A stretch of 42,693 nucleotides of DNA. It comes from a virus. Shown piece by piece: positions 1 through 42,693 of this stretch. Made by a program: the position numbers and the translations under genes. The first letter of the stretch is position 1, and each line of letters begins with the position of its first letter. The stretch is from positions 1 to 42,693 of the IMG/VR virus record IMGVR_UViG_3300006922_003355. One strand, given 5' to 3'. The notes below the pieces were generated by a model. It saw only the letters and a program-made list of their open reading frames with translations, had not been told where the DNA came from and made no database searches.

Positions 1-1
1 A

Positions 2-763
2 ATGCGTGATGTAAAACAAAAAGCAGGCATTATTCATAATGCTGAAGTACAAGGATTACTTGACGCAGGTGTACATGAAACAACTAAAGAGTTTACAGAC
101 TTGCCTATTATACACACAGGTTGCGATACATATGCAAGTATCTATCCAGAGTTTAAACACTTTAATCGTCAAGCAACTGTAGATGAAGTAGTTGAACACT
201 TATTAAGTCTACTACCAGAAGGTAAGTGGACAATGGACAATGGTCAAGATGTCCACTTGATTATGACAGGCGGAGAGCCGTTGTTAGCGTGGCAACGACT
301 TTACGTTGAACTATTTGAACATCCACGTATGCAGGACTTAAAAAATGTTACATTTGAAACAAACACTACACAACATTTACACGACGATCTCTACAACTAT
401 CTCAATGATAGCGATAGAATTACGGTCACTTGGAGTTGTTCCCCAAAACTTAGTGTCAGTGGAGAACCTTGGGAAACTGCTATTAAGCCTAATGTTGCTA
501 GTGAGTATCAGTGTGTTACTGATAGCGAATTGTATCTTAAGTTTGTTGTGGCTACTAATGACGACTTTGACGAAGTTACAAAAGCTGTGGACGCTTACAG
601 AAGTGCCGGGGTGGAATGTCCGGTATATCTTATGCCAATGGGCGGGCGCAGTGAAGAATATACCCTCAATGTTAAAGAAGTCGCAGAAGCCTGTATGGAA
701 CGAGGATGGCGATTCACACCTAGACTCCATATCAGCTTATTCGGAAATGCCTGGGGCACTTAA
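2..763 (+). CDS. queE: 7-carboxy-7-deazaguanine synthase QueE, 5' end cut by the window
   Basis: Radical SAM enzyme that turns 6-carboxy-tetrahydropterin into 7-carboxy-7-deazaguanine, the shared precursor of queuosine, archaeosine and the 7-deazaguanine DNA bases found in some phages. The visible 253 residues contain the GCDTYAS segment (third cluster cysteine, about residue 41), the SAM-binding TGGEP (about 89-93), a CSPK segment and an ending of RLHISLFGNAWGT, all QueE-like. The first two cysteines of CxxxC...C are missing because they lie upstream; the frame is still open at base 1, so the first ATG is probably internal. A long insert before the third cysteine also occurs in some other QueE proteins. 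The partner genes queC, queD and folE are not recognisable in this window. The family call is firm; whether the product goes to tRNA or phage DNA is unknown. Confidence 0.9.
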   Translation: MRDVKQKAGIIHNAEVQGLLDAGVHETTKEFTDLPIIHTGCDTYASIYPEFKHFNRQATVDEVVEHLLSLLPEGKWTMDNGQDVHLIMTGGEPLLAWQRLYVELFEHPRMQDLKNVTFETNTTQHLHDDLYNYLNDSDRITVTWSCSPKLSVSGEPWETAIKPNVASEYQCVTDSELYLKFVVATNDDFDEVTKAVDAYRSAGVECPVYLMPMGGRSEEYTLNVKEVAEACMERGWRFTPRLHISLFGNAWGT

Positions 764-835
764 AGAAAACTTAAATAGTATTCCTAAAGGTATTAGAGAT
801 GAAGATGAATTTGAGAAAATAAGGAGAATTATGTA

Positions 836-1210
836 ATGAGTTGGTGGAATAAATTAGTAAAAGAAAAGTCAGTAACAGAAGAAAAGACGCAAGAAGATAT
901 TCGTCGTGAAGCTCTTGATGCTGAAAAAGCTCTTGCTACTAAAAAGAAAGAACCGTGGGTTGCTGTATTAGATACACAAGTAAATCCAGACAACATTCGA
1001 AACGGGTTCTTTGAGCTCGATTGGAATAACGAATTTATTGAGCAACTTCTTGATGCAGGCTATACAGGTGAAACTAATGAGCAAATTGTAGACCAATGGT
1101 TTAAAACTGTTATTTCACAAATGCTTGAAGAAGAAGGACAAGATTCTAAACGTGACGCTGGATATATTAACGTAGTACCGATTGATAAAGGTAAGAGTGA
1201 AATATCTTAA
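836..1210 (+). CDS. Hypothetical phage protein, 124 aa
   Basis: Function not recognised. It starts at an ATG overlapping a TAA by one base, with AAGGAG nine bases upstream, so the start is well supported. The N-terminal 45 residues are strongly charged (a Lys/Glu-rich, probably helical stretch). The middle carries a compact acidic part with DWNNEFIEQLLDAGY and DQWFKTVISQMLEEEG. No signal peptide, membrane segment or cysteine is present. It sits between queE and the promoter of the 5' nuclease gene, 72 bases after queE, so it is probably the last gene of the upstream transcription unit. Confidence 0.75.
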   Translation: MSWWNKLVKEKSVTEEKTQEDIRREALDAEKALATKKKEPWVAVLDTQVNPDNIRNGFFELDWNNEFIEQLLDAGYTGETNEQIVDQWFKTVISQMLEEEGQDSKRDAGYINVVPIDKGKSEIS

Positions 1211-1213
1211 TGG

Positions 1214-1242
1214 TTGACAACAGCCAGATCCGATGCTATAAT
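1214..1242 (+). promoter_or_regulatory. Sigma-70 consensus promoter for rnh
   Basis: TTGACA at 1214-1219 and TATAAT at 1237-1242 are separated by exactly 17 bases, a perfect match to the bacterial housekeeping consensus. Transcription should begin near 1249, leaving a leader of about 23 bases before the rnh ATG at 1272, with a GAGG ribosome site in between. T4-like phages use such promoters for early genes read by unmodified host polymerase, which suits a replication nuclease. Confidence 0.85.
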
Positions 1243-1271
1243 AGTACTATAAATTACACAGAGGCAAACTA

Positions 1272-2261
1272 ATGGCAACACATATTCTAGTAGACACTGC
1301 TAATACATTCTTTCGTGCAAGGCATGTAGTACGTGGCGACATAGACACTAAAGTAGGCATGGCGTTTCATATCACACTTGCAGGTGTTAAGAAAGCGTGG
1401 CGTGACTTCGATGCTGATCATGTTGTGTTTTGTTTAGAAGGTCGTAGCTGGCGTAAGGACTACTATGAACCTTACAAGCGCAACAGAAAAGTTGCTCGCG
1501 ATGCACTAACGCCTGCACAGGCTGAAGAAGATAAAGTATTTTGGGAGTGCTTTGACGAGTTTAAAACATTTATTACAGACAAAACTAACTGCACTGTTAT
1601 GCGTCATCCGCAACTAGAAGCAGATGATCTTATTGCAGGTTGGGTACAATCACACCCTAACGACAATCATGTTATTATTAGTACTGACGGTGACTTTGCA
1701 CAATTGATTGCACCTAATGTAAAACAGTACAATGGCATACAGAACGTTACTATTACACACGAAGGCTACTTTGACGACAAAGGTGCTCCTGTTATTGACA
1801 AGAAGACTAAAGAGGCAAAGCCTGCACCTGATCCTGAATACATGTTGTTCGAGAAATGTATGCGTGGCGACACTAGTGACAATGTGTTTAGTGCATATCC
1901 AGGTGTACGTAAGAAAGGCACTAAGAACAAAGTTGGTCTTATTGAAGCATTTGAAGATAAGCAAAACAAAGGTTATAGCTGGAATAACATGATGTTACAG
2001 CGTTGGGTAGATCATGAAGGTGTAGAACATCGTGTACTAGATGACTATACACGTAATGTTACTCTTTGTGACTTGACTGCACAACCTGAAGACATTAGAG
2101 AAATTATAAATAATACTATTCAATCAGTTGAAAGTAAGAATGTTTCTCAAGTAGGCATGAGACTAATGAAGTTTTGTGCTAAGTGGGATATGCAACGTAT
2201 TGCAGACCAAGCGGCATCGTTTGCCGAACCATTACAAGCGAGGTATAATAATGGGGCTTAA
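1272..2261 (+). CDS. rnh: T4 Rnh-like 5'-3' exonuclease (FEN/RNase H)
   Basis: Metal-dependent flap/5' nuclease that in T4 removes RNA primers from Okazaki fragments. The 329-residue protein has the expected order of acidic motifs: VDTAN at the N-terminus (Asp8), the basic RKDYYEPYKRNR arch region (61-72), EADDLI (116-121), STDGD (137-141) and GDTSDN (199-204), followed by PGVRKKGTKNK in the position of the helix-three-turn-helix DNA-binding element. Its length is close to T4 Rnh (about 305 residues). It is preceded by a perfect sigma-70-like promoter, and its last bases overlap the next gene. The family call is strong; the role in primer removal follows from T4. Confidence 0.92.
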   Translation: MATHILVDTANTFFRARHVVRGDIDTKVGMAFHITLAGVKKAWRDFDADHVVFCLEGRSWRKDYYEPYKRNRKVARDALTPAQAEEDKVFWECFDEFKTFITDKTNCTVMRHPQLEADDLIAGWVQSHPNDNHVIISTDGDFAQLIAPNVKQYNGIQNVTITHEGYFDDKGAPVIDKKTKEAKPAPDPEYMLFEKCMRGDTSDNVFSAYPGVRKKGTKNKVGLIEAFEDKQNKGYSWNNMMLQRWVDHEGVEHRVLDDYTRNVTLCDLTAQPEDIREIINNTIQSVESKNVSQVGMRLMKFCAKWDMQRIADQAASFAEPLQARYNNGA

Positions 2262-2724
2262 AGCAAAAGAAATATTAAAAAATAAATTTTGGATTGTAGA
2301 AAACGGTTCTGATAAAGTTGGAACTATTAGCTATGACGAAGATCGTTATATGTTTAGTACATCTAATAAAAATAAATTTTTTAAAGATAAATCTACACTT
2401 ACAAAAGAATTAGGAAAAAGTATTTTTAATGGAAGTATTAAAGAATATGTAGTAACAGAAAAAGAAGTTCACGGATTTCCAACAAATGTTCCTCCATGTA
2501 ACAGTGTATTTGATGTTAAACGTAAGTTGCCGCTGTTTACAAAAAGTGATAAATCAACTAGTTTATATTGTGCAGGGTATTATATTATTCAGTTCGATAA
2601 AGGCTGGGTTAAAAGTTTCTGTCCTAAACTAATAACTTGCGAACGGTACGAATACCAAGGACCGTTCTTAACTGATTTAGAAATGAAACACAAATTAAGT
2701 CTTGCAAATAAAAAGGGTAGATAA
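2251..2724 (+). CDS. Conserved T4-like marine phage protein, 157 aa
   Basis: Function unknown. The ATG at 2251 has a GAGG site a few bases upstream and overlaps the end of rnh by 11 bases. An in-frame ATG at 2176 lies inside rnh and has no such support, so the shorter form is preferred. The protein begins MGLKAKEILKNKFWIVE and has a beta-rich middle with single cysteines in PPCNS, LYCAGYYI, FCPKLITCERY. The general look, a short 'FWIVE...DG' start and a 'CPKL' segment near the end, resembles small proteins of T4-like cyanophages, but I cannot assign a role. The next gene starts on its stop codon, so the two are translationally coupled. Confidence 0.8.
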   Translation: MGLKAKEILKNKFWIVENGSDKVGTISYDEDRYMFSTSNKNKFFKDKSTLTKELGKSIFNGSIKEYVVTEKEVHGFPTNVPPCNSVFDVKRKLPLFTKSDKSTSLYCAGYYIIQFDKGWVKSFCPKLITCERYEYQGPFLTDLEMKHKLSLANKKGR

Positions 2725-2954
2725 TGAAAGAATCTCTAAATACCATTCCTTTAGAAAAGTTTATACAACAAGTAAAATCTGCAGACGCAAGTAATCAAAA
2801 AGAAATTAGATTAGATATACAGACTGCTAAAAAAGTTGCATTTACACTAGCTGAAGTAATGACTAGACTAAACGGTGATCTAGAAGAACTACTTATTAAA
2901 GATAAAAATGCAGAAGAAGTTATTAGTATTATAATGCAAGGCGAAAATTTCTAA
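2724..2954 (+). CDS. Small conserved phage protein, 76 aa
   Basis: Function unknown. The ATG shares a base with the stop of the previous gene (TAATG), so coupled translation is likely. The sequence is almost entirely predicted helix: an N-terminal KFIQQVKSAD segment, then DIQTAKKVAFTLAEVMTRLNGDLEELL. There are no cysteines and no membrane segment. Similar short proteins with an LDIKTAKKLAYTL-type core occur in T4-like cyanophages, as far as I recall; no activity is known. Confidence 0.75.
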   Translation: MKESLNTIPLEKFIQQVKSADASNQKEIRLDIQTAKKVAFTLAEVMTRLNGDLEELLIKDKNAEEVISIIMQGENF

Positions 2955-2969
2955 ATTTTTTAGCTAAAT

Positions 2970-3001
2970 ATATGCGTATATAACTACAAAGGAACGCATA
3001 T
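2970..3001 (+). promoter_or_regulatory. Hairpin around the ribosome-binding site of the 93-aa gene
   Basis: ATATGCGT at 2970-2977 is exactly complementary to ACGCATAT at 2994-3001. The 16-base loop contains the AAAGGA ribosome site (2988-2993), and the right arm covers the first two bases of the ATG at 3000. The structure could modulate translation of the downstream gene. The arms are seen directly; the regulatory role is inference. Confidence 0.4.
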
Positions 3002-3281
3002 GAGTAGACCTAAGCCTACTGTTTTATTAGAAAAAATAGAAAAGACTACCTATAAAAGCGAGCAAGTTCTCGAAGCTGATGCAATCTGGGCAGTCTTTTA
3101 TAAAGGAAAACCTTTTAATTTAAAGACACTAAACGTAATCACAAACTACCCAGGACCTAAGTATAAAAAAGTAAGTTTTTCTAATCCAGGACATGCACTA
3201 AATTTACAAAAACGATTAAATCGTTTATTTAATTGTACAGACTTCTCTGTTTATAAACTAACGCAAGGTGAAAAAGTTTAA
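3000..3281 (+). CDS. Small conserved phage protein, 93 aa
   Basis: Function unknown. A clear AAAGGA site seven bases before the ATG fixes the start. The protein is basic (many Lys) with the segments DAIWAVFYKGKPFNLK and ISNPGHALNLQKRLNRLF; a hydrophobic beta-strand core followed by a basic helix suggests a small soluble, possibly nucleic-acid-binding fold, but that is a guess. There is a three-base gap to the next gene, which lies in the same unit. Such short genes are typical of the hypervariable stretches between T4-like core genes. Confidence 0.75.
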   Translation: MSRPKPTVLLEKIEKTTYKSEQVLEADAIWAVFYKGKPFNLKTLNVITNYPGPKYKKVSFSNPGHALNLQKRLNRLFNCTDFSVYKLTQGEKV

Positions 3282-3283
3282 TA

Positions 3284-3670
3284 ATGAATCCTAAGCAAAA
3301 ATATACAAAGGTTTTTTTGCATCAACAAGGTAAGAGTACTAATGAAGTGTCCGTAAAACAGCACATTCCAAAGTGGTGGAAAAACACTCGAAACAAAGAT
3401 GTTGGCGGATTACGTTTAACCGATGAAGGTTTTCAAATGTTAAACGAATTAGAAATTACTGTATACGAAGTTCCGTTTCCTAAAGACACTAACTTAACTG
3501 TTCATGCTATTATATTCTTAGACCAGTTTATTGATAGCCCGTATTATCTTACTCCGTATAGTATCTATGTTACAAACGAAAGAAAAGCCGTTGAACTAAC
3601 ACTTTTCTCAGGCGATATTAATAGATACGGATTGACAAAAACTATGGAAAAATTTACCAAAAGCGGTTGA
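3284..3670 (+). CDS. Conserved phage protein, 128 aa
   Basis: Function unknown. Begins two bases after the previous stop. The conserved-looking part is HIPKWWKNTRNKDVGGLRLTDEG followed by a beta-rich region with EVPFP and FLDQFIDSPYYL. I associate 'PKWWKNTR..DVGGLRLT..GF' proteins with T4-like marine phages, but without an assigned role. No membrane segment or cysteine is present. The last codons run into the promoter region of the AAA+ ATPase gene: the -35 element starts just before the stop codon. Confidence 0.78.
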   Translation: MNPKQKYTKVFLHQQGKSTNEVSVKQHIPKWWKNTRNKDVGGLRLTDEGFQMLNELEITVYEVPFPKDTNLTVHAIIFLDQFIDSPYYLTPYSIYVTNERKAVELTLFSGDINRYGLTKTMEKFTKSG

Positions 3671-3695
3671 CTTTTGACTCAATATGTACTATATT
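3667..3695 (+). promoter_or_regulatory. Sigma-70-like promoter for the AAA+/VWA pair
   Basis: TTGACT at 3667-3672 and TATATT at 3690-3695 with a 17-base spacer. A second TTGACT at 3674-3679 lies too close to pair with this -10 element. The expected start near 3702 gives a leader of about 27 bases before the ATG at 3729. Confidence 0.7.
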
Positions 3696-3728
3696 AGTAG
3701 TATAGCAACACAGCAAAGGGCATAAGTA

Positions 3729-4823
3729 ATGGAAAATATTGCAACACGTACAGTAACTCCAAATAAAGCAAAACGTAGTATTCTACGTGCTATGAAGAAA
3801 AAACGTCCAATCTTCCTTTGGGGACCTCCAGGTATTGGTAAATCGGACATTGTAGGGCAAGTAACCAACTCATTATCTAATTCGCATTTAATCGATATTC
3901 GACTATCATTATGGGATCCGACAGATATCAAGGGTATGCCTTATTATGCTGCCAACGATAATACAATGAAATGGGCGCCACCAATTGAATTGCCTACACA
4001 AGAAATGGCAGAGCAATTTGATAATATTGTATTGTTCTTAGACGAAATGAACTCAGCGGCGCCTGCTGTACAAGCGGCAGCATATCAGTTAATTCTTAAT
4101 CGCCGAGTAGGTACATATAAACTACCTGACAATGTTATTATTATTGCGGCTGGTAACCGAGAAGCAGACAAAGGTGTTACATATCGTATGCCTGCTCCGT
4201 TGGCTAACCGCTTTGTACACTTAGAACTTACTGTATCTTTTGATGATTGGTTTGAATGGGCAGTTGCACCAGAAAATAATCAACATAAAGACGTTGTAGG
4301 TTATTTGACATTTGCTAAAAAAGACTTATATGATTTTGATCCTAAGTCACCTAGTCGTTCGTTTGCAACACCTCGTTCGTGGTCATTTGTATCAGAACTG
4401 TTAGAAGACGGTGAAGATGAAGAAACTACAACAGATCTTGTAAGCGGATCAGTAGGCGAAGGTCTTGCTGTTAAGTTTATGGCGCACCGAAAAATTGCAT
4501 CTAAAATGCCTAACCCAACTGACATCTTAGCAGGTAAAGTAAAAGACTTACAAAACAAAGAAATCAGTGCTATGTATTCGTTGACTGTATCACTATGTTA
4601 CGAACTTAGAGAAGCATGTAATAAAAACGATAAAAAGTTTGACGACAAAGTAAATAACTTCCTGCGTTTTAGTATGGATAACTTTGACACAGAGTTAGTT
4701 GTTATGGGTATCAAACTTGCACTTACACAATACAGTCTTCCAATTGATCCAGACGAAGTAGAATGCTTTGATGAATTCCATGAACGGTATGGTAAGTATA
4801 TTACTGCGGCGCAATCAGCATAA
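3729..4823 (+). CDS. MoxR/CobS-like AAA+ ATPase
   Basis: AAA+ chaperone-type ATPase of the MoxR/CobS group. Visible motifs: Walker A GPPGIGKS (32-39), Walker B VLFLDE (101-106), sensor-1 asparagine in AAGNREADKG (143) and an arginine finger in PLANRF (161). The 364 residues span the AAA+ core plus the helical lid. Members of this group usually work with a von Willebrand A partner to insert metals or remodel protein complexes; the next gene, eleven bases downstream, encodes exactly such a partner. T4-like cyanophages carry a similar gene usually called cobS, although cobalt chelation by the phage protein has not been shown as far as I know. Family call firm, substrate unknown. Confidence 0.88.
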   Translation: MENIATRTVTPNKAKRSILRAMKKKRPIFLWGPPGIGKSDIVGQVTNSLSNSHLIDIRLSLWDPTDIKGMPYYAANDNTMKWAPPIELPTQEMAEQFDNIVLFLDEMNSAAPAVQAAAYQLILNRRVGTYKLPDNVIIIAAGNREADKGVTYRMPAPLANRFVHLELTVSFDDWFEWAVAPENNQHKDVVGYLTFAKKDLYDFDPKSPSRSFATPRSWSFVSELLEDGEDEETTTDLVSGSVGEGLAVKFMAHRKIASKMPNPTDILAGKVKDLQNKEISAMYSLTVSLCYELREACNKNDKKFDDKVNNFLRFSMDNFDTELVVMGIKLALTQYSLPIDPDEVECFDEFHERYGKYITAAQSA

Positions 4824-4833
4824 GGAGAAGGTT

Positions 4834-6150
4834 ATGCCTTTAGATTTTTTTAATTCAGATGTACTATACAACTTAGAAGGTAAAAAGAATTGGGCTCCGG
4901 ACCCTGATATTACTCCAAAAGCATTAGAAGAAATGCGAGTTGAAGTATTAGATCGTATTATTATTGCTCGTGTAGGATTACTACTTCGCCATCCTTTCTT
5001 TGGTAATATGGCAACACGTTTAATTATTAAAGAAGCAGACGACTGGTGTCCTACTGCCGCTGTCGACGGACGTAACTTATATTACAATACGCAGTTCTTT
5101 AATGCAATGTCAAACAAAGAAGTCGAGTTTGTTATTGCACACGAAATTCTGCATTGTGTATTTGATCACTTAGCACGCCGAGACGATAGAGACCCACAAA
5201 TTTACAATATTGCCGCTGACTATATTGTAAACAACCTACTAGTAAGAGATCGTATTGGTGATAAACCTACCTTTATTGATTGCTTTCAAGACTTTAAATA
5301 TGAAGGTTGGACGTCAGAAGAAGTATACGATGACATCTTTGGCAAGTACGACGAGGAAGAACTAAAACAACTAGGTGAACTGTTAGACGAACATGTTGAC
5401 TGGGAAAGCGATGGCGACGGTGACAGTGGTGACAGTAATACTCCAGGCAAAAGCAAAGGTAAAGGCGGACCTCCGAAATATTCTAAAGAAGAATTACGTA
5501 AAATACGTGACGAAATAAAAGAGGGAATGATTTCTGCGGCACAAAGTTCAGGCGCAGGTAATATTCCGGGCGAAATTGCTCGTATGATTAAAGAGCTTAC
5601 TGAGCCTAAAATGAACTGGCGTGAAATTTTACGTCAGCAAATTCAGTCAACAATTCGAAGTGACTATACATTTATACGTCCTTCACGTAAAGGTTGGCAT
5701 ACTGGTGCAGTTTTACCAGGAATGAATTTTGATCAAACTATCGATTTATGTATTTGTATTGATATGAGCGGGTCAATAGGTAATGATCAGGCTACAGACT
5801 TTCTAAGCGAAGTTAAAGGTATTATGGACGAATACAAAGACTATAAAATTAAGTTATGGTGCTTTGATACAAAAGTCTATAACGAAGCAGATTTTAGTGC
5901 CGACGGTGGCGAAGACTTAACAGAATATCAAGTTATGGGCGGTGGCGGCACTGACTTTATGGTCAATTGGACTTATATGAAAGAAAATGACATTCAACCT
6001 AAGAAGTTCTTAATGTTTACAGACGGTTATGCATGGGATTCATGGGGCGATCCAGAATACTGTGACACAGTATTTGTTATTCATAGTAATCATCAAAAGA
6101 ACTTAGAAGCACCGTTTGGTGTAACGGCACATTATGACAATGCGGCCTAA
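4834..6150 (+). CDS. VWA-domain protein with metallopeptidase-like N-terminus (DUF2201-like)
   Basis: Partner of the preceding AAA+ ATPase. Starting at the ATG at 4834 (GGAG eight bases upstream) it has 438 residues. The N-terminal half carries a zinc-peptidase-like HEILH (103-107), as in DUF2201 proteins. A Gly/Asp/Lys-rich linker follows (about 190-215). The C-terminal half is a VWA-like domain with the MIDAS motif DMSGS (310-314) and GGGGTDF (369-375), which completes the metal site. An in-frame upstream ATG at 4768 lies inside the ATPase gene and is rejected. MoxR-VWA pairs are known to act together as a chaperone-like machine; whether the HExxH is catalytic is not known. Confidence 0.85.
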   Translation: MPLDFFNSDVLYNLEGKKNWAPDPDITPKALEEMRVEVLDRIIIARVGLLLRHPFFGNMATRLIIKEADDWCPTAAVDGRNLYYNTQFFNAMSNKEVEFVIAHEILHCVFDHLARRDDRDPQIYNIAADYIVNNLLVRDRIGDKPTFIDCFQDFKYEGWTSEEVYDDIFGKYDEEELKQLGELLDEHVDWESDGDGDSGDSNTPGKSKGKGGPPKYSKEELRKIRDEIKEGMISAAQSSGAGNIPGEIARMIKELTEPKMNWREILRQQIQSTIRSDYTFIRPSRKGWHTGAVLPGMNFDQTIDLCICIDMSGSIGNDQATDFLSEVKGIMDEYKDYKIKLWCFDTKVYNEADFSADGGEDLTEYQVMGGGGTDFMVNWTYMKENDIQPKKFLMFTDGYAWDSWGDPEYCDTVFVIHSNHQKNLEAPFGVTAHYDNAA

Positions 6151-6412
6151 CCCACACAACCTACTTGGTACTCGAAAACTTCCTGTTATACCAGAATATT
6201 TTGAAAAAGTTAATATTGAATATAAGTATAATACAATTAATGCTGTTGACAAATGGATTAATAGCAAACTAAAAGGAAGATACGCTATATGTAAGAGTGT
6301 AAATATTTCAACTACTACGAACAAAATTGAAACAGTTGTTCAAATAGGGTTCGAAAACGAAAAAGAGGCAAGTTATTTTTTATTAGCTTGTCCACTTTTA
6401 AAATACAATTAA
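6134..6412 (+). CDS. Hypothetical phage protein, 92 aa
   Basis: Function unknown. It overlaps the end of the VWA gene by 17 bases. Two ATGs are possible, 6134 and 6140; the second gives an MRPNPHNLLGTRKLP start, which looks like a conserved N-terminus, but there is no clear ribosome site for either. The rest reads as a small alpha/beta protein with a helix KFINS-type segment (VDKWINSKLKGRY) and several beta strands, ending YFLLACPLLKYN. No membrane segment. It ends in a perfect 18-base palindrome. Confidence 0.65.
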   Translation: MTMRPNPHNLLGTRKLPVIPEYFEKVNIEYKYNTINAVDKWINSKLKGRYAICKSVNISTTTNKIETVVQIGFENEKEASYFLLACPLLKYN

Positions 6413-6421
6413 TTAATTGTA
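6404..6421. repeat. Perfect 18-bp palindrome at a gene junction
   Basis: TACAATTAATTAATTGTA reads the same on both strands and contains the stop codon of the 92-aa gene. It lies about 38 bases before the next start. It could be an AT-rich hairpin at the end of a transcript or a binding site for a dimeric regulator; the sequence alone does not decide. Confidence 0.45.
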
Positions 6422-6458
6422 GATATATATTATTAGTAAACAAAGGAGAATACATAAT

Positions 6459-6755
6459 ATGTCTGAAACTACTGAAACACAAGCAACTGCTGATCCAGCT
6501 GTAGCCGAAGAATTAGCACAAAATGCTCAAGAAGCACAAGGTGAACAAAACACTGATCTAAGTATCGGTGATTTAAATGCACTAAAACAAATTATTGATG
6601 TTGCTAGTGCAAGAGGCGCATTCCGCCCAACTGAAATGGAAGCTGTAGGCAAAACATATACACGCCTAAACAACTTCTTGCTTGCAGTACAAGCACAACA
6701 ATCACAAGCCCCTGAAGGTGAAGAGCCAGCAGAAGGCACAGAAACAGGAACTTAA
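6459..6755 (+). CDS. Conserved T4-like marine phage protein, 98 aa
   Basis: Function unknown, but the core DLNALKQIIDVASARGAFRPTEMEAVGKTYTRLNNFL (split here by its clear helices around residues 38-75) matches my memory of a small acidic protein widespread in T4-like cyanophages. The ends are low-complexity: Ala/Glu/Gln-rich at the N-terminus and Glu/Gly/Thr-rich at the C-terminus. AAAGGAG lies at a good distance from the ATG. It is followed after four bases by the next conserved phage gene, and the pair is expected to be co-expressed. Confidence 0.8.
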   Translation: MSETTETQATADPAVAEELAQNAQEAQGEQNTDLSIGDLNALKQIIDVASARGAFRPTEMEAVGKTYTRLNNFLLAVQAQQSQAPEGEEPAEGTETGT

Positions 6756-6759
6756 TAAA

Positions 6760-7350
6760 ATGGCCTTAAAGCACGTAGGTAGAATTGCTTCTACACGAAA
6801 AAAGGTCGGAGTTGCTTTTAGAACATTGCCAGGTGACGCAGAAAGTTGCCTGGTAGTGTCCACAGAGTCACTATCGGCAGACGAACATGACGCACTAATG
6901 CGTTGCATTGAATCAAACGCCGGACAGTCAGCTGAAGAACTTGCTGATGCAATGGACAGAGCAACACTACCCGACGGACGTAATATGTTAAAAGCGTTCC
7001 ATAAATTTGGTAAACTATCAAAACAACCTACTAAAAATATAGAAATGACGCCAGATAATAAACAAGTAATTAATTTAGCAGAGTTAAATCAGATGATTGC
7101 TGATCAAAAAGGTGTAACTATTGCTGAATTAGCAGGTGGCACTGCAACAACCCCCGAAGACACAAAGCCTGCAGAAGATGTATACATCAATGATTCGGCA
7201 ACTACTGAATCAGCTCTTACTGACGAAGATATAGCCAAAGGATATAGATCACAAGCTAATGCTCTATATAAAGAAGCTGCTGAACTTAGAAGAAAAGCAG
7301 AAGAGCTAGTGCCAACTAAGAAGCGTCAAAAGAGTGAGCAAGCAGAATAA
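6760..7350 (+). CDS. Conserved T4-like marine phage protein, 196 aa
   Basis: Starts at the ATG at 6760; an in-frame ATG at 6682 lies inside the previous gene and is less likely. The first 120 residues (MALKHVGRIASTRKKVGVAFRTLPGD..., with ESLSADEHDALMRCIESNAGQ and LPDGRNMLKAF) resemble a conserved protein of T4-like cyanophages; I do not know its function. The C-terminal third is Ala/Glu/Lys-rich and probably a long helix (YRSQANALYKEAAELRRKAEEL), suggesting coiled-coil assembly. The next gene overlaps its last 17 bases. Confidence 0.8.
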   Translation: MALKHVGRIASTRKKVGVAFRTLPGDAESCLVVSTESLSADEHDALMRCIESNAGQSAEELADAMDRATLPDGRNMLKAFHKFGKLSKQPTKNIEMTPDNKQVINLAELNQMIADQKGVTIAELAGGTATTPEDTKPAEDVYINDSATTESALTDEDIAKGYRSQANALYKEAAELRRKAEELVPTKKRQKSEQAE

Positions 7351-7648
7351 ACTTCCGCAAGACGTAATCGACCATTGGCCGGAGGTACTCAATGATGTGG
7401 ATGTTTCAGTAGTTCCACTAGAGTATCTCCATAGTATGCGAATCTTATTTACTGACGGTAAAATATGGGAAGTAGATATACAAAAAAGTCTAGAAAAGCC
7501 ATCTGCGGCTAATTTAGAATCCGAAATTGAATCGTTACTTGAAGAATATAATGATTATATTGATAATATCGACTTTAGACTTAACGTTGAAAAAGTAAAG
7601 CACGATATTACTAGAAGAACAAAGTTTTTTCTTAAGAAAGGAAAATAA
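7334..7648 (+). CDS. Conserved phage protein with GTG start, 104 aa
   Basis: Function unknown. The start is a GTG at 7334 inside the end of the previous gene, giving MSKQNKLPQDVIDHWPEVLNDVDV; no ATG lies near the N-terminus. The pattern 'PQDV.D.WPEV......VPL.YLH...I.F.DGK.W' is one I recognise from T4-like cyanophages without an assigned role. The second half is helical and charged (ESEIESLLEEYNDYIDNIDF). It is the last gene before the late-type promoter of the fibre gene. Confidence 0.75.
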   Translation: MSKQNKLPQDVIDHWPEVLNDVDVSVVPLEYLHSMRILFTDGKIWEVDIQKSLEKPSAANLESEIESLLEEYNDYIDNIDFRLNVEKVKHDITRRTKFFLKKGK

Positions 7649-7665
7649 GGTTCTGATAACACTTT

Positions 7666-7673
7666 GATAAATA
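7666..7673 (+). promoter_or_regulatory. T4-late-like promoter for the fibre gene
   Basis: GATAAATA lies 31 bases upstream of the fibre ATG. T4 late promoters have TATAAATA, and marine T4-like phages tolerate variation at the first base. There is no matching -35 element, as expected for a sliding-clamp-dependent late promoter. A TAGGAG ribosome site lies between it and the ATG. Confidence 0.5.
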
Positions 7674-7704
7674 CATAGTAAGAATTATTCTTTAGGAGAT
7701 AAAC

Positions 7705-9663
7705 ATGCCGCTAAGAGTACGCCGTGGTACAAATGCTGATAGACAAACCATTACACCTGATCAGGGTGAACTGATATATACAACTGACACTAAGAAACTT
7801 TATATTGGAGACGGTATAAATGCAGGAGGTCTTCCAGTTACTGGTGATCCGTTCTTGGGTATAGATAATATTGTTGAGGATACATCCCCCGAACTAGGAG
7901 GAAACTTGTCGCTTAATAGTTTTACTATTAACGGAACAGGGTCAATTAATATTCAAGGCGGAGTTGACGCTACAAGTTTAAGTTTGCAATCAGGAGAAGG
8001 TACTGGACTAGGTAGTAATTTAATACCTACAAATAACAATGCCTATATACTAGGTAATGCTAATAAGCGTTTTAAAAACCTATATACTACTAACATTAAT
8101 ATCGACGGTGAGTTTAATGCTGTAAGTGTAAATGCAGACATAGTAGGCGACGATAGTACTATTCTTATAGATTCAGCAACATCAAGAATTACTACATCGG
8201 CATTAGCACAAGCAAGTGCAACTGACGGCCAAGTCTTAAAGTGGAATAACGGCACAAGTACTTGGACAGCATCAGATCAGTCTTTATCACTATTATCTGA
8301 TGTTGATGCAACAAATCCACAGAATAACCAGGTTCTTACATGGAATTCAACTGCCGGTAAATGGCAGGCACTAGCAGCACAAGGTGGTGGCGGCGGAGGC
8401 GGAATAGCCTTAACAGATTTAAGTGCAGGTGTTGGTTTACAATATGATAACACAACCGGCGAGTTTATATTAAACGCAAGTGTCAACGATTTAACAGATG
8501 TTACTACAACTAGTCCAACAGCAGGTCAAACACTTGTATGGAACCCTGGTTCTAATAGTTGGATTAACGAAGCTGTACCTGCTCCAGTATTTGCAAATAT
8601 TACTGATATTGATTTATCGCTTGGTGTATTAGATAATGATTTTTTACAATACGATAGTGGTTCATCTAGTTGGAAAGCAAGGACTTTAGATTTAAACGAC
8701 ATATCAAATGTTGACCTATCTACTCCGCCAACAGAAGGTCAAACATTAATAGCAGGTTCGGATCTTGTATTTAGACCTGCAACTCCACTTGATTTAGAAA
8801 ATATCGCTACAAATGTTAACCCAGCGGTAACTGCTACACACAATTTAGGTTTATCTAGTAGAAAATGGAGTGAAGTATGGGCAGCAACTATAAACTGTAC
8901 TACACTTATTACAGCAGATATAACTGCTACTGGGACTATATCAGGTAACGTAGTAGGTAACGTAACAGGTAACCTAATAGGTAACAGTGACGGTGCTCAT
9001 ACTGGTACTGTAAACGGTGACGTAACTGGAAGTGTGTTTGGCGATGATTCAACTGTACTTGTAGATGGTGTTGCAAATAGTATTGTTGGTAAAATAAATT
9101 CAACAGACAAGCTAGACGTTACTACAAACGATAATGTAATGGCTACATTAACAGGTAATACAAATTCTGGTGTTACCGGACCAAGAATAGAATTTAATAC
9201 AAGTGACGGAACTGTCGAATCACCGACAGCAGTAGCTGGCTCTACGACTGGTACCCATTTAGCTGAAATGCGCGGGTTAGGATATGACGGTACAGATTAT
9301 TCAGAAGCTGGTCTTGTAAGAGTTTCAGTTGATCTTGATCAAACTGTTGCAACAGGAGTTGTTCCAGGAAGAGTAGTGTTTATTACTGCAAATAATGCAG
9401 GTAGTCTTGCTAATATTATGACATTTAATAGTGCAGGGAAGCTAGGTATCGGTACTCCGAGACCAGATGAAAAACTTCATGTCAATAACGGTAATGCTAA
9501 GATTGACGGATTTGTTCAGTTTGGATCATTAACATCTACAGAACGTGATGCACTAACACCTGTAAACGGAATGGTTATTTACAATAGTACTAATGATAAA
9601 TTTGAAGGACGTCAAGGCGGCGCTTGGATTAATTTAGACGACGGTACTGCTGCTACACCTTAA
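7705..9663 (+). CDS. Tail-fibre-like virion structural protein, 652 aa
   Basis: Probable receptor-binding or baseplate-attached fibre. The N-terminus MPLRVRRGTNADRQTITPDQGELIYTTDTKKLYIGDG is the short module common at the start of T4-like marine phage fibres and similar to the N-terminal piece of Mtd-type proteins. It is followed by four variants of a 'GQxLxWN...SxSW' repeat (about residues 190-330), a poly-Gly hinge (about 229-235), a GNxx tandem repeat, and an ending with RDALTPVNGMVIYNSTNDKFEGRQGGAWINLDDG that resembles the tip module of many fibres. The composition (Asn, Thr, Gly, Ser rich, almost no cysteine) is typical of beta-structured trimers. It overlaps the convergent radical SAM gene by 11 bases. 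Role as fibre is likely; position in the virion is not known. Confidence 0.8.
   Translation: MPLRVRRGTNADRQTITPDQGELIYTTDTKKLYIGDGINAGGLPVTGDPFLGIDNIVEDTSPELGGNLSLNSFTINGTGSINIQGGVDATSLSLQSGEGTGLGSNLIPTNNNAYILGNANKRFKNLYTTNINIDGEFNAVSVNADIVGDDSTILIDSATSRITTSALAQASATDGQVLKWNNGTSTWTASDQSLSLLSDVDATNPQNNQVLTWNSTAGKWQALAAQGGGGGGGIALTDLSAGVGLQYDNTTGEFILNASVNDLTDVTTTSPTAGQTLVWNPGSNSWINEAVPAPVFANITDIDLSLGVLDNDFLQYDSGSSSWKARTLDLNDISNVDLSTPPTEGQTLIAGSDLVFRPATPLDLENIATNVNPAVTATHNLGLSSRKWSEVWAATINCTTLITADITATGTISGNVVGNVTGNLIGNSDGAHTGTVNGDVTGSVFGDDSTVLVDGVANSIVGKINSTDKLDVTTNDNVMATLTGNTNSGVTGPRIEFNTSDGTVESPTAVAGSTTGTHLAEMRGLGYDGTDYSEAGLVRVSVDLDQTVATGVVPGRVVFITANNAGSLANIMTFNSAGKLGIGTPRPDEKLHVNNGNAKIDGFVQFGSLTSTERDALTPVNGMVIYNSTNDKFEGRQGGAWINLDDGTAATP
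8944..8991 (+). repeat. Four 12-bp tandem repeats within the fibre gene
   Basis: Units at 8944-8955, 8956-8967, 8968-8979 and 8980-8991 each begin GGTAAC and encode a Gly-Asn-x-x tetrapeptide (GNVV, GNVT, GNLI, GNSD). The in-frame repeat allows change in unit number without a frameshift, a common way for fibre shafts to vary in length. Confidence 0.7.
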
Positions 9664-10633
9664 ACTTAGTAACCATTATTTCATCAAGAGTACTACAAAC
9701 TTCTTTACCGCAAATAGTCCATTCCTCTTTAAATAGATCTATTTCTTTTTCAAATATGTTACCAATGATACCTGTGGCAGCACAAGTTCCATACTTTACA
9801 TTTCCGTTAGCTTCTATTAATATTTTTTTATTAACAATACCGCATGTCCAGCCTTTAAACTTGTTTGTTCTTTCTGTTACAAAATTAACAGCATTAGTTT
9901 CAATGTCATTATTTACAGTACAACTTAAATAAGTAGGTTCATCCTGTTCTAAGTTTTCAAGTGTATCTAACTCATCTTTAGTATAATACCCTAGCTGCCC
10001 GTCATCCATTTTTTGCTTGTACCCTTCTAAAAATCTACTCGAAGAATAAGTAGGATTGACTTCCTGTGTTGTTTTATTATATAACGGAAATACAGGCAAT
10101 CTTACAATAGGAGTATTGAGCAACTTTTCTTCTAATTCATCTACTTTATGAAATAATCCTGCTGCCATCATTGCACGGATTTCTACGTTGCCGTTGTTTT
10201 CTTTAATCATATTAACAAACTCAACAACTCTATCAATTTCGGCAAACTCAGGATGAAAACTTATTTTGATATTAATGTTTTTAAATGACTCTTTGCTCAT
10301 ATCATATATTTTTAATGGCAAACTTCCGTTTGTAAAAATGCCCACTCTAATATTATTTTCACCCATCCAGTTAAACCACTTATGTACATCTTTGATCAAG
10401 AATGGCTCGCCGCCTGTAATATAAACTAACACACTTTTATCTGCAGGAACACTATCTCTTATCTTTTTAGCAGCAGCAATTAAGTCTTCTACATTTGGTA
10501 ATTTTCGCTTGTCGATTGCGTGATGATTAGAAGGCTCGCAATAACTACAATCATAATTACACATATTGGTAGGGCGCCAATGCACTATATAATCTTCATA
10601 CCAGTCATATTTTTCTATTTTGTTTATATTCAT
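9653..10633 (-). CDS. Radical SAM enzyme with C-terminal cysteine-rich domain
   Basis: Uses a [4Fe-4S] cluster to cleave S-adenosylmethionine and start radical chemistry. The cluster motif CNYDCSYC is at residues 25-32 and the SAM-contacting TGGEP at 73-77. The last 90 residues contain several cysteines (LSCTV, WTCGI, YGTCAATG, WTICGKEVC) as in SPASM/twitch domains that hold extra iron-sulfur clusters. It is the last gene of the TctA-TctC operon and starts 29 bases inside the ANL gene upstream. Its 326 residues and the ANL partner suggest tailoring of a small activated molecule or peptide, but that is inference. The product is unknown. Confidence 0.85.
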   Translation of the reverse strand: MNINKIEKYDWYEDYIVHWRPTNMCNYDCSYCEPSNHHAIDKRKLPNVEDLIAAAKKIRDSVPADKSVLVYITGGEPFLIKDVHKWFNWMGENNIRVGIFTNGSLPLKIYDMSKESFKNINIKISFHPEFAEIDRVVEFVNMIKENNGNVEIRAMMAAGLFHKVDELEEKLLNTPIVRLPVFPLYNKTTQEVNPTYSSSRFLEGYKQKMDDGQLGYYTKDELDTLENLEQDEPTYLSCTVNNDIETNAVNFVTERTNKFKGWTCGIVNKKILIEANGNVKYGTCAATGIIGNIFEKEIDLFKEEWTICGKEVCSTLDEIMVTKFKV

Positions 10634-11771
10634 CTAATAAATTCTTCCTGTTAATCTTACCTTGGCCTTTTCGTTTAATACTTTCAACATAAAATATTTT
10701 TTCAGGAATTTTATATCTAGCTATTTTTGACTTTAGTAAGTCTAAATCAATTTTACCCACTACTTCTGCATACACAGTATCATACCCAAACACAACTACA
10801 TCAGATGCTCCTGAATCTAACAATGCTTGTTCTACTTCATAAGGCATAATTTTCCAGCCGCCATTTATAATTGTTTCTTTTTTTCTACCTGTTATAAAAA
10901 GAAATCCATCTTCATCTATATGTCCTAGATCTCCTGTTGCAAAATTATTTACAATTATTTCATTATCGATTACTTTACAGTCGATATTATCTAAAACGTA
11001 ACCTACACTGTTGTACTTTTGCGGATAATGCATTATACTAATAGTGCCTATTTCATTTACTCCGTAACTGTCTGTAGTAATACAATTGAAAAACTTTTGT
11101 GCTTCTATTTTAAAGTCTTTATACATAGGTGCGCCAACGGTCCTTATATGGCGTATAGTCATGTTTTCATAAAGCACATTAGGAGACATCATTCCACGTA
11201 GCACATTTGGACTTCCTATAATAAATGTAGGATTTACACTAGGCCAAAATTTCCACGGATCATCTAAAATATAGTATGTTGCTCCTGTTTTATAACATAG
11301 TGCAAATGTTTGAAAGCCTATACAAACCCATAATGGTATAACATTTATAGTGCTGTCATTTTCTGTAATGTTACCATGAATTTGTATATTATTATCTAAT
11401 CCATCTCGGTAGTATTGATCTTCAGTAATTGGTATTATACGATGTTTCTCAGTACTGCCGCTGCTACATATACCTACAACTTCATCTGTGTTACATTGAT
11501 TGTATCGCGGCTGTGGAAGTATATCGTTCCATATATCTATATTATAATAACTAAGCTCATGCTCGGTCATAGTATGGTCTATAATAACAGGGCTACACAC
11601 TTGCATAGCCCCAAAAATTTTAAATACATTCTCAGTATTACTAAAAACTCCAATACGACATGTTTTGTCATAACCAGCTTTTTTTAATTGCTTGGCATAT
11701 TTTTTAGCAGCTTTATCAAACTGAGATTTAGTATATGTTGTTCCGTTTTCGAACACTAAGAAAGGTTTCAT
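10605..11771 (-). CDS. Adenylate-forming enzyme (ANL superfamily), compact 388 aa
   Basis: Activates a carboxylic acid with ATP to an acyl-adenylate, usually passing it to CoA or a carrier protein. Motifs in order: phosphate-binding SSGSTEKHR (103-111), YGVNEIG (236-242), ATGD (278-281), hinge GRKKETIINGGWKIMPYEVE (295-314), and GQGKINRK with the catalytic lysine at 372. All core motifs are present although the protein is about 100 residues shorter than standard acyl-CoA synthetases, mainly at the N-terminus. It overlaps the alpha/beta hydrolase gene by 44 bases. No carrier protein is visible next to it. The substrate could be the carboxylate imported by the neighbouring transporter, which is inference. 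Confidence 0.87.
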   Translation of the reverse strand: MKPFLVFENGTTYTKSQFDKAAKKYAKQLKKAGYDKTCRIGVFSNTENVFKIFGAMQVCSPVIIDHTMTEHELSYYNIDIWNDILPQPRYNQCNTDEVVGICSSGSTEKHRIIPITEDQYYRDGLDNNIQIHGNITENDSTINVIPLWVCIGFQTFALCYKTGATYYILDDPWKFWPSVNPTFIIGSPNVLRGMMSPNVLYENMTIRHIRTVGAPMYKDFKIEAQKFFNCITTDSYGVNEIGTISIMHYPQKYNSVGYVLDNIDCKVIDNEIIVNNFATGDLGHIDEDGFLFITGRKKETIINGGWKIMPYEVEQALLDSGASDVVVFGYDTVYAEVVGKIDLDLLKSKIARYKIPEKIFYVESIKRKGQGKINRKNLLDEYKQNRKI

Positions 11772-12432
11772 TGATATCTTCTTCTATATGATTTAAATAT
11801 TGCCATCTTAATTCTTTATCAAACAATAAATGTGTAGGAGAAGTAGTATGACCATATCGTTCGCTAAGATATTTATGGTTAGGCTTTAATTGAGAAAACT
11901 CATCTGAACTCATTATATTACCCGTTGTATTATAGCGTACCATGTTAAATTCAAAATCAATATCTTCAATCATAAATGCATGATGTGTGTAAGGAAGCAT
12001 ATATTCAGTCAGTGGCGGTTTTTTTAAAAGACTTTTAAATTTTTCATATTTGTATTTTCCTTTATCATTACCACATAAGATTACACTTGCATTACTATAA
12101 TCTACATCTAACATCTCTTGTGTTATTCCCAGTACTCCGGGGTAAAACAAATAATTTTTAACAAACTTTGCATGATTAACAATGCCTAGAAAAGCACCAA
12201 GACTAAACCCTATATGTACTAAATCACCTTTAGGAAAATCTACGTTAAACATTTCCTTAAAAGTAACATCGTAATTATCAGGCTCTTTTTCGCTCCATCT
12301 TATTCGGTCGATGCCATGCGGAGTAAAATAATCTATAAGATGTACATCATATCCTTTACTTTCAAAAAAGTCACGGGCGAAGGTTTCAGCAGAGCCAATT
12401 CCCCCGCTACCATGTGAAATAACAATTTTCAT
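11728..12432 (-). CDS. Alpha/beta hydrolase (dienelactone-hydrolase-like)
   Basis: Likely esterase, thioesterase or lactonase. The nucleophile elbow GFSLGA puts the catalytic serine at residue 77, HGSGG (7-11) forms the oxyanion side, GND (121-123) supplies a candidate acid and HH (150-151) the histidine. The 234 residues fit a small soluble member without a lid. It overlaps the TctC gene by four bases (ATGA) and the ANL gene by 44 bases, so all three are translated together. Next to an acyl-activating enzyme, a thioesterase or acyl-editing role is plausible, but no substrate can be read from the sequence. Confidence 0.75.
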   Translation of the reverse strand: MKIVISHGSGGIGSAETFARDFFESKGYDVHLIDYFTPHGIDRIRWSEKEPDNYDVTFKEMFNVDFPKGDLVHIGFSLGAFLGIVNHAKFVKNYLFYPGVLGITQEMLDVDYSNASVILCGNDKGKYKYEKFKSLLKKPPLTEYMLPYTHHAFMIEDIDFEFNMVRYNTTGNIMSSDEFSQLKPNHKYLSERYGHTTSPTHLLFDKELRWQYLNHIEEDINETFLSVRKRNNIY

Positions 12433-13472
12433 TTAGATGCTAGTTCCATTTTAAATACACTTGCAAGACCTAAAGCGTTTGTATTAAAGTACACAAGGTC
12501 TTCTAAAGCTGATACAGTAACAAAACTCATAAGTGTATCTCTATGTGCATTGCCTTCTGCGCCAATCTTCCATTCGTATTTACCAACCTTCTTTTCTATG
12601 ATTGCTCTGCTTTCTGCATTCAAAGACATTTCAGTTAATGCAGCTTGTAGCTTCTCAGCATTAGGATTACCTCTGTTAACCCATAATGCTTTTTGCATAC
12701 CATCTCTAAATGATTTTACTAGTTTGTAAGCATCATAAAATTCACCGCTTGGTGCTACACCCCAACGATTTTCATATAACTTTTCAAACTGGAAACCAGG
12801 ATAGTTTGGATCGTCAGCATGTGTTCCGTTTTCTTGTAGTATTCCATGATGAAACCAAATTTCTGCATTGTCGTCCGGTGCTACATGCTTTTTGTATGCT
12901 GCTGGATTTTCTCTTGTACCAGTAAGTTCACCACGTCTAAATGCAAGACGTCTTTCACTTCCACTCATACCTTTTACCCATTGCACATTATCTTTAAAGC
13001 ATTTTACATATGCATCCATAGACGTTTGTGGACCACAGATAAGCATTGTCATTGCATATGCTTCAGGTGTCTGTCCGCTACCTGCCGCAAAACTTGGACT
13101 ATTCATATCTTCACCGATACGCTTTCCTGCAATAATATTTAAGTTCATAAGTCCTACTGATTCATATTCACCGTAGTTATAGTCAACTTCTTCTTGTAAG
13201 AATGCAACGCCATTGCCGCCATGTGATACCATAATAACTTTGTCGTCATCTCTCATTTCATTGTGCCAAGCATTAAATCCTGGAATGTCTCTTGCACCTG
13301 GAATGTGCTTAATGTTGATATCTTCACCTAGATATTTTTCTAATTCTTTAGCAACAATTTCTGCCCAGACGCTTGTGCCGCCTCCTGGTTTCTGTGGTAC
13401 TATCATTGTATAATCTGCATGTGCTACAGAAGTTACCATAGCAAACACAAGTCCTAATATTAATTTACGCAT
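12429..13472 (-). CDS. tctC: Tripartite tricarboxylate transporter substrate-binding protein TctC
   Basis: Periplasmic solute-binding protein that delivers a carboxylate to the TctAB membrane complex. The first 19 residues form a clear signal peptide (basic MRK, hydrophobic core, VAHA before DYT), and the mature start YTMIVPQKPGGGTSVWAE matches the TctC binding-loop region. At 347 residues it is slightly longer than the usual 320 or so. The ligand (citrate, tricarballylate, terephthalate-like or other acids in known members) cannot be told from the sequence. It starts inside the last eight bases of tctA. A secreted bacterial binding protein in a phage backbone is unusual. Confidence 0.88.
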   Translation of the reverse strand: MRKLILGLVFAMVTSVAHADYTMIVPQKPGGGTSVWAEIVAKELEKYLGEDINIKHIPGARDIPGFNAWHNEMRDDDKVIMVSHGGNGVAFLQEEVDYNYGEYESVGLMNLNIIAGKRIGEDMNSPSFAAGSGQTPEAYAMTMLICGPQTSMDAYVKCFKDNVQWVKGMSGSERRLAFRRGELTGTRENPAAYKKHVAPDDNAEIWFHHGILQENGTHADDPNYPGFQFEKLYENRWGVAPSGEFYDAYKLVKSFRDGMQKALWVNRGNPNAEKLQAALTEMSLNAESRAIIEKKVGKYEWKIGAEGNAHRDTLMSFVTVSALEDLVYFNTNALGLASVFKMELASK

Positions 13473-14898
13473 AATCTATTTTCCTTTTTGATGTTAGCCC
13501 CCATAGCAATGTTACACCTATTGCAACACATAAGCCGAGGAATATTGGTTTGTGTAACAGTTTTTCAACTGTATAAAGTCCTGCCATTTGTACCGTTAAG
13601 GCTTCTATTCTATCTGCTAGAATAAAAGCAAATAGCAGTGCAGGTCTGCTAAATTTGTATTTCTTTGCTAGTAGTCCTACGATACTACATACTACTAGTA
13701 TAAAGTAATCTTCCCAACCGCCTGTGTATTGTACACATGCAAGCACAATAAAGCCCAACAATACTGGAAAGTAGTATTTGTAGGGTATTTGTGCAATTCG
13801 TGCTATAAGTGGTGTCGTAAACAAGCATATAGCGCCTACAAGCACTGTTGCAAGCATAAAGCCATATAACATACTATCAAAGAACTTTGTGTCCATTGCA
13901 AGCTCTAAGGTACCTAATTCAAAGTCTAAGTATGCAAATAGTCCTATTACAATAGCGGCAAAACTTGCTCCTGGTATTCCAAATAAAACTGTAGGAATCA
14001 TACTTGTTGCCTTTTGTGCGTTGTTAGCACCTTCTGGGCCTATGACACCTTTAATATTTCCGTTACCAAATCTTTCTTTAGGATGACTTGCAACTGTTGA
14101 ACTGTATGCCATCCAGTCTGCAACTGCGCCACCTAGTCCAGGCAAAAGCCCTATAAATGCTCCTATAAATCCGCCACGTAGTGCGTCCCACTTGTTGTGC
14201 CATACAGCCATTATACCTTGCTTAGTCTGTACACCATTTGCTAATTCTGGCATGCTAGTATTAGTACGTTGTTTTAATCCGTCAATTAATTCTGGTATAG
14301 CAAATAAGCCAGCAACTAACGGCATAAGTTGTACACCATCACCTAGGTATTCCCAACCACCTGTCCATCTATCTGCATTTGTGCTTGGATCTACACCTAT
14401 CAGTCCTACAAACAAACCTAAACTCAAAGCAATCATACTTCTAAACCAAAATTTGTTTGTAACAAATGTAACACATACCATTGCTAACATTGTGAATGCC
14501 CAAAGCTCTGGTACACCAAACACCATTATCAATTGTGTATAATAAGGCAACAAAAAGAATGTAAGTGAACCCCATAATAATCCATTAAGTGTGCTTGTAG
14601 TAACAGCAGAACTAATTGCATATGTTGCTTGTCCTTGTAATGCTAACGGAAATCCATCTATCATTGTAGCAGCCGCACTATTAGCACCAGGTATTCCTAG
14701 CAACACACCTGTGTAAGTATCTCCTGTTGTACTAGCAGCGACAACTGCCATTACAAATATTACTGCTAGATACGGATCAGGAAACAGTGTAATAAATGAA
14801 AACACAAATATTAATCCTGTAGTAGCACCTGCGCCAGGCAATATGCCAATAATTAAACCGTAAAACGTACCTGCTAGTAATGCCAATAATGAAGCCAT
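13465..14898 (-). CDS. tctA: Tripartite tricarboxylate transporter large membrane subunit TctA
   Basis: Large permease subunit of a secondary, ion-driven carboxylate transporter. The 477-residue protein is hydrophobic throughout with about eleven or twelve membrane segments. Family hallmarks are visible twice, as expected from the internal repeat: GILPGAGATTGL and GVLLGIPGANSAAATMIDGFPLA near the N-terminus, and GLLPGLGGAVADW with VLFGIPGASFAAI in the second half. It ends with a final segment and KRKIDYA. The small subunit TctB (four membrane segments) is not found next to it or elsewhere in the window. Start at 14898 is supported by AAGGAA. The gene is full-length, without frameshift. Confidence 0.9.
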   Translation of the reverse strand: MASLLALLAGTFYGLIIGILPGAGATTGLIFVFSFITLFPDPYLAVIFVMAVVAASTTGDTYTGVLLGIPGANSAAATMIDGFPLALQGQATYAISSAVTTSTLNGLLWGSLTFFLLPYYTQLIMVFGVPELWAFTMLAMVCVTFVTNKFWFRSMIALSLGLFVGLIGVDPSTNADRWTGGWEYLGDGVQLMPLVAGLFAIPELIDGLKQRTNTSMPELANGVQTKQGIMAVWHNKWDALRGGFIGAFIGLLPGLGGAVADWMAYSSTVASHPKERFGNGNIKGVIGPEGANNAQKATSMIPTVLFGIPGASFAAIVIGLFAYLDFELGTLELAMDTKFFDSMLYGFMLATVLVGAICLFTTPLIARIAQIPYKYYFPVLLGFIVLACVQYTGGWEDYFILVVCSIVGLLAKKYKFSRPALLFAFILADRIEALTVQMAGLYTVEKLLHKPIFLGLCVAIGVTLLWGLTSKRKIDYA

Positions 14899-14921
14899 AA
14901 TTTTTCCTTGTTACATAATTA

Positions 14922-14927
14922 ATTATA
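14922..14927 (-). promoter_or_regulatory. Candidate -10 element for the tctA operon
   Basis: On the - strand TATAAT lies 23 bases before the tctA start, in the short divergent gap to the methyltransferase gene. No good -35 element is seen at the proper distance. Next to it (14937-14956) is an inverted repeat CACTTTTTT/AAAAAAGTG followed by a T run on the + strand, which could be a hairpin or an operator. Confidence 0.4.
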
Positions 14928-14986
14928 TGAAAGAAACACTTTTTTAGAAAAAAGTGGTATTTTTTTAATAGAAAGTGAAAAAAATT

Positions 14987-15712
14987 ATGAATACACGAAT
15001 TTTTTCGTTAGTCATGCAAAATTTAAAAGATAGCTTTAGTCTACCTAAATATGACGGACTAGAATTAAACCAGCTTAGTATATTAGATGATCTTCCGTTC
15101 ACTCCTGTACGTAGAGAAAAATTTGCACAAGCAATTATGAACGAGTTAGATATAGAACATTTACAACTATCTGGAACTGTTGAACATTTTGTACAATCAT
15201 TAGATAAAATTTATATGAAGCGATTCTTTGGCGAAATTTGGAAACCAAACACAGATGATCATACGTTTAGTGGCTGGAGTATTGTTGATAGAATAAATGA
15301 ACGAAATCCAAAAAATGTTCTAGACTTTGGTTGTGGGTATAATCAATTTAAACCACGTATTAAAAATTTAACAGGAATTGATCCATATAACGAAAATGCA
15401 GACTACATGGTAGATATTTTAGACTTTAATGTAGATGAAAAGTATGATCATATGATTGTATTTGGTAGTTTGAACTTTGGCGATGAAGCGGATATACGCA
15501 CTCGTTTTAAAAAGTTACATTCATTACTAGACGTAGGTGGAAGAATGTATTTCAGAGTTAATCCAGGAATACTTTGGCCTAAAGGTCCTTACGTAGATAT
15601 ATTTCCGTGGAGTTTTGAATTTGCATATGCTCTCGCAAAAGAATACAACTGCAAGTTAGAACAATATAAAAAAGATAGACAACGTTTTTATTTTGAAATA
15701 CTAAAGATGTGA
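14987..15712 (+). CDS. Class I SAM methyltransferase with ACP-like N-terminal domain
   Basis: Transfers a methyl group from S-adenosylmethionine. The SAM-binding motif VLDFGCGYN is at 111-119 and an acidic ID at 131-132 ends the second strand. The N-terminal 75 residues are not part of the methyltransferase fold: LDDLPFTPVRREKFAQAIMNELDIEHL followed by TVEHFVQSL has the spacing and pattern of an acyl carrier protein, but the attachment serine of the DSL motif is replaced by aspartate (DDL, 34-36). I start at the ATG at 14987; a GTG at 14975 would add four residues. It stands alone between two opposite-strand operons and overlaps the tail of the next one by 12 bases. The carrier-like reading is tentative. 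Confidence 0.8.
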   Translation: MNTRIFSLVMQNLKDSFSLPKYDGLELNQLSILDDLPFTPVRREKFAQAIMNELDIEHLQLSGTVEHFVQSLDKIYMKRFFGEIWKPNTDDHTFSGWSIVDRINERNPKNVLDFGCGYNQFKPRIKNLTGIDPYNENADYMVDILDFNVDEKYDHMIVFGSLNFGDEADIRTRFKKLHSLLDVGGRMYFRVNPGILWPKGPYVDIFPWSFEFAYALAKEYNCKLEQYKKDRQRFYFEILKM

Positions 15713-16429
15713 TTTGTTTTTAAATAACTCTTTTACTTTTAAATAGTTATTTTTGTTAACTACAAGTTCTAATTTTTTGCATACTGCTGAGAAGTAATCA
15801 TAATCTAGTATATCATTCACTTCATTTACAATAATATCATCGTCTGTTACATATTCTTTATAATTAGACAACTGCACTTCAAAATCATTACGTAGTGCTT
15901 GTTTCATAGTGATGCCTTGCTCTTTGGCTTTATCTCTATATAAATCTCCTGACAGATAGTCTTTACGTGCTGGGTCAAAATAGTAATAATAACTACTACG
16001 CATCCAACGTTCAATAAGCAAATCAATATCTTCTGGTATAACAACTATATACTTGGCAGGATTAAATAATTTTTTTGTATCGTCTAGTAGTTCATGATTT
16101 GTATATATAAAGTTTTTAGGACTTAGCCTTTGCTTCCATTCTGCAATGTCTTGTGATGTAGTAGTGATATCACGTTGTTCAGCTGTACGCAAAATAGGAG
16201 GAATACGATTTTTATCTGCGCCTTTTTCTGATGCACCTTTAAAACGTTTATTAAAATGCATTTTACTAAATTTATCGTCACCAGGTGAGCAATAAGGCAT
16301 CCAAGGATATTCTCCATTTTGTTCATGGTCATACCATGCAATATTATCACAACTAGCAAGCATACGACCTAACATATGTCCGCCGGCTCCTTGTGGGAAG
16401 TTAATTAAGATACAATTATTTTCGGCCAT
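15701..16429 (-). CDS. Sulfotransferase-like P-loop protein
   Basis: Possible PAPS-dependent sulfotransferase. The N-terminal INFPQGAGGHMLGRML has the form of the 5'-phosphosulfate loop of phage and bacterial sulfotransferase-like proteins, and YIVVIPEDIDLLIERWMRS (after about residue 130) is in the place of the second, 3'-phosphate-binding region. No full set of sulfotransferase residues can be confirmed by eye, so a kinase-like P-loop protein is an alternative. The start is uncertain: MAENN at 16429 gives a 14-base overlap with the ANL fragment gene, while an ATG at 16447 adds six residues. It is the last gene of the operon that begins with the oxygenase. Confidence 0.45.
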   Translation of the reverse strand: MAENNCILINFPQGAGGHMLGRMLASCDNIAWYDHEQNGEYPWMPYCSPGDDKFSKMHFNKRFKGASEKGADKNRIPPILRTAEQRDITTTSQDIAEWKQRLSPKNFIYTNHELLDDTKKLFNPAKYIVVIPEDIDLLIERWMRSSYYYYFDPARKDYLSGDLYRDKAKEQGITMKQALRNDFEVQLSNYKEYVTDDDIIVNEVNDILDYDYFSAVCKKLELVVNKNNYLKVKELFKNKSHL

Positions 16430-17096
16430 AATACCAATATTCTCCATCTACTTTTTTTACTATATCGCCTGTGGCAAACCAATCGTCATATACACAGATA
16501 TCACCTTTAACATATAACTCATGTCTAATTATTTTTGTTTCACAAAACGCAGTGTCGCCCATAATAGTATGTCCGGGCAAATCATGTACTAAAGGACCTT
16601 CCGAAGTAAAAGTTTTGTTTATTGCAATAGGACCAATTTCACTCATACCCCAATTTGCAATAAATGTTGCTCCTTTATCTAAATATCTATTAATACACTC
16701 TGCAGGAACTTTGTCGCTACCACATACAATAATCTTGTCTTGTAAATCTAAATTATTCCAACCTTTAGTTTTGCTTATAGCCAATGCCATCCCTGGTGTA
16801 AGATGTGAATGCGTAAAGTCTTTAATACGACTTACCCATCTATAAGCATTAAAATTTTCTATATAGACATCTGCACCTATTTCGTATCCTGGCAATGTCT
16901 GTGCAAGTAAGCCACCTGCGTGATCTAAATTGCAAACTGTGTAAATTTTACTATTCTTAGTAATTTTTTGTACATCACATGCAATACGATTTGCATGTTT
17001 TATTTTTGTAGGACTTTGAAAGATTGCTTTTGCGGTGCCTGTTGTACCACTAGAACGTATACTAGTCCCGTTTTTTAAAATGTTTTTCAGTTCCAT
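16416..17096 (-). CDS. Cut-down adenylate-forming (ANL) protein, 226 aa
   Basis: Contains only the central part of an ANL enzyme: the phosphate loop SSGTTGTAK (15-23) begins almost at the N-terminus, NWGMSEIG is at 148-155, and ATGD at 208-211. The protein stops at YYGRK, exactly at the hinge, so the whole C-terminal lid with the catalytic lysine is absent, as are the first 120-150 residues usual in the family. The frame is clean and its ends overlap both neighbours (14-32 and 35 bases), so this looks like a maintained small gene and not debris. It may bind an acyl-adenylate or depend on the lid of another protein. Adenylation activity on its own is doubtful. Confidence 0.75.
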   Translation of the reverse strand: MELKNILKNGTSIRSSGTTGTAKAIFQSPTKIKHANRIACDVQKITKNSKIYTVCNLDHAGGLLAQTLPGYEIGADVYIENFNAYRWVSRIKDFTHSHLTPGMALAISKTKGWNNLDLQDKIIVCGSDKVPAECINRYLDKGATFIANWGMSEIGPIAINKTFTSEGPLVHDLPGHTIMGDTAFCETKIIRHELYVKGDICVYDDWFATGDIVKKVDGEYWYYGRK

Positions 17097-17268
17097 CAGT
17101 AATCTTCTTGGCTAATTTATATGGTGTAAAAGCAAATAAAAAAGGAAATATGGCATGTATTGTGCCAGTTATAAAGACTAACAGGGCTAGTATGTTAAAG
17201 TACATAGCATAAAAGAAATGTTTAAAATAATTAGATTGAACTTTTTTAAGATGATTCCATTCTATCAT
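17062..17268 (-). CDS. Small membrane protein, DUF6356-like, 68 aa
   Basis: The start chosen is the ATG at 17268, which overlaps the halogenase stop as ATGA; a longer form from 17295 would begin inside the halogenase. A short amphipathic N-terminus (NHLKKVQSNYFKHFFYAMYF) leads into one long hydrophobic stretch, probably one or two membrane passes, with IHAIFPFLFAFTPYKLAKK at its end. That 'HAxxPFLF..T' ending is typical of small DUF6356 proteins, whose function is not known. The position between halogenase and ANL genes might anchor the pathway at the membrane, which is speculation. Confidence 0.65.
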   Translation of the reverse strand: MIEWNHLKKVQSNYFKHFFYAMYFNILALLVFITGTIHAIFPFLFAFTPYKLAKKITDGTEKHFKKRD

Positions 17269-18338
17269 AACATGTGATCCTTTAATAAATTCCAACTATG
17301 TTTACCCATAAGCCCTTGGTGTCCGTTCTCACTGTAAAAATATATATCATTTACAGCATCTTCTCTATTGTCTTTATAATAATCCCAATACTCTCCTTTT
17401 CTAGTATTGCATGAATACAATGCTTTTATCCATTTATGTATTCCGGTATATGTTTTATTAATTAATCTGTTATATGCATCAGGTTTATCTTCTAGCAAAA
17501 GAAAATTTTTGATTCCGCTTTGCGCCGCAAAGTTTGCAGTGGCATTTAAAGGTTCTATAAATCCAGCACTTAGACCTAAGAATAAAACATTTTCCTTCCA
17601 GGCTTGCTCTGGTATTCTAGTTTCAAATTTAATTACATTTTCATGCTTAACACCTGTTGTGTTTTCAAATTCTTTTATTGCATTGTTTATAGAAATATAC
17701 TTTGAACTAAAAACATATCCATAACTTAATCTTGTTTGCAAACTTATACTCCATAGCCAACCGTTACTTAGAGCTTGCGACTTTGTATAAGGAATGTATT
17801 TACTAGGAGCATTTCCAATTACTGCATAGTCATTTATAAGGAAGTCACTTTTATTATGTACTAATCCTACTTGATCAGAAAGCACACCGTTTTGTCCTGT
17901 AGCATCAATGTAAAATTCTTCCTTATCATATTGATCTATTGTAAACTGTGTATTTACAATTTTAAAATTATCTTGTTGCTCACACCATTTTTGTAATACC
18001 TGACAAAATCCAGGAGCATCTATATGGTAAGCATAAGTTTGATGTCTGTCAGTTTCTAATGCTTTGGGTTCATTTGCAGAATAGTAAAGCCAACTGTTAT
18101 TATCTTTCCAACCAGAAAATAATGTTCCGTATTTAAAATAACCGTTCACTTTGTTTAAAAACTCTTGATCTGACATACCAATTAATTTAGGTATTTCATT
18201 AATTGTAGGGACAGTTGATTCGCCTATTTTCCGTACAACAGTATTTGGATCTCTAAATAATGTAACTTGTTTGTCGGCTTTCAACAAATATAAACATGCT
18301 ATCCAAGCCGCTGTTCCACTACCTATTACATTATACAT
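17265..18338 (-). CDS. Flavin-dependent (tryptophan-type) halogenase-like protein
   Basis: FAD-dependent halogenase family. Residues seen: FAD-binding GSGTAAW (6-12), GESTVPT (39-45), a lysine in NGYFKYGTLF (Lys69) at the place of the catalytic lysine that carries the haloamine in PrnA, WLWSI (194-198) where halogenases have WxWxIP, and FIEPLNATA (260-268) with the conserved glutamate. The proline of WxWxIP is serine here. At 357 residues it is shorter than the 500-residue tryptophan halogenases, as with other compact members. A marine phage halogenase (VirX1 of cyanophage Syn10) has been reported to iodinate many substrates, so a halogenating role is credible. Overlaps both neighbours. The substrate is unknown and could also be a non-halogenating oxidation. 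Confidence 0.82.
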   Translation of the reverse strand: MYNVIGSGTAAWIACLYLLKADKQVTLFRDPNTVVRKIGESTVPTINEIPKLIGMSDQEFLNKVNGYFKYGTLFSGWKDNNSWLYYSANEPKALETDRHQTYAYHIDAPGFCQVLQKWCEQQDNFKIVNTQFTIDQYDKEEFYIDATGQNGVLSDQVGLVHNKSDFLINDYAVIGNAPSKYIPYTKSQALSNGWLWSISLQTRLSYGYVFSSKYISINNAIKEFENTTGVKHENVIKFETRIPEQAWKENVLFLGLSAGFIEPLNATANFAAQSGIKNFLLLEDKPDAYNRLINKTYTGIHKWIKALYSCNTRKGEYWDYYKDNREDAVNDIYFYSENGHQGLMGKHSWNLLKDHML

Positions 18339-18852
18339 ATTTTTCTCTCAATTCAAAATATCTTTCATTATTTAATTTCCATACACTCTGCATAGCATTA
18401 AAAATCTGTTCATCACCAACATACGATACCATGCCGCCTTTTTCCATAGCAGTAAAGCTCTTATGTATCCTATTCATTCTTCCGCTGTTATCTTTATTAA
18501 TATTAGTTGTTATATAAAGAGTCTTTCCTTTTGCAAATTCTATTTGTAAGGGAAGATGATCATATATACCCCAACTCTGCATTTGATATCTATTTAGTCC
18601 CTTCATAGGTCTTGCCCATAATTGCGCTCCTCTATAAAGAGCCCTGTACCCATCTTTAAAAGGATGAATGCCTGTAAGACTTACTATTGTGTTTCTAGTA
18701 TATGTAGCATACCACATACCTCCTTCTAAACACCAGTCCCACCGTAATTCTTTTAGACTACTATTATTTTTATATCCAAATAATGTACATTGTGCAATAA
18801 AGTCTTCTAGTGCCGGTGTAACTTTAGTAAGTTCTTCAGTATAGTATGTCAT
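18331..18852 (-). CDS. Phage protein of unknown function, possibly GNAT-like
   Basis: 173 residues with clear hydrophobic strands and a run of aromatic residues: LRWDWCLEGGMWYATYTRNTIVSLTG, YRALYRGAQLW, LPLQIEFAKGKTLYITTNI, and a C-terminal VWKLNNERYFEL. The order (strand-turn-strand with 'WYATY...IVSLTG', then an arginine-rich helix) is reminiscent of acetyltransferase folds in marine phages, but the acetyl-CoA loop R/Q-x-x-G-x-G/A is not visible, so I do not assign activity. It lies between the oxygenase and halogenase genes, overlapping the first by four bases and the second by eight, and must belong to the same unit. Confidence 0.6.
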   Translation of the reverse strand: MTYYTEELTKVTPALEDFIAQCTLFGYKNNSSLKELRWDWCLEGGMWYATYTRNTIVSLTGIHPFKDGYRALYRGAQLWARPMKGLNRYQMQSWGIYDHLPLQIEFAKGKTLYITTNINKDNSGRMNRIHKSFTAMEKGGMVSYVGDEQIFNAMQSVWKLNNERYFELREKYV

Positions 18853-19469
18853 CTAATAGCCATATGTTCAATAACTCTCATAATTGATTCTTTAGTTGTT
18901 TGTATATTAAGTACTATCCAATAACTATCGTGGTCACCACAATTAAATAAGTGATGTGCTTTTGCAGTGTTTAAGAAATATGCACTTCCTGCATTCCAAG
19001 GCAATACTTTATCTTCAAGAATAAACGTAAATCTAGGATAGTCAAAGTCTAACATAGGTACAATAATTCTAAATGATTCTAATTCAGCACTTTTATAATC
19101 TCTATGCGGAGGGAAATATCCGCCTGGTGGTATCTTTAAAAAGTGCGATCTGCCAACAAAAGGTTGAAAGTGTTCGCATAATTTTTTAATTTCAGGATGT
19201 TCATAAACTGGAGTAGGAACATTAATATCCATCTCCGTAGGCATGGTATTAGGATCTGTAGCGTAAAAAGAATCAAGGTCTGGTTTTCCAGACACTCCGC
19301 CATCTAAGCTAGTTATACTTAATCCCCATCTATTAATTTTTCTATGCGGATTATATTGCACATACTCAAAATTATTTTCAGTCCATTCCACTACAGATAC
19401 TGGATCTTCTATCCGAATCGAAGTTTCTATAAAATCTCCGTAACCAGCTAATGTTAAATATTCAATCAT
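18849..19469 (-). CDS. 2-oxoglutarate/Fe(II) oxygenase, aspartyl-hydroxylase-like
   Basis: Probable non-haem iron dioxygenase that hydroxylates a substrate while turning 2-oxoglutarate into succinate. The metal triad is visible as HRD in GGYFPPHRDY (His122, Asp124) and a distal histidine in AKAHHLFN (172 or 173), with FRIIVPM (133-139) in the double-stranded beta-helix. Length 206 residues is typical. It is the first gene of the - strand operon 19469-15701 and has a GAGGA ribosome site. An amino-acid or lipid A hydroxylase function is possible; neither can be chosen from the sequence. Divergent from the glycosyltransferase gene across an inverted repeat. Confidence 0.75.
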   Translation of the reverse strand: MIEYLTLAGYGDFIETSIRIEDPVSVVEWTENNFEYVQYNPHRKINRWGLSITSLDGGVSGKPDLDSFYATDPNTMPTEMDINVPTPVYEHPEIKKLCEHFQPFVGRSHFLKIPPGGYFPPHRDYKSAELESFRIIVPMLDFDYPRFTFILEDKVLPWNAGSAYFLNTAKAHHLFNCGDHDSYWIVLNIQTTKESIMRVIEHMAIR

Positions 19470-19488
19470 ATTTTTTCCTCGCTTATGT

Positions 19489-19541
19489 ATTACTTATAAG
19501 CCAAAAGTATTGTCTTAGTATAATACTGGTTTATAAGTAAT
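19489..19541. promoter_or_regulatory. Divergent control region with long inverted repeat
   Basis: Left arm 19489-19511 and right arm 19522-19541 are inverted copies (14 of the outer 15 bases pair; the inner AGTATT also pairs), separated by 10 bases. Each arm carries TATAAGTA pointing outward (19532-19539 on +, 19491-19498 on -), one base from the T4 late element TATAAATA. A central TATAAT is at 19519-19524. The region separates two operons that run in opposite directions, so it may drive or regulate both. The arms are seen directly; the promoter reading is inference. Confidence 0.5.
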
Positions 19542-19547
19542 TGCATA

Positions 19548-20399
19548 ATGATTAATATTGTAGTTACAAGCAAACCGGTAGACGGCCTATTCTATTACAG
19601 TTATGAATACTGTGACATGCTTAATAATGCTGGTTATCCTGCACAGGTTGTTGTTATAACACATCGTAACTTTACTAAAGATGAGTATCTAACTTCAATT
19701 AAAAACAAATATATACATTGTCATAATATTCTTATCGACGATTATGTTCCGGCACTAAATGATACTACACTTATTATGGGGCGTAGTATGATGACACTTA
19801 GTTGGCAGAGTTTTAATGATTATACTGACGTACAAAAACGTATATTATATCGCTTGTTTGACGGAGATGTTATTAGTGTATATTCAGAAAATCATGTAGA
19901 CGGTTATCCCAAGGCTGTTGAATTTTACAATCCTAAACAAATAGTAGATCTATGCGATACAGACGTATACCCTAATGGTGTAGGTGCTCACTTCGAAAAG
20001 ACTATTAACTTTAGCATATACAAGCCTTACAAAGATAACATACAGTTTAAGCATTTATTTCTTGGTACAAATGACAAATACTATGCTAGTGTTGAAAAAG
20101 TTATTGATCAATATCCGGATCACGGTATCTTGACATATGACGCAAAGTATGTTAATGTAAAGCATAATAATATATTTGTACCTGTGGAAAATCTTATGAG
20201 CTTATTTGAAACTTATGTATATACTAAAGAAACTTTTGATCCTGCTCCTCGTATATTTCAAGAGTGCAAGTATTATGGCAAGGATGTAATTTATGAACGG
20301 AAAGATCCGGGAACAGACGGTGGAACTATATATTGGAAGCGTGATATCAAAGAACCGGACATAACTGCAATTTTAGGTGCTGTAAAAGAACTAAAATGA
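19548..20399 (+). CDS. Glycosyltransferase-like protein (GT-B type)
   Basis: Likely sugar transferase. The N-terminus MINIVVTSKPVDGLFYYSYEYCDML is a first Rossmann-like strand and helix, and the C-terminal part (FDPAPRIFQECKYYGKDVIYERK followed by TDGG) looks like the nucleotide-sugar site of GT-B enzymes, with the glutamate and the glycine pair in the right order. At 283 residues it is smaller than most GT4 proteins (350-400). It begins the ten-gene operon, has no ribosome site, and overlaps hldE by ATGA. A transferase using ADP-heptose made by the next two genes is an attractive guess. Class call moderate, donor and acceptor unknown. Confidence 0.55.
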   Translation: MINIVVTSKPVDGLFYYSYEYCDMLNNAGYPAQVVVITHRNFTKDEYLTSIKNKYIHCHNILIDDYVPALNDTTLIMGRSMMTLSWQSFNDYTDVQKRILYRLFDGDVISVYSENHVDGYPKAVEFYNPKQIVDLCDTDVYPNGVGAHFEKTINFSIYKPYKDNIQFKHLFLGTNDKYYASVEKVIDQYPDHGILTYDAKYVNVKHNNIFVPVENLMSLFETYVYTKETFDPAPRIFQECKYYGKDVIYERKDPGTDGGTIYWKRDIKEPDITAILGAVKELK

Positions 20400-21538
20400 T
20401 AAAAGTATTAGTCCTCGGTGATATAATAATTGACAAATACATATACGGTACTAGTACTCGTATAAGTCCTGAAGCACCAGTGCCTGTTGTAACATATAAG
20501 GAAGAAAAAGAATCACTAGGCGGTGCAGGACTAGTATACAACAATCTTAAAAGTTTAGGTGTTAATGTTGAACTATATGAATATGATCAACCAAAGAGTG
20601 TAAAGACTCGTGTGATGTGTGATGGGCATTACGTCACACGTATAGATAACGACTATCACGCAAATGGTGATGAAATATTAGGCGATATACTTAATAAAGA
20701 TTTTCAACAGTACGATTACGTTGTACTAAGCGATTATGCCAAAGGTGTATTATCTCAATCATATGACATTATTAAACACATTAATAAATTTGGTTGTAAA
20801 GTTATAGTAGATCCGAAAGACCACTATACTCTTTACGAAGGTGCTTGGCTTGTCAAACCTAACGAAAAAGAATTTACAGAATTAGACTTTGATCTATGGC
20901 AAGGTAATATTATTGTTACACATGCTGGAAATAATGTACATGCTATTATTGATAAAGAAAGTTATGACATACCTGTAGAAACTTTACAAGTATCAGATGT
21001 TACAGGTGCAGGCGACTGCTTCTTAGCAGCATTTGTATATGGACTTACAAAAGAATATGCTTATAAAAAATGTTTAGAAATTGCTATTAAAGGTTCTAGG
21101 CAAGCAGTACAACATACAGGCACATATACACTTACTATAAGTGACTTAGAAGATTGTATAGTGTTTACTAACGGAGTATTTGATATACTACACAAAGGTC
21201 ATTTTGAGCTCTTAGCAGAAGCAAAAGGACTCGGCACTAAACTAATTGTAGGTATTAATTCAGATGCTAGTGTAAAACGGTTAAAGGGCAGTAGTCGTCC
21301 TATTAATAACCAAGCAAAGCGTATTAGTCAATTAGAGATATTACCGTGGGTAGATCAAGTAGTTGTATTTGATGAAGATACTCCGTACGAATTAATTAAA
21401 GAATTAAAGCCGTACGTAATTGTAAAAGGCGGCGATTATACAGTAGAACAAGTTGTCGGACACGACTTAACTAATGTACATATTGTTCCTACAATAGTAG
21501 GATATTCAACAACAGATATTATAAAAGCAAGTAAATGA
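20396..21538 (+). CDS. hldE: Bifunctional heptose kinase/adenylyltransferase HldE
   Basis: Makes ADP-heptose precursors: the N-terminal PfkB-type kinase phosphorylates heptose-7-phosphate at C1 and the C-terminal domain transfers AMP from ATP to heptose-1-phosphate. Kinase domain: SPEAPVPV (24-31), GGAGLVYNN, and DVTGAGD with the catalytic Asp207. Adenylyltransferase domain: TNGVFDILHKGH (258-269), KGGDYT (344-349) and GYST near the end. It is 380 residues against about 477 in E. coli; the loss is spread over the kinase domain. Overlaps its neighbours by four bases each. GmhA and GmhB, needed for the complete route, are absent, so the host would supply those steps. Confidence 0.92.
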   Translation: MIKVLVLGDIIIDKYIYGTSTRISPEAPVPVVTYKEEKESLGGAGLVYNNLKSLGVNVELYEYDQPKSVKTRVMCDGHYVTRIDNDYHANGDEILGDILNKDFQQYDYVVLSDYAKGVLSQSYDIIKHINKFGCKVIVDPKDHYTLYEGAWLVKPNEKEFTELDFDLWQGNIIVTHAGNNVHAIIDKESYDIPVETLQVSDVTGAGDCFLAAFVYGLTKEYAYKKCLEIAIKGSRQAVQHTGTYTLTISDLEDCIVFTNGVFDILHKGHFELLAEAKGLGTKLIVGINSDASVKRLKGSSRPINNQAKRISQLEILPWVDQVVVFDEDTPYELIKELKPYVIVKGGDYTVEQVVGHDLTNVHIVPTIVGYSTTDIIKASK

Positions 21539-22359
21539 AAATACTAGTTACAGGACACGAAGGATTTATAGGATCAAACATTCTTAAATTTTTAAAAGAA
21601 CAAGGACACGAAGTTGACGGATGGGAATGGAAATCTAATTCTATGCCTGACACTCGAGGATATAACTGGTGTATACATTTAGGTGCTATTAGTTCCACTA
21701 CCTATACTGATGTATACCAAATTTTGAAACAAAATTATCAATTTAGTGTAGATCTTCTACAATTGTGTAAGAAGAGTAATACTAATTTTCAATATGCATC
21801 AAGTGCCAGTGTATACGGAACAACTACTCATTTTACAGAAGACGGATATCTATCTCCACAAAGTCCTTATGCTTGGTCAAAATATTTGTTTGATCAGTAT
21901 GTATCTAAAACTATTAACACTTGTAATATTATTATACAAGGATTTCGATACTTTAATGTATACGGCCCTGGTGAAGAACACAAAGGTAATATGGCAAGTC
22001 CTTATACTAAATTTATAAATCAAGCAAAATATGACGGAGTTATATCGTTATTCGAAAATAGTAATAATTATAAAAGAGACTTTGTATGTGTAGAAGATGT
22101 GTGTATGTTACACACTAAAATGTTTAATAGCACATTTAGTAATATATACAATGTAGGAACCGGAACAGCAACTAGTTTTGAAGATGTTGCACAAACCATT
22201 ATCAAAAAATATAATGCTAAAATTAGATATATAACTATACCAGCAGAGGTAAAAAATCAATATCAAGCATACACCTGTGCTAACTTAGACAAGCTATCTT
22301 CTACAGTTGACATGAACTGGACTACAATAACGGATTATATAAATGACAGAAATTGTTAA
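21535..22359 (+). CDS. hldD: ADP-heptose 6-epimerase HldD-like
   Basis: Short-chain dehydrogenase that epimerises ADP-D-glycero-D-manno-heptose to the L-glycero form. Cofactor motif GHEGFIG (7-13) at the N-terminus, catalytic Tyr112 and Lys116 in SPYAWSKYLFDQY, then FRYFNVYGPGEEHKGNMAS (137-155), YKRDFVCVEDV and NVGTGTATSFEDVAQ, all close to HldD and less like GalE or RfbB. It is 274 residues against 310 in E. coli. It follows hldE with an ATGA overlap, and the cupin gene starts 17 bases before its stop. The pairing with HldE makes the assignment much safer than sequence features alone. Confidence 0.88.
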   Translation: MKILVTGHEGFIGSNILKFLKEQGHEVDGWEWKSNSMPDTRGYNWCIHLGAISSTTYTDVYQILKQNYQFSVDLLQLCKKSNTNFQYASSASVYGTTTHFTEDGYLSPQSPYAWSKYLFDQYVSKTINTCNIIIQGFRYFNVYGPGEEHKGNMASPYTKFINQAKYDGVISLFENSNNYKRDFVCVEDVCMLHTKMFNSTFSNIYNVGTGTATSFEDVAQTIIKKYNAKIRYITIPAEVKNQYQAYTCANLDKLSSTVDMNWTTITDYINDRNC

Positions 22360-22693
22360 AAAGGGTTGGGGTACTGAAAAAATATTTGCTTCTAATAATC
22401 TATATTGCGGGAAATTATTAAACTTTAATCAAGGTTCTAAATTTAGTATGCATCTCCACAAAGAAAAAGATGAAACATGGCATGTGCTTAGTGGTAGCTT
22501 TATACTTAAAACAATTGACACAACTTCTGCAACTATAAATGTAGAAACATTAAATATCGGCGACACTAAGCATATTACTCCAATGCTGCCGCATCAGCTT
22601 ATGTGTGTTGAAGAAGGTACTATAATAGAAGTAAGTACACCAGATAGCACACAAGATAACTATAGAGTTGAAAAAGGCGATAGTCAATTATGA
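22343..22693 (+). CDS. Cupin-fold protein, sugar-phosphate isomerase-like
   Basis: A single cupin domain (116 residues). MHLHKEKDETWHVLSGSF holds the HxH-x-E metal ligands and a second histidine appears in PMLPHQLMCVEEGTIIEVSTP. The pattern resembles the C-terminal part of type II mannose-6-phosphate isomerase/GDP-mannose pyrophosphorylase proteins and small sugar epimerases. It starts 17 bases inside hldD and overlaps the next gene by four bases. It may act on a sugar phosphate in the same pathway, but cupins are too diverse to name the reaction. Start WGTEKIF-type N-terminus (KKGWGTEKIFASNN) is typical of these proteins. Confidence 0.75.
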   Translation: MTEIVKKGWGTEKIFASNNLYCGKLLNFNQGSKFSMHLHKEKDETWHVLSGSFILKTIDTTSATINVETLNIGDTKHITPMLPHQLMCVEEGTIIEVSTPDSTQDNYRVEKGDSQL

Positions 22694-23037
22694 AAATACA
22701 ACCTAAATGTTTGCAATTTGATCGAAACAATAAAGGAGCAGCATATACATCAGACGGTTATATGTTACCATGTTGTTGGATGGACGATCCTCCTGTGCAT
22801 CGGTATGTAACTGAGTGCGGACTAAAGGACGAAGTATTAGCCGTTGAAAATAATAGTTGTTTAGACGACATATTTGTCTCTGACCAATGGGAGAACTTTT
22901 TTCAAACTTTACTAAATGATCCAGAGAATGCATCTTATATGTGTAAAAAGAAATGCGGCATTGATGTAGATATGAAGAAATTAAAGGAAGAAGAAAAACA
23001 AGAAGTAATAGGACAAGCAAATGTCAAGGATTACTGA
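22690..23037 (+). CDS. Stand-alone SPASM-like cysteine-rich protein, 115 aa
   Basis: Reads like the auxiliary iron-sulfur domain of a radical SAM enzyme expressed on its own. Cysteines 7, 28, 29, 43, 57, 85 and 89 fall in the SPASM pattern: an early CxxF, then YTSDGYMLPCCW with the CC pair, a 'LDDIFVSDQWENF' segment as found between SPASM cysteines, and CKKKC near the end. No CxxxCxxC core or SAM site is present. The following gene, starting 17 bases before its stop, is a radical SAM core that lacks such a domain. Together they suggest a split enzyme. It has no homologue with known function that I can name. Confidence 0.65.
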   Translation: MKIQPKCLQFDRNNKGAAYTSDGYMLPCCWMDDPPVHRYVTECGLKDEVLAVENNSCLDDIFVSDQWENFFQTLLNDPENASYMCKKKCGIDVDMKKLKEEEKQEVIGQANVKDY

Positions 23038-23806
23038 TGAATATGTAGAAAAACAAAGAATGTTTAGGCCTAACATCGATGCTTCTCATCGTTGTATTTT
23101 TAAATGTCCGCAATGTATTAGACAAAAAACATCTAGCCAAGCACAAATTAAACGTAGTTTTGATTTAGAAGAACATAACTTTAAAAAAATTCTAGACTAT
23201 TACGATTACGGATTAACATTTTGTGGACAAATATCTGATCCCATATATCATCCAAAATTTTTAAATCTTTTAAAAATGTGTAACGGTAACCAAAAAGCAG
23301 TTCGTATTGCTACTGTAGGAAGTGGCAAGAGTGATGCATGGTGGGACGAAGCATACAGTTACGGTGTAGGTGAAAATGCTTGGTATTTTGGTGTAGATGG
23401 AATTGACGAGAAGAGCGAACTATATCGCATTGGTTCTAAGTTTGACGATGTATGGAAACGAATGAAGCAGGGCAGAGATCTAGGTCATGTAATTGTTTGG
23501 CAATATATTATATTTGGATACAACGAACACGAAGTAGATCGTGCTATCGAAATTGCAAAGCAAGAAGATTTTAGTTTATTATTAGTAAACACAAACAGAG
23601 GATTTAATCCTGATAGTCCGTTACTTAGAAAAAATGTAGACTTTAAGCTAACTACTCCAGATAAAAAACACACACAAGAACGTGTAAAAAAAGAATATTG
23701 GGGGCATAAAGCCCAATCTTTGCTTGATTGGCATAAGATGCCTCGTAAAAAGATGGAGGCAGAATTTAATCGGCAACATGCACTGTTAGGGTCTGAGAAT
23801 AAATGA
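23021..23806 (+). CDS. Radical SAM core protein without its own SPASM domain
   Basis: CIFKCPQC at residues 25-32 is the SAM-cluster motif (DASHR before it supports the usual first strand). The protein is 261 residues and stops soon after the half-barrel; the second half has no cysteine cluster. The canonical GGEP is replaced by an FCGQISDPIY segment at the same place, as also seen in other phage members ('G.. .DP'). It probably works with the SPASM-like protein of the preceding gene. Neighbours include ADP-heptose genes and a second SPASM radical SAM gene. Reaction unknown. Confidence 0.8.
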   Translation: MSRITDEYVEKQRMFRPNIDASHRCIFKCPQCIRQKTSSQAQIKRSFDLEEHNFKKILDYYDYGLTFCGQISDPIYHPKFLNLLKMCNGNQKAVRIATVGSGKSDAWWDEAYSYGVGENAWYFGVDGIDEKSELYRIGSKFDDVWKRMKQGRDLGHVIVWQYIIFGYNEHEVDRAIEIAKQEDFSLLLVNTNRGFNPDSPLLRKNVDFKLTTPDKKHTQERVKKEYWGHKAQSLLDWHKMPRKKMEAEFNRQHALLGSENK

Positions 23807-25041
23807 ACCGTGAGACATTATTAAATAAAATTAAAGACGGCTCTATTTGGTTTTGTCCTAGACTGTTTGATCACATATATACTAATCCAAATGGTGATTA
23901 CAAAGTATGTTGTATTGGTGAAGACGCCGATCTTAACACATCAACAACTACACCTAAAGAATGGTTAAATTCTAAATTGTTAACTGATGCAAGAATTGAA
24001 ATGCTAGACGAAACAATTGTTGATACTCCTGTTTTAAACAGTCAATGTCGACGCTGTATAGAACAAGAAGCAAATTACGGAGAATCTGACAGACAGCATC
24101 ATGTCAAAAGATTGCTAGAAACCATTAAGATTAACCAAGACTTTTCTTGTATAGATCAAGTACTTTCGTTTGATCCTACGCAGGAATATACAATTACAGA
24201 AAGATGCTTAGTATTACAAGCAAGAGTTTTCGGTAATCAATGTAATCTCGATTGTTATATGTGTCAACCAGGTGCATCGTCTACTAGACAACTAATGTTT
24301 AAAAAACTTGATAATAGAAAGTACATAAAAACATTTGACCAAGATTCTCCTAATAATATAAAATCTTCTAAAAGCAACACTATAGACGAACTAGTTGAAC
24401 TTGCACCGTATATACATACTTTTTTGCTACAAGGCGGCGAGCCCTTTGTAATGAAAAAACAGTTTGATTTTCTTAACAGACTAGTCGAAAGCGGTCACTC
24501 AAAAAACATTATTCTTGAAATGAATAGTAATTTAACAGTACTAGGAACTACTAAGTATAATATTTTAGACTTTGTTGATAAATTTAGACAATTAAATATT
24601 AGTGCTTCGCTTGACGGATTTGGAAAATATAATGATTATATACGTCGAAGATCAGACTGGCATACTATTGTTAGTAACCTAAACACTCTTAGAAGTTATA
24701 GAAATGTTAAAATGGGTGTGTTTTCAACATTATCATTATTAAGTGTATTAAAATACGACAAACTACAAAATTTTTGTGATAGAAAAAATTTAGAATATTT
24801 CTGTTTTGTAGTCGACGATCCTGATGAGTTGCATGTTAGACACTTACCTAAAAAACTTAAAAAGAAATTACGTAAGAAGTATCGTAATTATCCAATTATT
24901 GTTAACGCACTTGCAATGAAGGGAGATAAGAAAAAGTTTATAGCAGCTATAAACTATATTAAACAATCAGACGAATATTATAAAACAGATATTTTTAAAT
25001 TATATCCAGAACTAGAGAGCTATTACAATGACAGCATATGA
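23803..25041 (+). CDS. Radical SAM enzyme with N-terminal SPASM domain, 412 aa
   Basis: The cysteine-rich domain precedes the SAM core, reverse to the textbook order: Cys18, the CC pair 36-37 after NPNGDYK, and CRRC (82-85); then CNLDCYMC (147-154) binds the SAM cluster and LQGGEPFVM (209-217) the substrate side. The C-terminus (SDEYYKTDIFKLYPELESYY) is shared with the 744-residue fusion protein encoded further on, so the two are paralogues. These 'twitch/SPASM' phage proteins usually modify peptides or sugars in known relatives, but this one has no assigned reaction. Starts on the last bases of the radical SAM core gene. Confidence 0.87.
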   Translation: MNRETLLNKIKDGSIWFCPRLFDHIYTNPNGDYKVCCIGEDADLNTSTTTPKEWLNSKLLTDARIEMLDETIVDTPVLNSQCRRCIEQEANYGESDRQHHVKRLLETIKINQDFSCIDQVLSFDPTQEYTITERCLVLQARVFGNQCNLDCYMCQPGASSTRQLMFKKLDNRKYIKTFDQDSPNNIKSSKSNTIDELVELAPYIHTFLLQGGEPFVMKKQFDFLNRLVESGHSKNIILEMNSNLTVLGTTKYNILDFVDKFRQLNISASLDGFGKYNDYIRRRSDWHTIVSNLNTLRSYRNVKMGVFSTLSLLSVLKYDKLQNFCDRKNLEYFCFVVDDPDELHVRHLPKKLKKKLRKKYRNYPIIVNALAMKGDKKKFIAAINYIKQSDEYYKTDIFKLYPELESYYNDSI

Positions 25042-26101
25042 TGCGTGGGACCGAGAGTATCAAGAAAACAAACAAACATACTTAGAAATCTTTGACCAAT
25101 TTATGAGTCAAATGAACTACGAAAACAATGAAGATTTTGAGCGCAATTTTGCTGAGAAGCTAGGGCGCAAACACTGCGTTAGCGTGAGCAGTGCTACAGA
25201 CGCATTGCACTTTTCACTAATAGCACATGGCATTGGTCCAGGTGATGAAGTACTAGTAACAGACTTTAGTTGGATCAGTAGTGCTAGTTGTGTAGATATG
25301 GTAGGTGCTACTCCTGTGTTTTGCGATATAAATTTAGATACTTATCAAATGAGCTTAGACAGCGTACAGCGTATGTACAGCGACCGTGTAAAGGCTATCG
25401 TGTATGTACACTTGTTTGGTGCTATGGAAGACACAACTGCACTACAAGCGTTCTGTAAGGAACACAACATACTGTTTATCGAAGATGCAGCACAAGCGTT
25501 AGGTAGTAGTTTAGACGGAGTACGTGCAGGAACGATCGGCGATTGCAGTATATTCAGTTTTAACAGTAATAAAGTTATCGCAGGCATTAACGGCGGTGGT
25601 GTTGTACTAACAGACGATAGCAATATTGCAAAGCGTCTTAAGATGATTCGTAGACACGGTAAAGATAAAACGTTTGATATACTAGGATATAATAGCCGTA
25701 TGTATGTTCTCAATGCTCGTATTATAGAACAGCGTATGAAAAGTATGGAGCAAAATCAAACCAAGCGTCAGTCTATTGCACATCAGTACAATAGTGCTTT
25801 TGCAAACTTGCCTGTTATAACTCCTAAGGTTACAAATGGATTAGATAATAATTATCACAAATATGTTATACGGTTTGAGGACAAGGACACTCGTAAACGG
25901 GTAAAGAACGCACTAAACGCCAGCATACACTACGAAACACCTTTGAGCGCAAATAATATGTACAACAGTGCAACCATACGCAGTGACAATTGTACAGCGT
26001 CTAAGGCGGCATCTAACACTGTTTTATCGTTGCCCATACATGCGTGGTTAACTGATAACGAAATTAAAACAATAATAGATACAATAAAACATGCAATATA
26101 A
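25028..26101 (+). CDS. DegT/DnrJ/EryC1 sugar aminotransferase
   Basis: PLP-dependent aminotransferase that puts an amino group on a nucleotide-linked keto-sugar. The lysine for PLP is Lys182 in FSFNSNKVIAGINGGG, and EDAAQALGS (152-160) is the conserved PLP-contacting strand; the SSATDALH loop near residue 55 binds the phosphate. Length 357 is typical. It overlaps the radical SAM gene before it by 14 bases. Base composition is different: 25141-25200 has 32 G/C of 60, while 26101-26160 in the next gene has 14 of 60, so it may be a recent acquisition. The donor substrate could be a keto-sugar produced in the same pathway. Confidence 0.9.
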   Translation: MTAYDAWDREYQENKQTYLEIFDQFMSQMNYENNEDFERNFAEKLGRKHCVSVSSATDALHFSLIAHGIGPGDEVLVTDFSWISSASCVDMVGATPVFCDINLDTYQMSLDSVQRMYSDRVKAIVYVHLFGAMEDTTALQAFCKEHNILFIEDAAQALGSSLDGVRAGTIGDCSIFSFNSNKVIAGINGGGVVLTDDSNIAKRLKMIRRHGKDKTFDILGYNSRMYVLNARIIEQRMKSMEQNQTKRQSIAHQYNSAFANLPVITPKVTNGLDNNYHKYVIRFEDKDTRKRVKNALNASIHYETPLSANNMYNSATIRSDNCTASKAASNTVLSLPIHAWLTDNEIKTIIDTIKHAI

Positions 26102-26780
26102 AAATAAATTTGGAACTGTTGAAATTTTAAGCGATAGTGTATTTAATAACAAGACTATTGGCATATCTATGTCAGGCGGTGCTGATAGTACACTATTATG
26201 CTTTCTTCTAGCAAACACAATAAAAGAAAAAAATTTAAATATACAGATACAACCATTTAATGGTTACGATATATGGTGTTCGGGTGATTCTGCAGGTTTA
26301 CCAGAGATTATAAAATATTTACAAAATAAATTTCCTACAGTTAAACTACATTGGCCAATTTCTGTTGTATTTAATACTAAAGGAATTAAAGAAAAAGGCT
26401 TAGATAAAAATAGTTATATACGTCCACTTAGTGAAAAATTAGCAAAAAATAAAATTATAGACGTCTTAGTAAATGCATTATGTTTAGGGCCGCCAACAGA
26501 AATACAACAGTCATTTAATCTAAGATCAGATGGAGGAAGTTGGGGAGTTTTTAGAAGACCGGGTCACGAACTATGGGAAGAAATAGAAAAATTTTCTAAC
26601 ACTCCAAAAGCACCGTTTGTAGGAATCGATAAAAGATTTATTATTCAATGTTATTACGATTTCAACGAACAAGACTTATTACAAAAAACTAATTCCTGTA
26701 CTGAACCAATCGGCAACTGCGGAGAATGTTGGTGGTGTCAAGAAAAGAAATGGGCATTAAACAACGTGTCAAGTCTTTAA
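26091..26780 (+). CDS. PP-loop ATP pyrophosphatase (QueC/ExsB-like), 229 aa
   Basis: N-type ATP pyrophosphatase that activates a substrate by adenylation. The PP-loop is SGGADS (28-33), and a zinc-type set of cysteines is near the C-terminus: Cys203, 210, 213 and 216 in NCGECWWCQEKKWAL. QueC has a similar order, but the region in between differs and the closing 'CxxCWWCxEK.WA' is shared with the N-terminal part of the next gene. I do not call it QueC, in spite of QueE in the window. It may make an adenylated intermediate for the SPASM enzymes. Overlaps the aminotransferase by 11 bases. Confidence 0.8.
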   Translation: MQYKNKFGTVEILSDSVFNNKTIGISMSGGADSTLLCFLLANTIKEKNLNIQIQPFNGYDIWCSGDSAGLPEIIKYLQNKFPTVKLHWPISVVFNTKGIKEKGLDKNSYIRPLSEKLAKNKIIDVLVNALCLGPPTEIQQSFNLRSDGGSWGVFRRPGHELWEEIEKFSNTPKAPFVGIDKRFIIQCYYDFNEQDLLQKTNSCTEPIGNCGECWWCQEKKWALNNVSSL

Positions 26781-26829
26781 TAGGCAGTTAACTTATAACA
26801 TAAGTACTAAAATAATCAAAGGATACAGT

Positions 26830-29064
26830 ATGAAACTTACATATAATAATCAAACTATAAACTTTTTTCCTGACAAAATTCCAGAAAAATGTGTAATTTC
26901 ATTATCAGGAGGACTCGACAGTGCATCCTTGCTATATCTAGTAAGTAAATATTTCCCCCAAATAGAAGTAATTCCAGTAACCTGTAGAGACCTAAATGCT
27001 CCGTTAGATGCTGATGCTGCTGTTGATATTGTTAACTGGATGCAAAAAGAATTTCCGCAGAACAATATTAGAAATACACAGATATTTGATTTTAACGATA
27101 AAACTGAGGATTTTCTAAGCCATAGAAAAGTTGATAAAGCAATTAAAAAAATCCGTCAGTTTAACGGCATGCGTAGAACACAGGTTTCAAAGATTATGCA
27201 AGTTGATACAATAAACTGGAATGTAATGAAAAAACATCCAGGTGCAATAAGACTCGATGGTATGACAAGAAATCCGCCGGCGAATGAAATGTTATCTTCA
27301 GGATTTTATGAAAAAGCAGAACGAAGAAGAGATAAAGAACACCCTGAAGTCGAAAACTTTAGATCCTATGCTAAAGACTACTGGTTAAATATCTATCAAG
27401 TATACGCTAATGTAGATAAAAAATTTGTTGCTGGAGTTTTTAAAGACCATAATTTAATGGAAACTTTATATCCGTTAACAAGGTCTTGTGTAGGAACAGC
27501 TAGACAAACTAATAATTTTGAACACACCTGTAACACTTGCTTCTGGTGTCATGAAAAGGCATGGGCATTTGACTATCCCTTACCAAAACCTGATTTACCG
27601 GAGTATTTAACAAAAGGTGGCCCTGGTGATCGGTCCGAGCCAGGTTTTGTAAATACAGACGCTTGGTGGGAAAAATTAGACGATGAAGGTAAAGAAATTG
27701 CTGCCAAAGAAGGATCAATAGTAACGCAAGCAAAGGATAAAGATATTTACTTTTGTACAATTCCGTTCACACAAATATATTCAGAACTAGACGGACAGTA
27801 CCAAGCATGTTGTTTTGGCGAACCATCCGGAGTAAGCGTAGAAGAAGTTCCATTAAAAGAGTGGATGGAAGACAGTGAATACATGAATGATCTACGTAGA
27901 GAAATGACCACACCGGGTTCTAAGTTAAAAGCAGTAGACAAATGGTGTCAACGGTGTCGTAGTGACGAAGCTAATTATGGAAGATCTAGAAGAACTAACT
28001 GTATGAAGATTCATACTAATGATGCAGTATTTTGGAATAAAATTGAAAGACAAGTAACAAAATTTAAAGAAACTGGTAAGTTTACCTTGCGAGGTGCTGG
28101 TAGAATATTTGAAGTACAATTAAAAATTTATGGGTCGGAATGCAACTTAGACTGCTTTATGTGTATGCACGATAATTCTACAACACGTATGCAAGTTGCA
28201 AAAAACGGAGTGTGGAGTGACAACATATTTGGCAAACAGTCTCCGGCCGTTGATGCAAGAAACGCACAAGTTATGAAGGATAAAACTGCCGGAGTAACTG
28301 AGCAGATCGTTGAAATGGCACAATACATAAAAAGTATTAAAATAATAGGCGGCGAGCCTTTGATTATGAAAAAACATTATGAAATGTTAGATGCTATAAT
28401 TAAAACAGGACACGCTGATAAAATAAGAATTAAATACCAAACTAACTTAACAAAAACTAAAGCAGGCAAACATAATATATTTAAATATATTCCACATTTT
28501 GATAGGGTAACAATAGTTGCATCAATAGACGGCATTGGACCTGTTATTGAATATATGCGTAGAAGAACAGACTGGAACGAAGTAGTAGAAAACATTGAAT
28601 TAGTTAAAAAACATCCTAACGTAGTAGTTGACTTTAACGGATTAGTGTCGTTCCTTAGTGTTATGAGATTTTATGAAATAATCGATTGGTGTAAAGAAAA
28701 CCCATGCATCGATCAGCTAAATTGGGCGTTTGTTGAAAACCCTGGGGCTTTACAAGTTCGTAATTTACCAATAGAAATAAAAACCAACCTAATACCTAAG
28801 TATAAAGATTGGCCAGATATACAAGCTGCATTAAGAATGCCTGCAGACCCTAATATTGATATACAGGATGTATTTGCATACCTATTAAAATCTGACGAAT
28901 ACTACAAAGGAACTAAGTGGGAATCTCACTTATTTGACGTTTTTCCCGAATTAGAAAAATATTATATTCCTAAAGAGCTAACAGATGCTGATAAAAAATT
29001 ATTTGCATCTTGGGACAAAACTGCAAAAAAACAAGATGAAGTTACAGATCAAAACATTATATAG
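26830..29064 (+). CDS. Fusion of PP-loop ATPase, SPASM domain and radical SAM core, 744 aa
   Basis: Three parts in one chain. Residues 1-250: PP-loop ATP pyrophosphatase with SGGLDS (26-31) and cysteines 220, 234, 237 and 240 (CNTCFWCHEKAWAF). Residues 305-380: SPASM-like domain with Cys309, CC 327-328 and CQRC (373-376). Residues 430-700: radical SAM core with CNLDCFMC (438-445) and IGGEP (506-510). The C-terminal half is a paralogue of the 412-residue protein encoded at 23803. An adenylating and a radical enzyme joined in one protein suggests sequential activation and modification of one substrate. Own ribosome site AAAGGA; the 49-base gap before it is the longest in the operon. Product unknown. 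Confidence 0.88.
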   Translation: MKLTYNNQTINFFPDKIPEKCVISLSGGLDSASLLYLVSKYFPQIEVIPVTCRDLNAPLDADAAVDIVNWMQKEFPQNNIRNTQIFDFNDKTEDFLSHRKVDKAIKKIRQFNGMRRTQVSKIMQVDTINWNVMKKHPGAIRLDGMTRNPPANEMLSSGFYEKAERRRDKEHPEVENFRSYAKDYWLNIYQVYANVDKKFVAGVFKDHNLMETLYPLTRSCVGTARQTNNFEHTCNTCFWCHEKAWAFDYPLPKPDLPEYLTKGGPGDRSEPGFVNTDAWWEKLDDEGKEIAAKEGSIVTQAKDKDIYFCTIPFTQIYSELDGQYQACCFGEPSGVSVEEVPLKEWMEDSEYMNDLRREMTTPGSKLKAVDKWCQRCRSDEANYGRSRRTNCMKIHTNDAVFWNKIERQVTKFKETGKFTLRGAGRIFEVQLKIYGSECNLDCFMCMHDNSTTRMQVAKNGVWSDNIFGKQSPAVDARNAQVMKDKTAGVTEQIVEMAQYIKSIKIIGGEPLIMKKHYEMLDAIIKTGHADKIRIKYQTNLTKTKAGKHNIFKYIPHFDRVTIVASIDGIGPVIEYMRRRTDWNEVVENIELVKKHPNVVVDFNGLVSFLSVMRFYEIIDWCKENPCIDQLNWAFVENPGALQVRNLPIEIKTNLIPKYKDWPDIQAALRMPADPNIDIQDVFAYLLKSDEYYKGTKWESHLFDVFPELEKYYIPKELTDADKKLFASWDKTAKKQDEVTDQNII

Positions 29065-29102
29065 AAGAATAAGAATCATCTTTTAATAAATTTATGTTGC
29101 TT

Positions 29103-29158
29103 TACAACATATTGTATTTTTTAGTTATATTTTGCTAAAAAAAATACAATATGTTGTA
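29103..29158. terminator. Long AT-rich hairpin between convergent operons
   Basis: Arms 29103-29124 and 29135-29158 are inverted copies of about 22 bases (the right arm has two extra A), with a ten-base loop. It lies between the end of the + strand operon and the end of the - strand operon, and T/A runs within the arms would give a U tract in either direction. This fits a bidirectional terminator, although the stem is almost without G-C pairs. An alternative is a protein-binding palindrome. Confidence 0.6.
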
Positions 29159-29205
29159 TGTATTAAAAACAAATTTAGAATTTACACTATATATGGTAAG
29201 ATGTA

Positions 29206-30024
29206 CTAGTACACTAGAGGATTAAACTTACCTACTAATAAGTATCTAGATCCCCTAGTATCTGTCACTTCTTCTTCGTGTAAAACTTCAGCTCGTAACG
29301 GCAACTGGTCTTTAAACTCTTCTAAATTATTTACACAATTAATATGGTCTTTGATATCAAACATATTATTTGATGTAAATGCAAAATGACAATTGTTCGA
29401 AAGTTTAGGTGTTTTAAATACATCGCCCGAATCTTGACTCATAGCACCTTCGTCAAACCACTTCCAATCATACATAGGTTTCATATGTTCGCAACTTGGA
29501 TTAATAATTAAATCTGTTTCTATATAAACATTACGATATTTTTTAAAAATATTGTCACAAATATATTCAATGTTAGTGTACTCATTAAATAATCTGTTCT
29601 TAGCAATTTGTAAAGGATTATTATCTATATCTATACAAATTATTTTTTTAACTTTATTAGTAAGTGCTGGTATAAGAATACTGCCATACCAGCTGCCCCA
29701 GATAACAACAACCGAATCCTTATTTAAAATCTTTAAGTTGTTTACTGCATCTATCAATGCATATTTTGATGCAACTTGATTACTGCTAACAGAATCTAAA
29801 ATATCAGTTTTTATTTCAGGCATATCTTTAATAAGATTTATTACATTAAAAAGATAAGTATCATCAATAGACGGATGAGATAATTTTAATATAATTTTCA
29901 AAAGTTCGTTGTCTTTATCGTGTTCGATGCAATTTAATATTGTAGATAAAATATCTAAGTTAACGTTAGAGTTAGATGTTTTTAAAATATTTTCATAGTA
30001 TTTTACAACAGTCCTATCAATCAT
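29206..30024 (-). CDS. Class I SAM-dependent methyltransferase, 272 aa
   Basis: Probable SAM-binding methyltransferase: VVVIWGSWYGSILIPAL (about residues 105-121) is the glycine-rich loop, followed by KIICIDIDNNPLQIAKNRL where the acidic D binds the ribose. Motif IV is an unusual INPSCEHM in place of NPPY or DPPF. The first 100 residues are helical and of unknown function. It is the last gene of the - strand run and overlaps the carbamoyltransferase gene by eight bases. The target may be a sugar, protein or nucleic acid; INPSCEHM does not decide. Confidence 0.75.
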   Translation of the reverse strand: MIDRTVVKYYENILKTSNSNVNLDILSTILNCIEHDKDNELLKIILKLSHPSIDDTYLFNVINLIKDMPEIKTDILDSVSSNQVASKYALIDAVNNLKILNKDSVVVIWGSWYGSILIPALTNKVKKIICIDIDNNPLQIAKNRLFNEYTNIEYICDNIFKKYRNVYIETDLIINPSCEHMKPMYDWKWFDEGAMSQDSGDVFKTPKLSNNCHFAFTSNNMFDIKDHINCVNNLEEFKDQLPLRAEVLHEEEVTDTRGSRYLLVGKFNPLVY

Positions 30025-31531
30025 TTGTTTTCCTTACTATATAATTGCCAATTACTAATATGTCTAATCCACACTTGTTAAACGTAGCAATAGCGTCTTC
30101 AGGAGTTTCTACAATCGGCTCTTGACTGTTGAAACTAGTGTTAAGCAACATAGGTATTCCAGTTAAATTTCCAAATTCCTTAATTAAGGAATAATATTTT
30201 TCATTTTGTTGTTTTGATACAGTTTGTATACGTGCTGTTCCATCTACATGTGTTACCCCTGGAATTTTATCTGACGTAACTGGCATAATACGACTCATAT
30301 ACGGGCTAGGCTGATTAGTATCAAAATAGTCTTTGTAATGTTCTTCAAGTACACTTGGTGCAAATGGCCTAAAGTCTTCACGTAGTTTAATTTTGCTGTT
30401 TATTATATCTTTAATTTTAGGATTTCTCGGGTCAGCAAGTATGCTTCGATTACCTAATGCTCTATTACCGCTTTCACTTTTACCTTGAAACCATCCAACA
30501 ATTTTTCCTTTAGCAATTTCTCGAGCAATTTCAATAATAATATTTTCAAACTTCATTGAGCTATATGTACAATCTCGAAGCACAGATGCATCTACAGCGT
30601 ATTCCTTACCAGAATATACATTAGGTACATGTGTATTGTTATTAAGTACATAATCGGCATGCATATAAGTGCCTAATGCTTGGCCTTCATCGCCGACAGC
30701 CGGAGGCACATATACATTATCATAATGCTTAGTAAACTCTTCGTTCATATATCCGTTATATGCAACTCCGCCAGCTACACAAAGATTATTAGATGTTTTT
30801 AACGGGTATACATGTTCTTTAATTAGTATAGAAGTATAGTGTTGTAGTGTAAATGCAATATCTTCTTTTGGTACTGTTTCAATAAGACCGTATGCATACT
30901 TAGGAAGTTTATGGTTTGGATTGCGCATATACTCATCTATCATACTGTTTATATCTGCATTGAATTTGCCGTATCCGGCAAGGCCCATTGCTTTACCTGC
31001 ACCTAAATATCCAAAACCGATATCCTGTGCTAATCTATTCCATAATCCGCCTATGGATATTTTATTTGATAAGTCTGTGATGTTTCCGTTCTTATCTGTA
31101 AAGATGCAATTAAATTGCCATCCTCTTCCATCAATCGCAAGGATGTCAGATTCGTTGTATCCAGAACTTAGATAAGCATACGCCGAATGGCTTTGATGAT
31201 GATCTATATAATAATAATCTGCTGTTTCGTAACAATCCCATAAGTTGTTAGGTTTAAAATTTAAAAATTCTAAATTGCCTATAGTTTCTTCTAATATATC
31301 TCTAACAAATTCCTGTCCAAGATTACTAACAGTAAATGCAAGCATGTGATCTTTATTATCATAATTAGGTCTAAAGTGTTTGTGAAAAAACTCACGACTG
31401 GGTTCCGAATCATGCGGGTTATTAGGATTTAAATTATGTTTAACACGATTATGTCGTTCAACTTGATAGTGTAATTTACCGTCGTATGTGTTATGGTCGT
31501 GTATATTTACGGCAACTGAAAATATTTTCAT
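30017..31531 (-). CDS. O-carbamoyltransferase, NodU/CmcH family
   Basis: Moves a carbamoyl group from carbamoyl phosphate, through a carbamoyl-adenylate, to a hydroxyl of a sugar or an antibiotic-like molecule. The Kae1-like half has HHQSHSA (111-117) with metal-binding histidines and AIDGRGWQ; the YrdC-like half begins near GWFQGKSESGNRALGNRSILADPR, a family signature. At 504 residues it is shorter than NodU (about 560). Starts with an ATGA overlap with the radical SAM gene and ends eight bases within the methyltransferase gene. In bacteria, members act on Nod factors, aminoglycosides and O-antigens, which supports the sugar-decoration idea. Confidence 0.92.
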   Translation of the reverse strand: MKIFSVAVNIHDHNTYDGKLHYQVERHNRVKHNLNPNNPHDSEPSREFFHKHFRPNYDNKDHMLAFTVSNLGQEFVRDILEETIGNLEFLNFKPNNLWDCYETADYYYIDHHQSHSAYAYLSSGYNESDILAIDGRGWQFNCIFTDKNGNITDLSNKISIGGLWNRLAQDIGFGYLGAGKAMGLAGYGKFNADINSMIDEYMRNPNHKLPKYAYGLIETVPKEDIAFTLQHYTSILIKEHVYPLKTSNNLCVAGGVAYNGYMNEEFTKHYDNVYVPPAVGDEGQALGTYMHADYVLNNNTHVPNVYSGKEYAVDASVLRDCTYSSMKFENIIIEIAREIAKGKIVGWFQGKSESGNRALGNRSILADPRNPKIKDIINSKIKLREDFRPFAPSVLEEHYKDYFDTNQPSPYMSRIMPVTSDKIPGVTHVDGTARIQTVSKQQNEKYYSLIKEFGNLTGIPMLLNTSFNSQEPIVETPEDAIATFNKCGLDILVIGNYIVRKTND

Positions 31532-32370
31532 TCTATAGAAATGCCCTCTTGTTCTAATATACGTGTAATTGCATTACGTCTTGCTGCAGGTCTTGGAGGA
31601 ATAATGTCCATACAAGCACTGCAATACTTTTCAAATTCAAAAAGTTTATATGCAAACATCTTATCAACATTTTCTTTTGTAACATCAAACTGTCGAGATC
31701 CGTTAATTACTTTTCTGCTACAATGTCTAATTTTTTGTATTTCAAAGTCAAATACAGGTACAAGTGGAAATTTAGCACAAATTCTTCTATCAAGCTCTGG
31801 CGCTTGTACAGGGGTATGGTCTGAAAAGAAATCAGGAGAACGTGAATTGTATTCTTTAAATTCTGTATTTTTGTGTTTTAGATACGTCAAGTCGTGTTTG
31901 TCTCTATAGTCAAAATATCCAGGTGTTTGAATAATTAGATTATAATTGTTTAGTTCATTAGGTTCAAAAAAATCATAGTTACCTAGTTTTTCTATTCGAT
32001 CTTCATAAAAATCTAAGACCAAGTGTTCAATATAAATTATATCAGGGTCTTCTAAAACGTGCGGATAAAATTTTCTTACTAAACTATTAGAAAGTACTTG
32101 TATTACTAAGTTCGGATACTTTTTAATTTCAGCTATTACTTCATCTAGATTTTTTATAAGTCCTGGTTCTCCGCCTAACAAACAAATACGGGTTTTATAC
32201 GGACTTAAATATTTTACTGTATTTCGTAAAAAGTCCATATCTACATCTAGATTGCGCATTTCGAGTGTCCAAGCAGTGCAATAGTGACAGCTCTTATTAC
32301 AGCTTTTTGTCATATAAAAGTCTACAGTCTTGTATTCAGACCCTTTTAGAGCTTCTAAAGTTAACGCCAT
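31528..32370 (-). CDS. Radical SAM enzyme, 280 aa
   Basis: SAM-cluster motif CNKSCHYC (24-31) and LGGEPG at about residues 65-70. A late cysteine-rich part (RICAKFPLVPVFDFEIQKIRHC and KYCSAC) may hold a further iron-sulfur cluster. Its closest look in this window is the radical SAM core family; it has no separate SPASM pattern. First gene of the downstream half of the - strand run, with a candidate promoter 20-50 bases upstream and a GAGG ribosome site. It is followed by the carbamoyltransferase (ATGA overlap), so both probably modify one product. Confidence 0.83.
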   Translation of the reverse strand: MALTLEALKGSEYKTVDFYMTKSCNKSCHYCTAWTLEMRNLDVDMDFLRNTVKYLSPYKTRICLLGGEPGLIKNLDEVIAEIKKYPNLVIQVLSNSLVRKFYPHVLEDPDIIYIEHLVLDFYEDRIEKLGNYDFFEPNELNNYNLIIQTPGYFDYRDKHDLTYLKHKNTEFKEYNSRSPDFFSDHTPVQAPELDRRICAKFPLVPVFDFEIQKIRHCSRKVINGSRQFDVTKENVDKMFAYKLFEFEKYCSACMDIIPPRPAARRNAITRILEQEGISIE

Positions 32371-32392
32371 TTAATTTTACCTCGGTATATAT

Positions 32393-32420
32393 ATAGTATG
32401 AAAATCTAATTTTCTGTTAA
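32393..32420 (-). promoter_or_regulatory. Sigma-70-like promoter for the radical SAM/carbamoyltransferase genes
   Basis: On the - strand TTAACA (32420-32415) and TACTAT (32398-32393) are 16 bases apart. Expected start about seven bases on, giving a leader of about 16 bases with a GAGG ribosome site before the ATG at 32370. Fair match; AT-rich sequence makes chance hits possible. Confidence 0.5.
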
Positions 32421-32444
32421 GTTATTGTACTTAGTAGTTTATCT

Positions 32445-35060
32445 CTACTCGTTAAATTTTTTCTGCAACCAATCGAAATCATTTATTCTACGCAAGTCTT
32501 GTGGTGATTGGGCATATTTTTCTCCGTATGCTCTACCCTCTTCGGCTCCACGTTTTGCTTCATGTCTATAAAGTGCATCCGGTATTGGATGTTGCCATGC
32601 TTCTAACCGTTCTTCAGTTTCGCTATCAAGTTGGCCTTGTATAGACTTACTTGCTAATTTTACACATTCTCTAAATGCGCTTTTCCAAGTACTAAACGGA
32701 TCTGTATTAAATGCTGTAATATTACTTACTTGCGGTACTACATTAAATTTTGAACTTATACTAGTTGTCATATCAGCACTTGTTGTATCTACATTAAGTG
32801 TTTGCACTCTTGGTAATAATTTTACGCCGCCGTATCCATATGTTGCTCCAGTAATAGGATTAGATGAATGCCATACAAACACTTGGTCTCGTTGCCATCG
32901 CGGAACTTGATAATCAAAATTGTATTCTTTTAAAATTTGGGCGTCACCGTCGATAACATAAAACATATCTGTTGTGCATATTTTTGCTGCTTCGATATGT
33001 GCTTGATGAATTCCTTTAACTCCGTGTATACGTTTTATTCGAGGAAACTGCTTCCATACATTAATATAGTTTTCATCTGCATTTGATTCTTCATAACTAA
33101 TAAACACAATATCATACGGCTTTGGCGCACTTACTTCAATATCAATGTCTTTTTTCTGTATGATAAATCCGTATTCAAATTCTTTTTTTGTAATTTTAGA
33201 TTTTTTAGTAGATAACATTACACCGTCATTATATTTTCCGTTTTTATATATATGATTTATTGCTCTTTCAAAATCATAAGTTGTATCAAATGCATTTTTT
33301 ATCGGAAACACTGTTTCAAATATGCTATCGTTAGTTATAATTATATCAGTTGGAATACACCAAAACATTTCTGTTGTAGAATTATCAAATGCATTTTGAT
33401 AGTCTTCGTATGTATCAACTTTAAATTTATCATATTTTACTGTGCGACTAACAACAGTATTATGTTCTTTAGCATTTACAATAAATCTATAATCAATTTC
33501 TTTTTTAGATATGGGTTCGTGCTTAGAACATAGCCATACACTATTTCGTATTGTGTCGCCTTCGTGATCATGTAGAAATGTATGATTTTTGTGTCTATCA
33601 AATACGTGTTCTTGATCATGTAGGTTTTTATAAGGAAAATGCATATTAAAAACTGTCGAGTCGACTATTTCAGTATTGCTACGTATAGCCCAAAACATTT
33701 CTGTTTGAGAATCTGTTAACGCATTTTGATAATCTTCATATGTGTCAACAATAAATCGATCGTATAATTTTGTCTTACTAGCAACAATGTCCCATTCTTT
33801 TGCATTTACTATAAATCTATATTCAATTTCTTTTTTAGATACTTGTGTGTGTTTAGAACAAAGCCATACACTGTTCCGTATAGTTTCGCCGGCATGATCA
33901 TGCAGAAATGTATGATTTTTGTGTCTATCAAATATATATTCCTGATCATGCAAATTTTTATACGGAAAATATATATCAAATACCGCAGAGTCAACTATTT
34001 CAGTATCGCTACGTACAGCCCAGAACATTTCTGTTGTAGAATTATCAAATGCATTTTGATAGTCTTCGTATGTATCAACAATAAATCGATCGTATAGTTT
34101 AGTTTTACTAGCAACTATTTTGTGTTCTTTAGCATTTACAAGAAACCTATATTCAATTTCTTTTTTAGATACTTGCGTGTGTTTAGATAATAACCAAACT
34201 CCGTTTGTAAGCATCTGGTCTTGTTCGTTGTGTAAAAATATATGATTAGTTTGCCTATCATAATTATTGCTAAACGGAAAGTGCATTTTAAAATCAAAGT
34301 CGGTTGTATCAATTCCTGATCGAATAGCCCAGAACATTTCTGTTTGTGATTTTTCAAGTGCATGTTGATAATCATCATATGTATCTATTATAAATTGCTC
34401 ATATAATTTTGGTCTGCTAAGTTCTATATCCCATTCTTTTCTATGAACTAGATGTCGATATTCTATTTCTCGTTTTGACACAGGTGTATGTTTACTACAA
34501 AGGTATACTCCATTTCTAGATTTTTCGCCATCAGCATCGTGAATAAAAGAATGATTTTGTTTTCTATCTATTTGTTGGTGATGTGATATATAAAAGTTAT
34601 TAATTAACTGTTTATCAACTTGTATATTTCTACTGCCCATCCAAAACATATCAGTTGTACTATGTTCTAATGCTGCTGTGTATTCTTCATATGTATCAAT
34701 ATCAAAGTAATCAAATGGTACAGGATTACTTGCAACAATATCTATTTCTTTTTTATGTATAAAGAATCGATAGTCAGTTTCATTTTTACTTAATTTTATA
34801 GCCTTAGGAAGTAAACACATTCCATCGTAAGTGTCGCCGTTTTTAAAAAGATGCGGAACATCTTTACTCCATTCGTCGGGTACATAATCAAAATTAAAAT
34901 TTTCGCATATGTCAATATCAGGCCAAACTGTCCAAAACATATTTGTCAATGACTTCTTCTGTGCTTCGTCAATTGAAGATGCACGTTTAGCAGAGAAGAA
35001 CTTTTTCTTTAAGTCTTTCCACTTATCTGTTCTTTCACCAATAAAAATAATATCAAACAT
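32445..35060 (-). CDS. 871-aa protein with seven GT-A-like repeats
   Basis: Seven tandem units of about 105-110 residues: 1-114, 115-218, 219-321, 322-431, 432-541, 542-647 and 648-755, then a C-terminal helix-rich tail to 871. Each unit has a core such as VDTYEDYQNA.....TTEMFWAIR, followed by NHTFLH, NxVWLCSKH and KKEIEYRF. Only the last unit keeps TTDMFYVIDGDAQI with an intact DGD and IHGVKGIHQAH, as in glycosyltransferase (GT2/GT-A) and cyanophage 'DGD' proteins. The earlier units lack DxD and probably bind without catalysis. A consensus promoter directly precedes the start, with almost no leader. Family memory: similar long proteins occur in T4-like cyanophages without known function. Confidence 0.8.
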   Translation of the reverse strand: MFDIIFIGERTDKWKDLKKKFFSAKRASSIDEAQKKSLTNMFWTVWPDIDICENFNFDYVPDEWSKDVPHLFKNGDTYDGMCLLPKAIKLSKNETDYRFFIHKKEIDIVASNPVPFDYFDIDTYEEYTAALEHSTTDMFWMGSRNIQVDKQLINNFYISHHQQIDRKQNHSFIHDADGEKSRNGVYLCSKHTPVSKREIEYRHLVHRKEWDIELSRPKLYEQFIIDTYDDYQHALEKSQTEMFWAIRSGIDTTDFDFKMHFPFSNNYDRQTNHIFLHNEQDQMLTNGVWLLSKHTQVSKKEIEYRFLVNAKEHKIVASKTKLYDRFIVDTYEDYQNAFDNSTTEMFWAVRSDTEIVDSAVFDIYFPYKNLHDQEYIFDRHKNHTFLHDHAGETIRNSVWLCSKHTQVSKKEIEYRFIVNAKEWDIVASKTKLYDRFIVDTYEDYQNALTDSQTEMFWAIRSNTEIVDSTVFNMHFPYKNLHDQEHVFDRHKNHTFLHDHEGDTIRNSVWLCSKHEPISKKEIDYRFIVNAKEHNTVVSRTVKYDKFKVDTYEDYQNAFDNSTTEMFWCIPTDIIITNDSIFETVFPIKNAFDTTYDFERAINHIYKNGKYNDGVMLSTKKSKITKKEFEYGFIIQKKDIDIEVSAPKPYDIVFISYEESNADENYINVWKQFPRIKRIHGVKGIHQAHIEAAKICTTDMFYVIDGDAQILKEYNFDYQVPRWQRDQVFVWHSSNPITGATYGYGGVKLLPRVQTLNVDTTSADMTTSISSKFNVVPQVSNITAFNTDPFSTWKSAFRECVKLASKSIQGQLDSETEERLEAWQHPIPDALYRHEAKRGAEEGRAYGEKYAQSPQDLRRINDFDWLQKKFNE
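33120..35060 (-). repeat. Six degenerate GT-like repeats, 310-330 bp each
   Basis: Repeats 1-6 of the 871-aa protein. Units 4 (33768-34097) and 5 (33438-33767) are both 330 bp and nearly the same in protein. A 56-base stretch is identical at 33364-33419 (unit 6) and 34024-34079 (unit 4), 660 bases apart, twice the unit length. This points to recent duplication or gene conversion within the array. Confidence 0.8.
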
Positions 35061-35066
35061 AATTCA

Positions 35067-35095
35067 ATTATACTACACAATTAATATTTTGTCAA
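35067..35095 (-). promoter_or_regulatory. Perfect sigma-70 promoter, likely leaderless mRNA
   Basis: On the - strand TTGACA (35095-35090), a 17-base spacer and TATAAT (35072-35067). The ATG of the 871-aa gene is at 35060, only six bases after the -10 element, where transcription would start. No ribosome-binding site is visible, so the message may be leaderless. One of the two perfect consensus promoters in the window. Confidence 0.8.
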
Positions 35096-35098
35096 GAA

Positions 35099-37096
35099 CT
35101 ACCAAGAACCTTTTATTAAAATTCTTTTGTCAAAAGTAAAATCAATCTTTCGATGTTCATCTAGGTCCTTTAGAAACTTATGACGCTTTTCTTCAAAATT
35201 CGAAACAACTTCTCCTTTGTTACCCGGAATCGATTGCATACGTGCATTTTGTGCTGCTATCGAAGTTTCGTTAGAAAAGTCAACGTATCTCCAAGCATCT
35301 TCCGGTTGCTTGTATGCATACTGGAATTTTGCAACAAAGTTTCCTGTCTCACTAATTTTGAATGTTCCGGTCATAGATACATCACCTGCAAGTCTATTTC
35401 CAAATACTGAATATGTATCTTTGGGATCAATGTTAAAGGATGCACTAAATGCTCCTCTTGATCTCCAAAATAGTCTTAATAGAGGCCATACTTCGTTCAT
35501 TAAACTATTTGCAAAATCGCTCGGTCCACTATTGATTATATCAAAATCAAAATCTTCATATTCAACTGAAATATTTTTATCTGTTTTAAACTGTACTGAA
35601 CAAAATCGAGTAGTGTCAAAATTTTGCAATGTTTTTTCGTTATCATAACTTACAGTTTGTTCTAATAAAATATTAAAATATATGATCCTAAGCATACGAT
35701 GTAATTTAGAACTAGTAAAATCAGTATTGATCCAGTTGTCTAAATAGTAAGATCTAAGCATATCATATTTTGCTGAATTTTGTGATATGATAGTGTCTGG
35801 CGGTTCAGTGAATCCATGACCAGTAGCTACGTTTTGTAAATAATCACTGTTACGATGACATAGTGTCATCGATTCGTATATGTCTTGTAATTTTTCTGTA
35901 GGAAAACCTACTATCCAATTAGTTTGTGCTTGTATTCCAACATTATGCCCAAGTTCTAAATTACGCTCAATAACATCTACAGTAATTTTTTTGTCCATGT
36001 CTTCAAGAACTTTATTTGATCCTGATTCGATTCCATAGTTAAGATGTTTACATCCGCTTGCAGCTAGATCATCAAAATATTCTTCGTCCATTGCTTTGTG
36101 ACATCTAGCATATCCTGTCCAGGCAATTTTTATTCCACTTGCAATTATACCTTTACAAAAAGCTCTTAATTCTTTAATATTACCGTTTACTAAACTATCA
36201 AGGAACCAAATAAAATCTATACCATAACGTTCATTGAGTGTAAGGACTTCGTTTAACAAACTACTAGACGACCGCCCTCTAAATTTCCAAAAGTGTGTCT
36301 CACTACAAAACACACATTTAGCAACACAGCCTCGACTGAATTCAGTATTAACTCCGTTTGGCATATTGTATTCGTGTATATCAAACGAACTGTAGTCAGG
36401 CATCGGCATAGTATCTAAATTAAGTCTCATACCAGGAGGTTGTGTTAATACTTGTTGTGTTTCTTTAACTTCGTCTTTTTCAATTTGACTTAGAATTCTA
36501 AGCAACATTTGCTCGCCTTCGCCTGATACCACGTAATCGTAATACCATTGTTCTTCTCCTGGCGGAAATGTATGACATTGCGGGCCGCCCACTAGTATTT
36601 TAACATGTGGATATTTTAATTTTATTTGTTCTGCCATCCATTGTGTAGGTTCTTGATTACAATAATACAAAGTGAATCCTACTACATCAATATTATCTTC
36701 TTCAATTGCAGTAATATATTCTTCTAATAACGGTGCTAAATGTGCATGAATTGAATCGTGATAAGACTGCCCTGTCCAGCGCCATTCTTGACTTCCGTGC
36801 CACGGATTAAATTCTAAATTCCACTTTTCCCATTGACGATATGCTTTGATATTTAAATCAACTGCATCAGATTTATATCCTGCATTTTTACACACAGAAA
36901 CCAATCTTGCTAAATTATAAGGAGGAAAGTTAGGTGCCCATTCAGGCAATAAGAAAAACCTTACAGAAGTGTTTCGTGTTATATTTTCTATTTGTAATTC
37001 TTCTAGATTTTTCTGAGGTTTAGATTTAGCGTAAGGAAGTATAGCTTCCATAACAGCTAAGTGCTTGTCGTCAAAATCACCAATTTCGTTATCCAA
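35099..37096 (-). CDS. B12-binding-type radical SAM protein, 665 aa
   Basis: An N-terminal Rossmann-like domain (residues 45-215, with VGFTLYY, HVKILVGGPQCH and VVSGEGEQM) resembles B12-binding domains of class B radical SAM methyltransferases, but DxHxxG is not visible, so cobalamin binding is uncertain. The core motif CVAKCVFC is at 257-264, followed by GIESGS and IVGFPTE, both common in this class. A long C-terminal part (about 470-665) has no recognised domain. Start is TTG at 37096: an in-frame TAG two codons upstream rules out a longer form, and AAAGGAAA lies eight bases before it. The gene lies upstream of the GT-repeat gene, which has its own promoter. Confidence 0.85.
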   Translation of the reverse strand: MDNEIGDFDDKHLAVMEAILPYAKSKPQKNLEELQIENITRNTSVRFFLLPEWAPNFPPYNLARLVSVCKNAGYKSDAVDLNIKAYRQWEKWNLEFNPWHGSQEWRWTGQSYHDSIHAHLAPLLEEYITAIEEDNIDVVGFTLYYCNQEPTQWMAEQIKLKYPHVKILVGGPQCHTFPPGEEQWYYDYVVSGEGEQMLLRILSQIEKDEVKETQQVLTQPPGMRLNLDTMPMPDYSSFDIHEYNMPNGVNTEFSRGCVAKCVFCSETHFWKFRGRSSSSLLNEVLTLNERYGIDFIWFLDSLVNGNIKELRAFCKGIIASGIKIAWTGYARCHKAMDEEYFDDLAASGCKHLNYGIESGSNKVLEDMDKKITVDVIERNLELGHNVGIQAQTNWIVGFPTEKLQDIYESMTLCHRNSDYLQNVATGHGFTEPPDTIISQNSAKYDMLRSYYLDNWINTDFTSSKLHRMLRIIYFNILLEQTVSYDNEKTLQNFDTTRFCSVQFKTDKNISVEYEDFDFDIINSGPSDFANSLMNEVWPLLRLFWRSRGAFSASFNIDPKDTYSVFGNRLAGDVSMTGTFKISETGNFVAKFQYAYKQPEDAWRYVDFSNETSIAAQNARMQSIPGNKGEVVSNFEEKRHKFLKDLDEHRKIDFTFDKRILIKGSW

Positions 37097-37113
37097 GATC
37101 TATTTCCTTTATA

Positions 37114-37938
37114 TTATATATTATATATTCCGCCTAATTTATTATGTCTTGGAAAAAAATTATATTCATCCGAACTTATAGGTAGTTCGTGAGCTTTCCA
37201 TTCTTCTTTATTAAACCGTGTGCCCATCAATGTATTGTTTCCATTATTATTATCTAACTGCTCTAATATATTGGAAAATTCTTCAGTATCCATCCATAAT
37301 AATTCTTTTAAACTTTTTAAAAAATACGTTTTTTTATCTAGATGTAAAAGTTCTAATAAACTTGGGTGTTTTGTATTTAACGCTCGCCACGGAAGCATTA
37401 TAAAAGGCAATCCTAATGTATGACAAAGATGTGCTATGCCGCCTTCATATCCTATAACTGCTCGGCAATTTGATAATAATTCTAACTTTTCAGGTATTGT
37501 AATATCTTTAGAATCCATTGTTATTACATCATACCCATTTTGCCGTACAATTTCAAAAATTTTCGAGTATTGATCTATTGTATACATTTTATTGTACGGA
37601 TATTGTATAATTTCACTATCAAATAAGCATTGTGTTAGATCTTGATACATACTGATACATATATACTTATTATTTTTATAATCAGTAGCTTTGTTTACAT
37701 AGGGTGAAAATAATTTTGAAAAGTCATCGAAGAATATTTGTTGATCGTCGTCGGTAGGCTTATCTAATACGATTTCTAAATCTAAATTATAATACTCTAC
37801 AAAAAATTTAAAATTTTTGTATTCATCTGTTTTTTCTAAAAACTTAATTGTAGTATACTTAGAATCGGCAATGGCGCTTATTACACTGATTTGTGTACCT
37901 AAACCTTTGCACCAGTTATATGGAATAGTTATAATCAT
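37114..37938 (-). CDS. GT9/heptosyltransferase-like glycosyltransferase
   Basis: The C-terminal half has the nucleotide-sugar site of family 9 glycosyltransferases: LLSNCRAVIGYEGGIAHLCHTLGLPFIMLPW (about residues 154-184) corresponds to the 'ADLVIGxDSGxxHLAAALGxP' motif of heptosyltransferases such as WaaC. The first half is weakly similar to a Rossmann-like domain (IPYNWCKGLGTQISVISAI). Length 274 is shorter than WaaC (about 320). In combination with HldE and HldD in this window, ADP-heptose is a plausible donor. It starts within the preceding SGNH gene's last bases. Donor assignment is inference. Confidence 0.6.
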   Translation of the reverse strand: MIITIPYNWCKGLGTQISVISAIADSKYTTIKFLEKTDEYKNFKFFVEYYNLDLEIVLDKPTDDDQQIFFDDFSKLFSPYVNKATDYKNNKYICISMYQDLTQCLFDSEIIQYPYNKMYTIDQYSKIFEIVRQNGYDVITMDSKDITIPEKLELLSNCRAVIGYEGGIAHLCHTLGLPFIMLPWRALNTKHPSLLELLHLDKKTYFLKSLKELLWMDTEEFSNILEQLDNNNGNNTLMGTRFNKEEWKAHELPISSDEYNFFPRHNKLGGIYNI

Positions 37939-38644
37939 GTTTCAATACCTTGTATAGCCAATTTGCTATTTTTTTATGTCCTATTATACTAGGATGAGAT
38001 TGTCTTGTAAAATTCTCTCGATACTTTTCCGGAGGAGACCATTTACTGTGATCTACAAAATTTGTTCCATCAATCTTTCCCCAAGTATTATCTAATAAAT
38101 TTATCAACGTATTTGACGGTTGATGTAAACTTATAAAATTATTAAACTTCATTAAATGTTTTATATTACAGTCATCCATAAAATTATGAAATGCATTAAA
38201 TTTTATAATCTTAATATTTTTTATTTTTTCAATAGAGTCAATAATACTTAGAGTATAAAAAATATCATACGACCCAATTACTGCAAGATCACCATTAAGT
38301 AATAACTCTCTATCGCCTAGAGCCGGTCCTTGTGTTTTAGGTATTAAATCTTTAAAGTATACAGATATTTTTGGCCTATCTCTATAAAAACTAGTAATAC
38401 CAAACAATACAATATCATCAGACTCAATATGTTTCGAATCTTCAATAAGTTTATCTATTTGAGAAAAATTACTACATCCGCTTACAGCTCTGTTTGTTAA
38501 CTCACAATTTAATTTTTTTGCAAGAACTGACGAAAAGCTAACATTGTATCTATTATAGTCTTGGTATTCTGGTATAGCATCAACTCTGCCTTTTATATCC
38601 TGATCACCTGCCACAAAGCTGTCTCCATATGCCCAAATTTTCAT
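37916..38644 (-). CDS. SGNH/GDSL hydrolase-like protein, 242 aa
   Basis: Serine esterase or lipase-like fold. Block I is YGDSFVAG with the catalytic Ser9, SGCSN (55-59) gives the glycine and asparagine of blocks II/III, and HPSIIGHKKIANW (from His217) is block V with the catalytic histidine. Such enzymes remove or add acyl groups on glycans in polysaccharide operons. The ATGA overlap with the second SGNH gene and their similar starts (GDSF) point to a pair. Confidence 0.7.
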   Translation of the reverse strand: MKIWAYGDSFVAGDQDIKGRVDAIPEYQDYNRYNVSFSSVLAKKLNCELTNRAVSGCSNFSQIDKLIEDSKHIESDDIVLFGITSFYRDRPKISVYFKDLIPKTQGPALGDRELLLNGDLAVIGSYDIFYTLSIIDSIEKIKNIKIIKFNAFHNFMDDCNIKHLMKFNNFISLHQPSNTLINLLDNTWGKIDGTNFVDHSKWSPPEKYRENFTRQSHPSIIGHKKIANWLYKVLKHDYNYSI

Positions 38645-39534
38645 AATAACTCAACCAATTCTGCTGCGGCTTTTTTATGAACTGTTAATGCATAATGTTC
38701 ATCGTGTTCTAAAGGTCTTTTAACTGTATCAGCAATGTTCTTCATAAAGTTATTATTCCAAATATTGTACATAGAATGTTCTAATATTTTTTCAAATTGA
38801 TTGTACTCGCTAGGATTATCGTTTTTAATTGTGTTGTCTAATCTCTTTACAACAGGATCAAAAAATGTTCCGTTATAGGAATCAATTATTACAGGTAATT
38901 TACCAGTTATGCTTAGACAAACTTCTTTTAACATACTAACAGTATAAAGGTACTTTATCATAAAATCTTCGTCAGTATGTGTTATTGCAACAAGTTTTGA
39001 TATTCTACGGTGATCAGGATCATTAAAATGTGTGAGTGGCCTGTCTGTCATTAAGTTTTGCCCGATTGATGAAAAAAATTCACCTCGACTTGCGGAAGTA
39101 AGTTGTATAACTACTCTATGTATTTTCTGTCCTGCTGCTTTAAAATCTAATAAGTCTATTATAGTCCTATATATTATGCCTGTAATACTTGCTCCTGCAA
39201 TTGCAGCATTGATTGTTTTTATAGTTTTATCAACTTTTTCTAGTTGTGCAGGGTATGCTAATTGTTTTTCTAAAATATGTTTTACATCACTGTATTGTAC
39301 TGCTCCGAGGCGTTTATCATCAAAAAATTCAAGGTTAGTATTATTGATAGTTTTTATAGATTTGTAATCTACATACTTGCAATCATACATATCTTTTACT
39401 TTTTGAAAATATTTAATATTTTTACTAGAATTACTAATTTGTTTTTTAGTCATTGGTCCTAGATATTTAGGTAAAACATAATCGTAAAGACTTATTCCGG
39501 CTGTAAAACTATCACCATTACAATAAACTAACAT
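38641..39534 (-). CDS. SGNH/GDSL hydrolase-like protein, 297 aa
   Basis: Second SGNH-like protein. NGDSFTAG (6-13) places the nucleophile at Ser9. The middle (AAIAGASITG, about 109-118) is in the place of block II and the ending HDEHYALTVHKKAAAELVELL of block V, with a histidine two residues from Asp. It is longer than the first and lacks the HPSxxGH form, so activity is less certain. It sits between the first SGNH gene (four-base overlap) and the SPASM radical SAM gene (seven-base overlap). Roles as deacylase or O-acyl transferase are possible. Confidence 0.6.
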   Translation of the reverse strand: MLVYCNGDSFTAGISLYDYVLPKYLGPMTKKQISNSSKNIKYFQKVKDMYDCKYVDYKSIKTINNTNLEFFDDKRLGAVQYSDVKHILEKQLAYPAQLEKVDKTIKTINAAIAGASITGIIYRTIIDLLDFKAAGQKIHRVVIQLTSASRGEFFSSIGQNLMTDRPLTHFNDPDHRRISKLVAITHTDEDFMIKYLYTVSMLKEVCLSITGKLPVIIDSYNGTFFDPVVKRLDNTIKNDNPSEYNQFEKILEHSMYNIWNNNFMKNIADTVKRPLEHDEHYALTVHKKAAAELVELL

Positions 39535-40658
39535 TTTACTAAACCTTTATATAACTTAGGCCAAACATCCGAGAATGTTTTATTATATGGTTGCAGTAGC
39601 TCTAATGATTTAATTTCATTTAAGTGATATTCTGTTGTAGATTCATTATCTATTTGATTTACTAAATTATTTTTATAACCTTCTAAATGGTGTATCCCAA
39701 TTTCGCCTTTGTATTTTTCAGCGCAGCGATCAATTTCCTGTATTGCTTTATCTTTAAGTTTTTTAGGTAATCTAAATACACTTGCTTTGCTGTTTTCGCC
39801 TGCACTTTCCAACAAGTTCCAAAATATATTAAGAAACTTATGTTCTAATATAAAATCATAAAATTCAACTAAATTAAATGCAGAATATATAGAGTATAAA
39901 GAGTGTGCCTCTAACGGTTTGCCTATTTCGTTAAAATATTTTACATTATCTGTAAACAGGTCCCAGGAAGCATTACGTCTTACATATTCAAATCGATCTC
40001 CGACAGTTTCTATACTAACACCAAATTGTGACCACGATCCTCTTTCCATTAATTTTTGTGCAATTTTATTAGTTTTCATCGGTACTGATAGATTAGTTAA
40101 ACAATAAAAATTGACATTAGGTAATATATCAATTAGAATTGAGTTTTGTTTTTGTAAAAGAGGTTCACCTCCTAATAACATAACTGTACTAACTGACTCT
40201 GTATTTTCTTTAATAAGTTCTAATAAACTTTCTTCACCAGTTTTCTTAACATCATTAATCGGAATGCCTTTAATACTTGCCCACTTACTACTAAAGCCTT
40301 CATAACAATAAACACAACTTAGATTACAAGTATTACTCCATCTTAAATCAAGTCTTTCTAGTTTAAAAGTTGAATTTGTTAATTCTAAGTCCCTAAGTAC
40401 ATTACTATATTCAGGCTGTCTTTCAGACCTAACTCCTTGCTGCTCCTGACGTTCGCATTGTTCGCATAATGGATGCCATTTACCGTCAAGAATATGTTGT
40501 CTAACATCTTTAGCAGTATCGGATTGTAGTATATCTTGTATGTTATTAGTATTTAAATTTCCAAGAGACATGACTGCTGAACAGCAAGGTTTTATATCCC
40601 CATTTGGGTATAAAAAAATTTCAGTAAATGGAAGTGCGCAAAAAGTATCTTTATTCAT
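39528..40658 (-). CDS. Radical SAM enzyme with N-terminal SPASM domain, 376 aa
   Basis: Same reversed order as the 412-residue protein: Cys7, CC (25-26) after YPNGDIKP, and CEQC (65-68) make the SPASM-like part; CNLSCVYC (111-118) holds the SAM cluster, and LLGGEPLLQ (161-169) the substrate loop. The second half forms the barrel without further cysteine clusters. The region from residue 290 is helical and charged. Overlap of eight bases with the radical SAM gene upstream suggests they are made together. The function is not known; peptide or sugar tailoring is typical of SPASM members. Confidence 0.87.
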   Translation of the reverse strand: MNKDTFCALPFTEIFLYPNGDIKPCCSAVMSLGNLNTNNIQDILQSDTAKDVRQHILDGKWHPLCEQCERQEQQGVRSERQPEYSNVLRDLELTNSTFKLERLDLRWSNTCNLSCVYCYEGFSSKWASIKGIPINDVKKTGEESLLELIKENTESVSTVMLLGGEPLLQKQNSILIDILPNVNFYCLTNLSVPMKTNKIAQKLMERGSWSQFGVSIETVGDRFEYVRRNASWDLFTDNVKYFNEIGKPLEAHSLYSIYSAFNLVEFYDFILEHKFLNIFWNLLESAGENSKASVFRLPKKLKDKAIQEIDRCAEKYKGEIGIHHLEGYKNNLVNQIDNESTTEYHLNEIKSLELLQPYNKTFSDVWPKLYKGLVKC

Positions 40659-41913
40659 GAGTCGCTGGTTTTCGCCAATTACGGGATTTATCTGTCATAT
40701 CTTCGTGTGTCCAAATTCTATCTACTCTACTGTAAGTACCGCAGATATTTGCACAGTATGCCATTTTACCATCGCCGCAACTAGGTTTTGACCACGAGTC
40801 GGTATATAACCTATCTAAATGACCTTGCTGCATTATGTCTTTTAAAGAATGCAATTCAAGATCAAATTTTTCCCATCCGTATTTTTGTGTTTCATAATGC
40901 AACTGTAAACTTTGACCGTCACCGTGTGTTCCAACTAAATGAGTGCCTGCGTAGCAGCACGGCATTACTCTTCCAAAATTATCAACAAAAATCTCAATAC
41001 CTTCTTGTCGTGTTTTTGCTTTACATTTAATTGTTGCACTATCTAATTGTGTGTTGTCTTCTTTAGCAAGTACATTATATGCATTATCTATCATGTGCTG
41101 ATAATTATTATGCGTTTCTCTATTTTTTCTAAAACGCTTATAATCTTCTGGATCAAACTGCCAATGGCCTGTTTTTTCTTCGCCTATAGGAGTTTCAATA
41201 TTTCTATTTTTTGGATCAACAGGAGCCTCAATGTAATATTCAAGATCGCCCGTCCTTGATACTGCGGGCATCTTTCGTAAAGATCCGCCATCGTCTACAC
41301 CTAATGCTTTTTTAGGCACAAATGCATAAAATCCTAGTTCTTCTGATAAGTCTTTTGCTTCTTGTAGTTGATGTTCGTTATGTTTAAATATTAAGAAATC
41401 CCATTCAGCTTGAGCTCCTGTATCTAAATACGCCTTTACATTTGCATATAACTTATCCCAAACAACGTTACGCCTATATAAATGATTAGTATCTTTTAAT
41501 CCGTCAATACTAAAAGTAATTCTCCAAGACCATGGACCATTTTCTTTACTTGCAAAAAGTTTACCTAGTTTAGACCAAAATTCTGTATTACGCATTCCGC
41601 CATTTGTATTCATTCTTACACAAGTATTAGGATTTGTTTCGGCAATATATTCACAAATTTCATAAACATCTCTTGCAACACAGGGATCACCGTGTACGCC
41701 ACAAAATAGTATTACTTCCATTTTATCCATTACTTCTTTAGGAAAATACTTTTTAAATTTATCTAAAGTAATCTGTCCTAATTCAAGGTCGGGTCTAATT
41801 AACGGACTATTACCAAAAAATCGTGTACACATTGGACAGGCCGCATTACACGAATTTGTTAATTCGATATGCATTTGTGATAACTTTTCCCAAGTGAAAA
41901 AAGAATTAATCAT
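40651..41913 (-). CDS. Radical SAM enzyme with C-terminal SPASM domain, 420 aa
   Basis: Classic order: CNAACPMC (22-29) binds the SAM cluster; the usual GGEP is altered to CGVHGDPC (71-78), a change also found in the split core protein at 23021. The C-terminal SPASM part has CKAKT, VDNFGRVMPCCYAG and SCGDGKMAYCANICG. A long insert (about 220-300) separates the two. Gene ends with ATGA overlaps on its upstream side. Marine T4-like phages often carry similar proteins, but the product is not known. Confidence 0.87.
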   Translation of the reverse strand: MINSFFTWEKLSQMHIELTNSCNAACPMCTRFFGNSPLIRPDLELGQITLDKFKKYFPKEVMDKMEVILFCGVHGDPCVARDVYEICEYIAETNPNTCVRMNTNGGMRNTEFWSKLGKLFASKENGPWSWRITFSIDGLKDTNHLYRRNVVWDKLYANVKAYLDTGAQAEWDFLIFKHNEHQLQEAKDLSEELGFYAFVPKKALGVDDGGSLRKMPAVSRTGDLEYYIEAPVDPKNRNIETPIGEEKTGHWQFDPEDYKRFRKNRETHNNYQHMIDNAYNVLAKEDNTQLDSATIKCKAKTRQEGIEIFVDNFGRVMPCCYAGTHLVGTHGDGQSLQLHYETQKYGWEKFDLELHSLKDIMQQGHLDRLYTDSWSKPSCGDGKMAYCANICGTYSRVDRIWTHEDMTDKSRNWRKPATHE

Positions 41914-42692
41914 TTAGAAACATCCTGTATTAACTGATGATATTCTGGATACACATCTTTAAACGATTGTTCTCTATAAGTATCTTGCCATTTTATTTCT
42001 CTCATTGCTTGTTTCCATAAGCCAATATTCGGAGTGCCATTTTTAATATATTGAATTACTCCTGGCAAATAGTTTGTCCAAACAAACGAGTCTTTAGGAA
42101 TTGATTCTATTTTTTCAATAACTCCTTCTTTAATACCGTCAGGTAAAATATTAATGTTATAATATTTAGGACTATGTACTAAGTTTAAGAAAATACCAAA
42201 GTCGCTATATTTTTCTTCGTACTCTGCAATTATTTCAGGTAAGTTATGAATGTTAATAGTACTCAATGTGATAATCCAACTCATATGTATATCTGGATGA
42301 GTTTTTGCAAATTCTCTTGCTTTATTTAGAGTTACTTCTGCTTCGCCCCAATCGCCGGGATATCTCATATAGTTGAATCCGTCGTGTACTCCATCAATAC
42401 TAAAGTTTAAATTTAGATGTCTAAACTCTTTAAGTATTTCAACATCATCAGGCCATTTTGTACAGTTTGTTGCATAATGTAATTCGATATTTTTTGCATA
42501 ATCAAGTTCAACTGCTTTTCTTAAAGTGCCCCACATTTTTTCACTCATAAACGGCTCGCCGCCATAAAAGTCTAACTGATTAATATTTTCTAAGTTGTTA
42601 TCAAAGTCGTCCCAAAACGGACTATCCGACTCGTACCATTTACTAAACTTGCGCATTTCTTTAGCATAGGCTTTAAAGTCGGTGTAATTATC
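41910..42692 (-). CDS. Radical SAM protein, 5' end cut by the window
   Basis: The frame is open to the right edge, so the first ATG seen (42656) is likely internal; the codons before it continue as ...DNYTDFKAYAKE. What is visible is the middle and C-terminus of a radical SAM core: FYGGEPFMS (substrate loop), an NCTKW segment, LNFSIDGV and a helical end (KDVYPEYHQLI). The cluster motif CxxxCxxC and any N-terminal SPASM domain are outside the window. The GGEP followed by a conserved '...YMRYPGDW...' segment resembles the paralogues at 23803 and 26830 ('YIRRRSDW', 'YMRRRTDW'), suggesting the same subfamily. Confidence 0.8.
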   Translation of the reverse strand, partial: DNYTDFKAYAKEMRKFSKWYESDSPFWDDFDNNLENINQLDFYGGEPFMSEKMWGTLRKAVELDYAKNIELHYATNCTKWPDDVEILKEFRHLNLNFSIDGVHDGFNYMRYPGDWGEAEVTLNKAREFAKTHPDIHMSWIITLSTINIHNLPEIIAEYEEKYSDFGIFLNLVHSPKYYNINILPDGIKEGVIEKIESIPKDSFVWTNYLPGVIQYIKNGTPNIGLWKQAMREIKWQDTYREQSFKDVYPEYHQLIQDVSK

Positions 42693-42693
42693 T

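Follow-up and report, generated by a model that had tools for sequence, protein, structure and literature searches.

How a phage could make use of two subunits of a tripartite tricarboxylate transporter (TTT), and whether these could work without the third, TctB, is the question raised by a locus in a viral DNA record. Transporters of this family (TC 2.A.80) include TctABC of Salmonella and BctCBA of Bordetella, and known phage uptake genes mostly provide a single part that plugs into a host transporter. The DNA analyzed here, in the following termed the window, spans 42,693 bases and makes up an entire IMG/VR record, probably a genome fragment; it encodes both a TctA permease and a TctC-like binding protein. 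The main interest of the locus lies in a common, virus-specific candidate transporter that has no TctB and that belongs to a rearranging four-gene cassette.

The tctA–tctC operon and its products

The operon runs on the minus strand from position 14898 to position 9653, with tctA at its head, and every gene overlaps its successor. The first gene, tctA (13465-14898), encodes a 477-aa polytopic permease that matches PF01970 over model positions 1-422 of 423 (312.5 bits, cut-off 28.9; E 4.9e-93), and the intact polytopic TctA at the head of an operon that the initial annotation had described is therefore confirmed. Two PG motifs, PGAGATTG and PGLGGAVADW, are conserved in the permease. The stop of tctA and the start of the second gene, tctC (12429-13472, minus strand), overlap by 8 bases, and in both genes the ribosome-binding-site-like sequence AGGAAAA lies directly 5' of the start codon. 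The third gene (11728-12432, minus strand), which overlaps tctC by 4 bases, encodes a 234-aa hydrolase-like protein without any match in Pfam that reads as a putative alpha/beta hydrolase by its motif GFSLGA. It is followed on the same strand by the gene of an AMP-binding, carboxylate-activating ligase (10605-11771; PF00501, 65 bits) and by the final gene of the operon, encoding a radical SAM protein (9653-10633; PF04055, 44.6 bits). The T4 late promoter TATAAATA is absent at the operon, its motif is depleted across the window (1 observed vs 11 expected), and sigma-70-like sites are as numerous as in shuffled sequence.

The 347-aa product of tctC is a predicted periplasmic solute-binding protein of a virus-specific family. 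Its start resembles a signal peptide (MRKLILGLVFAMVTSVAHA followed by DYT, with the signal peptide at about residues 1-19), and a motif resembling a signal cleavage site is found near the N-terminus in 125 of the 133 TctC proteins. The window protein has no match in Pfam, PHROG or NCBIfam; the Pfam TctC model PF03401 in particular matched neither this protein, nor 19 members of its family, nor any of 22 records, and the family profile reaches BugD only at E 0.01. The AlphaFold2 model of the protein (pLDDT 87.8) nevertheless has the TctC/Bug fold, as the top Foldseek matches were 4x9t, MatC (6hke), TphC (7ndr) and BugD (2f5x), with E-values from 7e-10 to 4e-9 and a probability of 1.00 for the best match at E 7e-10. 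The name TctC is thus right by predicted fold and divergent by sequence, and the TctC with a signal peptide that had been read from the DNA agrees with these data despite the negative Pfam searches.

Both genes are under strong purifying selection. The dN/dS values were 0.05-0.09 for tctA (window against near relatives) and 0.07-0.17 for tctC, with a range of 0.04-0.17 over the two genes, and synonymous changes thus far outnumber non-synonymous ones, which indicates that both proteins are maintained.

A four-gene cassette in T4-like phages

The association of the two genes is strict. Our set comprised 144 full-length TctA loci, including some contigs fetched twice, that form 44 clusters at 95% identity and 16 at 80%. 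In 44/44 of the 95% clusters, tctC lies directly downstream of tctA, and wherever a locus has both genes they are on the same strand (142/142), with a median gap of -7 bases, i.e., an overlap. A homologue of a class I SAM methyltransferase-like gene (MT) was found beside tctAC in 37 of the 44 clusters, and a gene termed ST, for sulfotransferase-like, in 32, a share that is raised by ST-anchored loci. In the reverse test, an IMG/VR scan started from ST (497 relatives), new ST-anchored loci had TctA or TctC in 66 of 75 cases and MT in 70 of 75, and most of the others end near ST. The observed gene orders include ST-MT-A-C, MT-ST-A-C, MT-A-C-ST, A-C-MT and A-C-MT-ST as well as arrangements with an inverted MT, and the genes therefore keep together while rearranging. 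The tctAC pair is part of a conserved four-gene viral cassette with MT and ST. The activity of MT is putative, as its match to PF13489 is below the cut-off; ST members gave weak matches to Sulfotransfer_3 in 6 of 17 cases (best E 1.3e-4), and Foldseek returned nothing below 0.001 for ST, with the sulfotransferase 3rnl at a probability of 0.47. No paper on the paired system or the cassette was found in a literature search that covered few subscription journals.

In the window, the MT gene (14987-15712, plus strand; PF13489 at E 0.003) is divergent from tctA and starts at the ATG at 14987 that is common to the relatives, the open reading frame list beginning at a GTG at 14975. It adjoins in this lineage a gene for a P-loop-like protein (15701-16447, minus strand) that has the same place in relatives and is a possible stand-in for the ST gene of the cassette; a Pfam search gave no match, and hhalign against the ST family gave just 14%. 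Further upstream of tctA lies a second block of cargo genes, all on the minus strand, that encode a second, shorter AMP-binding protein (16416-17096; PF00501, 40 bits), a 77-aa DUF6356 protein (17062-17295; PF19883, 40.8 bits), a tryptophan-halogenase-like flavoprotein (17265-18338; PF04820, 197.7 bits; phrog_2928) and a 206-aa aspartyl/asparaginyl-hydroxylase-like protein (18849-19469; PF05118 at E 8e-4, just under the cut-off). Next to the halogenase-like gene, a 173-aa protein of unassigned function without a Pfam match (18331-18852, minus strand) is kept in the corresponding island of relatives (30 loci).

The pair had been regarded as rare cargo for a phage, and this assessment has to be revised, since 288 stretches in IMG/VR encode a TctC of the window type and the pair is widespread there. 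The carriers are many uncultured T4-like phages, mostly marine, and for TctA 42 candidate IMG/VR stretches were confirmed with patterns derived from the window protein alone. Among the cultured phages in INPHARED, there is no such TctC, and the few TctA matches do not exceed 29% identity, with several belonging to bacterial or unannotated faecal contigs; by DNA, no cultured phage is near the first 25 kb of the window. A scan of GTDB with two peptide patterns, by which more distant cellular relatives could be missed, found a relative of TctC in 1 of 84,980 genomes, that of Marine bacterium B5-7. The B5-7 pair is on a contig with ordinary bacterial genes, with MT and ST as neighbors as in the viruses, and a direct search of 369 genomes of its class and 399 of its phylum gave no second close relative. 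B5-7 branches basally to the viral clade, in a fork without resolution; its pair may be phage-derived, or this bacterium may stand near the donor. As sequenced bacteria and cultured phages contain almost no members of the family, standard annotation misses half of the system, namely TctC, and the near-absence of this tctAC version from bacteria also means that this uptake cassette appears to be the phages' own construction.

The T4-like background that had been proposed holds for the relatives and not for the window itself, which has no gp23. The gp23 gene is present in 4 of 27 related records tested, and in one lineage tctAC lies between T4 replication genes in the order gp45-gp44-MT-gp62-regA-tctA-tctC-ST-hsp20-iscU-gp43. 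The gp23 of this lineage is 52% identical to that of the Pelagibacter phage HTVC008M, and a 146-kb relative of the window lineage has a gp23 that is about 70% identical to those of large phages, among them a Vibrio phage of 349 kb and the Sinorhizobium phage Phosso, and these two dissimilar affiliations place the pair in at least two distant phage groups. The TctA family originated in bacteria, as would be expected if the contig were misassembled or misclassified and the pair belonged to host DNA, but this is extremely improbable: the window itself is a virus record, many related contigs carry the pair, the gp23 genes and the position between gp44/gp62/regA and gp43 are those of phages, and TctA and the phage genes have similar GC3 values (0.247 and 0.258, respectively). 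Based on this viral context and the near-absence of the pair from genomes, host contamination was rejected.

Bacterial sister group and absence of TctB

When TctA proteins from 399 Pseudomonadota genomes were compared with the viral profile, most gave scores of about 150-220 bits, but a separate set with lengths of 650-680 aa reached 300-327 bits. The members of this set are longer at the C-terminus by about 170-190 residues, for which about four spans are predicted, and this extension aligns to stand-alone TctB with 97% probability over 144 columns; one further TctA fusion passes the Pfam TctB model. A phylogeny of TctA had been suggested as a check for a viral clade, and the viral proteins indeed form a single clade (support 100/100), whose sister group consists of twelve fusion proteins (98/94); one more fusion branches off outside these two groups. 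With 2.69 changes per column, the branch leading to the viral proteins is long, which leaves the sister relation open to long-branch effects and calls for caution about its exact position. Among the TctC proteins of the 399 genomes, the best matches outside the viruses are those that adjoin the TctA–TctB fusions, where the viral family profile finds them with up to 75 bits, which argues that the pair descended together.

The closest relatives of both phage subunits are thus bacterial systems of TctC and a TctA–TctB fusion. The motif GGGTxxW is common to phage TctC and most TctC of the fusion systems, and the second PG motif of TctA is very similar; the fusion systems differ from the phage system by the TctB-like residues at the TctA C-terminus and usually by a reversed gene order. 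In most of them, TctC has GGGTD, whereas the viral proteins have GGGTS with Ser in place of Asp, and the second binding loop of viral TctC is fixed as GARDIPGF, so that the viral and sister systems may not have the same substrate. A 4-oxalomesaconate tautomerase (495 bits with NCBIfam, cut-off 440) is often encoded in the sister loci, some of which also have genes for TcuA, TcuB (tricarballylate genes) or CHA aldolase, which suggests that the bacterial sister systems use tricarboxylate substrates. Compared with the TTT family at large, the phage system shares the TctA family and its motifs, a periplasmic Bug-type binding protein and a single operon, but it has the order tctA-tctC instead of tctC-tctB-tctA, a binding protein outside Pfam TctC, attached MT- and ST-like genes and no TctB, and it is phage-borne.

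The absence of TctB noted in the initial annotation was corroborated. PF07331 found no TctB in any of 22 virus records (the window and 21 related ones of up to 328 kb), and the positive controls worked; a profile of the TctB-like fused domain, run without a positive control, gave no match in 23 virus records; and neither the window nor ten related loci showed an open reading frame of TctB size for which four membrane spans are predicted. As the records are probably fragments, an unlinked tctB could lie beyond them, and as TctB is poorly conserved, a very divergent form would escape these searches. Viral TctA ends at the junction where the bacterial sister proteins run on into the TctB-like domain, which suggests that TctB was probably lost in the viral line, and the further extended TctA that branches outside the viral and sister clades also favors a loss in the virus line. 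Fusions of TctA and TctB are known but rare, archaea can have TctA alone without TctB and TctC, and the role of TctB in TTT systems is still open (PMC5812351). The TRAP subunit DctQ, which is analogous to TctB, is essential (PMC5812351), and an AC pair might therefore fail on its own. In this respect, the phage pair is a natural test of whether TTT systems require TctB.

Possible functions during infection

We consider it fairly probable that the pair is a virus-evolved two-subunit TTT that needs no TctB to bring a carboxylate-like solute into the infected cell. The phage TctC would be produced in this cell and exported via the Sec pathway; once folded in the periplasm, this Bug-type binding protein would capture a small carboxylate-like solute and pass it to the phage TctA for inward transport as an ion-coupled symporter. 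TctB would be dispensable to the system, since the viral lineage would have lost the TctB-like domain that the bacterial sister proteins have as part of TctA. The imported compound would feed the MT-like protein, in most relatives also the ST-like protein, and in the window also the carboxylate-activating AMP ligases. From the family, import of a carboxylate can reasonably be expected, and the sister group would give a tri- or dicarboxylate as prior expectation for the substrate. More tentatively, the whole cassette of ST-like, MT-like, TctA and TctC proteins may have evolved in phages as its own lineage of TctB-less TTT systems that supplies a specific carboxylate for a phage-specific modification needed during infection by distantly related T4-like and jumbo-type phages.

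The initial annotation had left the choice between a host TctB and an AC pair, and with its sister group being a TctA–TctB fusion, the phage form looks like the product of a domain loss and not like a gene awaiting a host TctB. That the phage subunits join a host TctB, or displace TctA and TctC in a host TTT complex, and so alter the substrate range of the host transporter, would account for the lack of TctB in the virus records, and the genome of B5-7, which bears the viral-type pair, encodes three TctB domains at other sites. We nevertheless regard this as unlikely, since each of these domains adjoins, or is fused to, its own divergent TctA, a loose host TctB would have no obvious docking history given the fusion in the sister group, and several phage lineages have the pair, the hosts of which may be without TTT systems. 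The purpose could also be modification and not feeding, with TctAC importing a dedicated precursor for a phage-specific small molecule or for a surface or nucleotide modification by MT, the ST-like protein and, in the window, also the AMP ligases, the halogenase and the radical SAM protein. The presence of MT and ST in most clusters in several gene orders, and the embedding of the window-lineage tctAC among AMP ligase, halogenase and hydroxylase-like genes, would fit such a role, which we still judge to be rather improbable, as the accessory genes other than MT and ST vary by lineage and the MT and ST activities are weakly assigned; it also overlaps with TctB-independent import and differs from it only in purpose. 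Phages encode exclusion proteins, and TctA and TctC would both be phage-made envelope proteins, but a role in the envelope without transport, such as superinfection exclusion or a decoy, is very unlikely, because conserved permease motifs, strong purifying selection and strict pairing fit transport. No PADLOC anti-phage-defence model matches TctA or TctC, and a known defence system was thus rejected.

If the two-subunit transporter works as proposed, infected cells would import a solute of the virus's choosing. In the pair, binding protein and membrane permease are both viral and are kept together across the 44 TctA clusters. Cyanophage PstS is likewise a phage-borne periplasmic binding protein and is thought to boost the nutrient supply in infection (PMC5083919), but it is a single subunit that needs the host ABC transporter, whereas here the membrane permease is phage-encoded as well. 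Parts of TTT systems have been sighted in viral DNA before: a tctA domain on SUP05 viral contigs was reported as a domain match with no role assigned (PMC4164917), and PBP2_Bug_TTT proteins of uncultured Caudovirales phages in BFVD have the same fold as the phage TctC at 12-16% identity.

A minor observation concerns the region downstream of the pair, where some relatives (L016, L022 and L116), but not the window, encode conserved proteins of 76-90 aa with two spans.

Biosynthetic cargo and late-promoter motif in the window

The window carries unusually many radical SAM genes, together with other biosynthetic cargo, across positions 9653–42656. Radical SAM genes are found at positions 9653, 23021, 23803, 26830, 31528, and 40651, and further ones encode a B12-binding domain (position 35099) or a SPASM domain (position 39528). 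The protein encoded at 9653–10633 on the minus strand, by the last gene of the tctA-headed operon, is matched modestly by viperin (pVip) models (E 1e-11), and this match probably reflects shared superfamily membership only.

A tryptophan-halogenase-like gene (17265–18338) adjoins genes for AMP-binding proteins and a hydroxylase-like gene, and this group resembles a small natural-product cluster within a phage. The regions 20396–26101 and 30017–31531 contain genes of the sugar-nucleotide type, namely for PfkB plus cytidylyltransferase, an NAD-dependent epimerase, and a DegT aminotransferase, as well as a gene for a Nol-like carbamoyltransferase, and this combination suggests a separate pathway for surface or base modification.

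The T4 late-promoter motif TATAAATA occurs only once in the whole window, versus 11 expected occurrences, a scarcity that fits with stray late promoters being avoided.

The cassette and its neighbours in related loci

Viral-type TctA and TctC, together with the methyltransferase-like and sulfotransferase-like genes of the viral cassette, are also present on a Marine bacterium B5-7 contig (L119), at about 10.3–19 kb of 33.8 kb, where they are accompanied by a 2OG-Fe(II) oxygenase gene and a glycosyltransferase-like gene. Several relatives encode, downstream of tctC, a small conserved protein that has two membrane spans (L016, 13158–13388; L022, 13167–13406; L116, 11016–11288). On contigs resembling Pelagibacter phage HTVC008M (L056, L080, L109, and similar), an Hsp20 gene and an IscU/NifU-like scaffold gene lie between tctC plus the sulfotransferase-like gene and the DNA polymerase gene. 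The IMG ids of two cassette-bearing UViGs, L273 (2747842453) and L331 (2651870089), are unlike metagenome ids in appearance, and their hosts may therefore be on record.

Bacterial TctA–TctB fusions

The bacterial loci L139–L152 and L168–L177 represent a TTT subgroup with TctA–TctB fusions. Two of these proteins, L139 and L141, were scanned with Pfam TctB, which matched the fused domain in neither. The fusion genes of the subgroup are regularly adjoined by genes for 4-oxalomesaconate tautomerase and LysR-like regulators, and sometimes by TcuAB.
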